A DNA stretch of 44,037 bases, from positions 1 through 44,037 of the forward strand of contig JAFQOX010000134.1 of NCBI GenBank assembly GCA_017412045.1. The letters run 5' to 3'. Both the position numbers and the translations under genes were made by a program. Positions 1 to 44,037 of the stretch are shown here, piece by piece. The notes under the pieces are model-generated. The model was not told the origin of the DNA. It saw only the letters and a list, made by a program, of their open reading frames with translations, and ran no database searches. The DNA comes from Clostridia bacterium (GTDB lineage Bacteria > Bacillota > Clostridia > Oscillospirales > CAG-272). Each line of letters begins with the position of its first letter. Within the stretch, counting starts at the first letter, position 1.

Positions 1-465
1 AGGGCTTCGTTTTCAGACGTCAGCGTTTCGTTCTTCGCACGTTCTGCCGCGAGCGCTGCTATGGAATCGGCTTCGCTTGCTTTGATTGCGGTCAATTCTG
101 CGTTCAGGGCTTCGTTTTCAGACGTCAGCGTTTCGTTCTTCGCACGTTCTGCCGCGAGCGCTGCTATGGAATCGGCTTCGCTTGCTTTGATTGCGGTCAA
201 TTCTGCGTTCAGGGCTTCGTTTTCGGCAGTCAGCGTCTCATTCTTTGCACGTTCTGCCGCGAGCGTTGCTATGGAATCGGCTTCGCTTGCTTTGATCGCG
301 GTCAATTCTGCGTTCAGGGCTTCGTTTTCGGCGGTCAGCGTTTCGTTCTTTGCGCGTTCTGCCGTGAGTGCCTCCGCGGAATCGGCTTCGCTTGCTTTGA
401 TCGCGATCAATTCTGCGTTCAGAGCTTCATTTTCGGCGGTCAATTCTGCGTTCGTGGCGCATTCT
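1..465. repeat. 105-bp tandem repeats inside the coiled-coil gene
   Basis: Units begin at 1, 106, 211, 316 and 421, recognised by AGGGCTTCGTTTTC (AGAGCTTCATTTTC in the last), an exact 105-bp period. The first two units are almost identical and divergence increases towards 465. Each unit encodes 35 residues on the minus strand, that is five heptads, so copy number can change without breaking the coiled coil. Confidence 0.9.
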
Positions 466-1415
466 GCGTTGAATGCTTCCAGCAAAGACGCGGTTTTTTC
501 GCGTTCAGCGGTCAGCGACGTCTGCGCTTCGGTATAAAGGGCGGTATTTTGCTCCAGCGTGCTCTTGATAGATGCGAGCTCCGCTGACAAATCGTCTCTT
601 TCCTTCGTCAACGCCGCGTTTTTGGTTTGCTCCTCGGAAAGCGACTGTCCGGCTTGGTTCAGAGAGGCGCGGGCGTTGCTCAGATTGGTTTTTATATCCT
701 TCATGGCGGAGGCGGCGCGGTTCTGTTCTTCACGCGCTTTTGCCAATTCCTTCTCCAACTCGGAGATCTGCTCGTAGAGAGATTCCGTTTTGGCATTCCA
801 GACCTCGGTACGCTTCTTTTCCGTGGCGATGATTTCCTTGGACGTGGAGATGATCAGATCCATCGCCTCCAGCTGTACCTTCAGCGCATCGTTTTCCGCG
901 GAAAGCGTTCTGATGTCTCTGATCTTGGAATTGACCGCATCCTTGGCGTTGGTCAGGGAATTCTCCAGCGTGGTCAGGCGGGATGACAGGTTTTCCTTTT
1001 CTCTTTGCAGAAAAGCAACTCTCTTTTGCTCCAGCGAGAGCGATACCTTGGCTCTGGCAAGCGCTTCTTTCGTCGCATCGAAGTCCTTGAGCTGCTCCAT
1101 GCGCTTCAGATTGCTTTCCTTTTCTGCCATCAGGTCTTCGTTTTTCTGCTGTTCCGCAGACAAATGCTCCATCATGGTATCAATTTTTGAAAGGGCGTCC
1201 AGATACTGACAGGTCAGTTCTTCGCGCAAGCGCTCGTTTTTCCGCGCTTCCTCGCGTACGTGCTGAAGCTCGCGCTGAATTTGTCCGCGCTCCATTTCCC
1301 ACTCTTCGTTTTGTCTGGCGATGTCCTGCGCGAGACCGGTAATATAGGCGTTGACCTCGTTCTTATTGTATCCTCCGAATGCAGATCGGAATCCGAACGG
1401 TTTTTTCTTGCTCAT
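1..1415 (-). CDS. DivIVA-domain coiled-coil protein (3' end outside window)
   Basis: The minus-strand frame is open from an ATG at 1415 to the window edge, so the C terminus is missing. A GGAGG at 1425-1429 supports the start. The first residues (MSKKKPFGFRSAFGGYNKNE, then VNAYI) match the N-terminal DivIVA/GpsB signature, an aromatic/Gly-rich stretch followed by GYNKNEV. The rest is rich in Glu, Ala, Lys and Leu and reads as long coiled coil, including 35-residue repeats (five heptads each) at the window edge. DivIVA-type proteins of Bacillota act at the division site or pole as membrane-associated scaffolds; this paralogue's exact role cannot be told. It is transcribed divergently from the SGNH hydrolase gene. 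The family call is fairly safe, the function is inferred. Confidence 0.75.
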   Translation of the reverse strand, partial: MSKKKPFGFRSAFGGYNKNEVNAYITGLAQDIARQNEEWEMERGQIQRELQHVREEARKNERLREELTCQYLDALSKIDTMMEHLSAEQQKNEDLMAEKESNLKRMEQLKDFDATKEALARAKVSLSLEQKRVAFLQREKENLSSRLTTLENSLTNAKDAVNSKIRDIRTLSAENDALKVQLEAMDLIISTSKEIIATEKKRTEVWNAKTESLYEQISELEKELAKAREEQNRAASAMKDIKTNLSNARASLNQAGQSLSEEQTKNAALTKERDDLSAELASIKSTLEQNTALYTEAQTSLTAEREKTASLLEAFNAECATNAELTAENEALNAELIAIKASEADSAEALTAERAKNETLTAENEALNAELTAIKASEADSIATLAAERAKNETLTAENEALNAELTAIKASEADSIAALAAERAKNETLTSENEALNAELTAIKASEADSIAALAAERAKNETLTSENEA

Positions 1416-1450
1416 GGGTAAAATCCTCCGTCAAAATACTTGGCTCACAT

Positions 1451-1479
1451 ATTATACCACAGGCGGCGGCTTTTTTCAA
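1451..1479 (-). promoter_or_regulatory. Promoter for the DivIVA-like gene
   Basis: Reading the minus strand, TTGAAA (1479-1474) is followed after 17 bp by TATAAT (1456-1451), about 36 bp upstream of the ATG at 1415. It is divergent from the next promoter. Confidence 0.65.
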
Positions 1480-1497
1480 GAAAAAAATTTGAACTTC

Positions 1498-1525
1498 TTG
1501 ACATTAATCGAATAATGGCTATAAT
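1498..1525 (+). promoter_or_regulatory. Promoter for the SGNH hydrolase / methyltransferase pair
   Basis: TTGACA at 1498-1503 and TATAAT at 1520-1525 with a 16-bp spacer, about 40 bp before the ATG at 1567. Confidence 0.75.
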
Positions 1526-1566
1526 ATTTCTTGTAAAGAACATATCTGCAAAGGAGATTTTCTGTT

Positions 1567-2220
1567 ATGAACCAGCAATTCAAAACCGTTATGTTTACGG
1601 GAGACAGCATTACCGACTGCGACAGAGCGCGCCCGATCGGCGACGGCTTCGGCAGAATGGGCGGAAGCTACGTTTCCCGCATTTTCGTGGATACGTGGGC
1701 GGATTTCCCCACGCATAACATCCGCTATCTCAATTCCGCGATTAGCGGCAATACCACGAAAATGCTTCTCGACCGATTCGATGAGGACGTTCTCGCGTAC
1801 CGCCCCGATTACGTATTCATGATGATCGGCGTCAACGATGCATGGCGTCACTTTGACGGCTCCAAATTCTCTCAGATTCTCATTTATCCCGAGGAATCCG
1901 GAAAGAATATGGAGAAAATGATTCTCAAAACTCTGGAAACGGGCGCCGTTCCCGTGATCATTTCCCCCTACTTCCTCGACAATAACCATGAGGACCCCAT
2001 GAGAAAAATGGTGGATGCGATCAACGTGGAATACAAGGCACTTGCCGAAAAATACAACATTGGTTATATCGACGTGCAGGCAGTCTTTGACGAATATCTG
2101 AAGACCGGATCCTGCTACATTCTGTCGGGCGACCGCGTGCATCCCAAGTCCGTCGGCATCTCCATCATTGCGCGCACCATCTACAACCATCCTGATTTCC
2201 GCGTAATCCTCCATGATTGA
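1567..2220 (+). CDS. SGNH/GDSL-family hydrolase
   Basis: This 217-residue protein has the SGNH hydrolase blocks in order: GDSI near residues 12-15 (catalytic Ser14), GNT near 61-63, GVND at 88-91, and SGDRVHP at 187-193 with the Asp189/His192 pair. Such enzymes remove acyl or acetyl groups from sugars, lipids or esters. There is no signal peptide, so it should act in the cytoplasm. An AAGGAG ribosome site lies at about 1551-1556. It overlaps the following methyltransferase by 8 bp, suggesting translational coupling and a shared role, perhaps in glycan or small-molecule modification. The substrate is unknown. Confidence 0.85.
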   Translation: MNQQFKTVMFTGDSITDCDRARPIGDGFGRMGGSYVSRIFVDTWADFPTHNIRYLNSAISGNTTKMLLDRFDEDVLAYRPDYVFMMIGVNDAWRHFDGSKFSQILIYPEESGKNMEKMILKTLETGAVPVIISPYFLDNNHEDPMRKMVDAINVEYKALAEKYNIGYIDVQAVFDEYLKTGSCYILSGDRVHPKSVGISIIARTIYNHPDFRVILHD

Positions 2221-3310
2221 TACGGCTCTTTTACGGGATCGGAACCTCTGGAACCGTCTGAAGGAGACGGAGCTTCCCATCGTGATGTACGGGATGGGTA
2301 ACGGCGCGGACAAGATCCTCGACGTGATGGATGCGCTCGGCATCGAGGTCGCTGACTTTTTCGCCTCCGACGGATTTGTACGGGGACACAGCTTTCATGG
2401 CAAAAAGGTGCTTTCTTTCTCCGAAATTAAGCAAAAATACGAAAGCTTCATCATTTTGCTCGCCTTCGGCTCGTCGCTCCCCGACGTGATGGCGCGTTTT
2501 TACGGCATGGCGGACGAGCACGAGCTGTACGCGCCCGACGTTCCCGTCTGCGGCGGCGCGCTCTTCGACGCGGATTTCTATCTGGAGCACGAGGCGCAAT
2601 TCGACGAGGTCCGCGGTCTGCTTGCCGATGAAAAATCAAGGGAGGTCTACGACGATCTGATCTCCTACAAGCTTTCGGGCGACGTCCGCTATTTTCGCCG
2701 AGCCGACACGGAAAAGGACGAGGCGCTCAGGGAGATCCTTTCGGGCGGATATACCGCCTACGCCGACCTCGGCGCGTATAACGGCGATACCGTGCGAGAA
2801 ACGCTCGCTTACTATCCGACCGTCCGAAGCGTAACCGCCTTCGAGCCCTCCGCAAAGACCTTTGCGAAGCTGACGGCTTACACGGATACGCTGGAGGGCG
2901 TGCAGGTACGGGCGTTCCCGCTCTGCGCGTGGGACAAAAAGGAAACCGTCATTCTGACGGACGGCGCGGGCAGAAATACGACCGTCGGCGGCGCATCCGT
3001 CGGCAAGACAAAAAACGGCGCGAAGATCCGCACCTCGGAATGCGACGCGCTCGACAGCCGAAACGACTACGCGGGCGAAAAGCTCCTGATCAAATACGAC
3101 GTAGAGGGCGCGGAGCGCGAAGCGCTTCAGGGCTCTCGGCGCACGATTCTGGCGAATGAAACGGAAATGATCGTTTCTCTGTATCACAAAAGCGAGGATC
3201 TTTTCTCGCTTCCGCTGATGATCCACGAGCTCCTGCCGAACCATAAGCTGTATCTGCGCAAGCATCCCTACGTTCCCGCGTGGGACGTTAACCTCTACGT
3301 TTCTCTCTGA
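2213..3310 (+). CDS. FkbM-family SAM-dependent methyltransferase
   Basis: The 365-residue protein has two parts. Residues about 22-115 form a Rossmann-like segment (VMYGMGNGADK, then a second strand ending ADFFASD) resembling nucleotide- or sugar-nucleotide-binding folds. Residues about 180-365 form an FkbM methyltransferase domain with the SAM motif ADLGAYNGDT (184-193), an acidic residue in FEPS, and IKYDVEGAE downstream. FkbM enzymes O-methylate sugars or natural products. Its ATG at 2213 lies inside the hydrolase stop region (8-bp overlap), so the two genes form an operon. The acceptor is unknown. Confidence 0.85.
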   Translation: MIDTALLRDRNLWNRLKETELPIVMYGMGNGADKILDVMDALGIEVADFFASDGFVRGHSFHGKKVLSFSEIKQKYESFIILLAFGSSLPDVMARFYGMADEHELYAPDVPVCGGALFDADFYLEHEAQFDEVRGLLADEKSREVYDDLISYKLSGDVRYFRRADTEKDEALREILSGGYTAYADLGAYNGDTVRETLAYYPTVRSVTAFEPSAKTFAKLTAYTDTLEGVQVRAFPLCAWDKKETVILTDGAGRNTTVGGASVGKTKNGAKIRTSECDALDSRNDYAGEKLLIKYDVEGAEREALQGSRRTILANETEMIVSLYHKSEDLFSLPLMIHELLPNHKLYLRKHPYVPAWDVNLYVSL

Positions 3311-3333
3311 TGACGGCAAAATAACGCGAGCTC

Positions 3334-3367
3334 AATGGAATGGTAAATGATTGTTTACGGTTGTTTA
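3334..3367. repeat. 34-bp dispersed repeat, copy 1
   Basis: The sequence from AATGGAATGG through the palindromic core GTAAATGATTGTTTAC to GGTTGTTTA recurs identically at 7283-7316. The core alone (TAAATGATTGTTTAC) occurs again near 36748. It sits at the left edge of a larger dispersed element. Confidence 0.8.
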
Positions 3368-3493
3368 AGCGAATGATTCTGAAAGACTCGCTTTTTGTAA
3401 GCGACCCGCCGTCGAGCAGTATACGAAGTCGGAATAAACTACGATACGGCGGCAACCATCCGCGGCGATTCGCCGCTAAATTTCCGTTTATCT
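3359..3493 (+). repeat. About 135-bp dispersed non-coding element, copy 1
   Basis: This stretch matches, with substitutions and small indels, the reverse complement of 35793-35931. Shared landmarks in order are GCGAATGATTC, CCGCCGTCGAGCAGTAT, GGAATAA, and the hairpin GCGGCGATTCGCCGC (3462-3476) followed by TAAATTTCCGTTTATC. No ORF is convincing. It is probably a MITE-like or transcribed hairpin element. Confidence 0.75.
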
Positions 3494-3524
3494 TTCCAAA
3501 TTCTCATTTGACCCACGTTAAAAA

Positions 3525-3580
3525 TAAAAGAAAACGCAGCCCCCATGGACCTCAATGTCCGCGGGAACTGCGTTTCTTTC
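3525..3580 (-). terminator. Terminator of the nudix-pth2 operon
   Basis: On the minus strand GAAACGCAG pairs with CTGCGTTTTC around a GC-rich loop and is followed by CTTTTATTTTT, just beyond the Pth2 stop at 3624. Confidence 0.65.
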
Positions 3581-3623
3581 ATTTATGGAAATGTTACGCA
3601 AATACGGCTGTGCACCGTCTGCA

Positions 3624-4046
3624 TCAATAGAGCGGCAGACCGCCCGTCAGCTCGTCTGCGATCTCGGTCGGCAACGGTTCCAGCGCCAGACAGGTTTTCG
3701 TCGGAACGCCGTGGAATTCCGTCATACCCGCGTCCGTGATCACCGCCGCAAGAATACCCTTTTCGCGCGCTTGATCCGCGATCGCGATCAGGGCTTCCTC
3801 AGAGTCTACGTAAACGCATACCTTTGCGCAGCCGTAGCGAAACCAATCGGAAAGAGGCGTAGCTTCTCTGCCTTCACCCTTCAGGCACATACCGTCAGCG
3901 CCCATCTCAAGCTCTCCCGTTCTGCCCTCCTTGTGAAGCGCCATCAGAATCGCTTCGATACAAGCGTGGCCCGCCTGCGCCGCGATCTTGCCCTTGCGCA
4001 TTTTCAGATCTCTGCGCATGACGATCATCATTTTTGCTCTATACAT
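3624..4046 (-). CDS. Peptidyl-tRNA hydrolase, Pth2-type
   Basis: The 140-residue product carries the Pth2 signature RRDLKMRKGKIAAQAGHACI near residues 11-30, a fold otherwise typical of archaea and eukaryotes and different from bacterial Pth1. Later TDAGMTEF and PTKTCLALEP fit the family. Pth2 cleaves the ester bond of peptidyl-tRNA to recycle tRNA. I chose the ATG at 4046, which overlaps the nudix stop (4041-4039); the longer reading upstream overlaps nudix coding sequence and has no family similarity. The pair is one transcript. A standard Pth1 may exist elsewhere, so this could be an accessory Pth2-like protein. Confidence 0.8.
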   Translation of the reverse strand: MYRAKMMIVMRRDLKMRKGKIAAQAGHACIEAILMALHKEGRTGELEMGADGMCLKGEGREATPLSDWFRYGCAKVCVYVDSEEALIAIADQAREKGILAAVITDAGMTEFHGVPTKTCLALEPLPTEIADELTGGLPLY

Positions 4047-4536
4047 GGCTTTCGTTCTCCTTGATATATTCCGTAATGGCGGTATACTCGCGCAAATAAG
4101 CGCTTCTTTTGGCTTCGTTGACGCCCTCGTATTCCCGATAGCGGGAGACCGTTTCAACGAAAAAGGATAGAGGCGCCCATTCAGCAACCATCCTTCTGGA
4201 ACGTTCGATCTCCGTCAGCCTTTGTTCGCCTCGTCCCGTAACCGCGCAGATAAAGCAGTGGCAAACGTATCGGTATTCCCCGTAATACTCGTTGATGACG
4301 AGAAATTCCCGAAGAGGCTCTGCCTGATACCCCGTTTCTTCCGCGACCTCGCGGATACAGCATTCCTCCGGCGTTTCGCCGTCCTCCATGCCCCCACCCG
4401 GAAGCATCCAATAGTCGCCGATCTCCTCGTGCGAAAGCAGGAGCTTGCCGTTTTCCATAATGACCGCGCGGGTTCCGATTTTCGTTTTGGTATGAGGAAC
4501 GGAGCGTTCCGTTCCGAATATATTGATTTCTTTCAT
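4039..4536 (-). CDS. Nudix hydrolase
   Basis: The 165-residue protein has a complete Nudix box at residues 48-70 (GGMEDGETPEECCIREVAEE then TGY), matching GX5EX7REUXEEXGU. These enzymes hydrolyse nucleoside diphosphates linked to another group, using the box glutamates to hold Mg2+. AAAGGAG precedes the ATG. It overlaps pth2 downstream. The substrate cannot be assigned; the short form with the box near residue 50 is common among Bacillota NUDIX proteins annotated as MutT-like. Confidence 0.85.
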   Translation of the reverse strand: MKEINIFGTERSVPHTKTKIGTRAVIMENGKLLLSHEEIGDYWMLPGGGMEDGETPEECCIREVAEETGYQAEPLREFLVINEYYGEYRYVCHCFICAVTGRGEQRLTEIERSRRMVAEWAPLSFFVETVSRYREYEGVNEAKRSAYLREYTAITEYIKENESHV

Positions 4537-4554
4537 GGTGAAACTCCTTTCCGT

Positions 4555-4750
4555 TTGTCAATGAAGCATTGGCGTTGGCAATATGAAACGAAGCGCACAT
4601 CCTCACGTGGTGAACCCACGCTTCATAGCCGAAGGATGTTTCATTTGCGAAGCTTCTTCATGCGCCGCAGGCGCGCTTCATTCAAAAAAGCACACGCTAC
4701 CCTGACGATTTCAAGTGAAATATTCGGCGTTGCCGAAGGCGAATTTCGTT
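4555..4750. repeat. Cluster of short palindromes, non-coding
   Basis: Several consecutive imperfect palindromes end in CTTCAT or TTTCAT, for example GCGCCGCAGGCGC near 4672-4684 and CCGAAGGATG, followed by TTCGGCGTTGCCGAA near 4723-4737. Such hairpin clusters are common between genes in Clostridia. No ORF or spacer regularity is present, so this is not CRISPR. Confidence 0.6.
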
Positions 4751-4751
4751 G

Positions 4752-4787
4752 AAAAAAAGCACATCTGCAAAGCAGATGTGCTTTTTT
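4752..4787 (-). terminator. Terminator of tRNA-Tyr
   Basis: A near-perfect hairpin (GCACATCTGC / GCAGATGTGC, 3-nt loop) flanked by A-runs and T-runs lies immediately after the tRNA 3' end on the minus strand. The symmetry means it could also work on the plus strand. Confidence 0.85.
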
Positions 4788-4788
4788 C

Positions 4789-4873
4789 TGGTGGGAGCGG
4801 GTGGATTCGGACCACCGAAGTCACAGACAACAGATTTACAGTCTGCCCCCTTTGGCCACTCGGGAACGCTCCC
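4789..4873 (-). tRNA. tRNA-Tyr (GTA)
   Basis: The minus strand reads as a class II tRNA: acceptor GGGAGCG pairs with CGCTCCC, D-arm with GAGTGG, anticodon stem-loop GCAGACTGTAAATCTG giving anticodon GTA, a long variable arm, a T-arm with GGTCCGAATCC, and an encoded CCA end. The long variable arm and GTA anticodon fit bacterial tRNA-Tyr. Confidence 0.93.
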
Positions 4874-4969
4874 ATATGAGCCGACGATCGGTCGAACCTG
4901 CAACCCTACGTCCTGCGAACGTGTCGGCGTGATTGTCAGTCGTGATCGGTTCCCCTCACGACGCATACA

Positions 4970-4998
4970 AGTATATCACATCCTTTCGCTTTTGTCAA
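4970..4998 (-). promoter_or_regulatory. tRNA-Tyr promoter with about 90-nt structured leader
   Basis: On the minus strand TTGACA (4998-4993) and TATACT (4975-4970) are separated by 17 bp. Transcription should begin near 4962, leaving about 90 nt before the tRNA. That leader can form TCGTGA/TCACGA and GCCGAC/GTCGGC stems and contains GCAGGTTCGACC, resembling a T-arm, but I cannot fold it into a complete tRNA. Confidence 0.75.
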
Positions 4999-5100
4999 TA
5001 GTTTTTTTGCATTTTTTTGAAAAAAATATTTTTCGTCATATGAATCAAAAACAAATTCTGTTTTTGTGCGGTTTGCACATATCCAAAGCGGATTGATCGA

Positions 5101-5140
5101 AAGCAAAAACCCTGCTCCGTTCGGAGCAGGGGTGCTTTTT
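5101..5140 (-). terminator. Terminator of the 5'-nucleotidase gene
   Basis: CCCTGCTCC-GTTC-GGAGCAGGG at 5110-5131 is followed on the minus strand by TTTTTGCTTT, 33 bp beyond the stop codon. Confidence 0.85.
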
Positions 5141-5149
5141 ATATCGGGA

Positions 5150-5190
5150 AAACTGCGATACTGTAGTAACCGTCAGCGGCGATTCGTCGG
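5150..5190 (-). repeat. Partial third copy of the 135-bp element
   Basis: CTGCGATACTGTAGTAACCG followed by TCAGCGGCGATTCG resembles the hairpin half of the elements at 3359-3493 and 35793-35931. It overlaps the last codons and stop of the 5'-nucleotidase gene, so a remnant of the repeat may supply the C-terminal residues. Confidence 0.5.
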
Positions 5191-7203
5191 TTTTTGGCTT
5201 TTTTTGCCGTCGCTCTTTTTGGCGGGCGCGCGCTTTTTGATTGCAAATTTCTTTTTGGCAGATCTGCTCTTTGAGGGAACGGATTTGCTTTCGTTTTGAG
5301 AATCGTCGGACGGATGATTTTTCTTTTTCGCTTTGTGGCGGCGAATGACCTGCGCCAGCTTCAGGACCATAACCATGATGACGAAGAATATCGTAATGGC
5401 GAGGAGCGTGAAGATGTTGGCGTTGCTCAGAAGATCCGTGGGATTCAGGCTGGCGTATACCACCTTACGGCCGTCGGGCTTCTCGTAACGGGAATCCATC
5501 TCTCCGCCCATATCGTTCAGATAGGAAGCGATGGCGTACCATTCCTTGACGGGATTGCCGTTTGCATCCTTGACGACGTGGTTGACGAGGTCCTCCGTTG
5601 CGATGGGATTGCCGTCCTTGTCACGGGGCGTGATGGAGATGATGCCGAAGGAGGTCTCCTTGACAGAGCCGAGCATCTGACCCATATACATACCCGCTAC
5701 GATATGATACAGCTCGTCGTCCTTGATCTCGGAAAGCGTGCCGTCACCATTGCGGAGCATAGCGTAATCGACCTTATTGAAGATCATTCTTCTGATATTG
5801 AAGGAATATTCCACGCCCGACATGAAGAGCTGGGCGGATTTCATCAGCGGCTGAACGGAAGCATCGAGCTCAAGCGCGTTTTTCAGATCCTTACCCGTGA
5901 TGTAAACGGAGATCAGCTCGCCCTCCGTGCCGACACCGAGAGAAGCCGCGTTGAATACGTCGGAAACCGTGACGTTTCCGAGCGGCATGGTCGAACGGAT
6001 GACGCCCGCGGCGGTCAGCGCGACGTCCACCTTCTGTCCCGTGATCTTCTCCACCGCCGTTTTATATGCATCAGCGAAGAGGTTTCCGAGCGTGGATTCG
6101 TGCTGGGTTGCGTAGACCTGACCGACGGTGTCGAAAACGTAAGGATTGTTGACGAGCACCTGGTCGAAGGAGAAGCCGTATTTCGAGAGATAATCCTCTT
6201 CTACGGCGGTCTTGTAATCCTCCACCATCGCGGCGATTGCGGGATCCTCCGCTACGGTTTCGTTGACGGGGATCAGCTCGTAGTTTTTGAATTTACCGTC
6301 GCGCGTCAGCTTGAGAACGCCGAGATAACGGCCGTAATCCTCCGCCGAAACGATCACGGTATCATTCACGCGTACGGGCTTATCCAGCTTGGTATGCGTA
6401 TGTCCGGAAATGATGACGTCGATGCCTGCGACCTCCTTGGCGAGCTCGTAGTCCTCGCCCTTGCCGTCATCCGTACCGCTGTGGGAGAGGCAGATGACGA
6501 TCGGCTCCGCGCCGTAGGTATCTCTGCATTCCTGCGTAGCGGCGGCAACGGTCTGCTCAGCAACGGTGATCGGATCCTCAAGGATCATGCCGGAATTGGG
6601 CGCGCAATCGTTGGCATCAAAGCCGAAGATGCCGAAAACGGCGAAATAAACGCCGCCGCGCTCCAGGATCACGTAATCCTTGACGCCGTATTCGTTCAGC
6701 GCGCTCCACATATCGGCATCATAGCCGGACTGTCCCTCCTGCGGGGGCAGGTAATTGGCGCAAACGATGGACGGAAGCGGATCTCCGCTTTGAACGGCGG
6801 CGAGAAGCATGGATTTCAGACCGCTTTGCAGATAGTCGTATTCGTGATTGCCGAAGGTCGTCACGTCAAAGCCCATCGCGCCCATCATTCTCAGCTCAAT
6901 GGCGGAGGTGGCGTATGCGGTCTGGAAGAGAGAGCCCATAGAAAAGTCGCCGCCGTCAACCAGAATGGCGTTGGGATCAAGCGCCTTTTGCTCGCGGATC
7001 AGCGTCATCAGACGCGCGTAACCGCCGTATTCTCCCTTTCCGTTCTCATTGACGGAGGGAAGCAGATGGGAATGCAGGTCGTTTGTGAAAAGCACGGTGA
7101 CACCGTCTCCGTCGGCTCCGTCCGCGCTGACGAACAGTCCGAACGAAAGGAGCGCCAGAAGCGTGAGCAACACGGCGGCTGTACGAAGAAAAATCTTTTT
7201 CAT
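5173..7203 (-). CDS. Exported, membrane-anchored 5'-nucleotidase / cyclic phosphodiesterase family
   Basis: The 676-residue precursor starts with a Sec signal peptide (MKKIFLRTAA, then a Leu-rich core to about residue 27). The metallophosphatase domain shows NDLHSH (41-46), GGDF (84-87), FGNHEYD (117-123), a SHSGTDDG stretch and SGHTHTK. A 5'-nucleotidase C-terminal domain follows. Near the C terminus a hydrophobic helix (ANIFTLLAITIFFVIMVMV) is followed by a long Lys/Arg/Ser-rich tail, fitting an anchor with a basic cytoplasmic end. The enzyme should dephosphorylate extracellular nucleotides or UDP-sugars for salvage. It appears monocistronic with its own terminator; a hairpin (CCGCTCC/GGGAGCGG, about 7234-7258) lies upstream of the coding region. 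Confidence 0.88.
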   Translation of the reverse strand: MKKIFLRTAAVLLTLLALLSFGLFVSADGADGDGVTVLFTNDLHSHLLPSVNENGKGEYGGYARLMTLIREQKALDPNAILVDGGDFSMGSLFQTAYATSAIELRMMGAMGFDVTTFGNHEYDYLQSGLKSMLLAAVQSGDPLPSIVCANYLPPQEGQSGYDADMWSALNEYGVKDYVILERGGVYFAVFGIFGFDANDCAPNSGMILEDPITVAEQTVAAATQECRDTYGAEPIVICLSHSGTDDGKGEDYELAKEVAGIDVIISGHTHTKLDKPVRVNDTVIVSAEDYGRYLGVLKLTRDGKFKNYELIPVNETVAEDPAIAAMVEDYKTAVEEDYLSKYGFSFDQVLVNNPYVFDTVGQVYATQHESTLGNLFADAYKTAVEKITGQKVDVALTAAGVIRSTMPLGNVTVSDVFNAASLGVGTEGELISVYITGKDLKNALELDASVQPLMKSAQLFMSGVEYSFNIRRMIFNKVDYAMLRNGDGTLSEIKDDELYHIVAGMYMGQMLGSVKETSFGIISITPRDKDGNPIATEDLVNHVVKDANGNPVKEWYAIASYLNDMGGEMDSRYEKPDGRKVVYASLNPTDLLSNANIFTLLAITIFFVIMVMVLKLAQVIRRHKAKKKNHPSDDSQNESKSVPSKSRSAKKKFAIKKRAPAKKSDGKKSQKPTNRR

Positions 7204-7282
7204 AAATGAGTAAGTTCCTTTCTTTGTTGGATATGCCGCTCCGCACAGAACGGGAGCGGGCTTGTCGGAAATGCAAAATCGG

Positions 7283-7316
7283 AATGGAATGGTAAATGAT
7301 TGTTTACGGTTGTTTA
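7283..7316. repeat. 34-bp dispersed repeat, copy 2
   Basis: Identical to 3334-3367, including the palindrome GTAAATGATTGTTTAC. It lies upstream of the 5'-nucleotidase gene, in the gap before the MoxR gene. It could be a repeat remnant or a binding site; neither can be decided here. Confidence 0.75.
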
Positions 7317-7372
7317 GGGCTTTATCTTACGAGAACGGTCGCAACGTCGAGGCGCTACGGTCGGCGTGAATA

Positions 7373-8902
7373 TTACTTCGAATCCTCCGCGTCCCAATCG
7401 ATGCTTTCGATCTCGCGCATGAGGCTCTTTTTGCGTTCGTAGAAGAGAAGCTCCTTATTGTGGTTGAAATACTCCTTACAGCCGTATCGGCTGATGAAGC
7501 GCGCGCTGTAGTAGCCGATCGTCAGCTCGGTGACGAGGATCAGAATCTCCTGCCCCTCCGAGAATACGGTTTCGCAGAAGCTGAATACGTTGGAGAGCTT
7601 CTTGCTCGCGCCGGAGGACTGCTTTTTCAGCTGCTTCAAATGCTTGTCGAAGTCCGCCTTCATCACGATAAAGGCTTCTTTGCCGTTTTCGGGCGCCTGC
7701 TGGATCATGCTTCCGATGACGTTCTCCAGCGCGCCGATCGCGCTTCTGTAAGCGTATTCCATATCCGAGGACAGGGTGGAGGCAAGCTTGCCCGTCTGAA
7801 TTTTCTTTTCCAGCGCTTCGATCTGATTGCGTACCGCTTTCGCGAAGTCCGCGTTGGGCTTGACCAGATCCATACGGGTATTTTTCAGAGCTGCCAGCAA
7901 CTCCGTCACGAACATCTCGGAGAGGGTGATGCCCTTGAGCTCCTCGTTCAAGGCGTCCAGGATCAGCCCCAGAAGCGCCAGACGTTCGTCGAATTTCGCG
8001 GCTCTCGCGCGGTTCAGGATGTCCTCCGAGGCGCGGCCGTCCAGAATTTTGTCCACCTGATAATCGGATTTGTAGTGATTGAAGAGATCGTAGTAGATGG
8101 CGAATTCCTTGGCGATCCTTTTGTTTTGCAGATACTGCGAGATCAGCATCTCGTCCACGGTGATGCCGTTGCGCTCGTAGAGTCGGATCATATCGCTCAG
8201 GTCGCTCCAGCCGCGCGCCGTGACGAAGCTTTTGCCGTCGACCGTCGTTTCTATCTTATAGAAATCCGTTCTTTTGATGTCCAGATAGGTCATGATCGCG
8301 GCGTGAATGCCTCGCTGATACGCGTATTCCTTCCATACCTCGTAATCGGGCTCGACGTCGATGCGCTTGAGTCGGTCCCACGTTACGATATCAAATTCAC
8401 GCACGGAATGGTTATACTCGGGCGGGTTACCTGCCGTTACCACGATCCAGCCGTCGGGAACGCGGTGTCTGCCGAAAATCTTGTACTGCAAAAATTGCAG
8501 CATGGCGGGCGCGAGTGTTTCCGAAACGCAGTTGATCTCGTCCAGAAAGAGAATCCCCTCCTTAAGTCCCGTTTGCTCCATCATGTCGTAGACGGAAGCG
8601 ATGATTTCGGACATCGTGTATTCAGAAACGCTGTATTCCTTGCCGCCGTAGATCTTTTTCTCGATAAAGGGCAGACCGATCGCCGATTGACGGGTATGGT
8701 GCGTCATGGAATAGCTGAGCAGACCGACGCCGAGCTCGCTTGCAACCTGTTCCATGATGGCGGTCTTACCGATTCCGGGAGGTCCCATCAGAAAAATCGG
8801 GCGCTGACGTTCAATCGGGATGACGTAATTACCGAAGGTGTCCTTGGTAAAGTACGCCGTCATCGCGTTTTGAATCTGTTCTTTGGCTTGTTTGATATTC
8901 AT
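7373..8902 (-). CDS. MoxR-like AAA+ ATPase
   Basis: The 509-residue protein has Walker A GPPGIGKT at residues 40-47, Walker B GILFLDEIN at 116-124, a sensor-like VVTAGNPPE and a WDRLKRID arginine region, all typical of the MoxR group. About 300 C-terminal residues are largely helical and without a recognised domain. MoxR ATPases work with a VWA-domain partner as chaperone-like machines that remodel or metallate targets. That partner is encoded 44 bp upstream, so the two are one operon. The target is unknown; some MoxR-VWA pairs are defence associated, but nothing here shows that. Confidence 0.85.
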   Translation of the reverse strand: MNIKQAKEQIQNAMTAYFTKDTFGNYVIPIERQRPIFLMGPPGIGKTAIMEQVASELGVGLLSYSMTHHTRQSAIGLPFIEKKIYGGKEYSVSEYTMSEIIASVYDMMEQTGLKEGILFLDEINCVSETLAPAMLQFLQYKIFGRHRVPDGWIVVTAGNPPEYNHSVREFDIVTWDRLKRIDVEPDYEVWKEYAYQRGIHAAIMTYLDIKRTDFYKIETTVDGKSFVTARGWSDLSDMIRLYERNGITVDEMLISQYLQNKRIAKEFAIYYDLFNHYKSDYQVDKILDGRASEDILNRARAAKFDERLALLGLILDALNEELKGITLSEMFVTELLAALKNTRMDLVKPNADFAKAVRNQIEALEKKIQTGKLASTLSSDMEYAYRSAIGALENVIGSMIQQAPENGKEAFIVMKADFDKHLKQLKKQSSGASKKLSNVFSFCETVFSEGQEILILVTELTIGYYSARFISRYGCKEYFNHNKELLFYERKKSLMREIESIDWDAEDSK

Positions 8903-8946
8903 ATCGTTGATCTCCGTTCGTTTGATGATAATATTTTGTCAGTATT

Positions 8947-10272
8947 TCAGATCTCATCCCTTTGCAGGATCAGCTTGATCGCCCACGGCGGAACGTCGTA
9001 GTTGTTGTAATCGTCGTCCACGAAAACGAAAGCCGTTTCATAGTCGGGCTTCTTCGTCGGAAAATCGCCACAGCCGTCCGTGAAATAGATCAATCCCTTC
9101 AGATTGGAGAATTCCCCCTCGCGGTTCAGCTGATCCACGTATTGAAATACGGGGCGGAAATCCGTGCCGCCGAGGCCGCGGATCTTCATGGTTTTCAAAA
9201 ATTCATCAAATTCCTCCTGACAGGTGATCTTTTTGTCCTCCTGCACATCGGCATCGCATTGGATGATGTGAAGATTGATTTTGGAAAAGAAGCTTTCCGT
9301 GGATTTCAGAATATTGTACGTTTTTTGTACGAATTTCTGTACCAGCTCGCCCGAGGTGGAGCCGGAGGTATCAATAGCGATGACAAATTCCTTGATCGCC
9401 TTTACGTCCTTATATTCCAGCGGCTCGATGAGAGGCATATTTTCGTAAAGCGCCAAGCCGTAGGTATAGAAGGTATAGTCAAATTCGTCGTCGTTGATCT
9501 TCATGACCTCGCCAAGCACGGCAAATTTTTTCAAAAACGAGGTGTAATCGTACTTTTCTCTGTTGACTGCCGCCAGATTCTGCACCATGGCGCCGGGCTG
9601 ATTGCCCTTTCTTTTGCCGAAATGCTCCAGATCCACCTGCATTCGTTCCGCGATTTTATCCCAGAACGCTTTGGTAAATTCCTTGCTTTCCCGATGGGGA
9701 TCGCCCGAGCCTCCGTTTCCTGCGCCGCGCGCGCCTGCGGTTTCATACCAGACCTCGTGGTTGTCGGAATAGAAAGCGCCGCGGATATTGGCGATCTGCC
9801 CGGGGTCGGGCATCGTTTGACGAAGAAAAGAATAGATTTTTTCAGCCGTTGCAAACTTCAGCTCCTTTTTGATGGCTTGGATGCAGGCTGTTTGCAGATC
9901 GACCTTCGGCGTCGTGACAGCCTTCAGCTCCAATTCGTTGATCACGTTTTCTACGGCGATGTCGCAAGCCAGATCCCAATAGGGACGCTCCAGCGAGGGA
10001 TCCATATACATATGCTTGAACACGCAATGAAAGACGATATGCAGATAATCCCGCGCCGTGCTTTCCTGCGAAATCATATAATTTTTCAGAATATGCTTCG
10101 GATTATAAAAAAGATGCGTTCCGTCCGTCATCAAGGTGGAATCTTCGACAGGCTCCATTTGAAAGCGGCTCAACGCCAGATCCAGAAATCTCAGATTGAC
10201 GAGCAGCGTATTGCGCGCCAAAAGCAAAATCTCGCGGGCAAGACCGTCTGATTTTTTTTGCTCTTCCGTCAT
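8947..10272 (-). CDS. DUF2201-like protein with VWA domain (MoxR partner)
   Basis: The 441-residue protein resembles the predicted metallopeptidase/VWA family DUF2201. The N-terminal half has HIVFHCVFKH at residues 78-87, in the place of the family's HExxHxxxxH motif but with Ile instead of Glu, so peptidase activity is doubtful. A Gly-rich linker lies around 178-190. The VWA domain near 293-441 has the metal-binding MIDAS motif DTSGS at 301-305 and GGTDF and TDG later. AAAGGAG precedes the ATG. It is the first gene of the operon with MoxR and is expected to bind that ATPase. Confidence 0.8.
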   Translation of the reverse strand: MTEEQKKSDGLAREILLLARNTLLVNLRFLDLALSRFQMEPVEDSTLMTDGTHLFYNPKHILKNYMISQESTARDYLHIVFHCVFKHMYMDPSLERPYWDLACDIAVENVINELELKAVTTPKVDLQTACIQAIKKELKFATAEKIYSFLRQTMPDPGQIANIRGAFYSDNHEVWYETAGARGAGNGGSGDPHRESKEFTKAFWDKIAERMQVDLEHFGKRKGNQPGAMVQNLAAVNREKYDYTSFLKKFAVLGEVMKINDDEFDYTFYTYGLALYENMPLIEPLEYKDVKAIKEFVIAIDTSGSTSGELVQKFVQKTYNILKSTESFFSKINLHIIQCDADVQEDKKITCQEEFDEFLKTMKIRGLGGTDFRPVFQYVDQLNREGEFSNLKGLIYFTDGCGDFPTKKPDYETAFVFVDDDYNNYDVPPWAIKLILQRDEI

Positions 10273-10381
10273 AGAGTCAAATCTCCTTTCTCCCGTACCG
10301 CCCGATGCGCTCCCGATTGACGCACGCCGACCGAAAGCCGTATTTTTTCAAAGCTCATCAAAAAAGCGGTTTTAGATATAT

Positions 10382-10410
10382 ATTATAACATGGAAGAAAA
10401 ATATTGTCAA
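10382..10410 (-). promoter_or_regulatory. Promoter of the VWA-MoxR operon
   Basis: On the minus strand TTGACA (10410-10405) and TATAAT (10387-10382) have a 17-bp spacer, about 110 bp upstream of the VWA start. Confidence 0.8.
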
Positions 10411-10464
10411 TGAAAAACGCAATTTTTAAGGCAACAGCATGACATTTTTGATGAAATAAACGGC

Positions 10465-10552
10465 AATTGATGGTTGCTGCCGTATAGCAGTTTGTTCTGA
10501 TTTTGTTCCTTGTTCGACGGCAGAGCCATTTTGCGCAATTCCTTATGGGTTA
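10465..10552 (-). ncRNA. Putative structured RNA, copy A
   Basis: Read on the minus strand: CCCATAAGGAATTGCGCAAA, then CTGCCGT (10523-10517), a loop of about 33 nt, ACGGCAG (10483-10477) and CAACC. The copy at 13839-13948 has the same layout (CCATAGGAAATTGCGCAAA, CTCGCC...GGCGAG, CAACC), but the stem has different bases that still pair. That is the pattern expected of a conserved RNA structure. No known RNA family is recognised. Both copies follow a CRISPR leader/array and a terminator-like hairpin. Confidence 0.45.
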
Positions 10553-10563
10553 AAAACAGATGC

Positions 10564-10606
10564 AAAAAAACTTTCGCCTTCTGCTTTGGAATGACGAAAG
10601 TTTTTT
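10564..10606 (-). terminator. Hairpin between the leader relic and RNA copy A
   Basis: AAAAAACTTTCG pairs with CGAAAGTTTTTT across an 18-nt loop. It is symmetrical and could terminate either strand. Confidence 0.65.
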
Positions 10607-10622
10607 GTTTGGAAATTATAAG

Positions 10623-10753
10623 AACGCACAGCCAACAAGTTAGCAGTTACACTTTCGCAAGCGAAAGCAGGATAAGGTAGCCACTTTCAGCAAGCTGACA
10701 GTTACACATTTTGTGTTTTTCCCCATTATACACCATAGTTCTTGTTTTGCCAA
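10623..10753 (-). CRISPR. Relic of a CRISPR leader and collapsed array (minus strand)
   Basis: On the minus strand a leader promoter TTGGCA (10753-10748), 17 bp, TATAAT (10730-10725) matches the two other leaders here (AACAAGAACTATGGTGTATA is shared with the main one). It runs through ACACAAAATGTGTAACTGTC to GGCTACCTTATCC (10680-10670 holds the 5' 11 bases of the CRISPR repeat), then directly into a two-hairpin palindromic element. No complete repeat or spacer remains. Confidence 0.75.
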
Positions 10754-10868
10754 GGAGTATTTTTGAGAAAAATCGCCCAAAACAGACGCGAATCAAAACG
10801 ATTTGATTGAATTCATAACAAGGAGCCCCTATATTTTTTGCAAAAAATCACAAATTAACGAAATCTGC

Positions 10869-10896
10869 TTGCTTTTGTATATATATGTGATATAAT
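10869..10896 (+). promoter_or_regulatory. Promoter of RT-cas1/cas2
   Basis: TTGCTT (10869-10874), 16 bp, TATAAT (10891-10896) with an upstream TGA giving an extended -10. It lies about 26 bp before the start codon, so the 5' untranslated leader is short. Confidence 0.6.
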
Positions 10897-10921
10897 ATAT
10901 TTAAGAAAGTGAGGGGGAAAC

Positions 10922-12826
10922 TTGAAATTATTTGATAATATCTTAAATTTAGATTTGTTTTTAGAAAACGCACAGTTATTGAAAAACAAGAAATTCAAAG
11001 CGGGAGCAGATCGCATGACTGCGGACGAGGCATATTCTTGGCTACAGATCAACGGCGCACAGCTCTTGCGTCAATTGAAGCGCGGAACGTATGAGCCTGC
11101 GGCGGCATTGGCATATCCGATCGCAAAGCAGAGCGGCGGTTATCGGCGCGTTGCCAAGCTGACGGCAATGGATACGATCATCCAGCACGTCATGATGGAC
11201 GTCGTTTCTCCGTATCTCGAAAAGCAATTTTCGGATTCCAGCCACGCTTACCGAAAAAACAGGAGCGTGGAAACGGCGGTCAACCAATATTGCACGTACG
11301 GCACCGAGTATGCGGTGGCGGTCAAGATTGATCCCGTTTCCTGTTTTGACAACGTAAACCATGCGCTTTTGAACCAAATGCTGAACGAAATGATCGGCGA
11401 TGAGAAGCTCGTTGCATTGATGATGGCATACGTCGGAATGCCGATTTTGTCCGAAGGCGAGATGCTATATCCAGAGAAGGGGATTTTGCAGGGCGCGCCC
11501 ATCAGCAATTTGTTCTGCAATATTTATCTGCATAAATTGGACGTTTATCTTGAAGAACGTCAAATTCCGTTCGTTCGCTACGCCGACGACGTCGTTTTAT
11601 TCTTTGATACGTCGACGGAAGCAAAAAATAAGTGTGAGCGCACGCTTGCCTATATGGAAAAAGAGCTTTTTTTGAGGAAAAACGCAAAGAAATGTAAGAT
11701 CGATGCGCCCGTAAATCTGCGTTATCTCGGTTATCGCTTTGAAAAAAGTCAATACGGCTTGACTGCATTCGATGCTGATCAGAGCCCGTTCGACGTTTTG
11801 AAAAGCTGGCAGGATACGACCCCGCGTGATACGCATAGGACCGTGGACGTTCTGAAGGACGGTATCTTGCGGCAAAAGGACTATTCCTTGCTTTTTGACG
11901 GCGAAACGGAGGATTTTGATATTCCGATCGCTTCCACGGAGGTCATCAACATTTACGCTTCCGTGATTTTTGACAGCGGATTTTTGCAAAAGGCAATGGA
12001 TCGGGGCATTCTGATCAATCTTTATGACAAGCATTCTTCCCTGATCGGTCGATTTTATCCGAATGCGCCGCTGAAATCACCGGTGATGACCTTTGAGCAG
12101 TTAAATTTTTATTATAGTGATCGGGAGCGGCTTATGCTGGCGCAAACCTTCGTTCTGACCGCGCTCAAGCACATGAAATTGAACATTCGTTATTATCATA
12201 AGTTTTATCCCGACAAATATTTTGAAAAGACTGTCACTGCCATCAATGCGCTGGAAAAAGAGATCAAGGTATGTCCGTCCTATGAAAATCTGCTTCTTCT
12301 GGAAGCGCGGACGAGGGAGGCTTATTATTCCTGCTTTGACCGATTTATTCATAACAAGGATTTCATCTTTGAGAAACGGACGAAAAGACCGCCCCAAAAC
12401 GAGGTCAATGCGCTGATCAGCTTCGGCAATACCTTGCTGTATAATCTTTTCGCAACGGAAATTTATAAATCTCCCCTGGATATCCGCATCGGCTTTCTGC
12501 ACGCGACCAACAACAGGGAGGAATCTCTGAATCTGGATTTTGCCGAGATCTATAAGCCGTTGGTCGTTGACCGTGTCATTTTTGCCTTAATTAACCGAAA
12601 GGCACTGAATACGTCGCATTTTGAAAAGACGGAGAACGGCGGCGTTTATCTGACCGCCGAGGGCAAGCGGATCTTTCTCGATGCCTTTTATGAAAAGCTG
12701 GATACCTCGCTTCAGGTGAAGGGTGAGCATTTCACTTACCGTGAGCTGATCAAAAGGGAAGTGCAGCATCTGATCCGATATTTCAGAAACAGTGAAAAAT
12801 ATAAACCGTTTAAGCAGGTGAAATGA
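10922..12826 (+). CDS. cas1: Reverse transcriptase-Cas1 fusion
   Basis: The 634-residue protein joins an RT (about 20-280) to a Cas1 integrase (about 330-634). RT motifs are present in order: motif A KIDPVSCFD (Asp137), motif B GILQGAPISN (187-196), motif C YADD (220-223), and motif E RYLGYRF (267-273). The Cas1 part keeps an acidic residue at Glu461 (LLEAR), the KRPPQNEVNALISFG block, His527 (GFLHA) and DFAE (Glu542). RT-Cas1 with Cas2 inserts spacers and in known type III systems can capture RNA. There is no Cas6 domain; cas6 is separate. The start is TTG at 10922 after GAGGGGG. The gene is more AT-rich upstream than its neighbours. Confidence 0.95.
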   Translation: MKLFDNILNLDLFLENAQLLKNKKFKAGADRMTADEAYSWLQINGAQLLRQLKRGTYEPAAALAYPIAKQSGGYRRVAKLTAMDTIIQHVMMDVVSPYLEKQFSDSSHAYRKNRSVETAVNQYCTYGTEYAVAVKIDPVSCFDNVNHALLNQMLNEMIGDEKLVALMMAYVGMPILSEGEMLYPEKGILQGAPISNLFCNIYLHKLDVYLEERQIPFVRYADDVVLFFDTSTEAKNKCERTLAYMEKELFLRKNAKKCKIDAPVNLRYLGYRFEKSQYGLTAFDADQSPFDVLKSWQDTTPRDTHRTVDVLKDGILRQKDYSLLFDGETEDFDIPIASTEVINIYASVIFDSGFLQKAMDRGILINLYDKHSSLIGRFYPNAPLKSPVMTFEQLNFYYSDRERLMLAQTFVLTALKHMKLNIRYYHKFYPDKYFEKTVTAINALEKEIKVCPSYENLLLLEARTREAYYSCFDRFIHNKDFIFEKRTKRPPQNEVNALISFGNTLLYNLFATEIYKSPLDIRIGFLHATNNREESLNLDFAEIYKPLVVDRVIFALINRKALNTSHFEKTENGGVYLTAEGKRIFLDAFYEKLDTSLQVKGEHFTYRELIKREVQHLIRYFRNSEKYKPFKQVK

Positions 12827-13074
12827 TGTTTGTGATCTTAACTTACGATGCCGAAAGCGAACGGCTCTCCAAAATACGAAAAACGTGTAAAAAATATCTT
12901 TTACCCGTACAGCGCTCGGTCTTTGAGGGGCATCTCACGGAAAAAAGACTGCGCCTTCTGAAAGAGGATATTGCGAAAGCAATCAATCCGGAAAAGGATC
13001 ACGTTATCATTTACGTGATGTCCTACGGCGACCAATTTCAAAAGCTCGAGATCGGAAAAAAAGCAAGAAGATAG
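12826..13074 (+). CDS. cas2: CRISPR adaptation protein Cas2
   Basis: This protein of about 82 residues has the Cas2 ferredoxin-like start MFVILTYDAESERLSKIRKT with the conserved first-strand Asp (YDA), a QRSVFEG segment and the C-terminal strand HVIIYVMSYG. Cas2 forms the core dimer of the Cas1-Cas2 integrase. Its ATG overlaps the RT-Cas1 stop (an alternative ATG lies 3 bp upstream at 12823), so the two are translationally coupled and should be made in fixed proportion. Confidence 0.93.
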   Translation: MFVILTYDAESERLSKIRKTCKKYLLPVQRSVFEGHLTEKRLRLLKEDIAKAINPEKDHVIIYVMSYGDQFQKLEIGKKARR

Positions 13075-13088
13075 TGAGTGAATTTTTT

Positions 13089-13127
13089 AATGGGACAAAA
13101 ACCTTGGTTTTTGCCCCATTAATTTTG
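13089..13127 (+). terminator. Terminator of RT-cas1/cas2
   Basis: AATGGG(A)CAAAAACC pairs with GGTTTTTG(C)CCCATT at 13089-13120, followed by AATTTT. It separates the adaptation transcript from the array leader. Confidence 0.8.
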
Positions 13128-13266
13128 CATTTATTCTATGCAGAACAGATCCATATTTACGCGCAGATTATTTTTAATGAATAAAATCATATCAAGAAAA
13201 AATTCAAAATCGCGCAAAATGCGCAGATTCACGTATGATTTTTGGCGATTTTATGAAAAATAGCAC

Positions 13267-13295
13267 TTGACAAAACAAGAACTATGGTGTATAAT
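13267..13295 (+). promoter_or_regulatory. CRISPR leader promoter, main array
   Basis: TTGACA (13267-13272), 17 bp, TATAAT (13290-13295). Transcription would begin about 17 bp before the first repeat. The AT-rich leader from about 13130 shares AGATTCACGTATGA with the leader of the downstream array. Confidence 0.85.
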
Positions 13296-13318
13296 GGGAA
13301 GGAACACAAAATGTTGTT

Positions 13319-13770
13319 CCACCTTATCCCGTACGGGGATTGATACAAAAGAACCGTTTTCCTTAACCCATTCTTCGACAGTTGCTACCTTATCCCGTAC
13401 GGGGATTGATACGATTTTTCAAGATTATTTTGCAAGGATATAAATCCACTACCTTATCCCGTACGGGGATTGATACTCCTGTGCTCGTTCGATTCGGAAT
13501 AAATGTTACCTACCTTATCCCGTACGGGGATTGATACATGCAGGGAAATATGTCATTCCTTGCATTATTTCTACCTTATCCCGTACGGGGATTGATACGC
13601 GAGGTGACGGTGTCGTGAGTGGTGTCGGAGAGCCTACCTTATCCCGTACGGGGATTGATACGAGCCGAGGGTGATAGTGGTGCCGGGGGAGGTGTTGGCT
13701 ACCTTATCCCACTTTTGCTTTGCGAAAGTGTAACTGCCAACTTGTTGGCTGTGCGTTCGGGGATTGATTG
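13319..13770 (+). CRISPR. Main CRISPR array: six intact 28-nt repeats plus one interrupted repeat
   Basis: Repeats start at 13319, 13385, 13449, 13510, 13571 and 13634, with a seventh at 13699 split by a palindromic insert and resuming at 13755. Each begins CTACCTTATCC (CC in the first), has a central CCCGTACGGG palindrome and ends GGGGATTGATAC. The last eight bases, ATTGATAC, resemble the ATTGAAAC 5' handle of type III crRNAs, which sets the plus orientation along with the leader. The six spacers are 38, 36, 33, 33, 35 and 37 nt. The first repeat, next to the leader, has a one-base change, and the trailer-end repeat is degenerate (GATTGATTG). Confidence 0.97.
13711..13754. repeat. Palindromic element splitting the last CRISPR repeat
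   Basis: 44 bp separate the two halves of the seventh repeat. It contains two hairpins, one ending GCGAAAGTG and GCCAACTTGTTGGC. Nearly the same sequence follows the half repeat in the minus-strand relic at 10623-10669 (GCGAAAGTGTAACTGC, then AACTTGTTGGCTGTGCGTTC). A related hairpin GTCAGCTTGCTGAC sits at the leader-repeat junction near 24944. Confidence 0.75.
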
Positions 13771-13806
13771 ACCTTCTTGTATTGAGCTATGCCGTCCTTC
13801 TTGGAC

Positions 13807-13836
13807 AAAAAACGTTTCCAATGGGAAACGTTTTTT
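13807..13836 (+). terminator. Terminator after the main array
   Basis: AAAAAACGTTTCC and GGGAAACGTTTTTT form a hairpin with a 3-4 nt loop and a T tail, about 40 bp beyond the array. Confidence 0.8.
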
Positions 13837-13838
13837 AT

Positions 13839-13948
13839 ACCATAGGAAATTGCGCAAATAGAACCTCGCCGTTTATATCGTTTGGATACAGTCTTAACTG
13901 CGATAGGCGAGCAACCTCCAGCGGGCGTTGCCCGCTTTTTTATTTTTT
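13839..13948 (+). ncRNA. Putative structured RNA, copy B, with its own terminator
   Basis: CCATAGGAAATTGCGCAAA is followed by CTCGCC (13865-13870), a loop of about 35 nt, GGCGAG (13906-13911), CAACC, then a GCGGGC-GTT-GCCCGC hairpin (13921-13935) and a T-rich tail to 13948. Layout and the flanking motifs match copy A at 10465-10552 while the stem bases differ and still pair. No promoter is clear between the preceding hairpin and this element, so it may be a processed tail of the array transcript or a remnant. Confidence 0.45.
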
Positions 13949-14008
13949 CTCCGGTTTGCAATTGATCTGATAAAGTATGATCCTTATTTTGAAATTTTTG
14001 CATAATAC

Positions 14009-14037
14009 TTGACAAAATTCGCCTTTTTTGTTATAAT
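14009..14037 (+). promoter_or_regulatory. Promoter of the cas6-cmr operon
   Basis: TTGACA (14009-14014), 17 bp, TATAAT (14032-14037): a consensus promoter 36 bp upstream of the cas6 ATG. It is the only strong promoter I see before cmr6. Confidence 0.88.
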
Positions 14038-14073
14038 ATCCATTGTCGAAAATAGATAAGAAAAGGATTTTTT

Positions 14074-14784
14074 ATGTACACGTTAAGACTTCGTTATATG
14101 CCCGAAAAAACGGTCGTGCTTCCCTTGGCGCACGCAGACGTTTTGCAGGGTGTTTTTTATTCTCTGCTTTCTCCCGAGGCGGCGCTGGCAAGCGAGATCC
14201 ACGACAAGCCGACGGAGGAGGGAAAGCAGTATAAATTTTTCTGCTTCTCCGATTTTCAGGGAAAGTATTCGATCCGCGGCGGAAATCTCTATTTCAAGGA
14301 TACCTTTACGTGGGAAATACGCTCCGCTGACGAGAGAATCCTCGCATCCGTCCATGCGCACGCGCATACCGTCAACGTCAGAGGCGTGAACTGTTCTCTG
14401 ATCGGTCTGGAGCGCGCGGAACGCATCTGTCTGACGGATTCCGCGGATATTACGATGATGACTCCTCTGTGCGTCTATACGACGCGCGCAAACGGCAACC
14501 GCCGTTTCTATTCGCCCGAGGAGGAGGAATTTTGTCGGAGCGCGGAGAAAAATCTGATTTCCAAATACGAGGCGTTTTACGGGCGGAAGCCCGGCGGCGC
14601 GGTCTCTCTGGAGCCGATCGCCGTCACGCCCGAGGATAAATGCGTGACCAAGTACAAGGGCTGGTACGTCACCGGCTATCGCGGCAAATACTGCCTTTCC
14701 GCTCCGCCCGACGTGATTGACTTTGCATACTATACGGGGCTGGGAGTGAAAAACTCCGCAGGCTTCGGACTATTTCAATTTTAA
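14074..14784 (+). CDS. cas6: crRNA-processing endoribonuclease Cas6
   Basis: The 236-residue protein begins with a RAMP strand (MYTLRLRYMPEK) followed by LPLAHADVLQGVFYSLL, the usual Cas6 N-terminal block with a candidate catalytic His20. It ends with the glycine-rich loop GLGVKNSAGFGLFQF (222-236) characteristic of Cas6. Cas6 cuts the repeat transcript to leave the 8-nt handle, here predicted as AUUGAUAC. AAGGA lies 7 bp before the ATG. It is first in the operon, 38 bp before the Cmr1-like gene, and also the nearest cas gene to the main array. Confidence 0.92.
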   Translation: MYTLRLRYMPEKTVVLPLAHADVLQGVFYSLLSPEAALASEIHDKPTEEGKQYKFFCFSDFQGKYSIRGGNLYFKDTFTWEIRSADERILASVHAHAHTVNVRGVNCSLIGLERAERICLTDSADITMMTPLCVYTTRANGNRRFYSPEEEEFCRSAEKNLISKYEAFYGRKPGGAVSLEPIAVTPEDKCVTKYKGWYVTGYRGKYCLSAPPDVIDFAYYTGLGVKNSAGFGLFQF

Positions 14785-14822
14785 AATGCCGATGATCCGG
14801 CAAAGAAAGAAGGAGGATATCA

Positions 14823-16052
14823 ATGGTTTTCAAGAAGCCCTATACCTTAAAGCAACAAACTCCGATCATTCATTTTCAGTACGACCAGGCGGGTGCCACC
14901 TTGCGTGCAACGGAGGTCAAGCCTAAGCTGGATGCCTTTATTCTGAAAAAGGTCGGAGAAGAAACGGCGCGAAACAAGGGATGGTTTATCGGCGACACGA
15001 CGGCGCTTGATTATAAGATGCGGTTCTGCTCGCCGGGTGAAGAGCGTGTCAATCTTGATACGAGGGAATACGACATTTATTACGGCAATATGGGCGAGAA
15101 AACGATTTTCGTGGAGGGCATTTTTGCCGAGGGCAGAACGGTCACCATGGAGATCATCTGCTTCCGTAAGGAGCTCCGCGAAACGATCGATATGTATTTG
15201 GAAAATTTCTTCAACGTCACCAATTTCGGAAGAATGCAGAATAAAGGCTTCGGTTCCTTTATTCTTGAGCCCAAGGCCGGCGAGAGGATCGCAGTAAGAG
15301 ATCTCAAGATCAAAAAGCAATTGTGCGAGCAATACGGCGCTTCGCATTGCTACTCTTTCCCCGCGGGAAGCAAGTGCTTCAGACGTATTAAAACGGTCTA
15401 TTCGATCATCAAGTCCGGCTTGAATCACAGCGGATACAGACGCTCCCTTTTGTTCTACTATATGCACGATATGGCTATCGGCAACGAAAAGGCTTGGCTG
15501 AAACAAACCGGGATCGCTCCCTCCGAATTCAGATCGGAGAATAATCGCGCCAAATATAAGACCTACAGAGACAGCACGGGTGCGCACGAGTGTTTTTACG
15601 TCCGCGCGCTCCTTGGCGTCGGCGACAAGGCGGAATACCGGAGCGGCGACGGCAAGGAAACGATTTCCATGAACTGCACGGAAACGGACAAACAGAACAA
15701 GCCTCTGATCGAAAGATTGCCCTCGCCGATCTTTTTCAAGGTGATCGGCGATACCGTTTATTACGTGGGCGGCCGTATTCTGTCCTATACGCGCAGGAAA
15801 GACGATACTCCCACGGAGATCTGGGGACGTGAGTTTAAATTCGAAAATAAGGATACTGCAAAACCCCCCCTCTCCATAAAAGTGCCCAAAAAAGGCGCCC
15901 GGCCCTGCTTCAATGAAAATTTCATGGACGGTTTTCTGGAATACTGTTTTAAAGAATTGAATTCTACCAATCCCCGCGGCGGGCAGGAAACGCCTTTGAC
16001 CGAATTCCCCGATATGCAAGGCGTAACGATAAAACAGTATACCAAAAATTGA
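14823..16052 (+). CDS. Divergent Cmr1-like RAMP subunit
   Basis: The 409-residue protein starts KKPYTLKQQTPIIHFQYD and continues GATLRATEVKPKLD, a recognisable RAMP-type beginning (a strand followed by a structured-RNA-binding loop). A glycine-rich RMQNKGFGSF loop lies near residues 138-147. Position in a full cmr set and the absence of any other Cmr1 candidate suggest it caps the complex as Cmr1, the subunit next to the crRNA 3' end. It does not show the textbook Cmr1 repeated RAMP motifs clearly, and residues 250-409 are unrecognised, so the subunit name is inference. GGAGG precedes the ATG. Confidence 0.75.
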   Translation: MVFKKPYTLKQQTPIIHFQYDQAGATLRATEVKPKLDAFILKKVGEETARNKGWFIGDTTALDYKMRFCSPGEERVNLDTREYDIYYGNMGEKTIFVEGIFAEGRTVTMEIICFRKELRETIDMYLENFFNVTNFGRMQNKGFGSFILEPKAGERIAVRDLKIKKQLCEQYGASHCYSFPAGSKCFRRIKTVYSIIKSGLNHSGYRRSLLFYYMHDMAIGNEKAWLKQTGIAPSEFRSENNRAKYKTYRDSTGAHECFYVRALLGVGDKAEYRSGDGKETISMNCTETDKQNKPLIERLPSPIFFKVIGDTVYYVGGRILSYTRRKDDTPTEIWGREFKFENKDTAKPPLSIKVPKKGARPCFNENFMDGFLEYCFKELNSTNPRGGQETPLTEFPDMQGVTIKQYTKN

Positions 16053-16066
16053 TAGGAGGACAACCA

Positions 16067-17680
16067 ATGAGCCAGAACAACCATTACATCGCCATCACGA
16101 TCGGTCCGATCGGGGATATGATGGGGCTTGTCAGAAAGCCCACCGCTCTTTGGGGCGCGAGCTACATATTTTCTTATATTTCCAAACGCCTGTGCGAGCT
16201 GATCGTGGAAAAGAAGGTGGCGGCGGCAAGCAGCGATATCATTACGCCCTTCTTCGTTGCGGAGGAGGACGCGAAAAACGAAAATGAAAAAAGTCTGATG
16301 GACAGACGGGACGGCGTAGGCCTGTTCCACGACCATATCATCGTGAGAGCCGATCTCTCGAAGAATCGGGAGGTCATGAAGGAGATCAAGCGCGAGGTCA
16401 TTGAAAACGTCGCCTCCATTCTTGCTCCCGAAAACTGCGATACGCCCGAAAAACAAAAGGCGTACGCGGATCAGATCGAAAAATATATCTTGATCGCGGT
16501 GTGCGGATTTGAGAAAGACGGCACCGGCAACGCGATCATGTACTGCGGCAAGCAGCTCGATTCCCTTGAGCTTCCCAAGCAATTTGCCGCCGCAGAGGAA
16601 AAGCACCCCATTCTTTCCCGTTTGCAGAGCAGAAGAGATAACGATGCGAGCGCCACGATCAAAGCGATCGCCGAGAGATTCGGCGTGGATATGAAGCAGT
16701 GGCAGCTCACGTTGGAAAAAAATAGCGGCCGCGACGTGCGGGATCTTCCCGATATCGCCGCTGCGAGCCGCGCGCCCGGCTTCAAGAAGAACAAATATTA
16801 TTGCATTCTCCGTGCCGACGGCGACAATATGAGCAAGATCATCTCCGGCTTGCCGGACGATGAAAAATGCCGCGAATTTTCGAGAATTTGCCTTGATTAT
16901 TGCGCAAAGGTTGCCGCGGCTGTCAAAACCTACGGCGGTGCCACGATCTTTGCGGGAGGCGACGACCTCTTTGCGATCGTGCCTTGTCAGGGGGTGGATC
17001 CCGAAACCGGAAAAATGATCACCGTATTGGAGTTCACGCAGTCCATCTGCAAAATCTTCAGAGCAAGCTTCCGAAAAGAGATCGAGGCGATTGAAAAAGC
17101 CAATCTCAACCAACCCGAGAATAAGCGCGTTCCCGTTCCCTCTCTTTCCTTCGGCGCTTATATCTGCTATCGCAAATTCCCGCTTTACGAGGCGATCGAG
17201 CGCTCCGGCGCTTTGCTTTTCGGCGTTGCGAAAAACACCGCGCATAAAAATTGCGTTGCCGTCCATCTCCAGAAGCACGCGGGACAGAGCGAGGAGCTGG
17301 TGATCTCCAACACCGTTCTTGCGGATGAATCGAACCGCTTCTTTGAAAGATTCAATTTCCTGATCAGCAATTCAAAGGATCAGGACGAGATCCTTTTGTC
17401 CGCATCCAATAAGATCCTGCTCTTCAATCATTTGCTGGCGGCTGCACCCTCCGAAAACGTTAAAAACGTGTTCGAAAACGTTTTTGACGATGATTTCCAT
17501 ACCGACAAGCGCTCCGATTTTCTCCACGTGTTCTTGCCCGATATGTACGAGATCTGCCGCAAACCCGATCAGATCGTGCTTTACGAGCGTGACCGGGCAC
17601 TCAAGACCGCAGATCCGGCAAAAACACTTGCGCAGTTGATCCGCTTTATGAAATTCTTTGTTGAAAAGGGGGATATGTGA
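16067..17680 (+). CDS. cas10: Cas10 (Cmr2), HD-less, with intact cyclase GGDD
   Basis: I chose the ATG at 16067 (537 residues) because AGGAGG lies 7-12 bp before it; an in-frame ATG at 16049 overlaps the previous gene and has no ribosome site. The protein opens directly with the first palm domain (ITIGPIGDMM, then RKPTALWGASYI), so the N-terminal HD nuclease found in many Cas10 proteins is absent. The second palm has RADGDNMSKI (249-258) and GGDD at 297-300, the metal-binding catalytic motif for second-messenger synthesis. On target RNA binding it should make cyclic oligoadenylate or a related nucleotide signal. It is the largest subunit of the type III-B complex. Confidence 0.95.
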   Translation: MSQNNHYIAITIGPIGDMMGLVRKPTALWGASYIFSYISKRLCELIVEKKVAAASSDIITPFFVAEEDAKNENEKSLMDRRDGVGLFHDHIIVRADLSKNREVMKEIKREVIENVASILAPENCDTPEKQKAYADQIEKYILIAVCGFEKDGTGNAIMYCGKQLDSLELPKQFAAAEEKHPILSRLQSRRDNDASATIKAIAERFGVDMKQWQLTLEKNSGRDVRDLPDIAAASRAPGFKKNKYYCILRADGDNMSKIISGLPDDEKCREFSRICLDYCAKVAAAVKTYGGATIFAGGDDLFAIVPCQGVDPETGKMITVLEFTQSICKIFRASFRKEIEAIEKANLNQPENKRVPVPSLSFGAYICYRKFPLYEAIERSGALLFGVAKNTAHKNCVAVHLQKHAGQSEELVISNTVLADESNRFFERFNFLISNSKDQDEILLSASNKILLFNHLLAAAPSENVKNVFENVFDDDFHTDKRSDFLHVFLPDMYEICRKPDQIVLYERDRALKTADPAKTLAQLIRFMKFFVEKGDM

Positions 17681-17682
17681 CG

Positions 17683-18771
17683 ATGTCTGCATACAGAGTA
17701 ACCTTCACACCTTCCGGACCTTACTTTTTCGGTAATGAAAAAACCTTTATTTACCCGGGACAAAAGGTAAAAAACGATTTCGGTAAGCTTTACTATATCA
17801 AGGGAGAAAGAATGCCCATGCAGACGACGCTTCTCGGCGCGTTGCGATACGTTCTGCTTCCGCAAAAGGGACTCGGAAAAAACCTTCTTTCCGCGGATTC
17901 CGTCGCGGCGATCGGAAGCTCCAGCTTTGATATGGACAGCGAGCAGCAACAGGATTTCGGACGGATCAAAAGCATTTCTCCTATATTTCTCCGTAAAAAC
18001 GAGGAATATTTTATTCCCACGCCCTTTGATCACAACGAAAATACCAAAAAATCGGCGGACGGTCGGATCTATTATACGCCGATGTCCGATTACGGGGAGG
18101 TATATACGCTCGATGGCAAAAAGCTGTATCTGCGCGATTACGATGCCAAGCTCGGCATTGCCGATTCCTTCACGTCGCTTTCCGACGGACATCTGGAAAC
18201 CTCGCTCTTTGCTCCCGACGTCAGAGTGGGCATCAACCGCGACGACCGTTCGGACGACGGATTTTTCAAGAAGGAATACGTTTCTCTGGCGAGAGGCTTT
18301 GCGTTTGCCGTCTTCGCGGATATCGAGGGAGAGTATCTTTCGGGCAAGGTCTTCACCGTTTTGCTCGGACAGGGAAAGGTCCCGTTTTCCGTTCTGTTTG
18401 AAAAGGCGGATAAGAACTGCGCGACAGATCTCGGGAAAAAGATTGCCGATATTCTGAAAAAGCCCTCCGTTCCGTACGACCGCGTGTACTGTCAGAGCGA
18501 TATGCTGACGGACGGCTGTGATCTCTACGGCGCAATGCGCTTTGCCATTACCAAAACGCGCGATCACAGAAGCTTCAAAACGGTCGTTTCCGAGAATGTG
18601 AAGGGAACGGAGATCGAAAAGGGAAGCACGCTTCACAGGCTGGTTGCGGCGGGAAGCATTTTCTTTCCGAAAAGCGGCGCGGATGAGGACTGGATGAGAA
18701 AAACGAATAAGCAGAAAAATGCGGCGACCGTAGGCTTCAATCAAATGATACTGATCAAAAAAGGAGAATAA
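17683..18771 (+). CDS. cmr3: Cmr3, type III-B RAMP subunit
   Basis: The 362-residue product begins SAYRVTFTPSGPYFFGNEKT, the typical Cmr3 first strand and FFG loop, and contains PMQTTLLGALRYVLL, the Cmr3 helix motif. Cmr3 pairs with Cas10 and holds the crRNA 5' handle. The ATG at 17683 has AGGGGG about 10 bp upstream; a GTG at 17677 also fits but is too close. The start lies 2 bp after the cas10 stop. Confidence 0.9.
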   Translation: MSAYRVTFTPSGPYFFGNEKTFIYPGQKVKNDFGKLYYIKGERMPMQTTLLGALRYVLLPQKGLGKNLLSADSVAAIGSSSFDMDSEQQQDFGRIKSISPIFLRKNEEYFIPTPFDHNENTKKSADGRIYYTPMSDYGEVYTLDGKKLYLRDYDAKLGIADSFTSLSDGHLETSLFAPDVRVGINRDDRSDDGFFKKEYVSLARGFAFAVFADIEGEYLSGKVFTVLLGQGKVPFSVLFEKADKNCATDLGKKIADILKKPSVPYDRVYCQSDMLTDGCDLYGAMRFAITKTRDHRSFKTVVSENVKGTEIEKGSTLHRLVAAGSIFFPKSGADEDWMRKTNKQKNAATVGFNQMILIKKGE

Positions 18772-18777
18772 AGAACG

Positions 18778-19572
18778 ATGAACGTCAAGGTTTATTATAT
18801 AGATTGTCTGACAAATCTGCACGTGGGCTCGGGTGATGCCAATTTCAATATCGTGGACAAGGAGGTCGAAAAGGACCCCGTCACCGGTTATCCGATCGTT
18901 CACGCTTCCGGCATCAAGGGCGCTCTGCGCGAGGCATACAGAAAAAACCATTCTGAAAAAGAAACGGAAAAGATTTTCGGAAAGCCCGCTACGGAAAACG
19001 AATCCGATACGGGCGGTTCCTACAAATTCTTTGATGCGCGCTTCCTTTACCGCCCCGTTCGCGCACAGGGAAGCGTTCCCTCCGTGAACGTGACGACCGT
19101 GGAAGCGATCCGCGAGTTTGCGCAGCTGACGAAAGCCTTCGGTATCGATATCGGCTTGGACACGGGCGTGCTGGATAAAATCACCTTCCCCGCCGGCAAT
19201 CAGGAGATCAATTTTCTGACCTCCCATGCGGGCATTCGCGTGGAGGGAGAGACCTGCGGCACGCTGAACGATGCGGCAGTCCGCGCGCTGAAGCCGTTCC
19301 TCGGCAATCATTTTGCCGTTGCCGCAAGCCTGGACGGCTATGACCTGCCCGTCATCGCCAGAAACTGCCTGCAGGAGAAGAAAAGAAACCTTTGGTACGA
19401 GGAATTCGTTCCTCACGGAAGCAGATTTTATATGCTTGCGATCATTCCCGAAAATGCGGCACAGGACGAGATCGATGCCGTGATTCCCAAAATCGCGCAG
19501 ATCGGCGGCAACTGCTCCGTCGGCTACGGCTATTGTGAATTCGGCTGTCAGTTCGGCAGACAGGAGGCTTGA
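18778..19572 (+). CDS. cmr4: Cmr4, backbone RNase subunit
   Basis: The 264-residue protein has the RAMP pattern NLHVGSGDANFNIVDKEV followed by ...TGYPIVHASGIKGALRE. Asp27 (IVDKE) sits where the target-RNA-cleaving Asp of Cmr4 lies. A C-terminal glycine-rich segment IGGNCSVGYGYCEFG fits the fold. Cmr4 forms the helical backbone along the crRNA and cuts target RNA every 6 nt. GGAG lies upstream of the ATG. It follows cmr3 by 6 bp. Confidence 0.93.
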   Translation: MNVKVYYIDCLTNLHVGSGDANFNIVDKEVEKDPVTGYPIVHASGIKGALREAYRKNHSEKETEKIFGKPATENESDTGGSYKFFDARFLYRPVRAQGSVPSVNVTTVEAIREFAQLTKAFGIDIGLDTGVLDKITFPAGNQEINFLTSHAGIRVEGETCGTLNDAAVRALKPFLGNHFAVAASLDGYDLPVIARNCLQEKKRNLWYEEFVPHGSRFYMLAIIPENAAQDEIDAVIPKIAQIGGNCSVGYGYCEFGCQFGRQEA

Positions 19573-19573
19573 G

Positions 19574-19969
19574 ATGAACAAGCGACAGGTAGAAAAGCTT
19601 CTTCCCAAGGCAATTGAAACGCTGAATCAGTCGGATATCCTGAAGACCGATGAACAAGGCGATTACATTGAAAAGGGCTTCCGCAGTCAGATCTCCTCGT
19701 TCGGAGCGGCTGTTACGATGGGAAGCTTCCGCGCGGCAGTTGCTTTTTTCGGTAATAACGGCGAAAGCGACGTAGATCGCGCAGAGCTGATCCGCGCGAT
19801 GTATTATATGACGAAGGGCGGCTGGCTTTCCGCGCAGGATATCGTAAAGGAGATCGCCTCGATCAGAAACCGCGCGCAGCTTGCGCAGATGAAGGAGGAT
19901 TTTCTCAATGCCTCCGTTGCGCTGAAGCTTGCCCTGAACTCGTTCAGACTGAAAGAAAAGACCGAATAA
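19574..19969 (+). CDS. cmr5: Cmr5, small helical subunit
   Basis: The 131-residue, mostly helical protein fits Cmr5 (KGFRSQISSFGAAVTMGSFR, then a long helical C-terminal region). AGGAGG at 19562-19567 selects the ATG at 19574, one base after the cmr4 stop; an earlier in-frame ATG at 19535 overlaps cmr4. Cmr5 lines the belly of the complex next to Cmr4 and stabilises target RNA binding. Confidence 0.9.
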   Translation: MNKRQVEKLLPKAIETLNQSDILKTDEQGDYIEKGFRSQISSFGAAVTMGSFRAAVAFFGNNGESDVDRAELIRAMYYMTKGGWLSAQDIVKEIASIRNRAQLAQMKEDFLNASVALKLALNSFRLKEKTE

Positions 19970-19986
19970 CGGAGAAGGAGTAGCAG

Positions 19987-21024
19987 ATGGAAAATTTAAA
20001 CCTTCTTTTCAATAAAACCTATTATTCCGATATGGCGGATACCGAGACCTTCGACAAAGCCGTAGACGAAAGAAACAAAGCGATTTTCGCGACGGTCTTT
20101 TCGGCGGATGACTACGCGCCTTGTAAGTTGAAGGACGTTCCCGGCTTTGCATCCTTTGACCTGAAAACGACGTATCCCGGCCTTCTGGTCGGAACGGGCT
20201 ATGCGCACGGACTCGGATTCGAAAAGGTATCCTCGGATATCAACTGCGGCTTTTCCTTTGATTACGTGACGGGACAGCCGTACGTTCCGGGAAGCTCGGT
20301 GAAGGGTATTCTTCGCAGTGCGTTCCGCAGAACGGAGCTTCGTGAGTATATCGCGGATTTCTGCGGTATCCCGAAGGACCGCTCCGATCTGATTGAAGCG
20401 TTCGAGGAGCATATTTTCGGAACAAGCGCGGAGGATGTCGGCGAGGGAGAGGACGTCTTTCTCGATGCCGTGATCAAAAGAGGCGATGCCGATTCGCGTA
20501 TATTGGGCGATGACTATATCACGCCGCACCGCACTCCCATAGAAAATCCTACGCCCATACGCATCGTCAAGGTTTTGTCTGACGTTGTTTTTGAGTTCCG
20601 TTTCGTACTCAAGGGCTTTGAGGCGGAGGGCATCTCGGTCAGCGCGGCAAAGAAGCGCGCGCTGTTCCTGGAGCTTGCGCAGATCCTGGGTATCGGCGCG
20701 AAAACCAACGTTGGCTACGGCGCCATGAGCGCGTGCTTGCCGGCGCAGACGGAACCCGAGGCACCGCCCGTTGTGAGGAGATCGGCGCCTCCTCCCGCTC
20801 AGGAAGTAAATCTGCCGACGCAGGCGGATAAGGGAACGGAGTATACGGCGGTCGTTGTCGGCGATAAGGATAAGAAAAATTATAAGCTCAAGGTTAACCT
20901 TGGCAAAGCGACCTTCGAGGGAATGATCAAAAAGAATCTTTTCAGCGCCGATCCCTCCGGAACGGAGATCCGGGTCGTATTGGATGCGGTTGAAGGAAGA
21001 AACCGTAAATTTATTTTGGCATAA
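19987..21024 (+). CDS. cmr6: Cmr6 with an extra C-terminal domain
   Basis: Residues 1-250 are a normal Cmr6: VGTGYAHGLGFE (68-79), YVPGSSVKGILRSAFRR (99-115) and the glycine-rich GIGAKTNVGYGAM (235-247). Cmr6 caps the crRNA 3' side of the backbone. A Pro/Ala-rich linker (about 252-278) then leads to an unusual domain at about 283-345, containing VGDKDKKNYKLKV and ATFEGMIKK. The same pattern opens the downstream CorA-like effector. The extension is much longer than in ordinary Cmr6 and its role is unknown. GGAG precedes the ATG. Confidence 0.92.
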   Translation: MENLNLLFNKTYYSDMADTETFDKAVDERNKAIFATVFSADDYAPCKLKDVPGFASFDLKTTYPGLLVGTGYAHGLGFEKVSSDINCGFSFDYVTGQPYVPGSSVKGILRSAFRRTELREYIADFCGIPKDRSDLIEAFEEHIFGTSAEDVGEGEDVFLDAVIKRGDADSRILGDDYITPHRTPIENPTPIRIVKVLSDVVFEFRFVLKGFEAEGISVSAAKKRALFLELAQILGIGAKTNVGYGAMSACLPAQTEPEAPPVVRRSAPPPAQEVNLPTQADKGTEYTAVVVGDKDKKNYKLKVNLGKATFEGMIKKNLFSADPSGTEIRVVLDAVEGRNRKFILA

Positions 21025-21194
21025 CGATAGGAATCGCGCTATTTTTAGAGATTGATGGAAGCGGAAGGCAGATCGCCTCCCGCTTACGTAGTCAGAAAGG
21101 GATAAGTTTGAAATAACATCCGTCATAGTCCGAAAGAAATGCATGACGAAAAAAACTACTGCAAAGTAGTCAAAAAAACAATATTCATACAAGA

Positions 21195-21482
21195 TTAAGA
21201 AGTCGCAGGGGTAACAAGATACCCTTGACGTTGAAGAATAAAGATAGCCTCATCTACCGAAACAGTGCGATGTGCGGGTAGATCGTTCGACCGAGTATAA
21301 AGGTCTGCATTGTAAGGTTCATTCTTTTTGAGAATGTTGTAGATTGCAGTCAGTAACATTCTCGCAATCGCGATGAGGGCTTTCTTGTGACCTCTGCGCT
21401 TTTTAATAGATAAATATCTATTGCGGATTTCGGGATTTTTCTTAGATTTAATTGCCGCCAAAGCACATTGAACATATCCCTT
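21195..21482 (-). pseudogene. C-terminal remnant of an IS110-family transposase
   Basis: Minus-strand codons read [36 protein letters not shown] and [18 protein letters not shown], the C-terminal part of IS110/IS116/IS902 transposases, with a stop at 21195. Only about 90 of roughly 400 residues remain and no start or catalytic domain is seen. It lies in the 497-bp gap between cmr6 and the CorA gene, antisense to both, in an otherwise tight operon. Confidence 0.8.
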
Positions 21483-21521
21483 TTGTGCCTTGTAGCGCAG
21501 CAGAAAGGAATGGTCATAACT

Positions 21522-23420
21522 ATGACAGAAGAAAATAAAAATGCACAGTCTTTAACCGAACCCACCAAGGCTTTGCTGACAAAAAACAATATAGGGGAGT
21601 TCTTTGTTGCGGATGTTACAGGAGATAAAGACGCTGACAGCTACAAGCTGAAGGTCAAGTATAAGAACGCGGACTCCAATGAAGAAAAATCGACCTTTGA
21701 GGGCTTTATTAAAAAAACTGCTCTTGCCGAAGACACGCCGAAGGAAAACATCTGTGTCCGGTTGATTGCGGTCGAAGAAGATCAATACGAATTTGTATTG
21801 AACGATACGGTCATCAGCTATCATACTTTTATGTTCCCGTTTCTTTACGCGACCGACAAGATGACCCGAAAGGAATTCGGCTCCCGCTGTCACCCGGGAT
21901 GGCGCCTTGATTTGTGGGAGCCCGAACGGATGAATGACCAGCTTGATTATAATCAGTATCATTATTTTAATGAAACGGCGCATAACGCGATTTATACGAC
22001 GAAAAGCGCAGGAAACGGCAAAAAAAGACAATCGGACGAAAATTTCGAGAATGCGGCAGTGATCAATCTGCGCTTTGATCTGTCCTCGCTGATCACGGAA
22101 GATCGGGCGGACGATCACGATAAAAAGAAAGCCGATTCCTTCGAATACGTCATCCGTAAATATAACGACAGAAAACCGGGCGAGAAATTGACGGTCAAAT
22201 TCGAATACGCTCTCGATATCCACGCGATCCGCATGAAGCTTTACAATACGGGCGTGGGCATCCTGATCTTCGAGCTTGAGAACAGTAAATATCCCACGGA
22301 AAAGAACGTGATCCGGATCAACGACTTCGGCAGACGCATCTACGCGCCCTATTACGCGTATTACAACGAAAGTATGCATTGCAGCATCTGCGCGAATGAA
22401 ATCTTTTTCAACGTCAACGGCAAGCATATCGGAGATGCCGATCTGCTCCCTGAGCGTCTCAGAGCGTCTGCGGAGGAGACCGTTCTCGCAGAGCCGATCC
22501 GCATACTTCTCTCCAACGGCGATTACACCATCACCACGAAGAATACGTACGGAAAGAACGATACCCGCATTGAGACGGCGCTCGACGACAGAATGTTCGT
22601 CGCCTGCTATTACAAAAACGGCGATTTCGTGGATGCCATGCGCGAATGGGACGGCGAGAATTACCGTTATCTCACCCACGCAAAGGAAAACGTCCCCTTT
22701 GACAACAGGGAAAACGCGAACGCCGCACATCGGCTCTATACCATGATGTACGCGGACGGCGACGGTCTCTGCTGTCACAGCAGAAGCATGATGCAGAAGC
22801 TGCTTTCCGACGATCACATCTATACCCGCTGGCTGGAATACGGCTGGAACTCCGGAAACGAGAAGTGCTTCTACGGAAGCATTACGGGCTTCAGCGAATA
22901 TACCATGATCACCGTAGCGAAGGATCCCCCCGATCACCTGATCGCGGCATTCCTCACGCAATACGTCGAGATGGCGACGCTGGTGCTGGCGCAGAGAACG
23001 TCCCTGCTCTCCTTTGAATACATGATCAGCGAATACGCGCATGGAAGAAGCTACAACGTCGAGGATATTCACAAAAGATACATTCTTTTCCAATCGCAGA
23101 TCCTTTTGAATGAGGTCACTTCTCAGCAGCAGGGTCTTGAACTCTACGATCTTCTGAAGCAAAATCTGATGATCGAAAAGGAACAAAGCGAGATCAAGGA
23201 ACAGATCGAAGGGCTATTCGAGCACAGAAATTACGTACATGACAAAAAGGAGAACAGAATCCTTTTTTGGCTCTCCCTGCTGAGCATTGCGGAAGCAACC
23301 GATATTGTGACGAATCTTTTTATCCCCGAAAACGGCGCGTGGATTCCTTCCGTCGTGAAGGGCGGAATCATGCTTGCTCTTGCCGCATTTATAGGTATTT
23401 CCTATAAACACAGAAAATAA
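21522..23420 (+). CDS. CorA-like membrane effector of type III CRISPR
   Basis: I start at ATG 21522, after AGAAAGGA; earlier in-frame Met codons fall inside the transposase remnant. The 632-residue protein has an N-terminal domain (about 24-94) homologous to the end of Cmr6, a large soluble region, then a CorA-type long helix (about 520-579) and two membrane helices (about 580-600 and 610-628) before a short basic tail. The CorA GMN pore motif is not present. CorA effectors known from Bacteroides type III-B systems are triggered by SAM-AMP and disrupt the membrane; whether this one uses the same ligand is inference. It overlaps no gene and precedes card1 by 21 bp. Confidence 0.8.
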
Positions 23421-23441
23421 TGATCTTCAAAGAGGCTTTCA

Positions 23442-24674
23442 ATGACTTTTATTGAATTTTTTGACAAATCTCCGATTGAGAATATCATCAGCGCCTTCGC
23501 GATCCGTCCCGACAAGATCGTATACGTCGGCGAATCGAAGATGATGAAAAAAAGCGTTCCCTTTTACGAGAAATTTTTAAAGAGCAAGGGCATCTCCATT
23601 CCTATGGAAATCTGCCCCGTCAACAAAAACAATTTATGGGACGTTGTGAAAAAGCTTTCCGCCGTCGTCGAGGCGGAGGACGAATGCGCCTTTGACCTGA
23701 CGGGCGGCGAGGATCTGCTTCTGGTCGCGGTGGGCATCGTTTTTCAGACGTACCGTGAAACCAAAAAGCTCCATATGCATCGTTTCAATATGAGAAACGG
23801 TACGCTGATCGACTGCGATAACGACGGCGAGGTTCCCTTTACCGTTTCACAGCAGCTTTCCGTGGAGGATTGGGTCGCTCTGCACGGCGGCGTCGTCGCG
23901 CATAGAGCCACGGAGGGCAAAAACGTCATCGCCATGCACAAGGAAGACATCTGTCGGATCTGGGACGTTTGCAAGAGCAAGCCCGGCAAATGGAACTATC
24001 AGATCGGCATTCTGAACGAATTCCAGAAATACGATGCCGACACCTCCGATCCCCTGCACGTTTGCATCAAGCTTTCCTACGTCTCCGCATATATTAAAAA
24101 TATGCGCGATAAATTGGACGTGCTTGACGATCTCGTCAACGCGCTGCGGGGCACGGGACTGGTCACGGACGTCAGATGGACGAGAGAGGAGATATCCTTC
24201 GTTTACCGTAACGCCTTCGTGAAAAATTGCGTCGGCAAGGCGGGCGAGATCCTGGAGACCAAGATTTTGCAGCTCGCCTACGACATGAGGGATAAGAACA
24301 AGTCCTATTGCAGCGATGCGGACAGAGGCGTTTTTATCGACTGGGACGGTGTTCTCCACGAGTCAGAGGAAAAGGTTCACGACACTGAAAACGAGATCGA
24401 CGTGATGCTAATGCACGATCTGACCCCCGTTTTCATTTCCTGCAAAAACGGCGCCTTTGACGACGAAGAGCTCTATAAGCTCTTTACCGTATCCTCCCGC
24501 TTCGGCGGCGCTTACGCAAAGAGAATCCTCGTCTGCTCCGATTTCAGCGAGCGCGGCGAGAAATATCCGCACCTGGCACAGCGCGCAAGAGATATGGGCA
24601 TCACCATCATCCCCGGCGTGCAGGACCTCTCCGACGAGGAGATCAAAGCGAAGCTGAAGGACGCGATTTCCTGA
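23442..24674 (+). CDS. Card1/Can2-like CARF nuclease (DUF1887)
   Basis: The 410-residue protein has an N-terminal CARF domain (about 1-140) with DLTGGEDLLLV at 85-95 in the place of the family's TGGT(K) ligand motif. A winged-helix-like middle leads to a PD-(D/E)XK nuclease (about 255-400) with KAGEILE (Glu269), NEIDVML (Glu317, Asp320 region) and FISCKNG (Lys335). Card1 and Can2 are activated by cyclic tetra-adenylate and cut single-stranded RNA and DNA or supercoiled DNA. So this effector probably reads cyclic oligoadenylate made by Cas10. It follows the CorA gene by 21 bp and is likely on the same transcript. Confidence 0.88.
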   Translation: MTFIEFFDKSPIENIISAFAIRPDKIVYVGESKMMKKSVPFYEKFLKSKGISIPMEICPVNKNNLWDVVKKLSAVVEAEDECAFDLTGGEDLLLVAVGIVFQTYRETKKLHMHRFNMRNGTLIDCDNDGEVPFTVSQQLSVEDWVALHGGVVAHRATEGKNVIAMHKEDICRIWDVCKSKPGKWNYQIGILNEFQKYDADTSDPLHVCIKLSYVSAYIKNMRDKLDVLDDLVNALRGTGLVTDVRWTREEISFVYRNAFVKNCVGKAGEILETKILQLAYDMRDKNKSYCSDADRGVFIDWDGVLHESEEKVHDTENEIDVMLMHDLTPVFISCKNGAFDDEELYKLFTVSSRFGGAYAKRILVCSDFSERGEKYPHLAQRARDMGITIIPGVQDLSDEEIKAKLKDAIS

Positions 24675-24890
24675 GCGGATAAAGGGCGTTCATCTTATTT
24701 TAAAATGGCGAAGATCGGATCTTTTGCGGTTCGTTCTTCGTCTTTTTGTGTTGAATCCATACGAAACCATTCGTATTCTTCGCGAATATATAGTTTTTGT
24801 GAAGGATTTTATAGGGATATACTTGTTTTAATTTGATATATATTACGTAGATTCACGTATGAAATTGCAGTATTTTTGAAAAATTAGGGG

Positions 24891-24919
24891 TTGACAAAAC
24901 AAGAGGTATGGTGTATAAT
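24891..24919 (+). promoter_or_regulatory. Leader promoter of the second CRISPR locus
   Basis: TTGACA (24891-24896), 17 bp, TATAAT (24914-24919), same as the main leader. The AT-rich leader starts near 24780 and includes GATTCACGTATGA. Between the promoter and the repeat lies the hairpin GTCAGCTTGCTGAC, absent from the main leader. Confidence 0.8.
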
Positions 24920-24963
24920 AAGAAGGAACACAAAATGTGTAACTGTCAGCTTGCTGACAGTGG

Positions 24964-25043
24964 CTACCTTATCCCGTACGGGGATTGATACAGTATATGT
25001 TCTTTCGTAACAATATTCAAGTTGAGCTACCTTATCCCGTACG
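24964..25043 (+). CRISPR. Degenerate second array: one repeat, one spacer, one truncated repeat
   Basis: A perfect 28-nt repeat occupies 24964-24991. A 35-nt spacer follows to 25026. The second repeat is identical for its first 17 bases (CTACCTTATCCCGTACG, 25027-25043) and then breaks into an unrelated palindromic sequence. Only one crRNA could be made, and its 3' repeat lacks the Cas6 site. Confidence 0.9.
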
Positions 25044-25102
25044 CACAGAATCCCTTCGGGATTCAGTTGGGATTTCGCTTAGGCGAAATCCTGATTCTAT
25101 CC
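25044..25102. repeat. Two-hairpin palindromic element after the second array
   Basis: GAATCCCTTCGGGATTC (25048-25064) and a second stem GGATTTCGC...GCGAAATCC (25070-25091) follow the broken repeat, with outer AGAATC/GATTCT pairing. The sequence differs from the element in the main array but has the same two-hairpin design and the same position. Confidence 0.7.
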
Positions 25103-25140
25103 AATGTCGATTCTCCCTTTTTAAGTTCGTTATAAACAAA

Positions 25141-25175
25141 AAACCGCCGTCTTGCGACGGCGGACATTTTATTTT
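25141..25175 (-). terminator. Terminator upstream of the exonuclease gene
   Basis: CCGCCGTC-TTGC-GACGGCGG forms a perfect stem. On the minus strand it is followed by TTTTTTG; on the plus strand by ACATTTTATTTT, so it may act both ways. Confidence 0.75.
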
Positions 25176-25195
25176 ATATTGAAGTTGGTAATGAT

Positions 25196-25717
25196 ATGAA
25201 AAAATTTTTTGTTGATGCGGAAAGCGACGGCTTATACGGCGCTTTCCTGAGCATCGCCGCGATGGTGACGGATGATGCAGGCGCGGAGCTTGACCGCTTT
25301 TATGCATCGGTCAATATTTCCTGCGAGCAGATCCATTCCGAATGGGTCAAGGAGAACGTATATCCCGACCTGAAAAACGCCGAGGCGTTTTTTGATACCG
25401 AGTCGGAATTGTTGGACGCCTTCTGGTCCTTCTGGATGAAGCACAGAAAGGATTCCGTTTGTATTGCCTACGTTCAATACCCTGTGGAATGCCGTCTTTT
25501 TACACGTTGCGTCATGAAAAATGAGGCGGAAAGAGCCTTTCTCGGTCCTTTCCCGCTCTACGATCTCAGCACGCTTCTTGCGGCGAGGGGCTTTTCCTTC
25601 AATCCGGATATGCAAGTCCTTTCCGGACTGAATCTTCGGGCGCACGATGCCATGAACGACGTCAGAATGATGGCGGCGGTCTGGAATCGGCTGATCGACG
25701 GTCAAGAAAAGCAATGA
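25196..25717 (+). CDS. DEDDh-type (DnaQ-like) exonuclease
   Basis: The 173-residue protein begins KKFFVDAESDG with Asp7 and Glu9 of the ExoI motif. The C-terminal AHDAMNDVRMM provides His150 and Asp155 of ExoIII, the DEDDh class. In the middle, AYVQYPVECRLF stands where ExoII normally has an Asp, with Glu98 as the nearest acid, so this motif is atypical. The family degrades short RNA or DNA from the 3' end. It sits just beyond the second array, oriented with the cas genes. Possible roles are prespacer trimming or degradation of signal nucleotides, both inference. A weak promoter (TTGCGA, 17 bp, TATATT) overlaps the preceding hairpin. Confidence 0.8.
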   Translation: MKKFFVDAESDGLYGAFLSIAAMVTDDAGAELDRFYASVNISCEQIHSEWVKENVYPDLKNAEAFFDTESELLDAFWSFWMKHRKDSVCIAYVQYPVECRLFTRCVMKNEAERAFLGPFPLYDLSTLLAARGFSFNPDMQVLSGLNLRAHDAMNDVRMMAAVWNRLIDGQEKQ

Positions 25718-25744
25718 GAACGCAATATGAATTTCTGTAAAAGC

Positions 25745-25792
25745 AAATGCCGTTGTCCTGACGTTTAGCCGGACAACGGCATTTATTTTTTT
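25745..25792 (+). terminator. Terminator of the exonuclease gene
   Basis: AAATGCCGTTGTCC pairs with GGACAACGGCATTT, followed by ATTTTTTT. It marks the right boundary of the CRISPR-associated island. Confidence 0.88.
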
Positions 25793-25910
25793 GTTGAAAC
25801 GATAAAATTGTAAAATTGCAAGTTTCGCATTTGTTTAACAAATGCACAGGGCGATGCCCATACCCCTTATAAAATTTCTCCGATAAGGACATCACCCAAC
25901 CTTTTTATTT

Positions 25911-27317
25911 TTATGCAAAATCATTCTCTGCTTTTGCGAAAAATTGGCTTTTGGTTTCGGATTCGCCGTTTTCGGCAGTATCGCTTGAGGATTCTGCTTT
26001 CTTGCATAAAATTTCATAGTCGCGCATGCCGTTATTCCAACCGAATTCTTTTTTGACGGCGTTCCACTCTTCCTCAGAGCCGCGGAAATAGATCGTTTTC
26101 AGTCCCGTATAGGAGAATGCCCACTCCTCGATGGCTTCTATACCGGAAGGAAGAATGATGCTGGTCAACGCCGTACATTTTTTGAAGGCTTCAAACGGTA
26201 TTTTTTTGATGCCGTCCGGGATCGTAACGTCCGTCAGCGCGGAGCAGTTGCGGAAAGCGCCGTCATCCAGATGCGTAAGCGTTTGCGGTAACGTAACCGA
26301 GGTCAGCGAAGAACAACCGAGAAAGGCTTCTCTCCCGATCGAGGAAACCCCTTCGGGGATCGTGATATTGTCGAGAGCGGCGCAATTTTGGAACGTGCTG
26401 TCGGAAATTGCCGAAAGCCCTTCGGGGAGAGTAACGTCGATCAGCGATTCACAGAAGCTGAAAGCGCCGTATCCGATCGAAACGACAGAGTCGGGAACGG
26501 TGATCTCCTCGAGCGAGGAGCAGAGAGAAAACGCGCCGCCGCCGATGAATTTTACGGTATCTTCGATGCGGACCTCTTTGAGATTTTCGCATTTCTTACA
26601 AATAAATTCCGGCACGGATTCTCCGCCGAAAACGATCTTGGTGATGGATTTCGTGTTGAGAAAGTCGTTTCCTGACGAGCCGTAAGGAGAATTGTAATAA
26701 ACGGTGGAAAGATTCACGGCTTTATTGAAAATCTCCTTGCCGATGGCGGTGACAGAAGCGGGAACGGTCATTTCCGTCAGCGAAGCGCAACCCTTGAAGG
26801 CGTAGGCGCCGATGGTCGTCAGCGTTGCGGGCAACGGAATATCCGTCAGGGAAACGCAATTTTCAAACGCATACCTTTCGATTGTGAGTAAGCCTTCGGA
26901 GAGCGCGATCTCTTTCAAAGAGTCGCAGTTTTCAAACGCATTTTTACCGATGGTCTTTACGGAGGACGGAATGGAGACGGAGATCAGCGATTCACAGTTT
27001 TTGAAGGCGGAAGCGCCGATTGCCACCACTTGATAGCCGTCGATATATTCGCTGATGATGATGGCGGGCGCTTTACACGTGCCGATGCCCGTGACGGTGC
27101 AGGTTTTTTTGTCCGTGCCGACCGTATATTTCAAGCCGACCGCCTCTACGGGCGCGATCGGCTTCTCCGTATTCCCGGCGGAACTGTCCGTTTGTGACGG
27201 ATCCTTGGTATTCGTCGTCTGATCCGACGGACGGTTTCCGTCGCAGGAGGAAAAGATCAGCACGCAGGAAAGCAGGACGACGAAGAGAAAAAGAGGTAAA
27301 TAAAGAATTTTTTTCAT
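25911..27317 (-). CDS. BspA-type leucine-rich-repeat lipoprotein
   Basis: The 468-residue protein starts with a hydrophobic signal ending LIFSSC, so Cys25 is a likely lipidation site, followed by a Thr/Ser/Asp-rich linker to about 60. From about 65 onward it carries LRR_5 repeats of the form IPxSVKTIGKNAFENCDSLK, about ten in all. The repeat domain opens with a GLKYTV...CTVTGIGTCK block shared with the two TIR-LRR proteins next to it. BspA-like proteins bind host or partner proteins at the cell surface. The gene has its own promoter and is probably separately transcribed. Confidence 0.85.
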   Translation of the reverse strand: MKKILYLPLFLFVVLLSCVLIFSSCDGNRPSDQTTNTKDPSQTDSSAGNTEKPIAPVEAVGLKYTVGTDKKTCTVTGIGTCKAPAIIISEYIDGYQVVAIGASAFKNCESLISVSIPSSVKTIGKNAFENCDSLKEIALSEGLLTIERYAFENCVSLTDIPLPATLTTIGAYAFKGCASLTEMTVPASVTAIGKEIFNKAVNLSTVYYNSPYGSSGNDFLNTKSITKIVFGGESVPEFICKKCENLKEVRIEDTVKFIGGGAFSLCSSLEEITVPDSVVSIGYGAFSFCESLIDVTLPEGLSAISDSTFQNCAALDNITIPEGVSSIGREAFLGCSSLTSVTLPQTLTHLDDGAFRNCSALTDVTIPDGIKKIPFEAFKKCTALTSIILPSGIEAIEEWAFSYTGLKTIYFRGSEEEWNAVKKEFGWNNGMRDYEILCKKAESSSDTAENGESETKSQFFAKAENDFA

Positions 27318-27393
27318 ATAAAAAACGCCTCGCTTGGTTATAAACTGTAGTCAGAAAAGCTACTCCGCTTACGCAGAGGCAAATGACTCTATC

Positions 27394-27422
27394 ATTATAC
27401 TATAAAACGCCGTACTTGTAAA
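27394..27422 (-). promoter_or_regulatory. Promoter of the LRR lipoprotein gene
   Basis: On the minus strand TTTACA (27422-27417), 17 bp, TATAAT (27399-27394), about 77 bp upstream of the ATG. Confidence 0.75.
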
Positions 27423-27465
27423 GGAATTTTCAAAAATTCATCGCGGTTTTTGAATGAACGAAAAA

Positions 27466-27640
27466 TTTCCGTTCAATAACGTGAGCTCGATGAACAGTTG
27501 GAAAGATAAATTCTTGTTTGAAAGAGTCTCTCCCTCCGCACATTATGCTTCGCAAAACGTTGTGCCTACGGCAATCCACCTCCCCACATGAAGCACAGCT
27601 TAATGTACAGATGGAGGCAATGAAAAAACTGCTTTTTTGA
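27466..27640. repeat. Remnant of a dispersed clostridial repeat
   Basis: CCCTCCGCACATTATGCTTC, then GTGCCTACGGCAATCCACCT, resembles pieces of the interspersed GGGAGGTGGATTGCCG-type element common in clostridial genomes. No convincing ORF or promoter is present in this 400-bp gap apart from the lipoprotein promoter and the hairpin that follows. Confidence 0.4.
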
Positions 27641-27675
27641 CGAAACATATATATTTGTTTTCCATCGAACTCGCG

Positions 27676-27720
27676 TGAAATAAATTCGGCAGAAGCGTTG
27701 CTTCTGCCGAATTTATTTCA
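27676..27720 (-). terminator. Terminator of the TIR-LRR operon
   Basis: TGAAATAAATTCGGCAGAAG(C) pairs perfectly with GCTTCTGCCGAATTTATTTC around a 3-nt loop, one base beyond the stop of the 810-residue TIR-LRR gene. The T tract after the stem is weak. Confidence 0.6.
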
Positions 27721-27721
27721 A

Positions 27722-30154
27722 TTATTCTTCATATTCGCCCGGACCGATGGAAGGCGGGAGCTCTCCGGGTATGACCACGAAGCCGCCCTCTGAGGACGCG
27801 ACCGTGCCGTTCGTACAATAAACCGTATAATCGCCCGTTTCATCGTCCCAGCGGTCACCGAATTCGATTTCCGCCCATTGCTCCGTCGTACCGCCGTAGC
27901 GGATCACACGCAGGGACGCGCATCCGCGGAAGGCTTCCCCTTCGATCACGGTAACGCTTCGGGGGATCAGTACCTCGGTCAGTTTTCCGCAATCAAAGAA
28001 CGCGCCGTAGCCGATACGCTTCATACCCTCAGGCATCATCACGCGGAGAAGCGCATCGCACCCGCGGAAAGCCGCCTCTTCGATTTCTTCGATACCGATG
28101 CCGCAAATCACGTCGATCAGACTCGCACCTTCAAAAGCGGACAGCGCAATCGTTCTGACGGCTTCTCCGTTATAACGGGACGGGATCACAAGCGCGGCAT
28201 CCTGACAGGATGAAAGACCCGTGACGGATGCGGTTCCGTGTCCGTCGGAATCAAAAGCCAAGCCCTCGCTGAACGGTCTGACCATTCCGTCCCGCGTCAC
28301 GATGCCGTCCAAGCAGTAGACCGTGAAGCCTTCCGCGCCGTCAGCCCAATACTCTCCTCGCTCCACCGTTCCGCCCGTCCACTGCGCCGTCGTTCCCCCG
28401 TAACGAATTTCTGTCAGCTTCGTATCGGTAAATACGCCGTTGTCGATATGCGTGACCCATGCGGGAATCGTGATGACCGTCAGACCCGTTCCCATAAACG
28501 TCCCCTCGGCAAGCGCCGTGACGCCTTTGCCGAACGTTACGTCCGTCAGATTTCCGCAATTTTCAAATACGTATCCAGAAAGCGCCGTCACGCCATCCGG
28601 AATCTGCACGCTCTTCAGAGCGTTACAGCCGGAAAACGCGCCGTCGCCGACCGTCGTGACGGTTTCGGCGATCTTCACGCCGACGACGTCCGCACAAAAG
28701 GCAAACGCCTGCGCGCCGATCGCCGTCACGGTATAGCCGTCGATCTCGCAGGGAATGACGAGCACGGCATCACGGCAGGTGCCGATGCCCGTAACCGTAC
28801 AGGTGACCTTGTCGCCGTTGACGGTATATTGCAGACCTTCGGAAACCGTTTCCTTTGCGCCGCAGGCAGAACAGGTATTTTTCACGAAGGTATGCGTTCC
28901 GGCTGCCGAAAGGATCTCTCCGCACGTCTTACAGCTCCGAGCCTTCTCGCAATCGGGCGCGCCGTCCGGCGTATGTCCGAGCGCAAGGAGCTTTTGAGGG
29001 GCGAGAAGGATCTCTCCGCAGAGAGTACAGCTTCTTCCCTCGGTATGGCCGTCCTCCGTACAGGTGGGATCGACCGCGGATTCTATTTTGATTTCGTGTA
29101 TGCAGGGCTCCTTCTCCGGTTCGCCGTCCTCGCCGCCGAAAAACAGCCACGCCGCGCCGCCGAGCAATACCGCAAGCGAAACGGCAAGCGTCGGTAAAAG
29201 CGCCTTGCTTTTCGGCTTGGGAGCGTTTTCGGCGTTCGATGCTCCCACGGGCGCGCTTTTTTCCGATTGCAGAAGCTTGGCGATCACGTCGTCAAGATCG
29301 CTGTAAAAGCTTTTTTTGCCCGCGTCCAGACATTGCACGGAGGCAAGCGCCGTTGGCAATTCGCTCGGCGGGAAGCCGTCGCAGGCGACGATCAGGGAGC
29401 CCTGCTTTTTTTCGCCCGCCTTCATGCGCTTCGCGTAGCGCATCCATTCGTTTTTGAGCCACGTGGAAGAAAGATATTCGGGCTTACTGCCGTAAACGAC
29501 CATCACCTTCGCCGTCGACAGCGCGTGGAAGATATACGGCTCGTACTTCTCGCCCGCCTTGTCGATCAGGCTCTCGCGGCTGTAAAATACGCGGTAGCCC
29601 TTGCGGATCAAATGCAGATAAAGCTCCTGCGCCGCGTAGCTGTCCTGCGTCCGTTCGATGCCGCTCGCAAAATCGCTGTCCTTATAGCAGATAAAAATAT
29701 CGTAAGGCTTTTCTTTTTTTGCCTTCTCGCTCCATTCCTTGCGCACGCGCTCAAGGTAGAGAATCTGCGACTGATAAAAAGCCCTGCCGTCCGTGTCGGC
29801 GTATTTCAGCGCCATTTGATAATCCTGCGCCGCGGTCAGACTCTCGATGGATGCCGCGTAGCAGGTGGGGATCATTCTGCCGTCGAAATCCCGCTCGTAT
29901 TTGATGCCGCAACGAGCCATCAGCCTTCCCCAATAAGCGGTCGGGGATTCCGGATACTTGCGCAGAATATCGTCGAATTCCAGCTCTGCCTCGGCGAAAT
30001 CCGCCAGACGGAGCTTTTGGTATGCCGTATACAGAAGGGTCGTTTCCTCCCCCGTGATGATTTCAGGCTTATGGGAGCCGCAGGATGCGCAGACCCATTT
30101 GCCCCCGCGGCGTTCAAAAGAACCGCCGCAGTAATTACATATATTCAGATTCAT
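27722..30154 (-). CDS. Zinc-ribbon/TIR/transmembrane/LRR receptor-like protein, 810 residues
   Basis: An N-terminal zinc ribbon (Cys6, Cys9, Cys22, Cys25) and helical TPR-like region (about 35-140) precede a TIR domain at about 150-295 beginning PYDIFICYKDSD. TWLKNEWMRY keeps Glu236 in the W-x3-E position of the NADase glutamate of TIR domains. A membrane helix spans about 318-340, with KPKSK before it and acidic residues after, so the TIR end is cytoplasmic and the rest outside. Outside lie CTEDGHTEGRSC-type Cys/His modules and LRR_5 repeats. There is no signal peptide. It follows the larger paralogue by 30 bp. Known family: N-terminal TIR proteins of Clostridia; the LRR fusion is the unusual part. 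Role inferred as sensing or defence. Confidence 0.82.
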   Translation of the reverse strand: MNLNICNYCGGSFERRGGKWVCASCGSHKPEIITGEETTLLYTAYQKLRLADFAEAELEFDDILRKYPESPTAYWGRLMARCGIKYERDFDGRMIPTCYAASIESLTAAQDYQMALKYADTDGRAFYQSQILYLERVRKEWSEKAKKEKPYDIFICYKDSDFASGIERTQDSYAAQELYLHLIRKGYRVFYSRESLIDKAGEKYEPYIFHALSTAKVMVVYGSKPEYLSSTWLKNEWMRYAKRMKAGEKKQGSLIVACDGFPPSELPTALASVQCLDAGKKSFYSDLDDVIAKLLQSEKSAPVGASNAENAPKPKSKALLPTLAVSLAVLLGGAAWLFFGGEDGEPEKEPCIHEIKIESAVDPTCTEDGHTEGRSCTLCGEILLAPQKLLALGHTPDGAPDCEKARSCKTCGEILSAAGTHTFVKNTCSACGAKETVSEGLQYTVNGDKVTCTVTGIGTCRDAVLVIPCEIDGYTVTAIGAQAFAFCADVVGVKIAETVTTVGDGAFSGCNALKSVQIPDGVTALSGYVFENCGNLTDVTFGKGVTALAEGTFMGTGLTVITIPAWVTHIDNGVFTDTKLTEIRYGGTTAQWTGGTVERGEYWADGAEGFTVYCLDGIVTRDGMVRPFSEGLAFDSDGHGTASVTGLSSCQDAALVIPSRYNGEAVRTIALSAFEGASLIDVICGIGIEEIEEAAFRGCDALLRVMMPEGMKRIGYGAFFDCGKLTEVLIPRSVTVIEGEAFRGCASLRVIRYGGTTEQWAEIEFGDRWDDETGDYTVYCTNGTVASSEGGFVVIPGELPPSIGPGEYEE

Positions 30155-30184
30155 ATATTTTCTGTTTGAAAAACGGATTGCTTT

Positions 30185-33100
30185 TCAATTTTTCTCCTTT
30201 GCATCAAGCAGTATCCCATCCTTACAGTGAACGGTATAATTACCGGTATGATAATCCCAGTCATTCTCCTTGGAAAGCGATTGCCATTGCTCGATCGTTC
30301 CCGTGAAATGAATCCTTGTCAATTTTTCGCAGTAATAAAGCAAATATCTTCTCATTTGCGTGATACTCGACGGAATCGTTACGCTTTCCAAGCCTGTGCA
30401 GCTGCCAAAAGCAAGCTCTCCCATTTCCATCACGCCTTCGGGAATCGTTACGCTCCTCAAATTACTGCAATTACCGAACGCGCCTTCTCCTATCATCGTC
30501 ACGCCGGACGGAATCGTTATGTCTGTCAGGGCTTCACATCCGCTGAATGCGTGCGAGCCGATGCCGGTTACGCCCGAGGGGATTGTAGCGTGGGTCAACC
30601 CGGTATCCCTAAAGGCATTGTCCGGTATGCTCGTCAACTCCATCGGAATCATGACGTCGGTCAGATTCGTACATCCGCGGAAAACGGCACCTCCGAGGCT
30701 CGTCACACTTTGAGGCATGATAACGGTTTTTAAGCCGGAATAGATAAACGCGCCCTCGGCGATCTCCGTTACGCCTTCGGGAATCGTGATACTGTTCAAA
30801 TTGATGCAATGACCGAATGCATATGCTCCTATACCCGTCACACGTTCCCCCTGATATTCCGAAGGAATCACGATATCGGCCTCCTCCGAGCAGGTACCGA
30901 TGCCGCTGACGTAGCAGGTGCCGTTACCGTTGGACGTGAATGCCAATCCCTCGGTTGGCGTTGTGATCGCGCCTTCCTTGGAAACCGTTCCGTCGCTGCA
31001 GACAACCGTATAGGCTTCGGTATATATATCCCAATCCATATTAAACATAACTTTGCCATCCGTCCACTGCGCCGTCGTTCCTCCGAAATAGATGGACGTC
31101 AGCTTGGGACACCAAGCAAATGCATAGAACCCCATCGTGGATATGTTCGACGGAAGTGTTATGCTTTGCAGGTTATTACAATGAGCAAATGTCCATCTTC
31201 CTATGTTCATTACGCCGGATGGAAGGGTTACGGTAATCAGACTTGAGCAATCGTAGAATGCATGAGTTCCAATATCCGTCACCCCGTCGGGAACGGTATA
31301 CGAGCTTTCCGTTTTTCCCTCCGGATAACAAATCAATTTCGTCATGGTTTTATTAAAAAGAATTCCGTTTTCCGACGTAAAACTCGGATTTATCTCGCTT
31401 ACGGAAATTTCCGTCAATTGATCGCAAGCGGCGAATGCGCTGTCGCCGATCGCTGAAACGGCTGCCGGAATCGATATTTTGGTCAAACTACTACAGTCAA
31501 AAAATGCCGATTGCCCTATTGCCGTCACGCTGTCCGGAATCGTTACGTTTGTCAAATGAGAGCAATATGCGAATGCATAACCGACAATTTCCGTTACACC
31601 CGCGGGAATGGAATAAGAACTCTCCGTTTTCTTTATGGGATAACAAATCAATTTTTTACGGTCTTTATCAAAAAGAACGCCGTTCTCCGATGTGAAATAA
31701 CGGTTTCCGTCGTTCACATAGATATCCGTCAAGCTTGAGCAAAAGGCAAATGCAGCCTCGCCGACGTCGGTAACGGTTGCGGGGATCGTTATAGTTATCA
31801 GCTCGTCACAACTCCAAAATGCCCTTTCTCCTATACCCGTTACCCGTTCTCCGTTATATTCGTACGGAATCACGATATCGGTATCCGTGCAGATGCCCAG
31901 TCCGCTTACGCGGCAGGTGCCGTCGCCGTTGGAGATAAAATCCAGTCCTTGGCTCGGCGTTTTTTCTTTGGGAATGACTGCTTCCGTCAGTATTTTCTTA
32001 CAAGCGGTGCATTTCTGTACGAATAAGCCCTCGCGCTCCGTGGTTGCAAGCGTTTCGATTTCCCACTCGCCGTTCCGATGGCCGAGCGCGGAAACGGGGC
32101 TGTTCGTATAACGGTCGCCGCAACGGCAAACGTATTCCGTATATCCGTCCTCCGTGCAGGTTGGCGGAATCACGGTTTTCTGATGGGTGTGCCCCGTGGC
32201 GGGATTGAGCTCCGCCGAGCAACGCGTACAGATTTGCGAGTCTGTACAGGTTGCCGCCGCGCCCGCTTGATGGCCGAGCGCCTTCATTAACACTGTGTTG
32301 CATACCGTACAGAATTGATCCTCCGTGCAGGTCGCCGACGCGCCAGCCTGATGGCCGGAGGCGGAAACGGGGTTATCCGTATAGCGGTCGCCGCAACGGC
32401 AAACGTGTTCCGTATAGCCATCCTTCGTGCAGGTCGGCGGAATTACGATCTCCCGATGGCTGTGTCCCGTGGCTGGATTGAGCTCCGCCGAGCAGCGCGT
32501 ACAGATTTGTGGCTCTGTACAGGTCGCCGACGCGCCAGCCTGATGACCGAGCGCGGAAACGATTTGATCCGTATAGCTGTCACCGCAATGGCAGGTATAC
32601 GTCGTATATCCCTCTGCGGTACAGGTCGGCTCCGTTACCGATGACGTGTGCCTGTGTCCCACAGCCGGCTTTAATTCCGAATCGCAAACCGTACAGATTT
32701 GCGCCGTCGTACAAGTTGCCGCCGCGCCTGCGCTGTGACCAAGGGCGGGAATGATCTGCCGTTCGGTCAGAATTTCGTCGCAATCTGCGCAATGCGTTCC
32801 TTCTGTGTATCCTTCCGACGTACACGTCGGCTCGATCGCGGCATCCACTGTAACAGTATGCTCGCGCTTGGCGATCAAGTATACGGAAAGCATATTCGTT
32901 TTAAATACGAGCGTTCCTTCGGAAATTTCAAAATTTATTTTTCTCGTCTTGTCGCCGTTCAGCTCGTAAATCGCCGCGCGCGCCGCGGATACACCATCCG
33001 GAAGAGGGATGCGGACCGTAAGATCTCCCTCCCACGACATTTCATTTTGTCCCTCTCGCAAGCTTAGGCGGTAGAGTCGGATTCCTTCCGGATCGACGTG

Positions 33101-34246
33101 AAGCGTCTCAATACGGTTTTGCCATTCATCTTCCCGAAGCGCTTCCACGCGAAGGAAGGTGTTCCACGAAAACGAACCGTAATTCGCGCTGACCGTCGCG
33201 CCGTATCCGGAATCGGTTAATTCTGAAACAGGTCTGAGAAAATACCATGCCAGCGAACCGATCAACACCGCCATCAATAAAAACGCCGTGATGAAAATAG
33301 GCGCGCGTTCCTTTCGCTCCGTTCTCCGTATTTCCGATAAGGTGGCGCCGTAAATGATTTTTTCAATCGCTTCGTCGAGGTCGCTGTAGAAGCTCTTGTC
33401 CTTTGCGTTCAGGCATTGCTTGGAAGCAAGAACGGTCGGCAATTCTCTCGGCTGAAATCCTTCGCACGCAACGAGCAGAGAGTCCTGCTTCTTCTCGCCC
33501 GCTTTCATACGTTTCTCATAGCGCATCCATTCATTTTTCATCCACACGGACGTGATATACTCCGGTTTTGAGCCGTAGACGATCATCACCTTCGCCGTTG
33601 ACAAAGCGTTGAAAATATACGGCTCGTATTTTTCTCCGACCTTTTCGCGAAGGCTCTCGTGACTGTAAAATACGCGGTAGCCCTTGCCGGTCAGATGCAC
33701 GTAAAGCTCCTGCATTGCCAGACTGTCTTTGGTTCTTTCGATGCCGTTGGGAAGATCGCTCTCCTTATAGCACAGAAAAATATCGTAGGGCTTTTCTTTT
33801 TTTGCCTTTTCAATCCATTCCTTACGCACGCGCTCGATATAGTGGACCTGTGACTGATAAAAAGCCTTGCTGTCACCGTCCGCGTATTTCAGCGCCATTT
33901 GATAATCCTGCGCCGCGGTCAGGCTCTCGATGGATGCCGCGTAGCAGGTGGGGATCATGCTGCCGTCGAAATCCCGCTCGTATTTGATGCCGTAACGCGC
34001 CATCAGCCTTCCCCAATAAGCGGTCGGGGATTCCGGATACTTGCGCAGAATATCGTCGAATTCCGACTCTGCCTCGGCGAAATCCGCCAGACGGAGCTTT
34101 TGGTACGCCGTATACAGCAGCGTCGTTTCCTCACCCGTGATAATTTCCGGCTTATGGGAGCCGCAGGATGTGCAGACCCATTTGCCCCCGCGGCGTTCAA
34201 AGTCACCTTCGCCACAGTAATTACATATATTCGTATTCGGATTCAT
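30185..34246 (-). CDS. Zinc-ribbon/TIR/transmembrane/Cys-His repeat/LRR receptor-like protein, about 1353 residues
   Basis: I prefer the second ATG (34246) because AGGAG lies at proper distance; the first is at 34252. Residues here count from the first. Zinc ribbon Cys10, Cys13, Cys27, Cys30; TIR about 155-300 with PYDIFLCYKESD and VWMKNEWMRY (Glu241); membrane helix about 317-339 after RRTERKER, giving cytoplasmic TIR. Outside come a beta-rich segment (about 345-460), about six Cys/His modules of the type CTxDGYTEYVCRCGDRYT...SALGHQ, then two long LRR_5 blocks separated by SENGVLFDKDRK-type inserts. The first 300 residues are almost identical to the 810-residue neighbour. It follows the GH1 gene by about 50 bp. 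Confidence 0.8.
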   Translation of the reverse strand: MNPNTNICNYCGEGDFERRGGKWVCTSCGSHKPEIITGEETTLLYTAYQKLRLADFAEAESEFDDILRKYPESPTAYWGRLMARYGIKYERDFDGSMIPTCYAASIESLTAAQDYQMALKYADGDSKAFYQSQVHYIERVRKEWIEKAKKEKPYDIFLCYKESDLPNGIERTKDSLAMQELYVHLTGKGYRVFYSHESLREKVGEKYEPYIFNALSTAKVMIVYGSKPEYITSVWMKNEWMRYEKRMKAGEKKQDSLLVACEGFQPRELPTVLASKQCLNAKDKSFYSDLDEAIEKIIYGATLSEIRRTERKERAPIFITAFLLMAVLIGSLAWYFLRPVSELTDSGYGATVSANYGSFSWNTFLRVEALREDEWQNRIETLHVDPEGIRLYRLSLREGQNEMSWEGDLTVRIPLPDGVSAARAAIYELNGDKTRKINFEISEGTLVFKTNMLSVYLIAKREHTVTVDAAIEPTCTSEGYTEGTHCADCDEILTERQIIPALGHSAGAAATCTTAQICTVCDSELKPAVGHRHTSSVTEPTCTAEGYTTYTCHCGDSYTDQIVSALGHQAGASATCTEPQICTRCSAELNPATGHSHREIVIPPTCTKDGYTEHVCRCGDRYTDNPVSASGHQAGASATCTEDQFCTVCNTVLMKALGHQAGAAATCTDSQICTRCSAELNPATGHTHQKTVIPPTCTEDGYTEYVCRCGDRYTNSPVSALGHRNGEWEIETLATTEREGLFVQKCTACKKILTEAVIPKEKTPSQGLDFISNGDGTCRVSGLGICTDTDIVIPYEYNGERVTGIGERAFWSCDELITITIPATVTDVGEAAFAFCSSLTDIYVNDGNRYFTSENGVLFDKDRKKLICYPIKKTESSYSIPAGVTEIVGYAFAYCSHLTNVTIPDSVTAIGQSAFFDCSSLTKISIPAAVSAIGDSAFAACDQLTEISVSEINPSFTSENGILFNKTMTKLICYPEGKTESSYTVPDGVTDIGTHAFYDCSSLITVTLPSGVMNIGRWTFAHCNNLQSITLPSNISTMGFYAFAWCPKLTSIYFGGTTAQWTDGKVMFNMDWDIYTEAYTVVCSDGTVSKEGAITTPTEGLAFTSNGNGTCYVSGIGTCSEEADIVIPSEYQGERVTGIGAYAFGHCINLNSITIPEGVTEIAEGAFIYSGLKTVIMPQSVTSLGGAVFRGCTNLTDVMIPMELTSIPDNAFRDTGLTHATIPSGVTGIGSHAFSGCEALTDITIPSGVTMIGEGAFGNCSNLRSVTIPEGVMEMGELAFGSCTGLESVTIPSSITQMRRYLLYYCEKLTRIHFTGTIEQWQSLSKENDWDYHTGNYTVHCKDGILLDAKEKN

Positions 34247-34296
34247 GTCCATTTCTCCTGTCTTTATACTGATAAAATATCATCAGGAAAATTTTG

Positions 34297-35649
34297 TCAT
34301 TCGTGCGCCCGGATCCAATCGCGGTACCAATAGGCGGAGTCCTTCGGGATTCGCTCCTGCGTTTCGTAATCGACGTAGACGATGCCAAAGCGGTCGGTAT
34401 ATCCCTTTGCCCACTCAAAATTATCCATGAAGGACCAGAGAAAATAGCCGCGGATATCCGCGCCGTCGTCGATCGCCTTTTCCAGCTCGAGCAGATAGCG
34501 GTGCAAAAAATCGATGCGGTTGGGATCGTGCACCCTTCCATCCAGAGATACCGAATCGTGCGCGGACATCCCGTTCTCCGTGATGAAAACGGGGCATCCG
34601 TAACGCTCGTACAGGAAACGCGGTCCCCAGCGCAGGCATTCGGGCGTGACGGACCATTGGATCGCGGTCTTTGCCGCGCCGACCGAGCGGGGCGCGAAGG
34701 CAAATCCGCCCTTACCGTCCGAAACGACGGCTCTGCCGTTATAAATGTTCTGCGCGTAAAAGTCGATGGGCTGATGGATGAGCCTCATATCCTCCTCGGT
34801 GATCTCGGGCAGATAATCCTTGTAGAGTGCCAATCCGTCCGCGGGATAGCTGCCGAGCATGACGGGATCGCTCCACCAGGAAACGTTACGCATGAGTCCT
34901 CTGCCGAGAGGCGGACACGCGAAAAGACATTTTTTCGCCGCCGCGATATCTTCGGGCGCGTCGGTCAGGGGATAATCGGCGGTACAGGTAGGCGCGTAGC
35001 CGACGGAAATCGGCTGCTTGGCGTTTGCGCGCAAGGCGATAACGGCGGCGCCGTGCGCCTTCAGCACGTTATGGCACATACGGAAAATATCGCGGTAGGA
35101 AACCCGAAGCCCGGGCGCATGCGCGCCGCTCAGGTATCCCGTACCGATAAAGCACTGCGGCTCGTTGAAAGTAATGAAGTTTTTACAGCGATCGGAGTAA
35201 AGCTCCGCGATTTTCGCCGCATAATCGGCAAACCAGCGGACGCTGTCGTCGTTGAGCCATCCGCCCTTGCAATGAAGCGCGTACGGGTAATCCCAATGAA
35301 ACAGCGTGATATACGGTTCAATGCCGTTTTCCAGAAGCGCGTCGAGCAGCTCGCTGTAAAAGCGAACGCCCGCCTCGTTGATTTCTCCGACGCCATTCGG
35401 GAAGATTCTCGTCCAGCTGATTGAAAAACGGTACGCACGGATGCCCAATTCCTTCATCAGCCGAACGTCCTCGCGGAAGCGGTGATAATGGTCGCAGGCG
35501 ACGTCACCCGTGTGTCCCTCCTCCACGTTTCCCTTCTCATGGCAGAAAACGTCCCAGACGCTGAGTCCTCTTCCGTCCTCGTTCCACGCGCCCTCGATCT
35601 GATAGGAAGCCGTCGCGCTGCCCCAGATAAAATTCTTGTCAAAGCCCAT
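34297..35649 (-). CDS. GH1 family beta-glucosidase / 6-phospho-beta-glycosidase
   Basis: The 450-residue protein has FIWGSATASYQIEGAWNEDG at the start, the GH1 signature, TFNEP (acid/base Glu) and ITENG (nucleophile Glu). GH1 enzymes hydrolyse beta-linked glucosides or galactosides. I chose the ATG at 35649; a longer reading uses TTG at 35709 and adds residues without similarity to the family. It is cytoplasmic. It is first in a probable operon with the two TIR-LRR genes, an odd pairing that could reflect only position. No PTS gene is nearby, so a plain beta-glucosidase is more likely than a phospho-form. Confidence 0.9.
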   Translation of the reverse strand: MGFDKNFIWGSATASYQIEGAWNEDGRGLSVWDVFCHEKGNVEEGHTGDVACDHYHRFREDVRLMKELGIRAYRFSISWTRIFPNGVGEINEAGVRFYSELLDALLENGIEPYITLFHWDYPYALHCKGGWLNDDSVRWFADYAAKIAELYSDRCKNFITFNEPQCFIGTGYLSGAHAPGLRVSYRDIFRMCHNVLKAHGAAVIALRANAKQPISVGYAPTCTADYPLTDAPEDIAAAKKCLFACPPLGRGLMRNVSWWSDPVMLGSYPADGLALYKDYLPEITEEDMRLIHQPIDFYAQNIYNGRAVVSDGKGGFAFAPRSVGAAKTAIQWSVTPECLRWGPRFLYERYGCPVFITENGMSAHDSVSLDGRVHDPNRIDFLHRYLLELEKAIDDGADIRGYFLWSFMDNFEWAKGYTDRFGIVYVDYETQERIPKDSAYWYRDWIRAHE

Positions 35650-35720
35650 CTTACGTTCCGTACACCGAAAATTCCGAACGAATTTCCGCGTGCTTTCCTT
35701 TCGTTTCAAATATTATCTTT

Positions 35721-35749
35721 ATCATATCAAAAAAATACCCTGCCGTCAA
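35721..35749 (-). promoter_or_regulatory. Promoter of the GH1/TIR-LRR operon
   Basis: On the minus strand TTGACG (35749-35744), 17 bp, TATGAT (35726-35721). It lies about 70 bp upstream of the GH1 ATG. No other promoter is clear before either TIR gene. Confidence 0.7.
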
Positions 35750-35792
35750 CGGATATACAGCGAATTTACGGGTCAACTGCATTTTTCTGATC

Positions 35793-35931
35793 AGATAAAC
35801 GGAAATTTAGCGGCGAATCGCCGCTGACGGTTTCCGCCGTACCGTAGCTTATTCCGGTTCAGCATACTGCTCGACGGCGGCTCTCTCAGAAAAGGCGAGC
35901 CTTTCGGAATCATTCGCATAAACAATCCCTG
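35793..35931 (-). repeat. About 135-bp dispersed non-coding element, copy 2
   Basis: The reverse complement matches 3359-3493 with the same landmarks: GCGAATGATTCCGAAAGG, CCGCCGTCGAGCAGTAT, and GCGGCGATTCGCCGC followed by TAAATTTCCGTTTATC. Variation between copies keeps the hairpin. It lies between the GH1 gene and the Nudix gene. Confidence 0.75.
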
Positions 35932-35956
35932 AATGAATGGAAAGGATAAACACAAA

Positions 35957-35992
35957 ATGGCGTTGCACGGCGGAAAATCCGCTTATGCAACG
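35957..35992 (-). terminator. Terminator of the ADP-ribose pyrophosphatase gene
   Basis: GGCGTTGCA pairs with TGCAACGCC around an 18-nt loop, about 37 bp beyond the stop; ATTTTGTGTTT follows on the minus strand. Confidence 0.7.
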
Positions 35993-36029
35993 CCCCGTTT
36001 TTCAAACGAAACCGATATTCGACGCGCGA

Positions 36030-36596
36030 TCAAAGTCCGCGCAGCAGCTTGGTTTTCAAAACAGCCGCCTGCGTTTTGCCGTCTGTGATCTCACCGTCAA
36101 GGATCATACGAACGACCTCGTCGAAGGGAACCTTGACGACGTCAAGAAATTCGTCCTCGTCCAGATCCTGCTCGCCCTTTTTGAGTCCTTCCGCGATATA
36201 CATACGGATATTCTCGCTGAGAATCGCGGGGGAAGGATAATAATCACCGATGCAGGTGAAGGTTTCGGCGGTATAGCCGGTTTCTTCACGAAGCTCTCGC
36301 TTTGCCGCTTCCAGGAAGTCGTATTCGTCTTTGTCCAGCTTGCCTGCCGGAATTTCCCACAAAATTCTTCCGAAGGGATAGCGGAACTGACGTTCCATAA
36401 TGATATGGCCGTCGTCGGTCAGCGGAACGATGCAAACCGCGCCGTGATGCAGACAAACCTCTCTGGTCGCTCTCGAGCCGTTGGGAATGATGACCGTGTC
36501 GCGAACGAGATGAACGATCGCGCCTTCAAAAATGTCCTCTCTGTCGATCTGAATCTCTTTCAGCTCGTCGTAAAGATTTTTCACGTTGTTTTCCAT
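36030..36596 (-). CDS. ADP-ribose pyrophosphatase (Nudix)
   Basis: The 188-residue protein has the longer ADP-ribose pyrophosphatase layout: EVCLHHGAVCIVPLTDDG, RQFRYPFG, WEIPAGKLD and the Nudix box with AKRELREETGY. It hydrolyses ADP-ribose to AMP and ribose-5-phosphate. Two putative TIR NADases are close, though there is no shared transcript, so a link to ADP-ribose clearance is only suggestive. It has its own consensus promoter and terminator, so it is monocistronic. Confidence 0.9.
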   Translation of the reverse strand: MENNVKNLYDELKEIQIDREDIFEGAIVHLVRDTVIIPNGSRATREVCLHHGAVCIVPLTDDGHIIMERQFRYPFGRILWEIPAGKLDKDEYDFLEAAKRELREETGYTAETFTCIGDYYPSPAILSENIRMYIAEGLKKGEQDLDEDEFLDVVKVPFDEVVRMILDGEITDGKTQAAVLKTKLLRGL

Positions 36597-36659
36597 AAAG
36601 CATCCTCTTTCTGCATATTTTTGATATGCTTTGCATTGAATTTTCTGCCGTACCGGTAA

Positions 36660-36688
36660 ATTATAGCATTTTTTCGCGGGAATGTCAA
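36660..36688 (-). promoter_or_regulatory. Promoter of the ADP-ribose pyrophosphatase gene
   Basis: On the minus strand TTGACA (36688-36683), 17 bp, TATAAT (36665-36660): consensus on both elements. Confidence 0.85.
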
Positions 36689-36826
36689 GATATGGATTTA
36701 TATATTCGGCACAACAGCATTTACTTTTTTTGCGTTTGGAACGATAAATGATTGTTTACAGTCCTGTTTTCATTCCGGATTCAAAAATTTTTTGGATACA
36801 AATTGCGTAAAATTTTCAAAAAAACA

Positions 36827-36855
36827 TTTACAAATACCGTACGCTGTGGTACAAT
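36827..36855 (+). promoter_or_regulatory. Promoter of the symporter gene
   Basis: TTTACA (36827-36832), 17 bp, TACAAT (36850-36855), about 54 bp before the ATG. The core TAAATGATTGTTTAC of the 34-bp repeat lies upstream near 36748. Confidence 0.75.
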
Positions 36856-36908
36856 AGGGCGATATTCGTTTGAACTAAAATAATCAAAACTTTTGGAGGT
36901 GAAATCAA

Positions 36909-38468
36909 ATGGATAACAAAACAATTCAGATTCTGGTTGCCATGATCATCTATATGGCTGTCGTCATTGCGATCGGTATCATTTTTGCAAAACGGGCAAA
37001 TAAAAGCTCGGACAACTATTTTCTCGGCGGACGTTCGCTCGGTCCCTGGGTGACCGCCATGAGCGCGGAGGCTTCTGATATGAGCGGCTGGCTGCTGATG
37101 GGGCTTCCCGGCGTGGCTTATTGGTGCGGCCTCGCGGACGCGTTGTGGACCGCCATCGGTCTTGCGCTGGGCACGTATCTCAACTGGCTCATCGTTTCCA
37201 GACGTCTGCGCCGTTACAGTGTGAGAGCTAATAACTCGATCACGCTCCCCGAATTTTTCTCAAACCGCTTCCGTGAAAAGAACAAGATCATCTTGACGCT
37301 TTCTGCGTTCTTCATCCTGATCTTCTTCACGGTTTACGCGGCAAGCTGCTTCGTAACGTGCGGTAAGCTCTTCGCGACGCTCTTCGGCGCGCCCTACGTC
37401 GCCATGATGATCGTCGGCGCGGTATTCGTGCTTCTCTATACGATCCTCGGCGGCTTCCTTGCGGAAAGCGCTTCCGACTTTATGCAGGGCATCGTGATGT
37501 TCACGGCTCTCGTCGTCATCGTGGCGATCGGCACGGTCAAGGCGGGCGGCTTGGGCGCAGTTGTGGAAAACGCAAAATCCATTCCCGGCTTCTTTGAATT
37601 TTTCGGCATTGCCCAGCCTGCCGTAAACGGCGCGGGAGAGCAGATCGTACTGATGGGAACGCCCATTTTCGGTGAAGCCGGCGAATACGGCATTCTTAAG
37701 ATCTGTTCCATGCTTGCATGGGGTCTCGGTTACTTCGGTATGCCGCAGGTTCTGCTCCGCTTTATGGCGATCCGTCACGAAAGCGAGTTGAAGCAATCCC
37801 GCCGCATCGCAATGATCTGGGTCGTCATTTCTCTTGCCGTTGCCGTCTTTATCGGTATCATGGGCAGAGCACTTTATCCTACTGCGCATCTCACGGCATC
37901 CGCGGCGGAAAATATTTTCATTACCCTTGCCACCAACTCCCTGCCCGCGATTCTCGCAGGCTTCGTAATGGCGGGTATCCTCGCGGCAACCATCAGCTCC
38001 TCAGACTCTTATCTGCTCATTGCGGCTTCCGCTGTTGCGAAAAACATCTTCCAGGGCGTCGTGAAAAAGAAGGCTACGGATAAGCAGGTCATGCTCGTTA
38101 CGAGAATCACGCTTCTTTCCATCGCTCTCGTTGCCATCGTCATCGCGCTGGATGAAAACAGCGTGATCTTCAACGTGGTTTCCTTCGCATGGGCAGGATT
38201 CGGCGCGACCTTTGGTCCGCTGATGCTCTTCTCCCTTTTCTGGAAGAGAATCACCCGCGCGGGCGCAGTTGCCGGCATGGTGAGCGGCGCTTCCATGGTA
38301 TTCATCTGGAAGCTTCTGATCAGCAAGCTCGGCGGCGTGTTTGCCATCTACGAGCTTCTGCCCGCCTTCATCATTTCTTCCGTCTGCATCGTCCTGGTCT
38401 CTCTGCTGACCAAGGCGCCCTCGGCGGAAATCGAGGCGGATTTCGAGGCTGTCAAAAACGGAAATTAA
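36909..38468 (+). CDS. putP: Sodium:solute symporter, PutP-like
   Basis: The 519-residue protein has about 12-13 hydrophobic helices and sodium/solute symporter family hallmarks: NYFLGGRSLGPWVTAMSAEA near residues 38-57, SDMSGWLLMGLPG, YTILGGFLAESASDFMQG and AGILAATISSSDSYLL. The pattern matches sodium/proline symporter PutP best. It should import proline with Na+ across the membrane, for nutrition or osmoprotection; the substrate is inferred. GGAGG precedes the ATG. The next gene is 74 bp downstream and may be co-transcribed. Confidence 0.88.
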   Translation: MDNKTIQILVAMIIYMAVVIAIGIIFAKRANKSSDNYFLGGRSLGPWVTAMSAEASDMSGWLLMGLPGVAYWCGLADALWTAIGLALGTYLNWLIVSRRLRRYSVRANNSITLPEFFSNRFREKNKIILTLSAFFILIFFTVYAASCFVTCGKLFATLFGAPYVAMMIVGAVFVLLYTILGGFLAESASDFMQGIVMFTALVVIVAIGTVKAGGLGAVVENAKSIPGFFEFFGIAQPAVNGAGEQIVLMGTPIFGEAGEYGILKICSMLAWGLGYFGMPQVLLRFMAIRHESELKQSRRIAMIWVVISLAVAVFIGIMGRALYPTAHLTASAAENIFITLATNSLPAILAGFVMAGILAATISSSDSYLLIAASAVAKNIFQGVVKKKATDKQVMLVTRITLLSIALVAIVIALDENSVIFNVVSFAWAGFGATFGPLMLFSLFWKRITRAGAVAGMVSGASMVFIWKLLISKLGGVFAIYELLPAFIISSVCIVLVSLLTKAPSAEIEADFEAVKNGN

Positions 38469-38542
38469 TTGAAAGCATCTCTTTTTGAGCAATTATCAAT
38501 CAAAAAATTACCTATAAACGATATAAGAAAGGGTTTTTGATT

Positions 38543-38920
38543 ATGATAAATCAATTTCAAAAGTATGATTGGCATGATGCCGATATTGAAAAAATCGAAA
38601 TATCATCAAACCAAATCCGTATGACGATCAACCGCGATGATTATGAGGATACAATCGAAATTCTTTGCAATAACGTAGTGGGATTGACAGATCTGTGTAT
38701 GTGGGAAGATACGCTCATATACGATGCAAAGCTGAAATACGTAAATCAAGAGCTGACACCTTTTTTGTTGAAGGTCAAAGACGCGCATCCGCTTGACGGA
38801 GAAATATATCATAATCAACCGATAAAAACCGACTTATTGCATTTGTCGGTTCAAATGGTGAACGATATCGTTTTTAACGTATACTGTTATGAAGTAAAAA
38901 TTTCCGAAAAAGTATCATAA
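38543..38920 (+). CDS. Uncharacterised small protein
   Basis: A 125-residue soluble protein without signal peptide or membrane helix. It opens QFQKYDWHDADIEKIEISSN and alternates short strands with acidic loops, as in small beta-rich proteins and some immunity proteins, but I recognise no family. The ATG at 38543 has AAGAAAGGG upstream; an earlier in-frame TTG at 38537 is less likely. It is AT-rich compared with its neighbours, which may mean recent acquisition. A terminator follows directly. Confidence 0.7.
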   Translation: MINQFQKYDWHDADIEKIEISSNQIRMTINRDDYEDTIEILCNNVVGLTDLCMWEDTLIYDAKLKYVNQELTPFLLKVKDAHPLDGEIYHNQPIKTDLLHLSVQMVNDIVFNVYCYEVKISEKVS

Positions 38921-38923
38921 CCG

Positions 38924-38966
38924 AAAAGCCCCGACAGATTTCCAATCTGTCGGAGCTTTTCTTTTT
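38924..38966. terminator. Bidirectional terminator
   Basis: AAAAGCCCCGACAGATT pairs with AATCTGTCGGAGCTTTT around a 3-nt loop, with T-rich flanks on both strands. It serves the small plus-strand gene and the minus-strand fructokinase gene. Confidence 0.88.
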
Positions 38967-39018
38967 CTGCCGCAGAGCAAACCTCCGCTATGCGGTTTGC
39001 GTGAACAGCCGTTGCTTA

Positions 39019-39942
39019 TCAATTTTGTTTTCGGACGACGCTTACCTTCTCTTGCAAGGAAGATACCTCGTCCGCCGTTGCGATCCCTTCGGAAAATGCC
39101 GTCGCGCTTCCCGCCGCCACGGCAAGACGGAGCGCTTCCGACGGCTCTTCTCCGTCCTTCCATCCTGCCAGAAAGCCCGCTACGGCGGAATCTCCCGCGC
39201 CGACGGAATTGACGGGTACGCCCTTAGGCGCTTCTGCGAAATAAACGGCTTTTTCCGTTACCAGAACTGCACCGTCTCCCGCAAGAGAGACCAGCGCGTT
39301 CCGCGCGCCCATGCCACAAAGCTTATGCGCGTAAAACGCCGCTTCCTCGCGGGAAGCGATCTCACAGCCGAAAAGCTCGCCCAGCTCGTGATGATTCGGC
39401 TTGACAAGGAAGGGGCGATGCGGTAAAATCCCGCGCAAAAGACTGCCCGAAACGTCCGCCGCGATGCGAACGCCCTTATCACAGGTTCTGCGAATGATTT
39501 CAACGTATATATCGGCAGGTAATGCCCTCGGTACGCTTCCCGAAAGCACGAGCGTGTCGCCATCTGCGAGCGTTTGCTCCAGCCATCCGAGCAAAGCCTC
39601 TTTTTCCGCTTCCGAAACGGACGGACCCGCGCCGTTGATCTCCGTTTCCTCCCCGTTTCTCAGTTTGACGTTGATACGTGAAAATCCGTTTTTCAAAAAG
39701 AAGAAGCGCTCGGATACGCCTCGCTGTAAAAGCAATCTGCGGATCTCCTCGCCCGTAAAGCCCGCGAGAAAGCCCGTCGCCGCGCTTTCACAGCCGAGCG
39801 CCCCGAGCATAAGGGAAACGTTGATCCCCTTTCCGCCGGGCTGGATCGACTCTCCGACGCTTCGGTTGACCGTTCCCGCTCGGAACGACTTCACGTCCAC
39901 GACGTAATCCAGGGACGGATTCAGTGTTACCGTATAAATCAT
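39019..39942 (-). CDS. fruK: 1-phosphofructokinase (PfkB family)
   Basis: This 307-residue protein begins MIYTVTLNPSLDYVV, the typical hexose-phosphate kinase start, and has PGGKGINVS near residues 35-43 and VGAGDSAVAGF near the C terminus, with the catalytic Asp in GAGD. I use the ATG at 39942, preceded by CGGAGA; the longer reading to 39999 runs into the upstream hairpin. It phosphorylates fructose-1-phosphate to fructose-1,6-bisphosphate, or less likely tagatose-6-phosphate. No fructose PTS is adjacent. It follows pyruvate kinase by 63 bp, across a hairpin. Confidence 0.82.
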   Translation of the reverse strand: MIYTVTLNPSLDYVVDVKSFRAGTVNRSVGESIQPGGKGINVSLMLGALGCESAATGFLAGFTGEEIRRLLLQRGVSERFFFLKNGFSRINVKLRNGEETEINGAGPSVSEAEKEALLGWLEQTLADGDTLVLSGSVPRALPADIYVEIIRRTCDKGVRIAADVSGSLLRGILPHRPFLVKPNHHELGELFGCEIASREEAAFYAHKLCGMGARNALVSLAGDGAVLVTEKAVYFAEAPKGVPVNSVGAGDSAVAGFLAGWKDGEEPSEALRLAVAAGSATAFSEGIATADEVSSLQEKVSVVRKQN

Positions 39943-39969
39943 AAAAATCTCCGTTCTTGATTGCGCAAA

Positions 39970-39995
39970 CAAGGGCGCTCCGGAAAGCGCCCTTG
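39970..39995 (-). terminator. Hairpin between pyk and fruK
   Basis: CAAGGGCGCT pairs with AGCGCCCTTG around 6 nt, followed on the minus strand by TTTG. Termination may be partial, setting lower fruK expression. Confidence 0.6.
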
Positions 39996-40005
39996 CCAAT
40001 TGTGC

Positions 40006-41415
40006 TTATATCGTTTCTACCTTGATCAGGTTGGTCGTACCGGATTTACCCGTGACACCGCCCGTGATAACGATGGTGTCACCGCGGTTCAGCTTCAGTT
40101 CCTTCTTCGCGTAGTTCTTCGCGTGATAGAAAAGAACCTCCGTCGAAGGAAATTCCTCTGCCAGCGCAGGGATAACACCCCAGGAAAGGGCGAGCTTTCT
40201 CCAGGCCTTCTCCGTCGTCGTCATGCCGATGATGTCAGTGGGCGCGCGGAAACGGGATACCATGCGCGCGGTCATACCGGACATGGAGCAGACCATGATC
40301 ACCTTTGCCTGAATGTCGATCGCCATGCCGCAGGTAGAATGGGAAATCGCGTCGGACGCGTTCTGGATCTTGAATTTATAGGTGCGGAACTGCTCCTCGT
40401 AATTGATGTTGCGTTCCGCCTCCTCCGCGATCTTGGACATCGTTTTGACGGTCAGGACGGGATGCTTACCCGCCGCCGTTTCACCCGAAAGCATGATCGC
40501 GCTCGTGCCGTCGTAAACGGCGTTCGCAACGTCGGAAATTTCCGCTCTGGTCGGACGGGGATTGTTGATCATGGATTCCAGCATTTCGGTCGCGGTAATG
40601 ACGCGCTTACCGAGCAAGCGGCATTTCGTGATCAGATCCTTCTGTACTGCGGGCAATTCCTCGAAGGGAATTTCGACACCGAGGTCGCCTCGCGCAACCA
40701 TGATGCCGTCGCAGTAATCACAGATTTCTTCGATATTGTTTACACCCGCGCGGTTTTCGATCTTCGCAATGATGTCGATATCGTCGCCGCCGTGCTGGCG
40801 CATGAAGGCTTTGAGGTCGATCAGATCTTCCTTCAGGGAGACGAAGGATGCCGCGACGAAATCCACGCCGTTTTCAATGCCGAAGGCAAGGTCCGCTTTG
40901 TCCTGTTCGCTGAGATAGGGACCGCTCATCAGCTTGCCGGGGAAGCTCATACTCTTACGGTTGGACATTTCGCCTCCCTCGATGACGGTACAAACCGCCT
41001 CGGTGGGGGTCAGGGAGATGACCTCGAAAATAACGAGACCGTTATTGACGAGAATGTGGTCGCCGATGTCGATATTCTCGCAGAGCTGCTTGTACGTAAC
41101 GGAAACGCGCGTCTCATCACCCTCGATGTCGTCTGTGGTAAACGTAAAGGTGTCGCCCTCGCGAACGACGACCTTATCGTTCTTGAAGGTTTTGATGCGG
41201 TATTCCGGCCCCTTGGTATCCAGCATGATGGCAATGGGAAGATTCAGCTTCTCTCTGACCTTTTTGATCAGATCGATCGTCGCCTTGTGCTGTTCATGCG
41301 TTCCGTGGGAAAAGTTCAGACGGGCAACATTCATGCCCGCGAGAGCCATTTCCGTCAAGACCTCCTCCTTGGAAGAGGCGGGACCGATGGTGCATACGAT
41401 TTTTGTTTTCCTCAT
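40006..41415 (-). CDS. pyk: Pyruvate kinase
   Basis: The 469-residue protein has KTKIVCTIGPASS at the start, LNFSHG, MLDTKGPEYR, the Mg-binding KIENRAGVNNIEEI block, VARGDLGVEIP and ETAAGKHP. It converts phosphoenolpyruvate and ADP to pyruvate and ATP, the last step of glycolysis. It lacks the extra C-terminal phosphohistidine domain seen in many Bacillota enzymes. AAAGGA precedes the ATG. It lies in a series of minus-strand genes with short gaps. Confidence 0.97.
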   Translation of the reverse strand: MRKTKIVCTIGPASSKEEVLTEMALAGMNVARLNFSHGTHEQHKATIDLIKKVREKLNLPIAIMLDTKGPEYRIKTFKNDKVVVREGDTFTFTTDDIEGDETRVSVTYKQLCENIDIGDHILVNNGLVIFEVISLTPTEAVCTVIEGGEMSNRKSMSFPGKLMSGPYLSEQDKADLAFGIENGVDFVAASFVSLKEDLIDLKAFMRQHGGDDIDIIAKIENRAGVNNIEEICDYCDGIMVARGDLGVEIPFEELPAVQKDLITKCRLLGKRVITATEMLESMINNPRPTRAEISDVANAVYDGTSAIMLSGETAAGKHPVLTVKTMSKIAEEAERNINYEEQFRTYKFKIQNASDAISHSTCGMAIDIQAKVIMVCSMSGMTARMVSRFRAPTDIIGMTTTEKAWRKLALSWGVIPALAEEFPSTEVLFYHAKNYAKKELKLNRGDTIVITGGVTGKSGTTNLIKVETI

Positions 41416-41457
41416 AAGTAGATTCCTTTCCGGTACAATTTATTTGATATAATAATC

Positions 41458-42030
41458 TTATCTGGATACGTAGGTAACGACGACCTTTTCACCGCCGAAA
41501 TAGCGCATACCCGTCAGAACCTTGGCGGAAGCGGTAAAGTAAACGGCGGTTTTCTTTCCGTTGATACGAAAAACGGCGAAATACAGGTCGTCCGTATTTT
41601 TGCCTGCGGAATAATCGAGCGTCGCTTCGCATGCCTTCGCAAACGCCGCGTAATCCGCGTCACCCGCGGGATAAACGCCTTCGTTTTCGCTGAGCTTGAC
41701 TTTCAGAACCTCTTTGGCGTTGTTGTAACCGTTATATTGATAAACGTGCAGATAACCCTGCGTTACGATATACATATATTCGATCTTGGTCAGCTTCCAC
41801 GTGAAAAACCACATGATCAGCAGGAAAAGCGGAAGGATCGCGATCACGGGACCCATTTTGACCAGGACGAGAAATACGAAGCAATAAGCGAGCGCAAACG
41901 CGAGATACGTCAGTATAAAAAGAAATCTCTGGGTTCTGATCTTGCCGTCGGGCTTACGGGCAACCGCAAATTCCGCGTAATTCGCCCCCGCGTTTTCCTC
42001 GGTAAAGGGAATTCCTTTTGGTCTTGCCAT
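41458..42030 (-). CDS. Uncharacterised protein with two membrane helices
   Basis: The 190-residue protein has a short soluble start (MARPKGIPFTEENAGANYAE), two hydrophobic helices at about 36-57 and 61-78, and a C-terminal domain of about 110 residues ending FGGEKVVVTYVSR. Similar small membrane proteins of Clostridia are annotated as hypothetical. AAGAGG precedes the ATG. It is 33 bp downstream of the HAD phosphatase and 42 bp upstream of pyk, so it is probably in their operon. Function unknown. Confidence 0.75.
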   Translation of the reverse strand: MARPKGIPFTEENAGANYAEFAVARKPDGKIRTQRFLFILTYLAFALAYCFVFLVLVKMGPVIAILPLFLLIMWFFTWKLTKIEYMYIVTQGYLHVYQYNGYNNAKEVLKVKLSENEGVYPAGDADYAAFAKACEATLDYSAGKNTDDLYFAVFRINGKKTAVYFTASAKVLTGMRYFGGEKVVVTYVSR

Positions 42031-42063
42031 TTTTCAAAAACCTCTTTTCTGCATCAATAACGT

Positions 42064-42870
42064 TTATTTGATTTTTTCCAGAAGCTCCGAGCAGTCCCTC
42101 ATGATGAATTCGGGCTTCACGTCGCTCTCCTCTACGTCCTTCATCGTGGATTCGCCGCTGAGAACGAGCAGAGAATGGATGCCCGCCGCTACGCCGCAGG
42201 CAATATCCGTATAGACACGGTCGCCGATCACGAGCGTCGTATCCCGATTGACCAGCGGGTCCTTCTTTGCGATGCGCTCCATCGCCGCCAGAGGCATTTC
42301 CGGACGGGGCTTTCCGATAAAGTGGGGATTTTTGCCCGTCGCGTTGCAGATCATCGTCGCAACGGAGCCGCAATCGGGAACGTATCCGTATTCGGTGGGG
42401 CATACCCAGTCGGGATTTGCCGCGATATAAGGAATATCCTTGAGCGTCAGAAGCTTGGAAACGTCGTCCAGCTTCTTATAGGTCAGCTCCGTATCGTAGC
42501 CCATCACGACGCCCTCGATGTCGTCGGAATAGTCCACGTACACGCGCACGCCCGCATCGGCAAGCTCCTTTTTAAAGGATTCCGTACCGCTGACGTAGAA
42601 GCGGAGACCGGGATGGTTTTTCATCAGGTAATCCGCCGTCGCCTGGGAGGACGTGATGAAGTCCTCGTATTTCGCGGGAATGCCGAGCTTTTCCAGCTTT
42701 TTTACGTAGTCGTTGACGCTTTTGGAGGAGTTGTTCGTCATGAAAAGATAGGTTTTGCCCTGCGCCTTGATCGTATCGAGCAGAGTCTTGGTAAACGGGA
42801 AGAGATTGTTGCCCAGATAGAGCGTACCGTCCATATCAAAAAGAAAAAGTCTGATCTTTGAAAAATCCAT
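42064..42870 (-). CDS. HAD-IIA family sugar or nucleotide phosphatase (NagD-like)
   Basis: This 268-residue protein shows HAD motif I FLFDMDGTLY (Asp12, Asp14), motif II FMTNNSS, a long IIA cap between them and motif III, and motif IV VIGDRVYTDIACG. Such enzymes dephosphorylate sugar phosphates or nucleotides; the substrate is unknown, p-nitrophenylphosphatase and phosphoglycolate phosphatase types are alternatives. I chose the ATG at 42870; a GTG at 42876 is also possible. Confidence 0.88.
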   Translation of the reverse strand: MDFSKIRLFLFDMDGTLYLGNNLFPFTKTLLDTIKAQGKTYLFMTNNSSKSVNDYVKKLEKLGIPAKYEDFITSSQATADYLMKNHPGLRFYVSGTESFKKELADAGVRVYVDYSDDIEGVVMGYDTELTYKKLDDVSKLLTLKDIPYIAANPDWVCPTEYGYVPDCGSVATMICNATGKNPHFIGKPRPEMPLAAMERIAKKDPLVNRDTTLVIGDRVYTDIACGVAAGIHSLLVLSGESTMKDVEESDVKPEFIMRDCSELLEKIK

Positions 42871-42904
42871 AGTCACATCGTCCTTTCAGAATCATTAAAA
42901 TCGT

Positions 42905-42966
42905 TTAGGGATTGTTTGAAAAATAGCCGCTTTTGGGTGTGTTGTCATTTTTCAAACAAGCCCTAA
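42905..42966. mobile_element. 62-bp MITE-like element with terminal inverted repeats
   Basis: TTAGGGATTGTTTGAAAAAT at one end and ATTTTTCAAACAAGCCCTAA at the other are inverted repeats of each other (one mismatch), around a 22-bp core. The same ends bound the 167-bp element at 43871-44037. The right end overlaps the stop codon of the AraC gene. Confidence 0.8.
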
Positions 42967-43799
42967 ATCACCGCAGCCGTCTTTTCCCTGTACGCGCTCG
43001 GAGAAAGTCCGAATTTTTCATGGAAAAGCGTGCTGAAATACGAGGAGTTCTCATAGCCGCAAAGCCGGGAAATCTCCGCCACGGAAAGGTCCGTGGTGAA
43101 AAGATAGAATTTCGCCTTGCGCAGACGCTCCGAGATCAGGTATTCCTTTGGCGCCGCGCCCACCGTCTTTTTGAAGAAGCGGTAGAACGAGTCCTCGGAA
43201 AGTCCCATCAGATCGGAGAGCTCCTTCATCGGGCAGAATTTATCCAGCCGTTCGCCGATACGGAGCAGAACGGGGGAAAGCTTGGCGAAGCGCGCCATCA
43301 CCATACCGCCGTCCGATTTCGGAAAGCTTCTTCTGAGAACGGCAAGCGCCAGCTGATAGAGCGACATATTGACGAAAAGCGCGTTTTCCAATCTCGTGTT
43401 CGTCAGCTCGCTTTCCGCAAAGGTCTGATAAATCGAAGCGCAAAGCGCCGCCAGACTGCCGTCGGGATCCTCCTGCTTCGTCGGAACGGCAAAAAGCGAG
43501 AAAATCCGCAAATTCGAAAAAACGCGATAATCGGCGGCAATCCAGATGACCTCACAGCCCTTTTCAGCCGAAACGCGGTACGCCGTATCGTACGGAACCG
43601 TCAGAACCGTTCCCGTATCGCAAACGGTCTCCTCATCGTTCATGCAAAACGAAATTTTGCCCTTGCGAACCAGAAAGAAAAGCTCAAACGGCATACGTTC
43701 GCCCTCAAAAACCGTTTGCTCGGAAAACACCCTTTCATCCGCACCCATAAAACGGATCTCCAATTGGTTTTCCATCAGCGAATAGCTGTCGTAAATCAT
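42963..43799 (-). CDS. AraC-family transcriptional regulator
   Basis: I choose the ATG at 43799 (278 residues), after AAAGGGG; the longer reading to 43904 runs through a MITE and has no family similarity. The N-terminal half is a cupin-like sensor domain. The C-terminal half has two helix-turn-helix motifs: MKELSDLMGLSEDSFYRFFK and VAEISRLCGYENSSYFSTLF, then FGLSPSAYRE, the AraC signature. It probably senses a small molecule and activates nearby or distant metabolic genes. The stop codon lies in a MITE terminus, so the last codons may have been altered by insertion. Its target is unknown. Confidence 0.87.
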   Translation of the reverse strand: MIYDSYSLMENQLEIRFMGADERVFSEQTVFEGERMPFELFFLVRKGKISFCMNDEETVCDTGTVLTVPYDTAYRVSAEKGCEVIWIAADYRVFSNLRIFSLFAVPTKQEDPDGSLAALCASIYQTFAESELTNTRLENALFVNMSLYQLALAVLRRSFPKSDGGMVMARFAKLSPVLLRIGERLDKFCPMKELSDLMGLSEDSFYRFFKKTVGAAPKEYLISERLRKAKFYLFTTDLSVAEISRLCGYENSSYFSTLFHEKFGLSPSAYREKTAAVI

Positions 43800-43870
43800 A
43801 ATCCAAAGCCCCTTTACCCAAAACGAAATCGTGCTTTTACGGATTCCTCTGCCGAAAAGCAACATTTTCA

Positions 43871-44037
43871 CTAGGGCTTGTTTGAAAAATAGCGACATGA
43901 CCAAAAGTGAGGAATTTTTTCGTAGAACAAGCTGATTTTTTGCAGAAATACGATATGTATTTCAAAAAAAATAAGCGCAGTTATGCGGAAAAATAACCGC
44001 TTTTTGGGCGTGTTGTCATTTTTCAAACAAGCCCTAA
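43871..44037. mobile_element. 167-bp MITE-like element at the window end
   Basis: The left end CTAGGGCTTGTTTGAAAAAT and the right end ATTTTTCAAACAAGCCCTAA (44018-44037) are inverted repeats; similarity extends inward to about 40 bp (GCGACATGACCAAAAGTG against the complement of the right end). The core is AT-rich and has no ORF. It could extend past the window edge, but the end matches a terminal repeat exactly. Confidence 0.75.

What the first reader, a model, noticed from the sequence alone, without database searches (positions are those of the whole stretch)
20833..21803. Cmr6 C-terminal domain is homologous to the N-terminal domain of the CorA-like effector
Cmr6 residues about 283-345 and the CorA-like protein residues about 25-94 align end to end: VGDKDKKNYKLKV against [22 protein letters not shown] against STFEGFIKK, then a shared I.V.L.AVE....F.L ending. 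I count about 29 identities over about 63 aligned positions by eye, with one 7-residue insertion in CorA. In Cmr6 the domain is tethered by a Pro-rich linker. Diffusible messengers are the known link between type III complexes and effectors; a matched domain on both suggests direct docking, shared partner binding or membrane tethering of the complex. I know of no described type III system with this feature.
Basis: partly seen in the sequence, partly recalled or inferred. Interest (0 to 1): 0.88.

Follow-up and report, generated by a model that had tools for sequence, protein, structure and literature searches.

The report
CRISPR sensor and effector share domain
In one bacterial genus, a subunit of an RNA-sensing CRISPR complex and the membrane protein it is thought to switch on carry related copies of one small domain, which looks like a common RNA-binding fold and may help bring sensor and effector together.

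Summary
Cmr6 residues 282-345 and residues 23-95 of the CorA-like effector are homologous: 29 of 64 aligned residues identical, pairwise BLASTP E = 7e-10, 0 of 5000 shuffles as good. A same-genus genome (G005) also has the domain on Cmr6, but its second copy is a stand-alone 87-aa gene just before a CorA-like gene that lacks it: three contexts in all.

By sequence it is rare: 2 of 395 family genomes searched, four copies, all in these operons. By fold it is probably ordinary: an OB/S1-like barrel such as other Cmr6 proteins carry as a tail. The locus looks like a SAM-AMP (CorA-1) type III-B system.

Best reading: the two barrels bind a common ligand, probably RNA, and so keep the membrane effector near the complex. 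This is untested; independent roles or direct docking remain possible. A new variant of a known system, hypothesis-generating.

The parts
20830..21024 (+). Cmr6 C-terminal OB/S1-like domain (residues 282-345) and stop codon
   Evidence: BLASTP with the CorA-like N terminus E=7e-10; profile match to other Cmr6 barrel-like tails
20728..20829 (+). Pro/Ala-rich linker of Cmr6 (residues 248-281)
   Evidence: sequence, composition
19987..21024 (+). cmr6
   Evidence: NCBIfam cmr6 9.2e-28; PADLOC Cmr6 3.5e-30
21588..21806 (+). N-terminal domain of the CorA-like effector, homologous to the Cmr6 tail
21522..23420 (+). CorA-like membrane effector gene (ATG 21522; the ORF is open from TTG 21468)
   Evidence: PADLOC CorA-like 1.1e-63, residues 94-603; no Pfam match above cut-off
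21060..21084 (+). RNA hairpin after cmr6, resembling the two hairpins of G005
   Evidence: strand folding z -3.27; G005 hairpins
21195..21461 (-). 88-aa ORF between cmr6 and corA, looks like the C-terminal end of an IS110-type transposase (label recalled, not from a call)
   Evidence: no Pfam family above cut-off; single copy in the genome as held
10922..12826 (+). reverse transcriptase-Cas1 fusion
   Evidence: Pfam RVT_1 2.9e-27 and Cas_Cas1 2.5e-72
12823..13074 (+). cas2
   Evidence: Pfam CRISPR_Cas2 2e-19
13311..13661 (+). CRISPR array, 6 repeat copies
   Evidence: the repeat finder family D5
14074..14784 (+). cas6
   Evidence: NCBIfam cas6 3.5e-31
14823..16052 (+). cmr1
   Evidence: PADLOC Cmr1 2.6e-72
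16067..17680 (+). cas10/cmr2 with GGDD at residue 297; acidic residues aligned with B. fragilis D70 and E151
17677..18771 (+). cmr3
   Evidence: Pfam Cas_Cmr3 1.8e-12
18778..19572 (+). cmr4
   Evidence: NCBIfam Cmr4 1.9e-34
19571..19969 (+). cmr5
   Evidence: PADLOC Cmr5 7.7e-33
23442..24674 (+). Card1/Can2-like CARF-PD-(D/E)xK effector
   Evidence: PADLOC CARF4-CARF_PDDEXK 2.7e-31; Pfam Card1_endonuc 5.4e-6, just above its cut-off; no PDB sequence match better than E 0.03
24956..25043 (+). two further CRISPR repeat copies
   Evidence: the repeat finder D5 and D6
25196..25717 (+). DEDDh-type nuclease, candidate SAM-AMP phosphodiesterase
   Evidence: PADLOC DEDDh 5.2e-5; no Pfam match

Best explanation
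Shown: within a CorA-type III-B operon, one small domain exists as homologous copies on the complex subunit Cmr6 (C-terminal, on a Pro-rich linker) and on the N terminus of the CorA-like membrane effector; in a sister species the second copy is a separate small gene immediately upstream of corA. Moderately supported: the domain is an OB/S1-like beta-barrel, of the same kind as tails on a number of other Cmr6 proteins. Inferred: the Cmr6 tail binds RNA (target RNA or crRNA near the end of the complex where Cmr6 sits; position recalled), and a duplicated copy given to the effector lets the membrane protein, directly or through the stand-alone adaptor, bind the same ligand or partner. The effector would then sit near an engaged complex and receive SAM-AMP locally. 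SAM-AMP remains the trigger; the paired domains add proximity, not a replacement signal.
For: Homology. Four copies in two species, all inside cmr operons: 2 of 395 family genomes; none of the other 46 Cmr6 tails of 40 aa or more (of 49; the rest are window, L011, L022) is shared with a second protein of its locus. Barrel assignment: profile A3 against ten other Cmr6 tails scores 28.8 (probability 77%); 0 of 300 column shuffles and 0 of 98 native decoys (maximum 15.95) reach it. Those tails match the S1 profile at 29.3 (decoy maximum 14.81). The HMM of the ten tails, built without the window, ranks the window Cmr6 as best non-member of 7150 ORFs (E = 0.064; ORF count). One Cmr6 tail (L029) is a Pfam S1 domain, 7.4e-13. 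The most conserved block between the two copies is VGDKD...YKLKV..TFEGxIKK (17/26 identical against 12/38 elsewhere, Fisher p = 0.011, block limits chosen after seeing the alignment); it covers the beta2-beta3 face that binds RNA in S1 domains (recalled). SAM-AMP setting: both acidic Cas10 residues kept, DEDDh nuclease.
Against: No binding data of any kind and no structure. Direct comparison of the domain with S1 is not significant (score 11.8; 39 of 300 shuffles, and 15 of 98 decoys, reach it); the S1 link goes through ten tails that I picked by eye from 49. With the domain's own HMM those tails do not come up (only L054, at E 9; best non-member is part of a Cmr3-like ORF of L019, E 0.14), and an S1 HMM does not find the window; the tail HMM finds the CorA copy only at E 7.2. 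The CorA copy is net acidic (10 K+R against 17 D+E), odd for an RNA binder. The G005 Cmr6 tail lacks part of the conserved block. Only two of the seven genomes of the genus that were searched have it, and most of the CorA ORFs examined do without it.
Confidence: 0.38

Rival explanations
1. Independent roles. The Cmr6 tail does what other Cmr6 tails do on the complex, and the copy on CorA is a reused module with a separate job on the channel (gating, solubility, restraint of toxicity), at the end where other CorA effectors carry a fused domain.
For: Cmr6 tails are highly variable (49 of 86 Cmr6 ORFs have a tail of 40 aa or more, of several kinds by eye), so a tail is a swappable part. In 6 of 64 CorA ORFs the CorA match starts beyond residue 260, and all six hold a DHH motif as in NrN. 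B. fragilis CorA showed some toxicity when expressed without NrN (PMC10600005, passages read). In G005 the domain is detached from CorA.
Against: The shared copy is specifically the one on the cognate Cmr6 and is found nowhere else in either genome as held (87.7% and 93% complete); in both species a second copy is kept at the same place in the operon, with pS above pN in all six pairs.
Confidence: 0.27
2. Direct docking. The two homologous barrels bind each other (as paralogous domains often dimerise) and tie the Cmr complex physically to the CorA-like channel or, in G005, to a small adaptor.
For: Matched domains on both partners; opposite net charge of the window pair, +5 on Cmr6 and -7 on CorA. 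Pro-rich linker on Cmr6. Direct effector docking exists in type III-E (PMC11089037, start of abstract in listing); NucC fused to Cas10 beside a stand-alone nucC was suggested to let NucC assemble on the complex (PMC11229360, section 17 read).
Against: In G005 both copies are net basic (+3 and +3), so the charge complement is not conserved; the best conserved block is the presumed ligand face, not an obvious dimer patch; no multimer prediction possible.
Confidence: 0.18
3. Operon control. The small barrel protein is an RNA binder that regulates translation of its own operon through the hairpins in front of the stand-alone gene and corA; the fusion in the window is a by-product.
For: In G005 both the stand-alone gene and corA follow a near-identical 64-nt leader (59/64 identical) with a hairpin (z -2.63 and -5.24); a similar hairpin follows cmr6 in the window (z -3.27).
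Against: In the window the hairpin is separated from corA by the 88-aa ORF region; intergenic hairpins are common; no evidence that the domain binds them.
Confidence: 0.07
4. Recent, nearly neutral duplication without lasting function, kept only because the lineage is young.
For: Known from only two species.
Against: Copies have diverged to 35-55% protein identity with dN below dS in all six pairs (dS is above 1, so near saturation), and all four remain open frames.
Confidence: 0.1

Closest known systems
CorA-1 type III-B (SAM-AMP) systems such as Bacteroides fragilis Cmr-CorA-NrN (PMC10600005, passages read)
   Same: Cmr1-6, Cas10 with D70/E151-type acidic residues and GGDD, CorA-like effector, phosphodiesterase gene (here DEDDh); RT-Cas1 is named in that paper's figure legend for this cluster too
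   Different: the closest solved Cmr6 (PDB 9lq5_I, 314 aa) ends 3 residues after the RAMP match, without a tail; the calls do not name its organism, and I infer B. fragilis because residues 70, 151, 328 and 329 of its Cas10 chain fit that paper's numbering. No other ORF of the 89 loci matches the domain except in L011/L022. A CARF nuclease is also present here
S1 (OB-fold) domain fusions in type III variants with Csx10 (PMC3150331, passage read)
   Same: an OB/S1 barrel fused to type III Cas proteins, in that paper in two distinct fusions
   Different: the passage concerns Csx10-type systems and does not name an effector fusion or CorA
Cmr6 proteins with other OB-type domains: L029 (S1 tail) and PDB 9arw_H, deposited as 'CSD domain-containing protein Cmr6'
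   Same: an OB-type domain attached to the Cmr6 RAMP core
   Different: no copy of the L029 tail found on another protein of its own locus; in 9arw the RAMP match starts at residue 176, so its extra domain is probably N-terminal
NucC-Cas10 fusion next to stand-alone nucC, Virgibacillus pantothenticus (PMC11229360, section 17 read)
   Same: one domain both on a complex subunit and on a separate neighbouring protein
   Different: there the shared domain is the effector enzyme itself; here it is a small accessory barrel
Craspase, type III-E Cas7-11 with TPR-CHAT (PMC11089037, start of abstract in listing)
   Same: a type III effector physically held by the complex
   Different: no shared domain and no second messenger (recalled); physical contact is reported there and only conjectured here
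NrN-CorA fusions (PMC10600005, passages read)
   Same: extra domain at the N terminus of CorA
   Different: NrN is a SAM-AMP-degrading DHH enzyme; in the six fusions seen here it precedes a CorA match that starts beyond residue 260, whereas the domain here is about 65-73 residues

Membership tests
CorA-1 type III-B / SAM-AMP system | Cmr1-6 with Cas10 carrying GGDD | tested here: met
CorA-1 type III-B / SAM-AMP system | acidic residues equivalent to B. fragilis Cas10 D70 and E151 | tested here: met
   HMMER alignment to PDB 9lq5_B, positions checked, role; chain taken as B. fragilis from its numbering
CorA-1 type III-B / SAM-AMP system | CorA-family effector in the locus | tested here: met
   PADLOC CorA-like 1.1e-63
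CorA-1 type III-B / SAM-AMP system | two C-terminal membrane helices in the effector | tested here: inconclusive
   simple hydropathy passed 1.4 at the C terminus for one segment only, residues 605-629
CorA-1 type III-B / SAM-AMP system | gene for a SAM-AMP degrading enzyme (NrN, DEDD or lyase) | tested here: met
   DEDDh family match 5.2e-5 at 25196-25717; activity not testable
CorA-1 type III-B / SAM-AMP system | makes SAM-AMP and the CorA protein binds it | not testable with these tools
   biochemistry needed
S1/OB-fold domain | Pfam S1-type model above its cut-off | tested here: not met
   only RNase_II_C_S1 at 15.6 bits against a cut-off of 26.6, 1 of 4 members
S1/OB-fold domain | direct profile match to S1 domains better than chance | tested here: not met
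   score 11.8; 39 of 300 column shuffles reach it; an S1 HMM does not find the window
OB-like tails of Cmr6 | profile match to other Cmr6 barrel-like tails better than chance | tested here: met
   28.8 against shuffle maximum 17.1 and decoy maximum 15.95. Tails chosen by eye; when 46 tails were scored singly, the top 3 and 5 of the top 6 were among them, but with low scores (best 17.73, probability 3.7%), and L075 and L092 are near-identical
OB-like tails of Cmr6 | five-stranded OB barrel structure | not testable with these tools
   structure prediction switched off
Physically coupled effector (Craspase-like in mode of action) | effector binds the complex | not testable with these tools
   needs co-purification

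The most novel reading that the evidence does not exclude
A type III-B complex and its membrane channel effector carry a matched pair of barrel domains that bring them together (through a common RNA, a common partner, or each other), so that SAM-AMP is made beside the channel it opens: a localised, scaffolded second-messenger circuit, in a sister species built with a separate adaptor protein.
Probability: 0.3. Interest if true: 0.78.

Novelty: new variant of a known kind. Interest (0 to 1): 0.52.

Why it matters
Type III effectors are generally treated as free receivers of a diffusing messenger (recalled), yet CorA shows toxicity when unchecked and its link to the rest of the system is an open question in PMC10600005 (passages read). 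A matched domain on sensor and effector gives a concrete, deletable handle for testing whether some type III systems confine their signal by proximity. The survey also suggests that Cmr6 tails (barrel-like, zinc-ribbon-like, helical or absent, by eye) are a swappable part worth studying.

Tried and rejected
Generic widespread domain: rejected at sequence level. The profile found the two known genomes among 395 of the family (drawn from a larger group) and, among 398 of the phylum (likewise), the window's genome plus two weak hits (E 2.7e-4 and 0.0095). The first lies in a 748-aa ORF that looks like a RecD-type helicase (label recalled); I recognised no cas gene by eye in the 6.6 and 9.0 kb fetched around them. 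The Cmr6 tail alone had no tblastn match in phages or plasmids; viral contigs gave no relative of the domain or of Cmr6.

Wider occurrence of matched tail and effector: the 49 Cmr6 tails of 40 aa or more (47 distinct) were compared with all 7150 ORFs of 89 loci. Same-locus sharing with a second protein was seen only in the window and in L011/L022, which hold the same Cmr6 sequence; the one other match, L029 tail to a Tex-like ORF of L025 (label recalled), is across loci (counts).

Gene conversion or concerted evolution of the two copies: protein columns lean to within-genome pairing (4 informative columns against 0 for orthology and 1 for the third split), but nucleotide columns do not (9, 8, 9); the likelihood test gave no output. 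Left open.

Direct S1 homology: not significant on its own. Pfam, NCBIfam, PADLOC and PDB sequence searches do not name the domain.

Not in print, as far as searched: paper searches for Cmr6 with cold shock domain (0 papers), with OB-fold and type III (0 papers), with C-terminal domain or S1 domain (10 of 422 listed), Cmr6/CorA/SAM-AMP terms (15 of 22 listed), type III CRISPR with CorA and OB fold and with S1 domain showed no title or abstract start describing this pairing. Only open-licence PMC papers were searched, and I read passages of four of them.

Full report
WHAT WAS CHECKED. The window is a type III-B cas operon: RT-Cas1, Cas2, a CRISPR array, Cas6, Cmr1, Cas10, Cmr3-6, a CorA-like protein, a Card1-like CARF nuclease, more repeats and a DEDDh-type nuclease. 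None of the family models listed for Cmr6 (345 aa) goes beyond residue 248; the rest is a Pro/Ala-rich linker and a domain at 282-345. The CorA-like protein matches PADLOC CorA models from residue 94 or 95 on (631-aa form); the stretch before it, 23-95 counted from ATG 21522, is the partner. The two align with 29 of 64 identities, BLASTP E = 7e-10, and a Smith-Waterman score of 107 against a maximum of 57 in 5000 shuffles; the next of 305 window ORFs scores 39.

THREE CONTEXTS. A genome of the same genus (G005, locus L011; L022, labelled Oscillospiraceae bacterium SIG642, has the same length, coordinates and Cmr6 sequence) has cmr4-cmr5-cmr6, then an 87-aa ORF that is the domain alone, then a CorA-like gene without it, then the DEDDh-type gene. 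Its Cmr6 also carries the tail. Pairwise identities: window Cmr6 tail to window CorA copy 29/64; window Cmr6 tail to stand-alone 32/64; G005 Cmr6 tail to stand-alone 34/62; the two Cmr6 tails 24/61, although the Cmr6 cores are 179/247 identical; CorA copy to stand-alone 29/65; CorA copy to G005 Cmr6 tail 22/62. dN is below dS in all six pairs, with dS above 1. In G005 the stand-alone gene and corA share a 64-nt leader (59/64 identical) running from a hairpin through the ribosome site into the first codons, so the two genes are related by a local duplication. Whether the fusion or the separate gene came first is not settled.

HOW COMMON. With the domain profile, 2 of 395 genomes of the family match, those of the window and G005; the other five same-genus genomes among them do not. 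In 398 genomes of the phylum only the window's own matches, plus two weak hits in stretches where I saw no cas gene. Phages, plasmids and viral contigs gave none. Cmr6 itself occurs in 4 of 395 family genomes: the two with the domain, one with a zinc-ribbon-like tail by eye (G1027) and one without a long tail (G175). I scanned 89 loci (window, L008-L011, L018-L101), of which 86 hold a Cmr6 ORF, 84 of them distinct. 49 of the 86 Cmr6 ORFs have a tail of at least 40 aa: barrel-like, zinc-ribbon-like, helical or undefined, by eye. Only the window and L011/L022 share their tail with another protein of the locus. Among 64 CorA ORFs in 61 loci (62 distinct; ten are fragments under 400 aa and may lack their N terminus) only the window's has this domain. 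In six others the CorA match starts beyond residue 260 and a DHH motif is present, in line with the NrN-CorA fusions reported in PMC10600005 (passages read).

WHAT THE DOMAIN IS. The strand pattern and the motif FEGxIKK recall an S1/OB barrel (recalled). Pfam gives only RNase_II_C_S1 at E 0.015 for one of four members, below cut-off. A direct profile comparison with eight S1 domains of the same genome, a Tex S1 and the L029 S1 tail is not significant (score 11.8, 39 of 300 shuffles reach it). Against ten other Cmr6 tails that I judged barrel-like by eye, the score is 28.8 (0 of 300 shuffles, maximum 17.1; 0 of 98 native decoys, maximum 15.95), and those tails match S1 at 29.3. The HMM of these tails, built without window sequence, ranks the window Cmr6 first among non-members (E 0.064; the CorA copy only E 7.2). 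In the other direction the domain's own HMM does not bring up the tails (only L054, at E 9), and its best non-member is part of a Cmr3-like ORF of L019 at E 0.14. Scoring 46 tails singly put L056, L075 and L092 on top and five of the ten in the first six, at low scores (best 17.73). L029, a Ruminococcus Cmr6, has a full Pfam S1 tail (7.4e-13). So the OB/S1 reading is moderately supported, through intermediates.

HOW IT MOST LIKELY WORKS. Cas10 keeps the acidic residues aligned with D70 and E151 of B. fragilis Cas10, which PMC10600005 ties to SAM-AMP synthesis (passages read; alignment to PDB 9lq5_B, numbering), and a DEDDh nuclease is present, so the CorA-like protein is probably a SAM-AMP-gated effector. 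Its hydropathy is clear for one C-terminal membrane segment only. The block best conserved between the two copies (17/26 against 12/38 elsewhere, limits set after seeing the alignment) covers the part where S1 domains bind RNA (recalled). I therefore favour a shared ligand, probably RNA, that keeps effector and complex close; SAM-AMP is still the trigger. Against this, the CorA copy is net acidic and the G005 Cmr6 tail lacks part of the block. Independent use of a swappable module is the nearest rival, direct docking less likely, and operon autoregulation through the hairpins a long shot. Nothing measured here separates them.

PLACE AMONG KNOWN SYSTEMS. It fits a CorA-1 type III-B system by the gene content and Cas10 residues that could be tested, with an added accessory domain. 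S1 fusions in type III variants were noted in PMC3150331 (passage read). A domain on both a complex subunit and a neighbour is known for NucC-Cas10 (PMC11229360, section 17 read). Physical effector contact is known for Cas7-11 and TPR-CHAT (PMC11089037, start of abstract in listing). The combination, one accessory domain on both Cmr6 and the CorA-like effector, was not seen in the search listings made. I call it a new variant of a known kind.

Noticed in passing
23442-24674 and 21522-23420: A CARF-PD-(D/E)xK (Card1-like) effector sits beside a CorA effector and a DEDDh nuclease in one operon whose Cas10 keeps the SAM-AMP residues; PMC11229360 calls it hard to envisage one Cas10 making both SAM-AMP and cA6 (passage read). 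The 6.5-kb G005 contig has no Card1-like gene between corA and the DEDDh-type gene.
   Followed up: partly
L008 9991-11622 (G000:C3): The same genome has a second CorA-like gene (PADLOC 1e-68) with no cas gene recognised by eye in the 19 kb fetched (about 10 kb before, 7 kb after); in G175 the CorA-like gene and the Cmr6 gene are also on different contigs.
   Followed up: partly
21060-21084; L011 2172-2195 and 2525-2548: Intergenic hairpins (two with a GAAA loop) stand after cmr6 and before the stand-alone gene and corA; the G005 pair lies in a duplicated 64-nt leader.
   Followed up: partly
21195-21461 (-): An 88-aa ORF like the end of an IS110-type transposase (label recalled) lies between cmr6 and corA; it is the only copy in the genome as held, so a decayed insertion may have split the operon.
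   Followed up: partly
L024, L027, L030, L031, L032, L036 (Cmr6 tails): Several Clostridia Cmr6 proteins end in a zinc-ribbon-like tail with paired cysteines, and several Campylobacterota ones in a shared helical-looking tail (by eye); Pfam gave no zinc-ribbon match above cut-off for L036.
   Followed up: partly
27722-30154 (-) and 30185-34252 (-): Two neighbouring large proteins with zinc-ribbon-like starts, a TIR-like segment and leucine-rich-type repeats (by eye, recalled), 76% identical in DNA over 300 nt, next to the CRISPR locus.
   Followed up: no
1-525: Tandem repeat with a 105-nt period at the window start (family D1).
   Followed up: no
13222-13314 and 24846-24938: An 80% identical 93-nt stretch precedes both CRISPR repeat clusters (D9), as expected of a shared array leader.
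   Followed up: no
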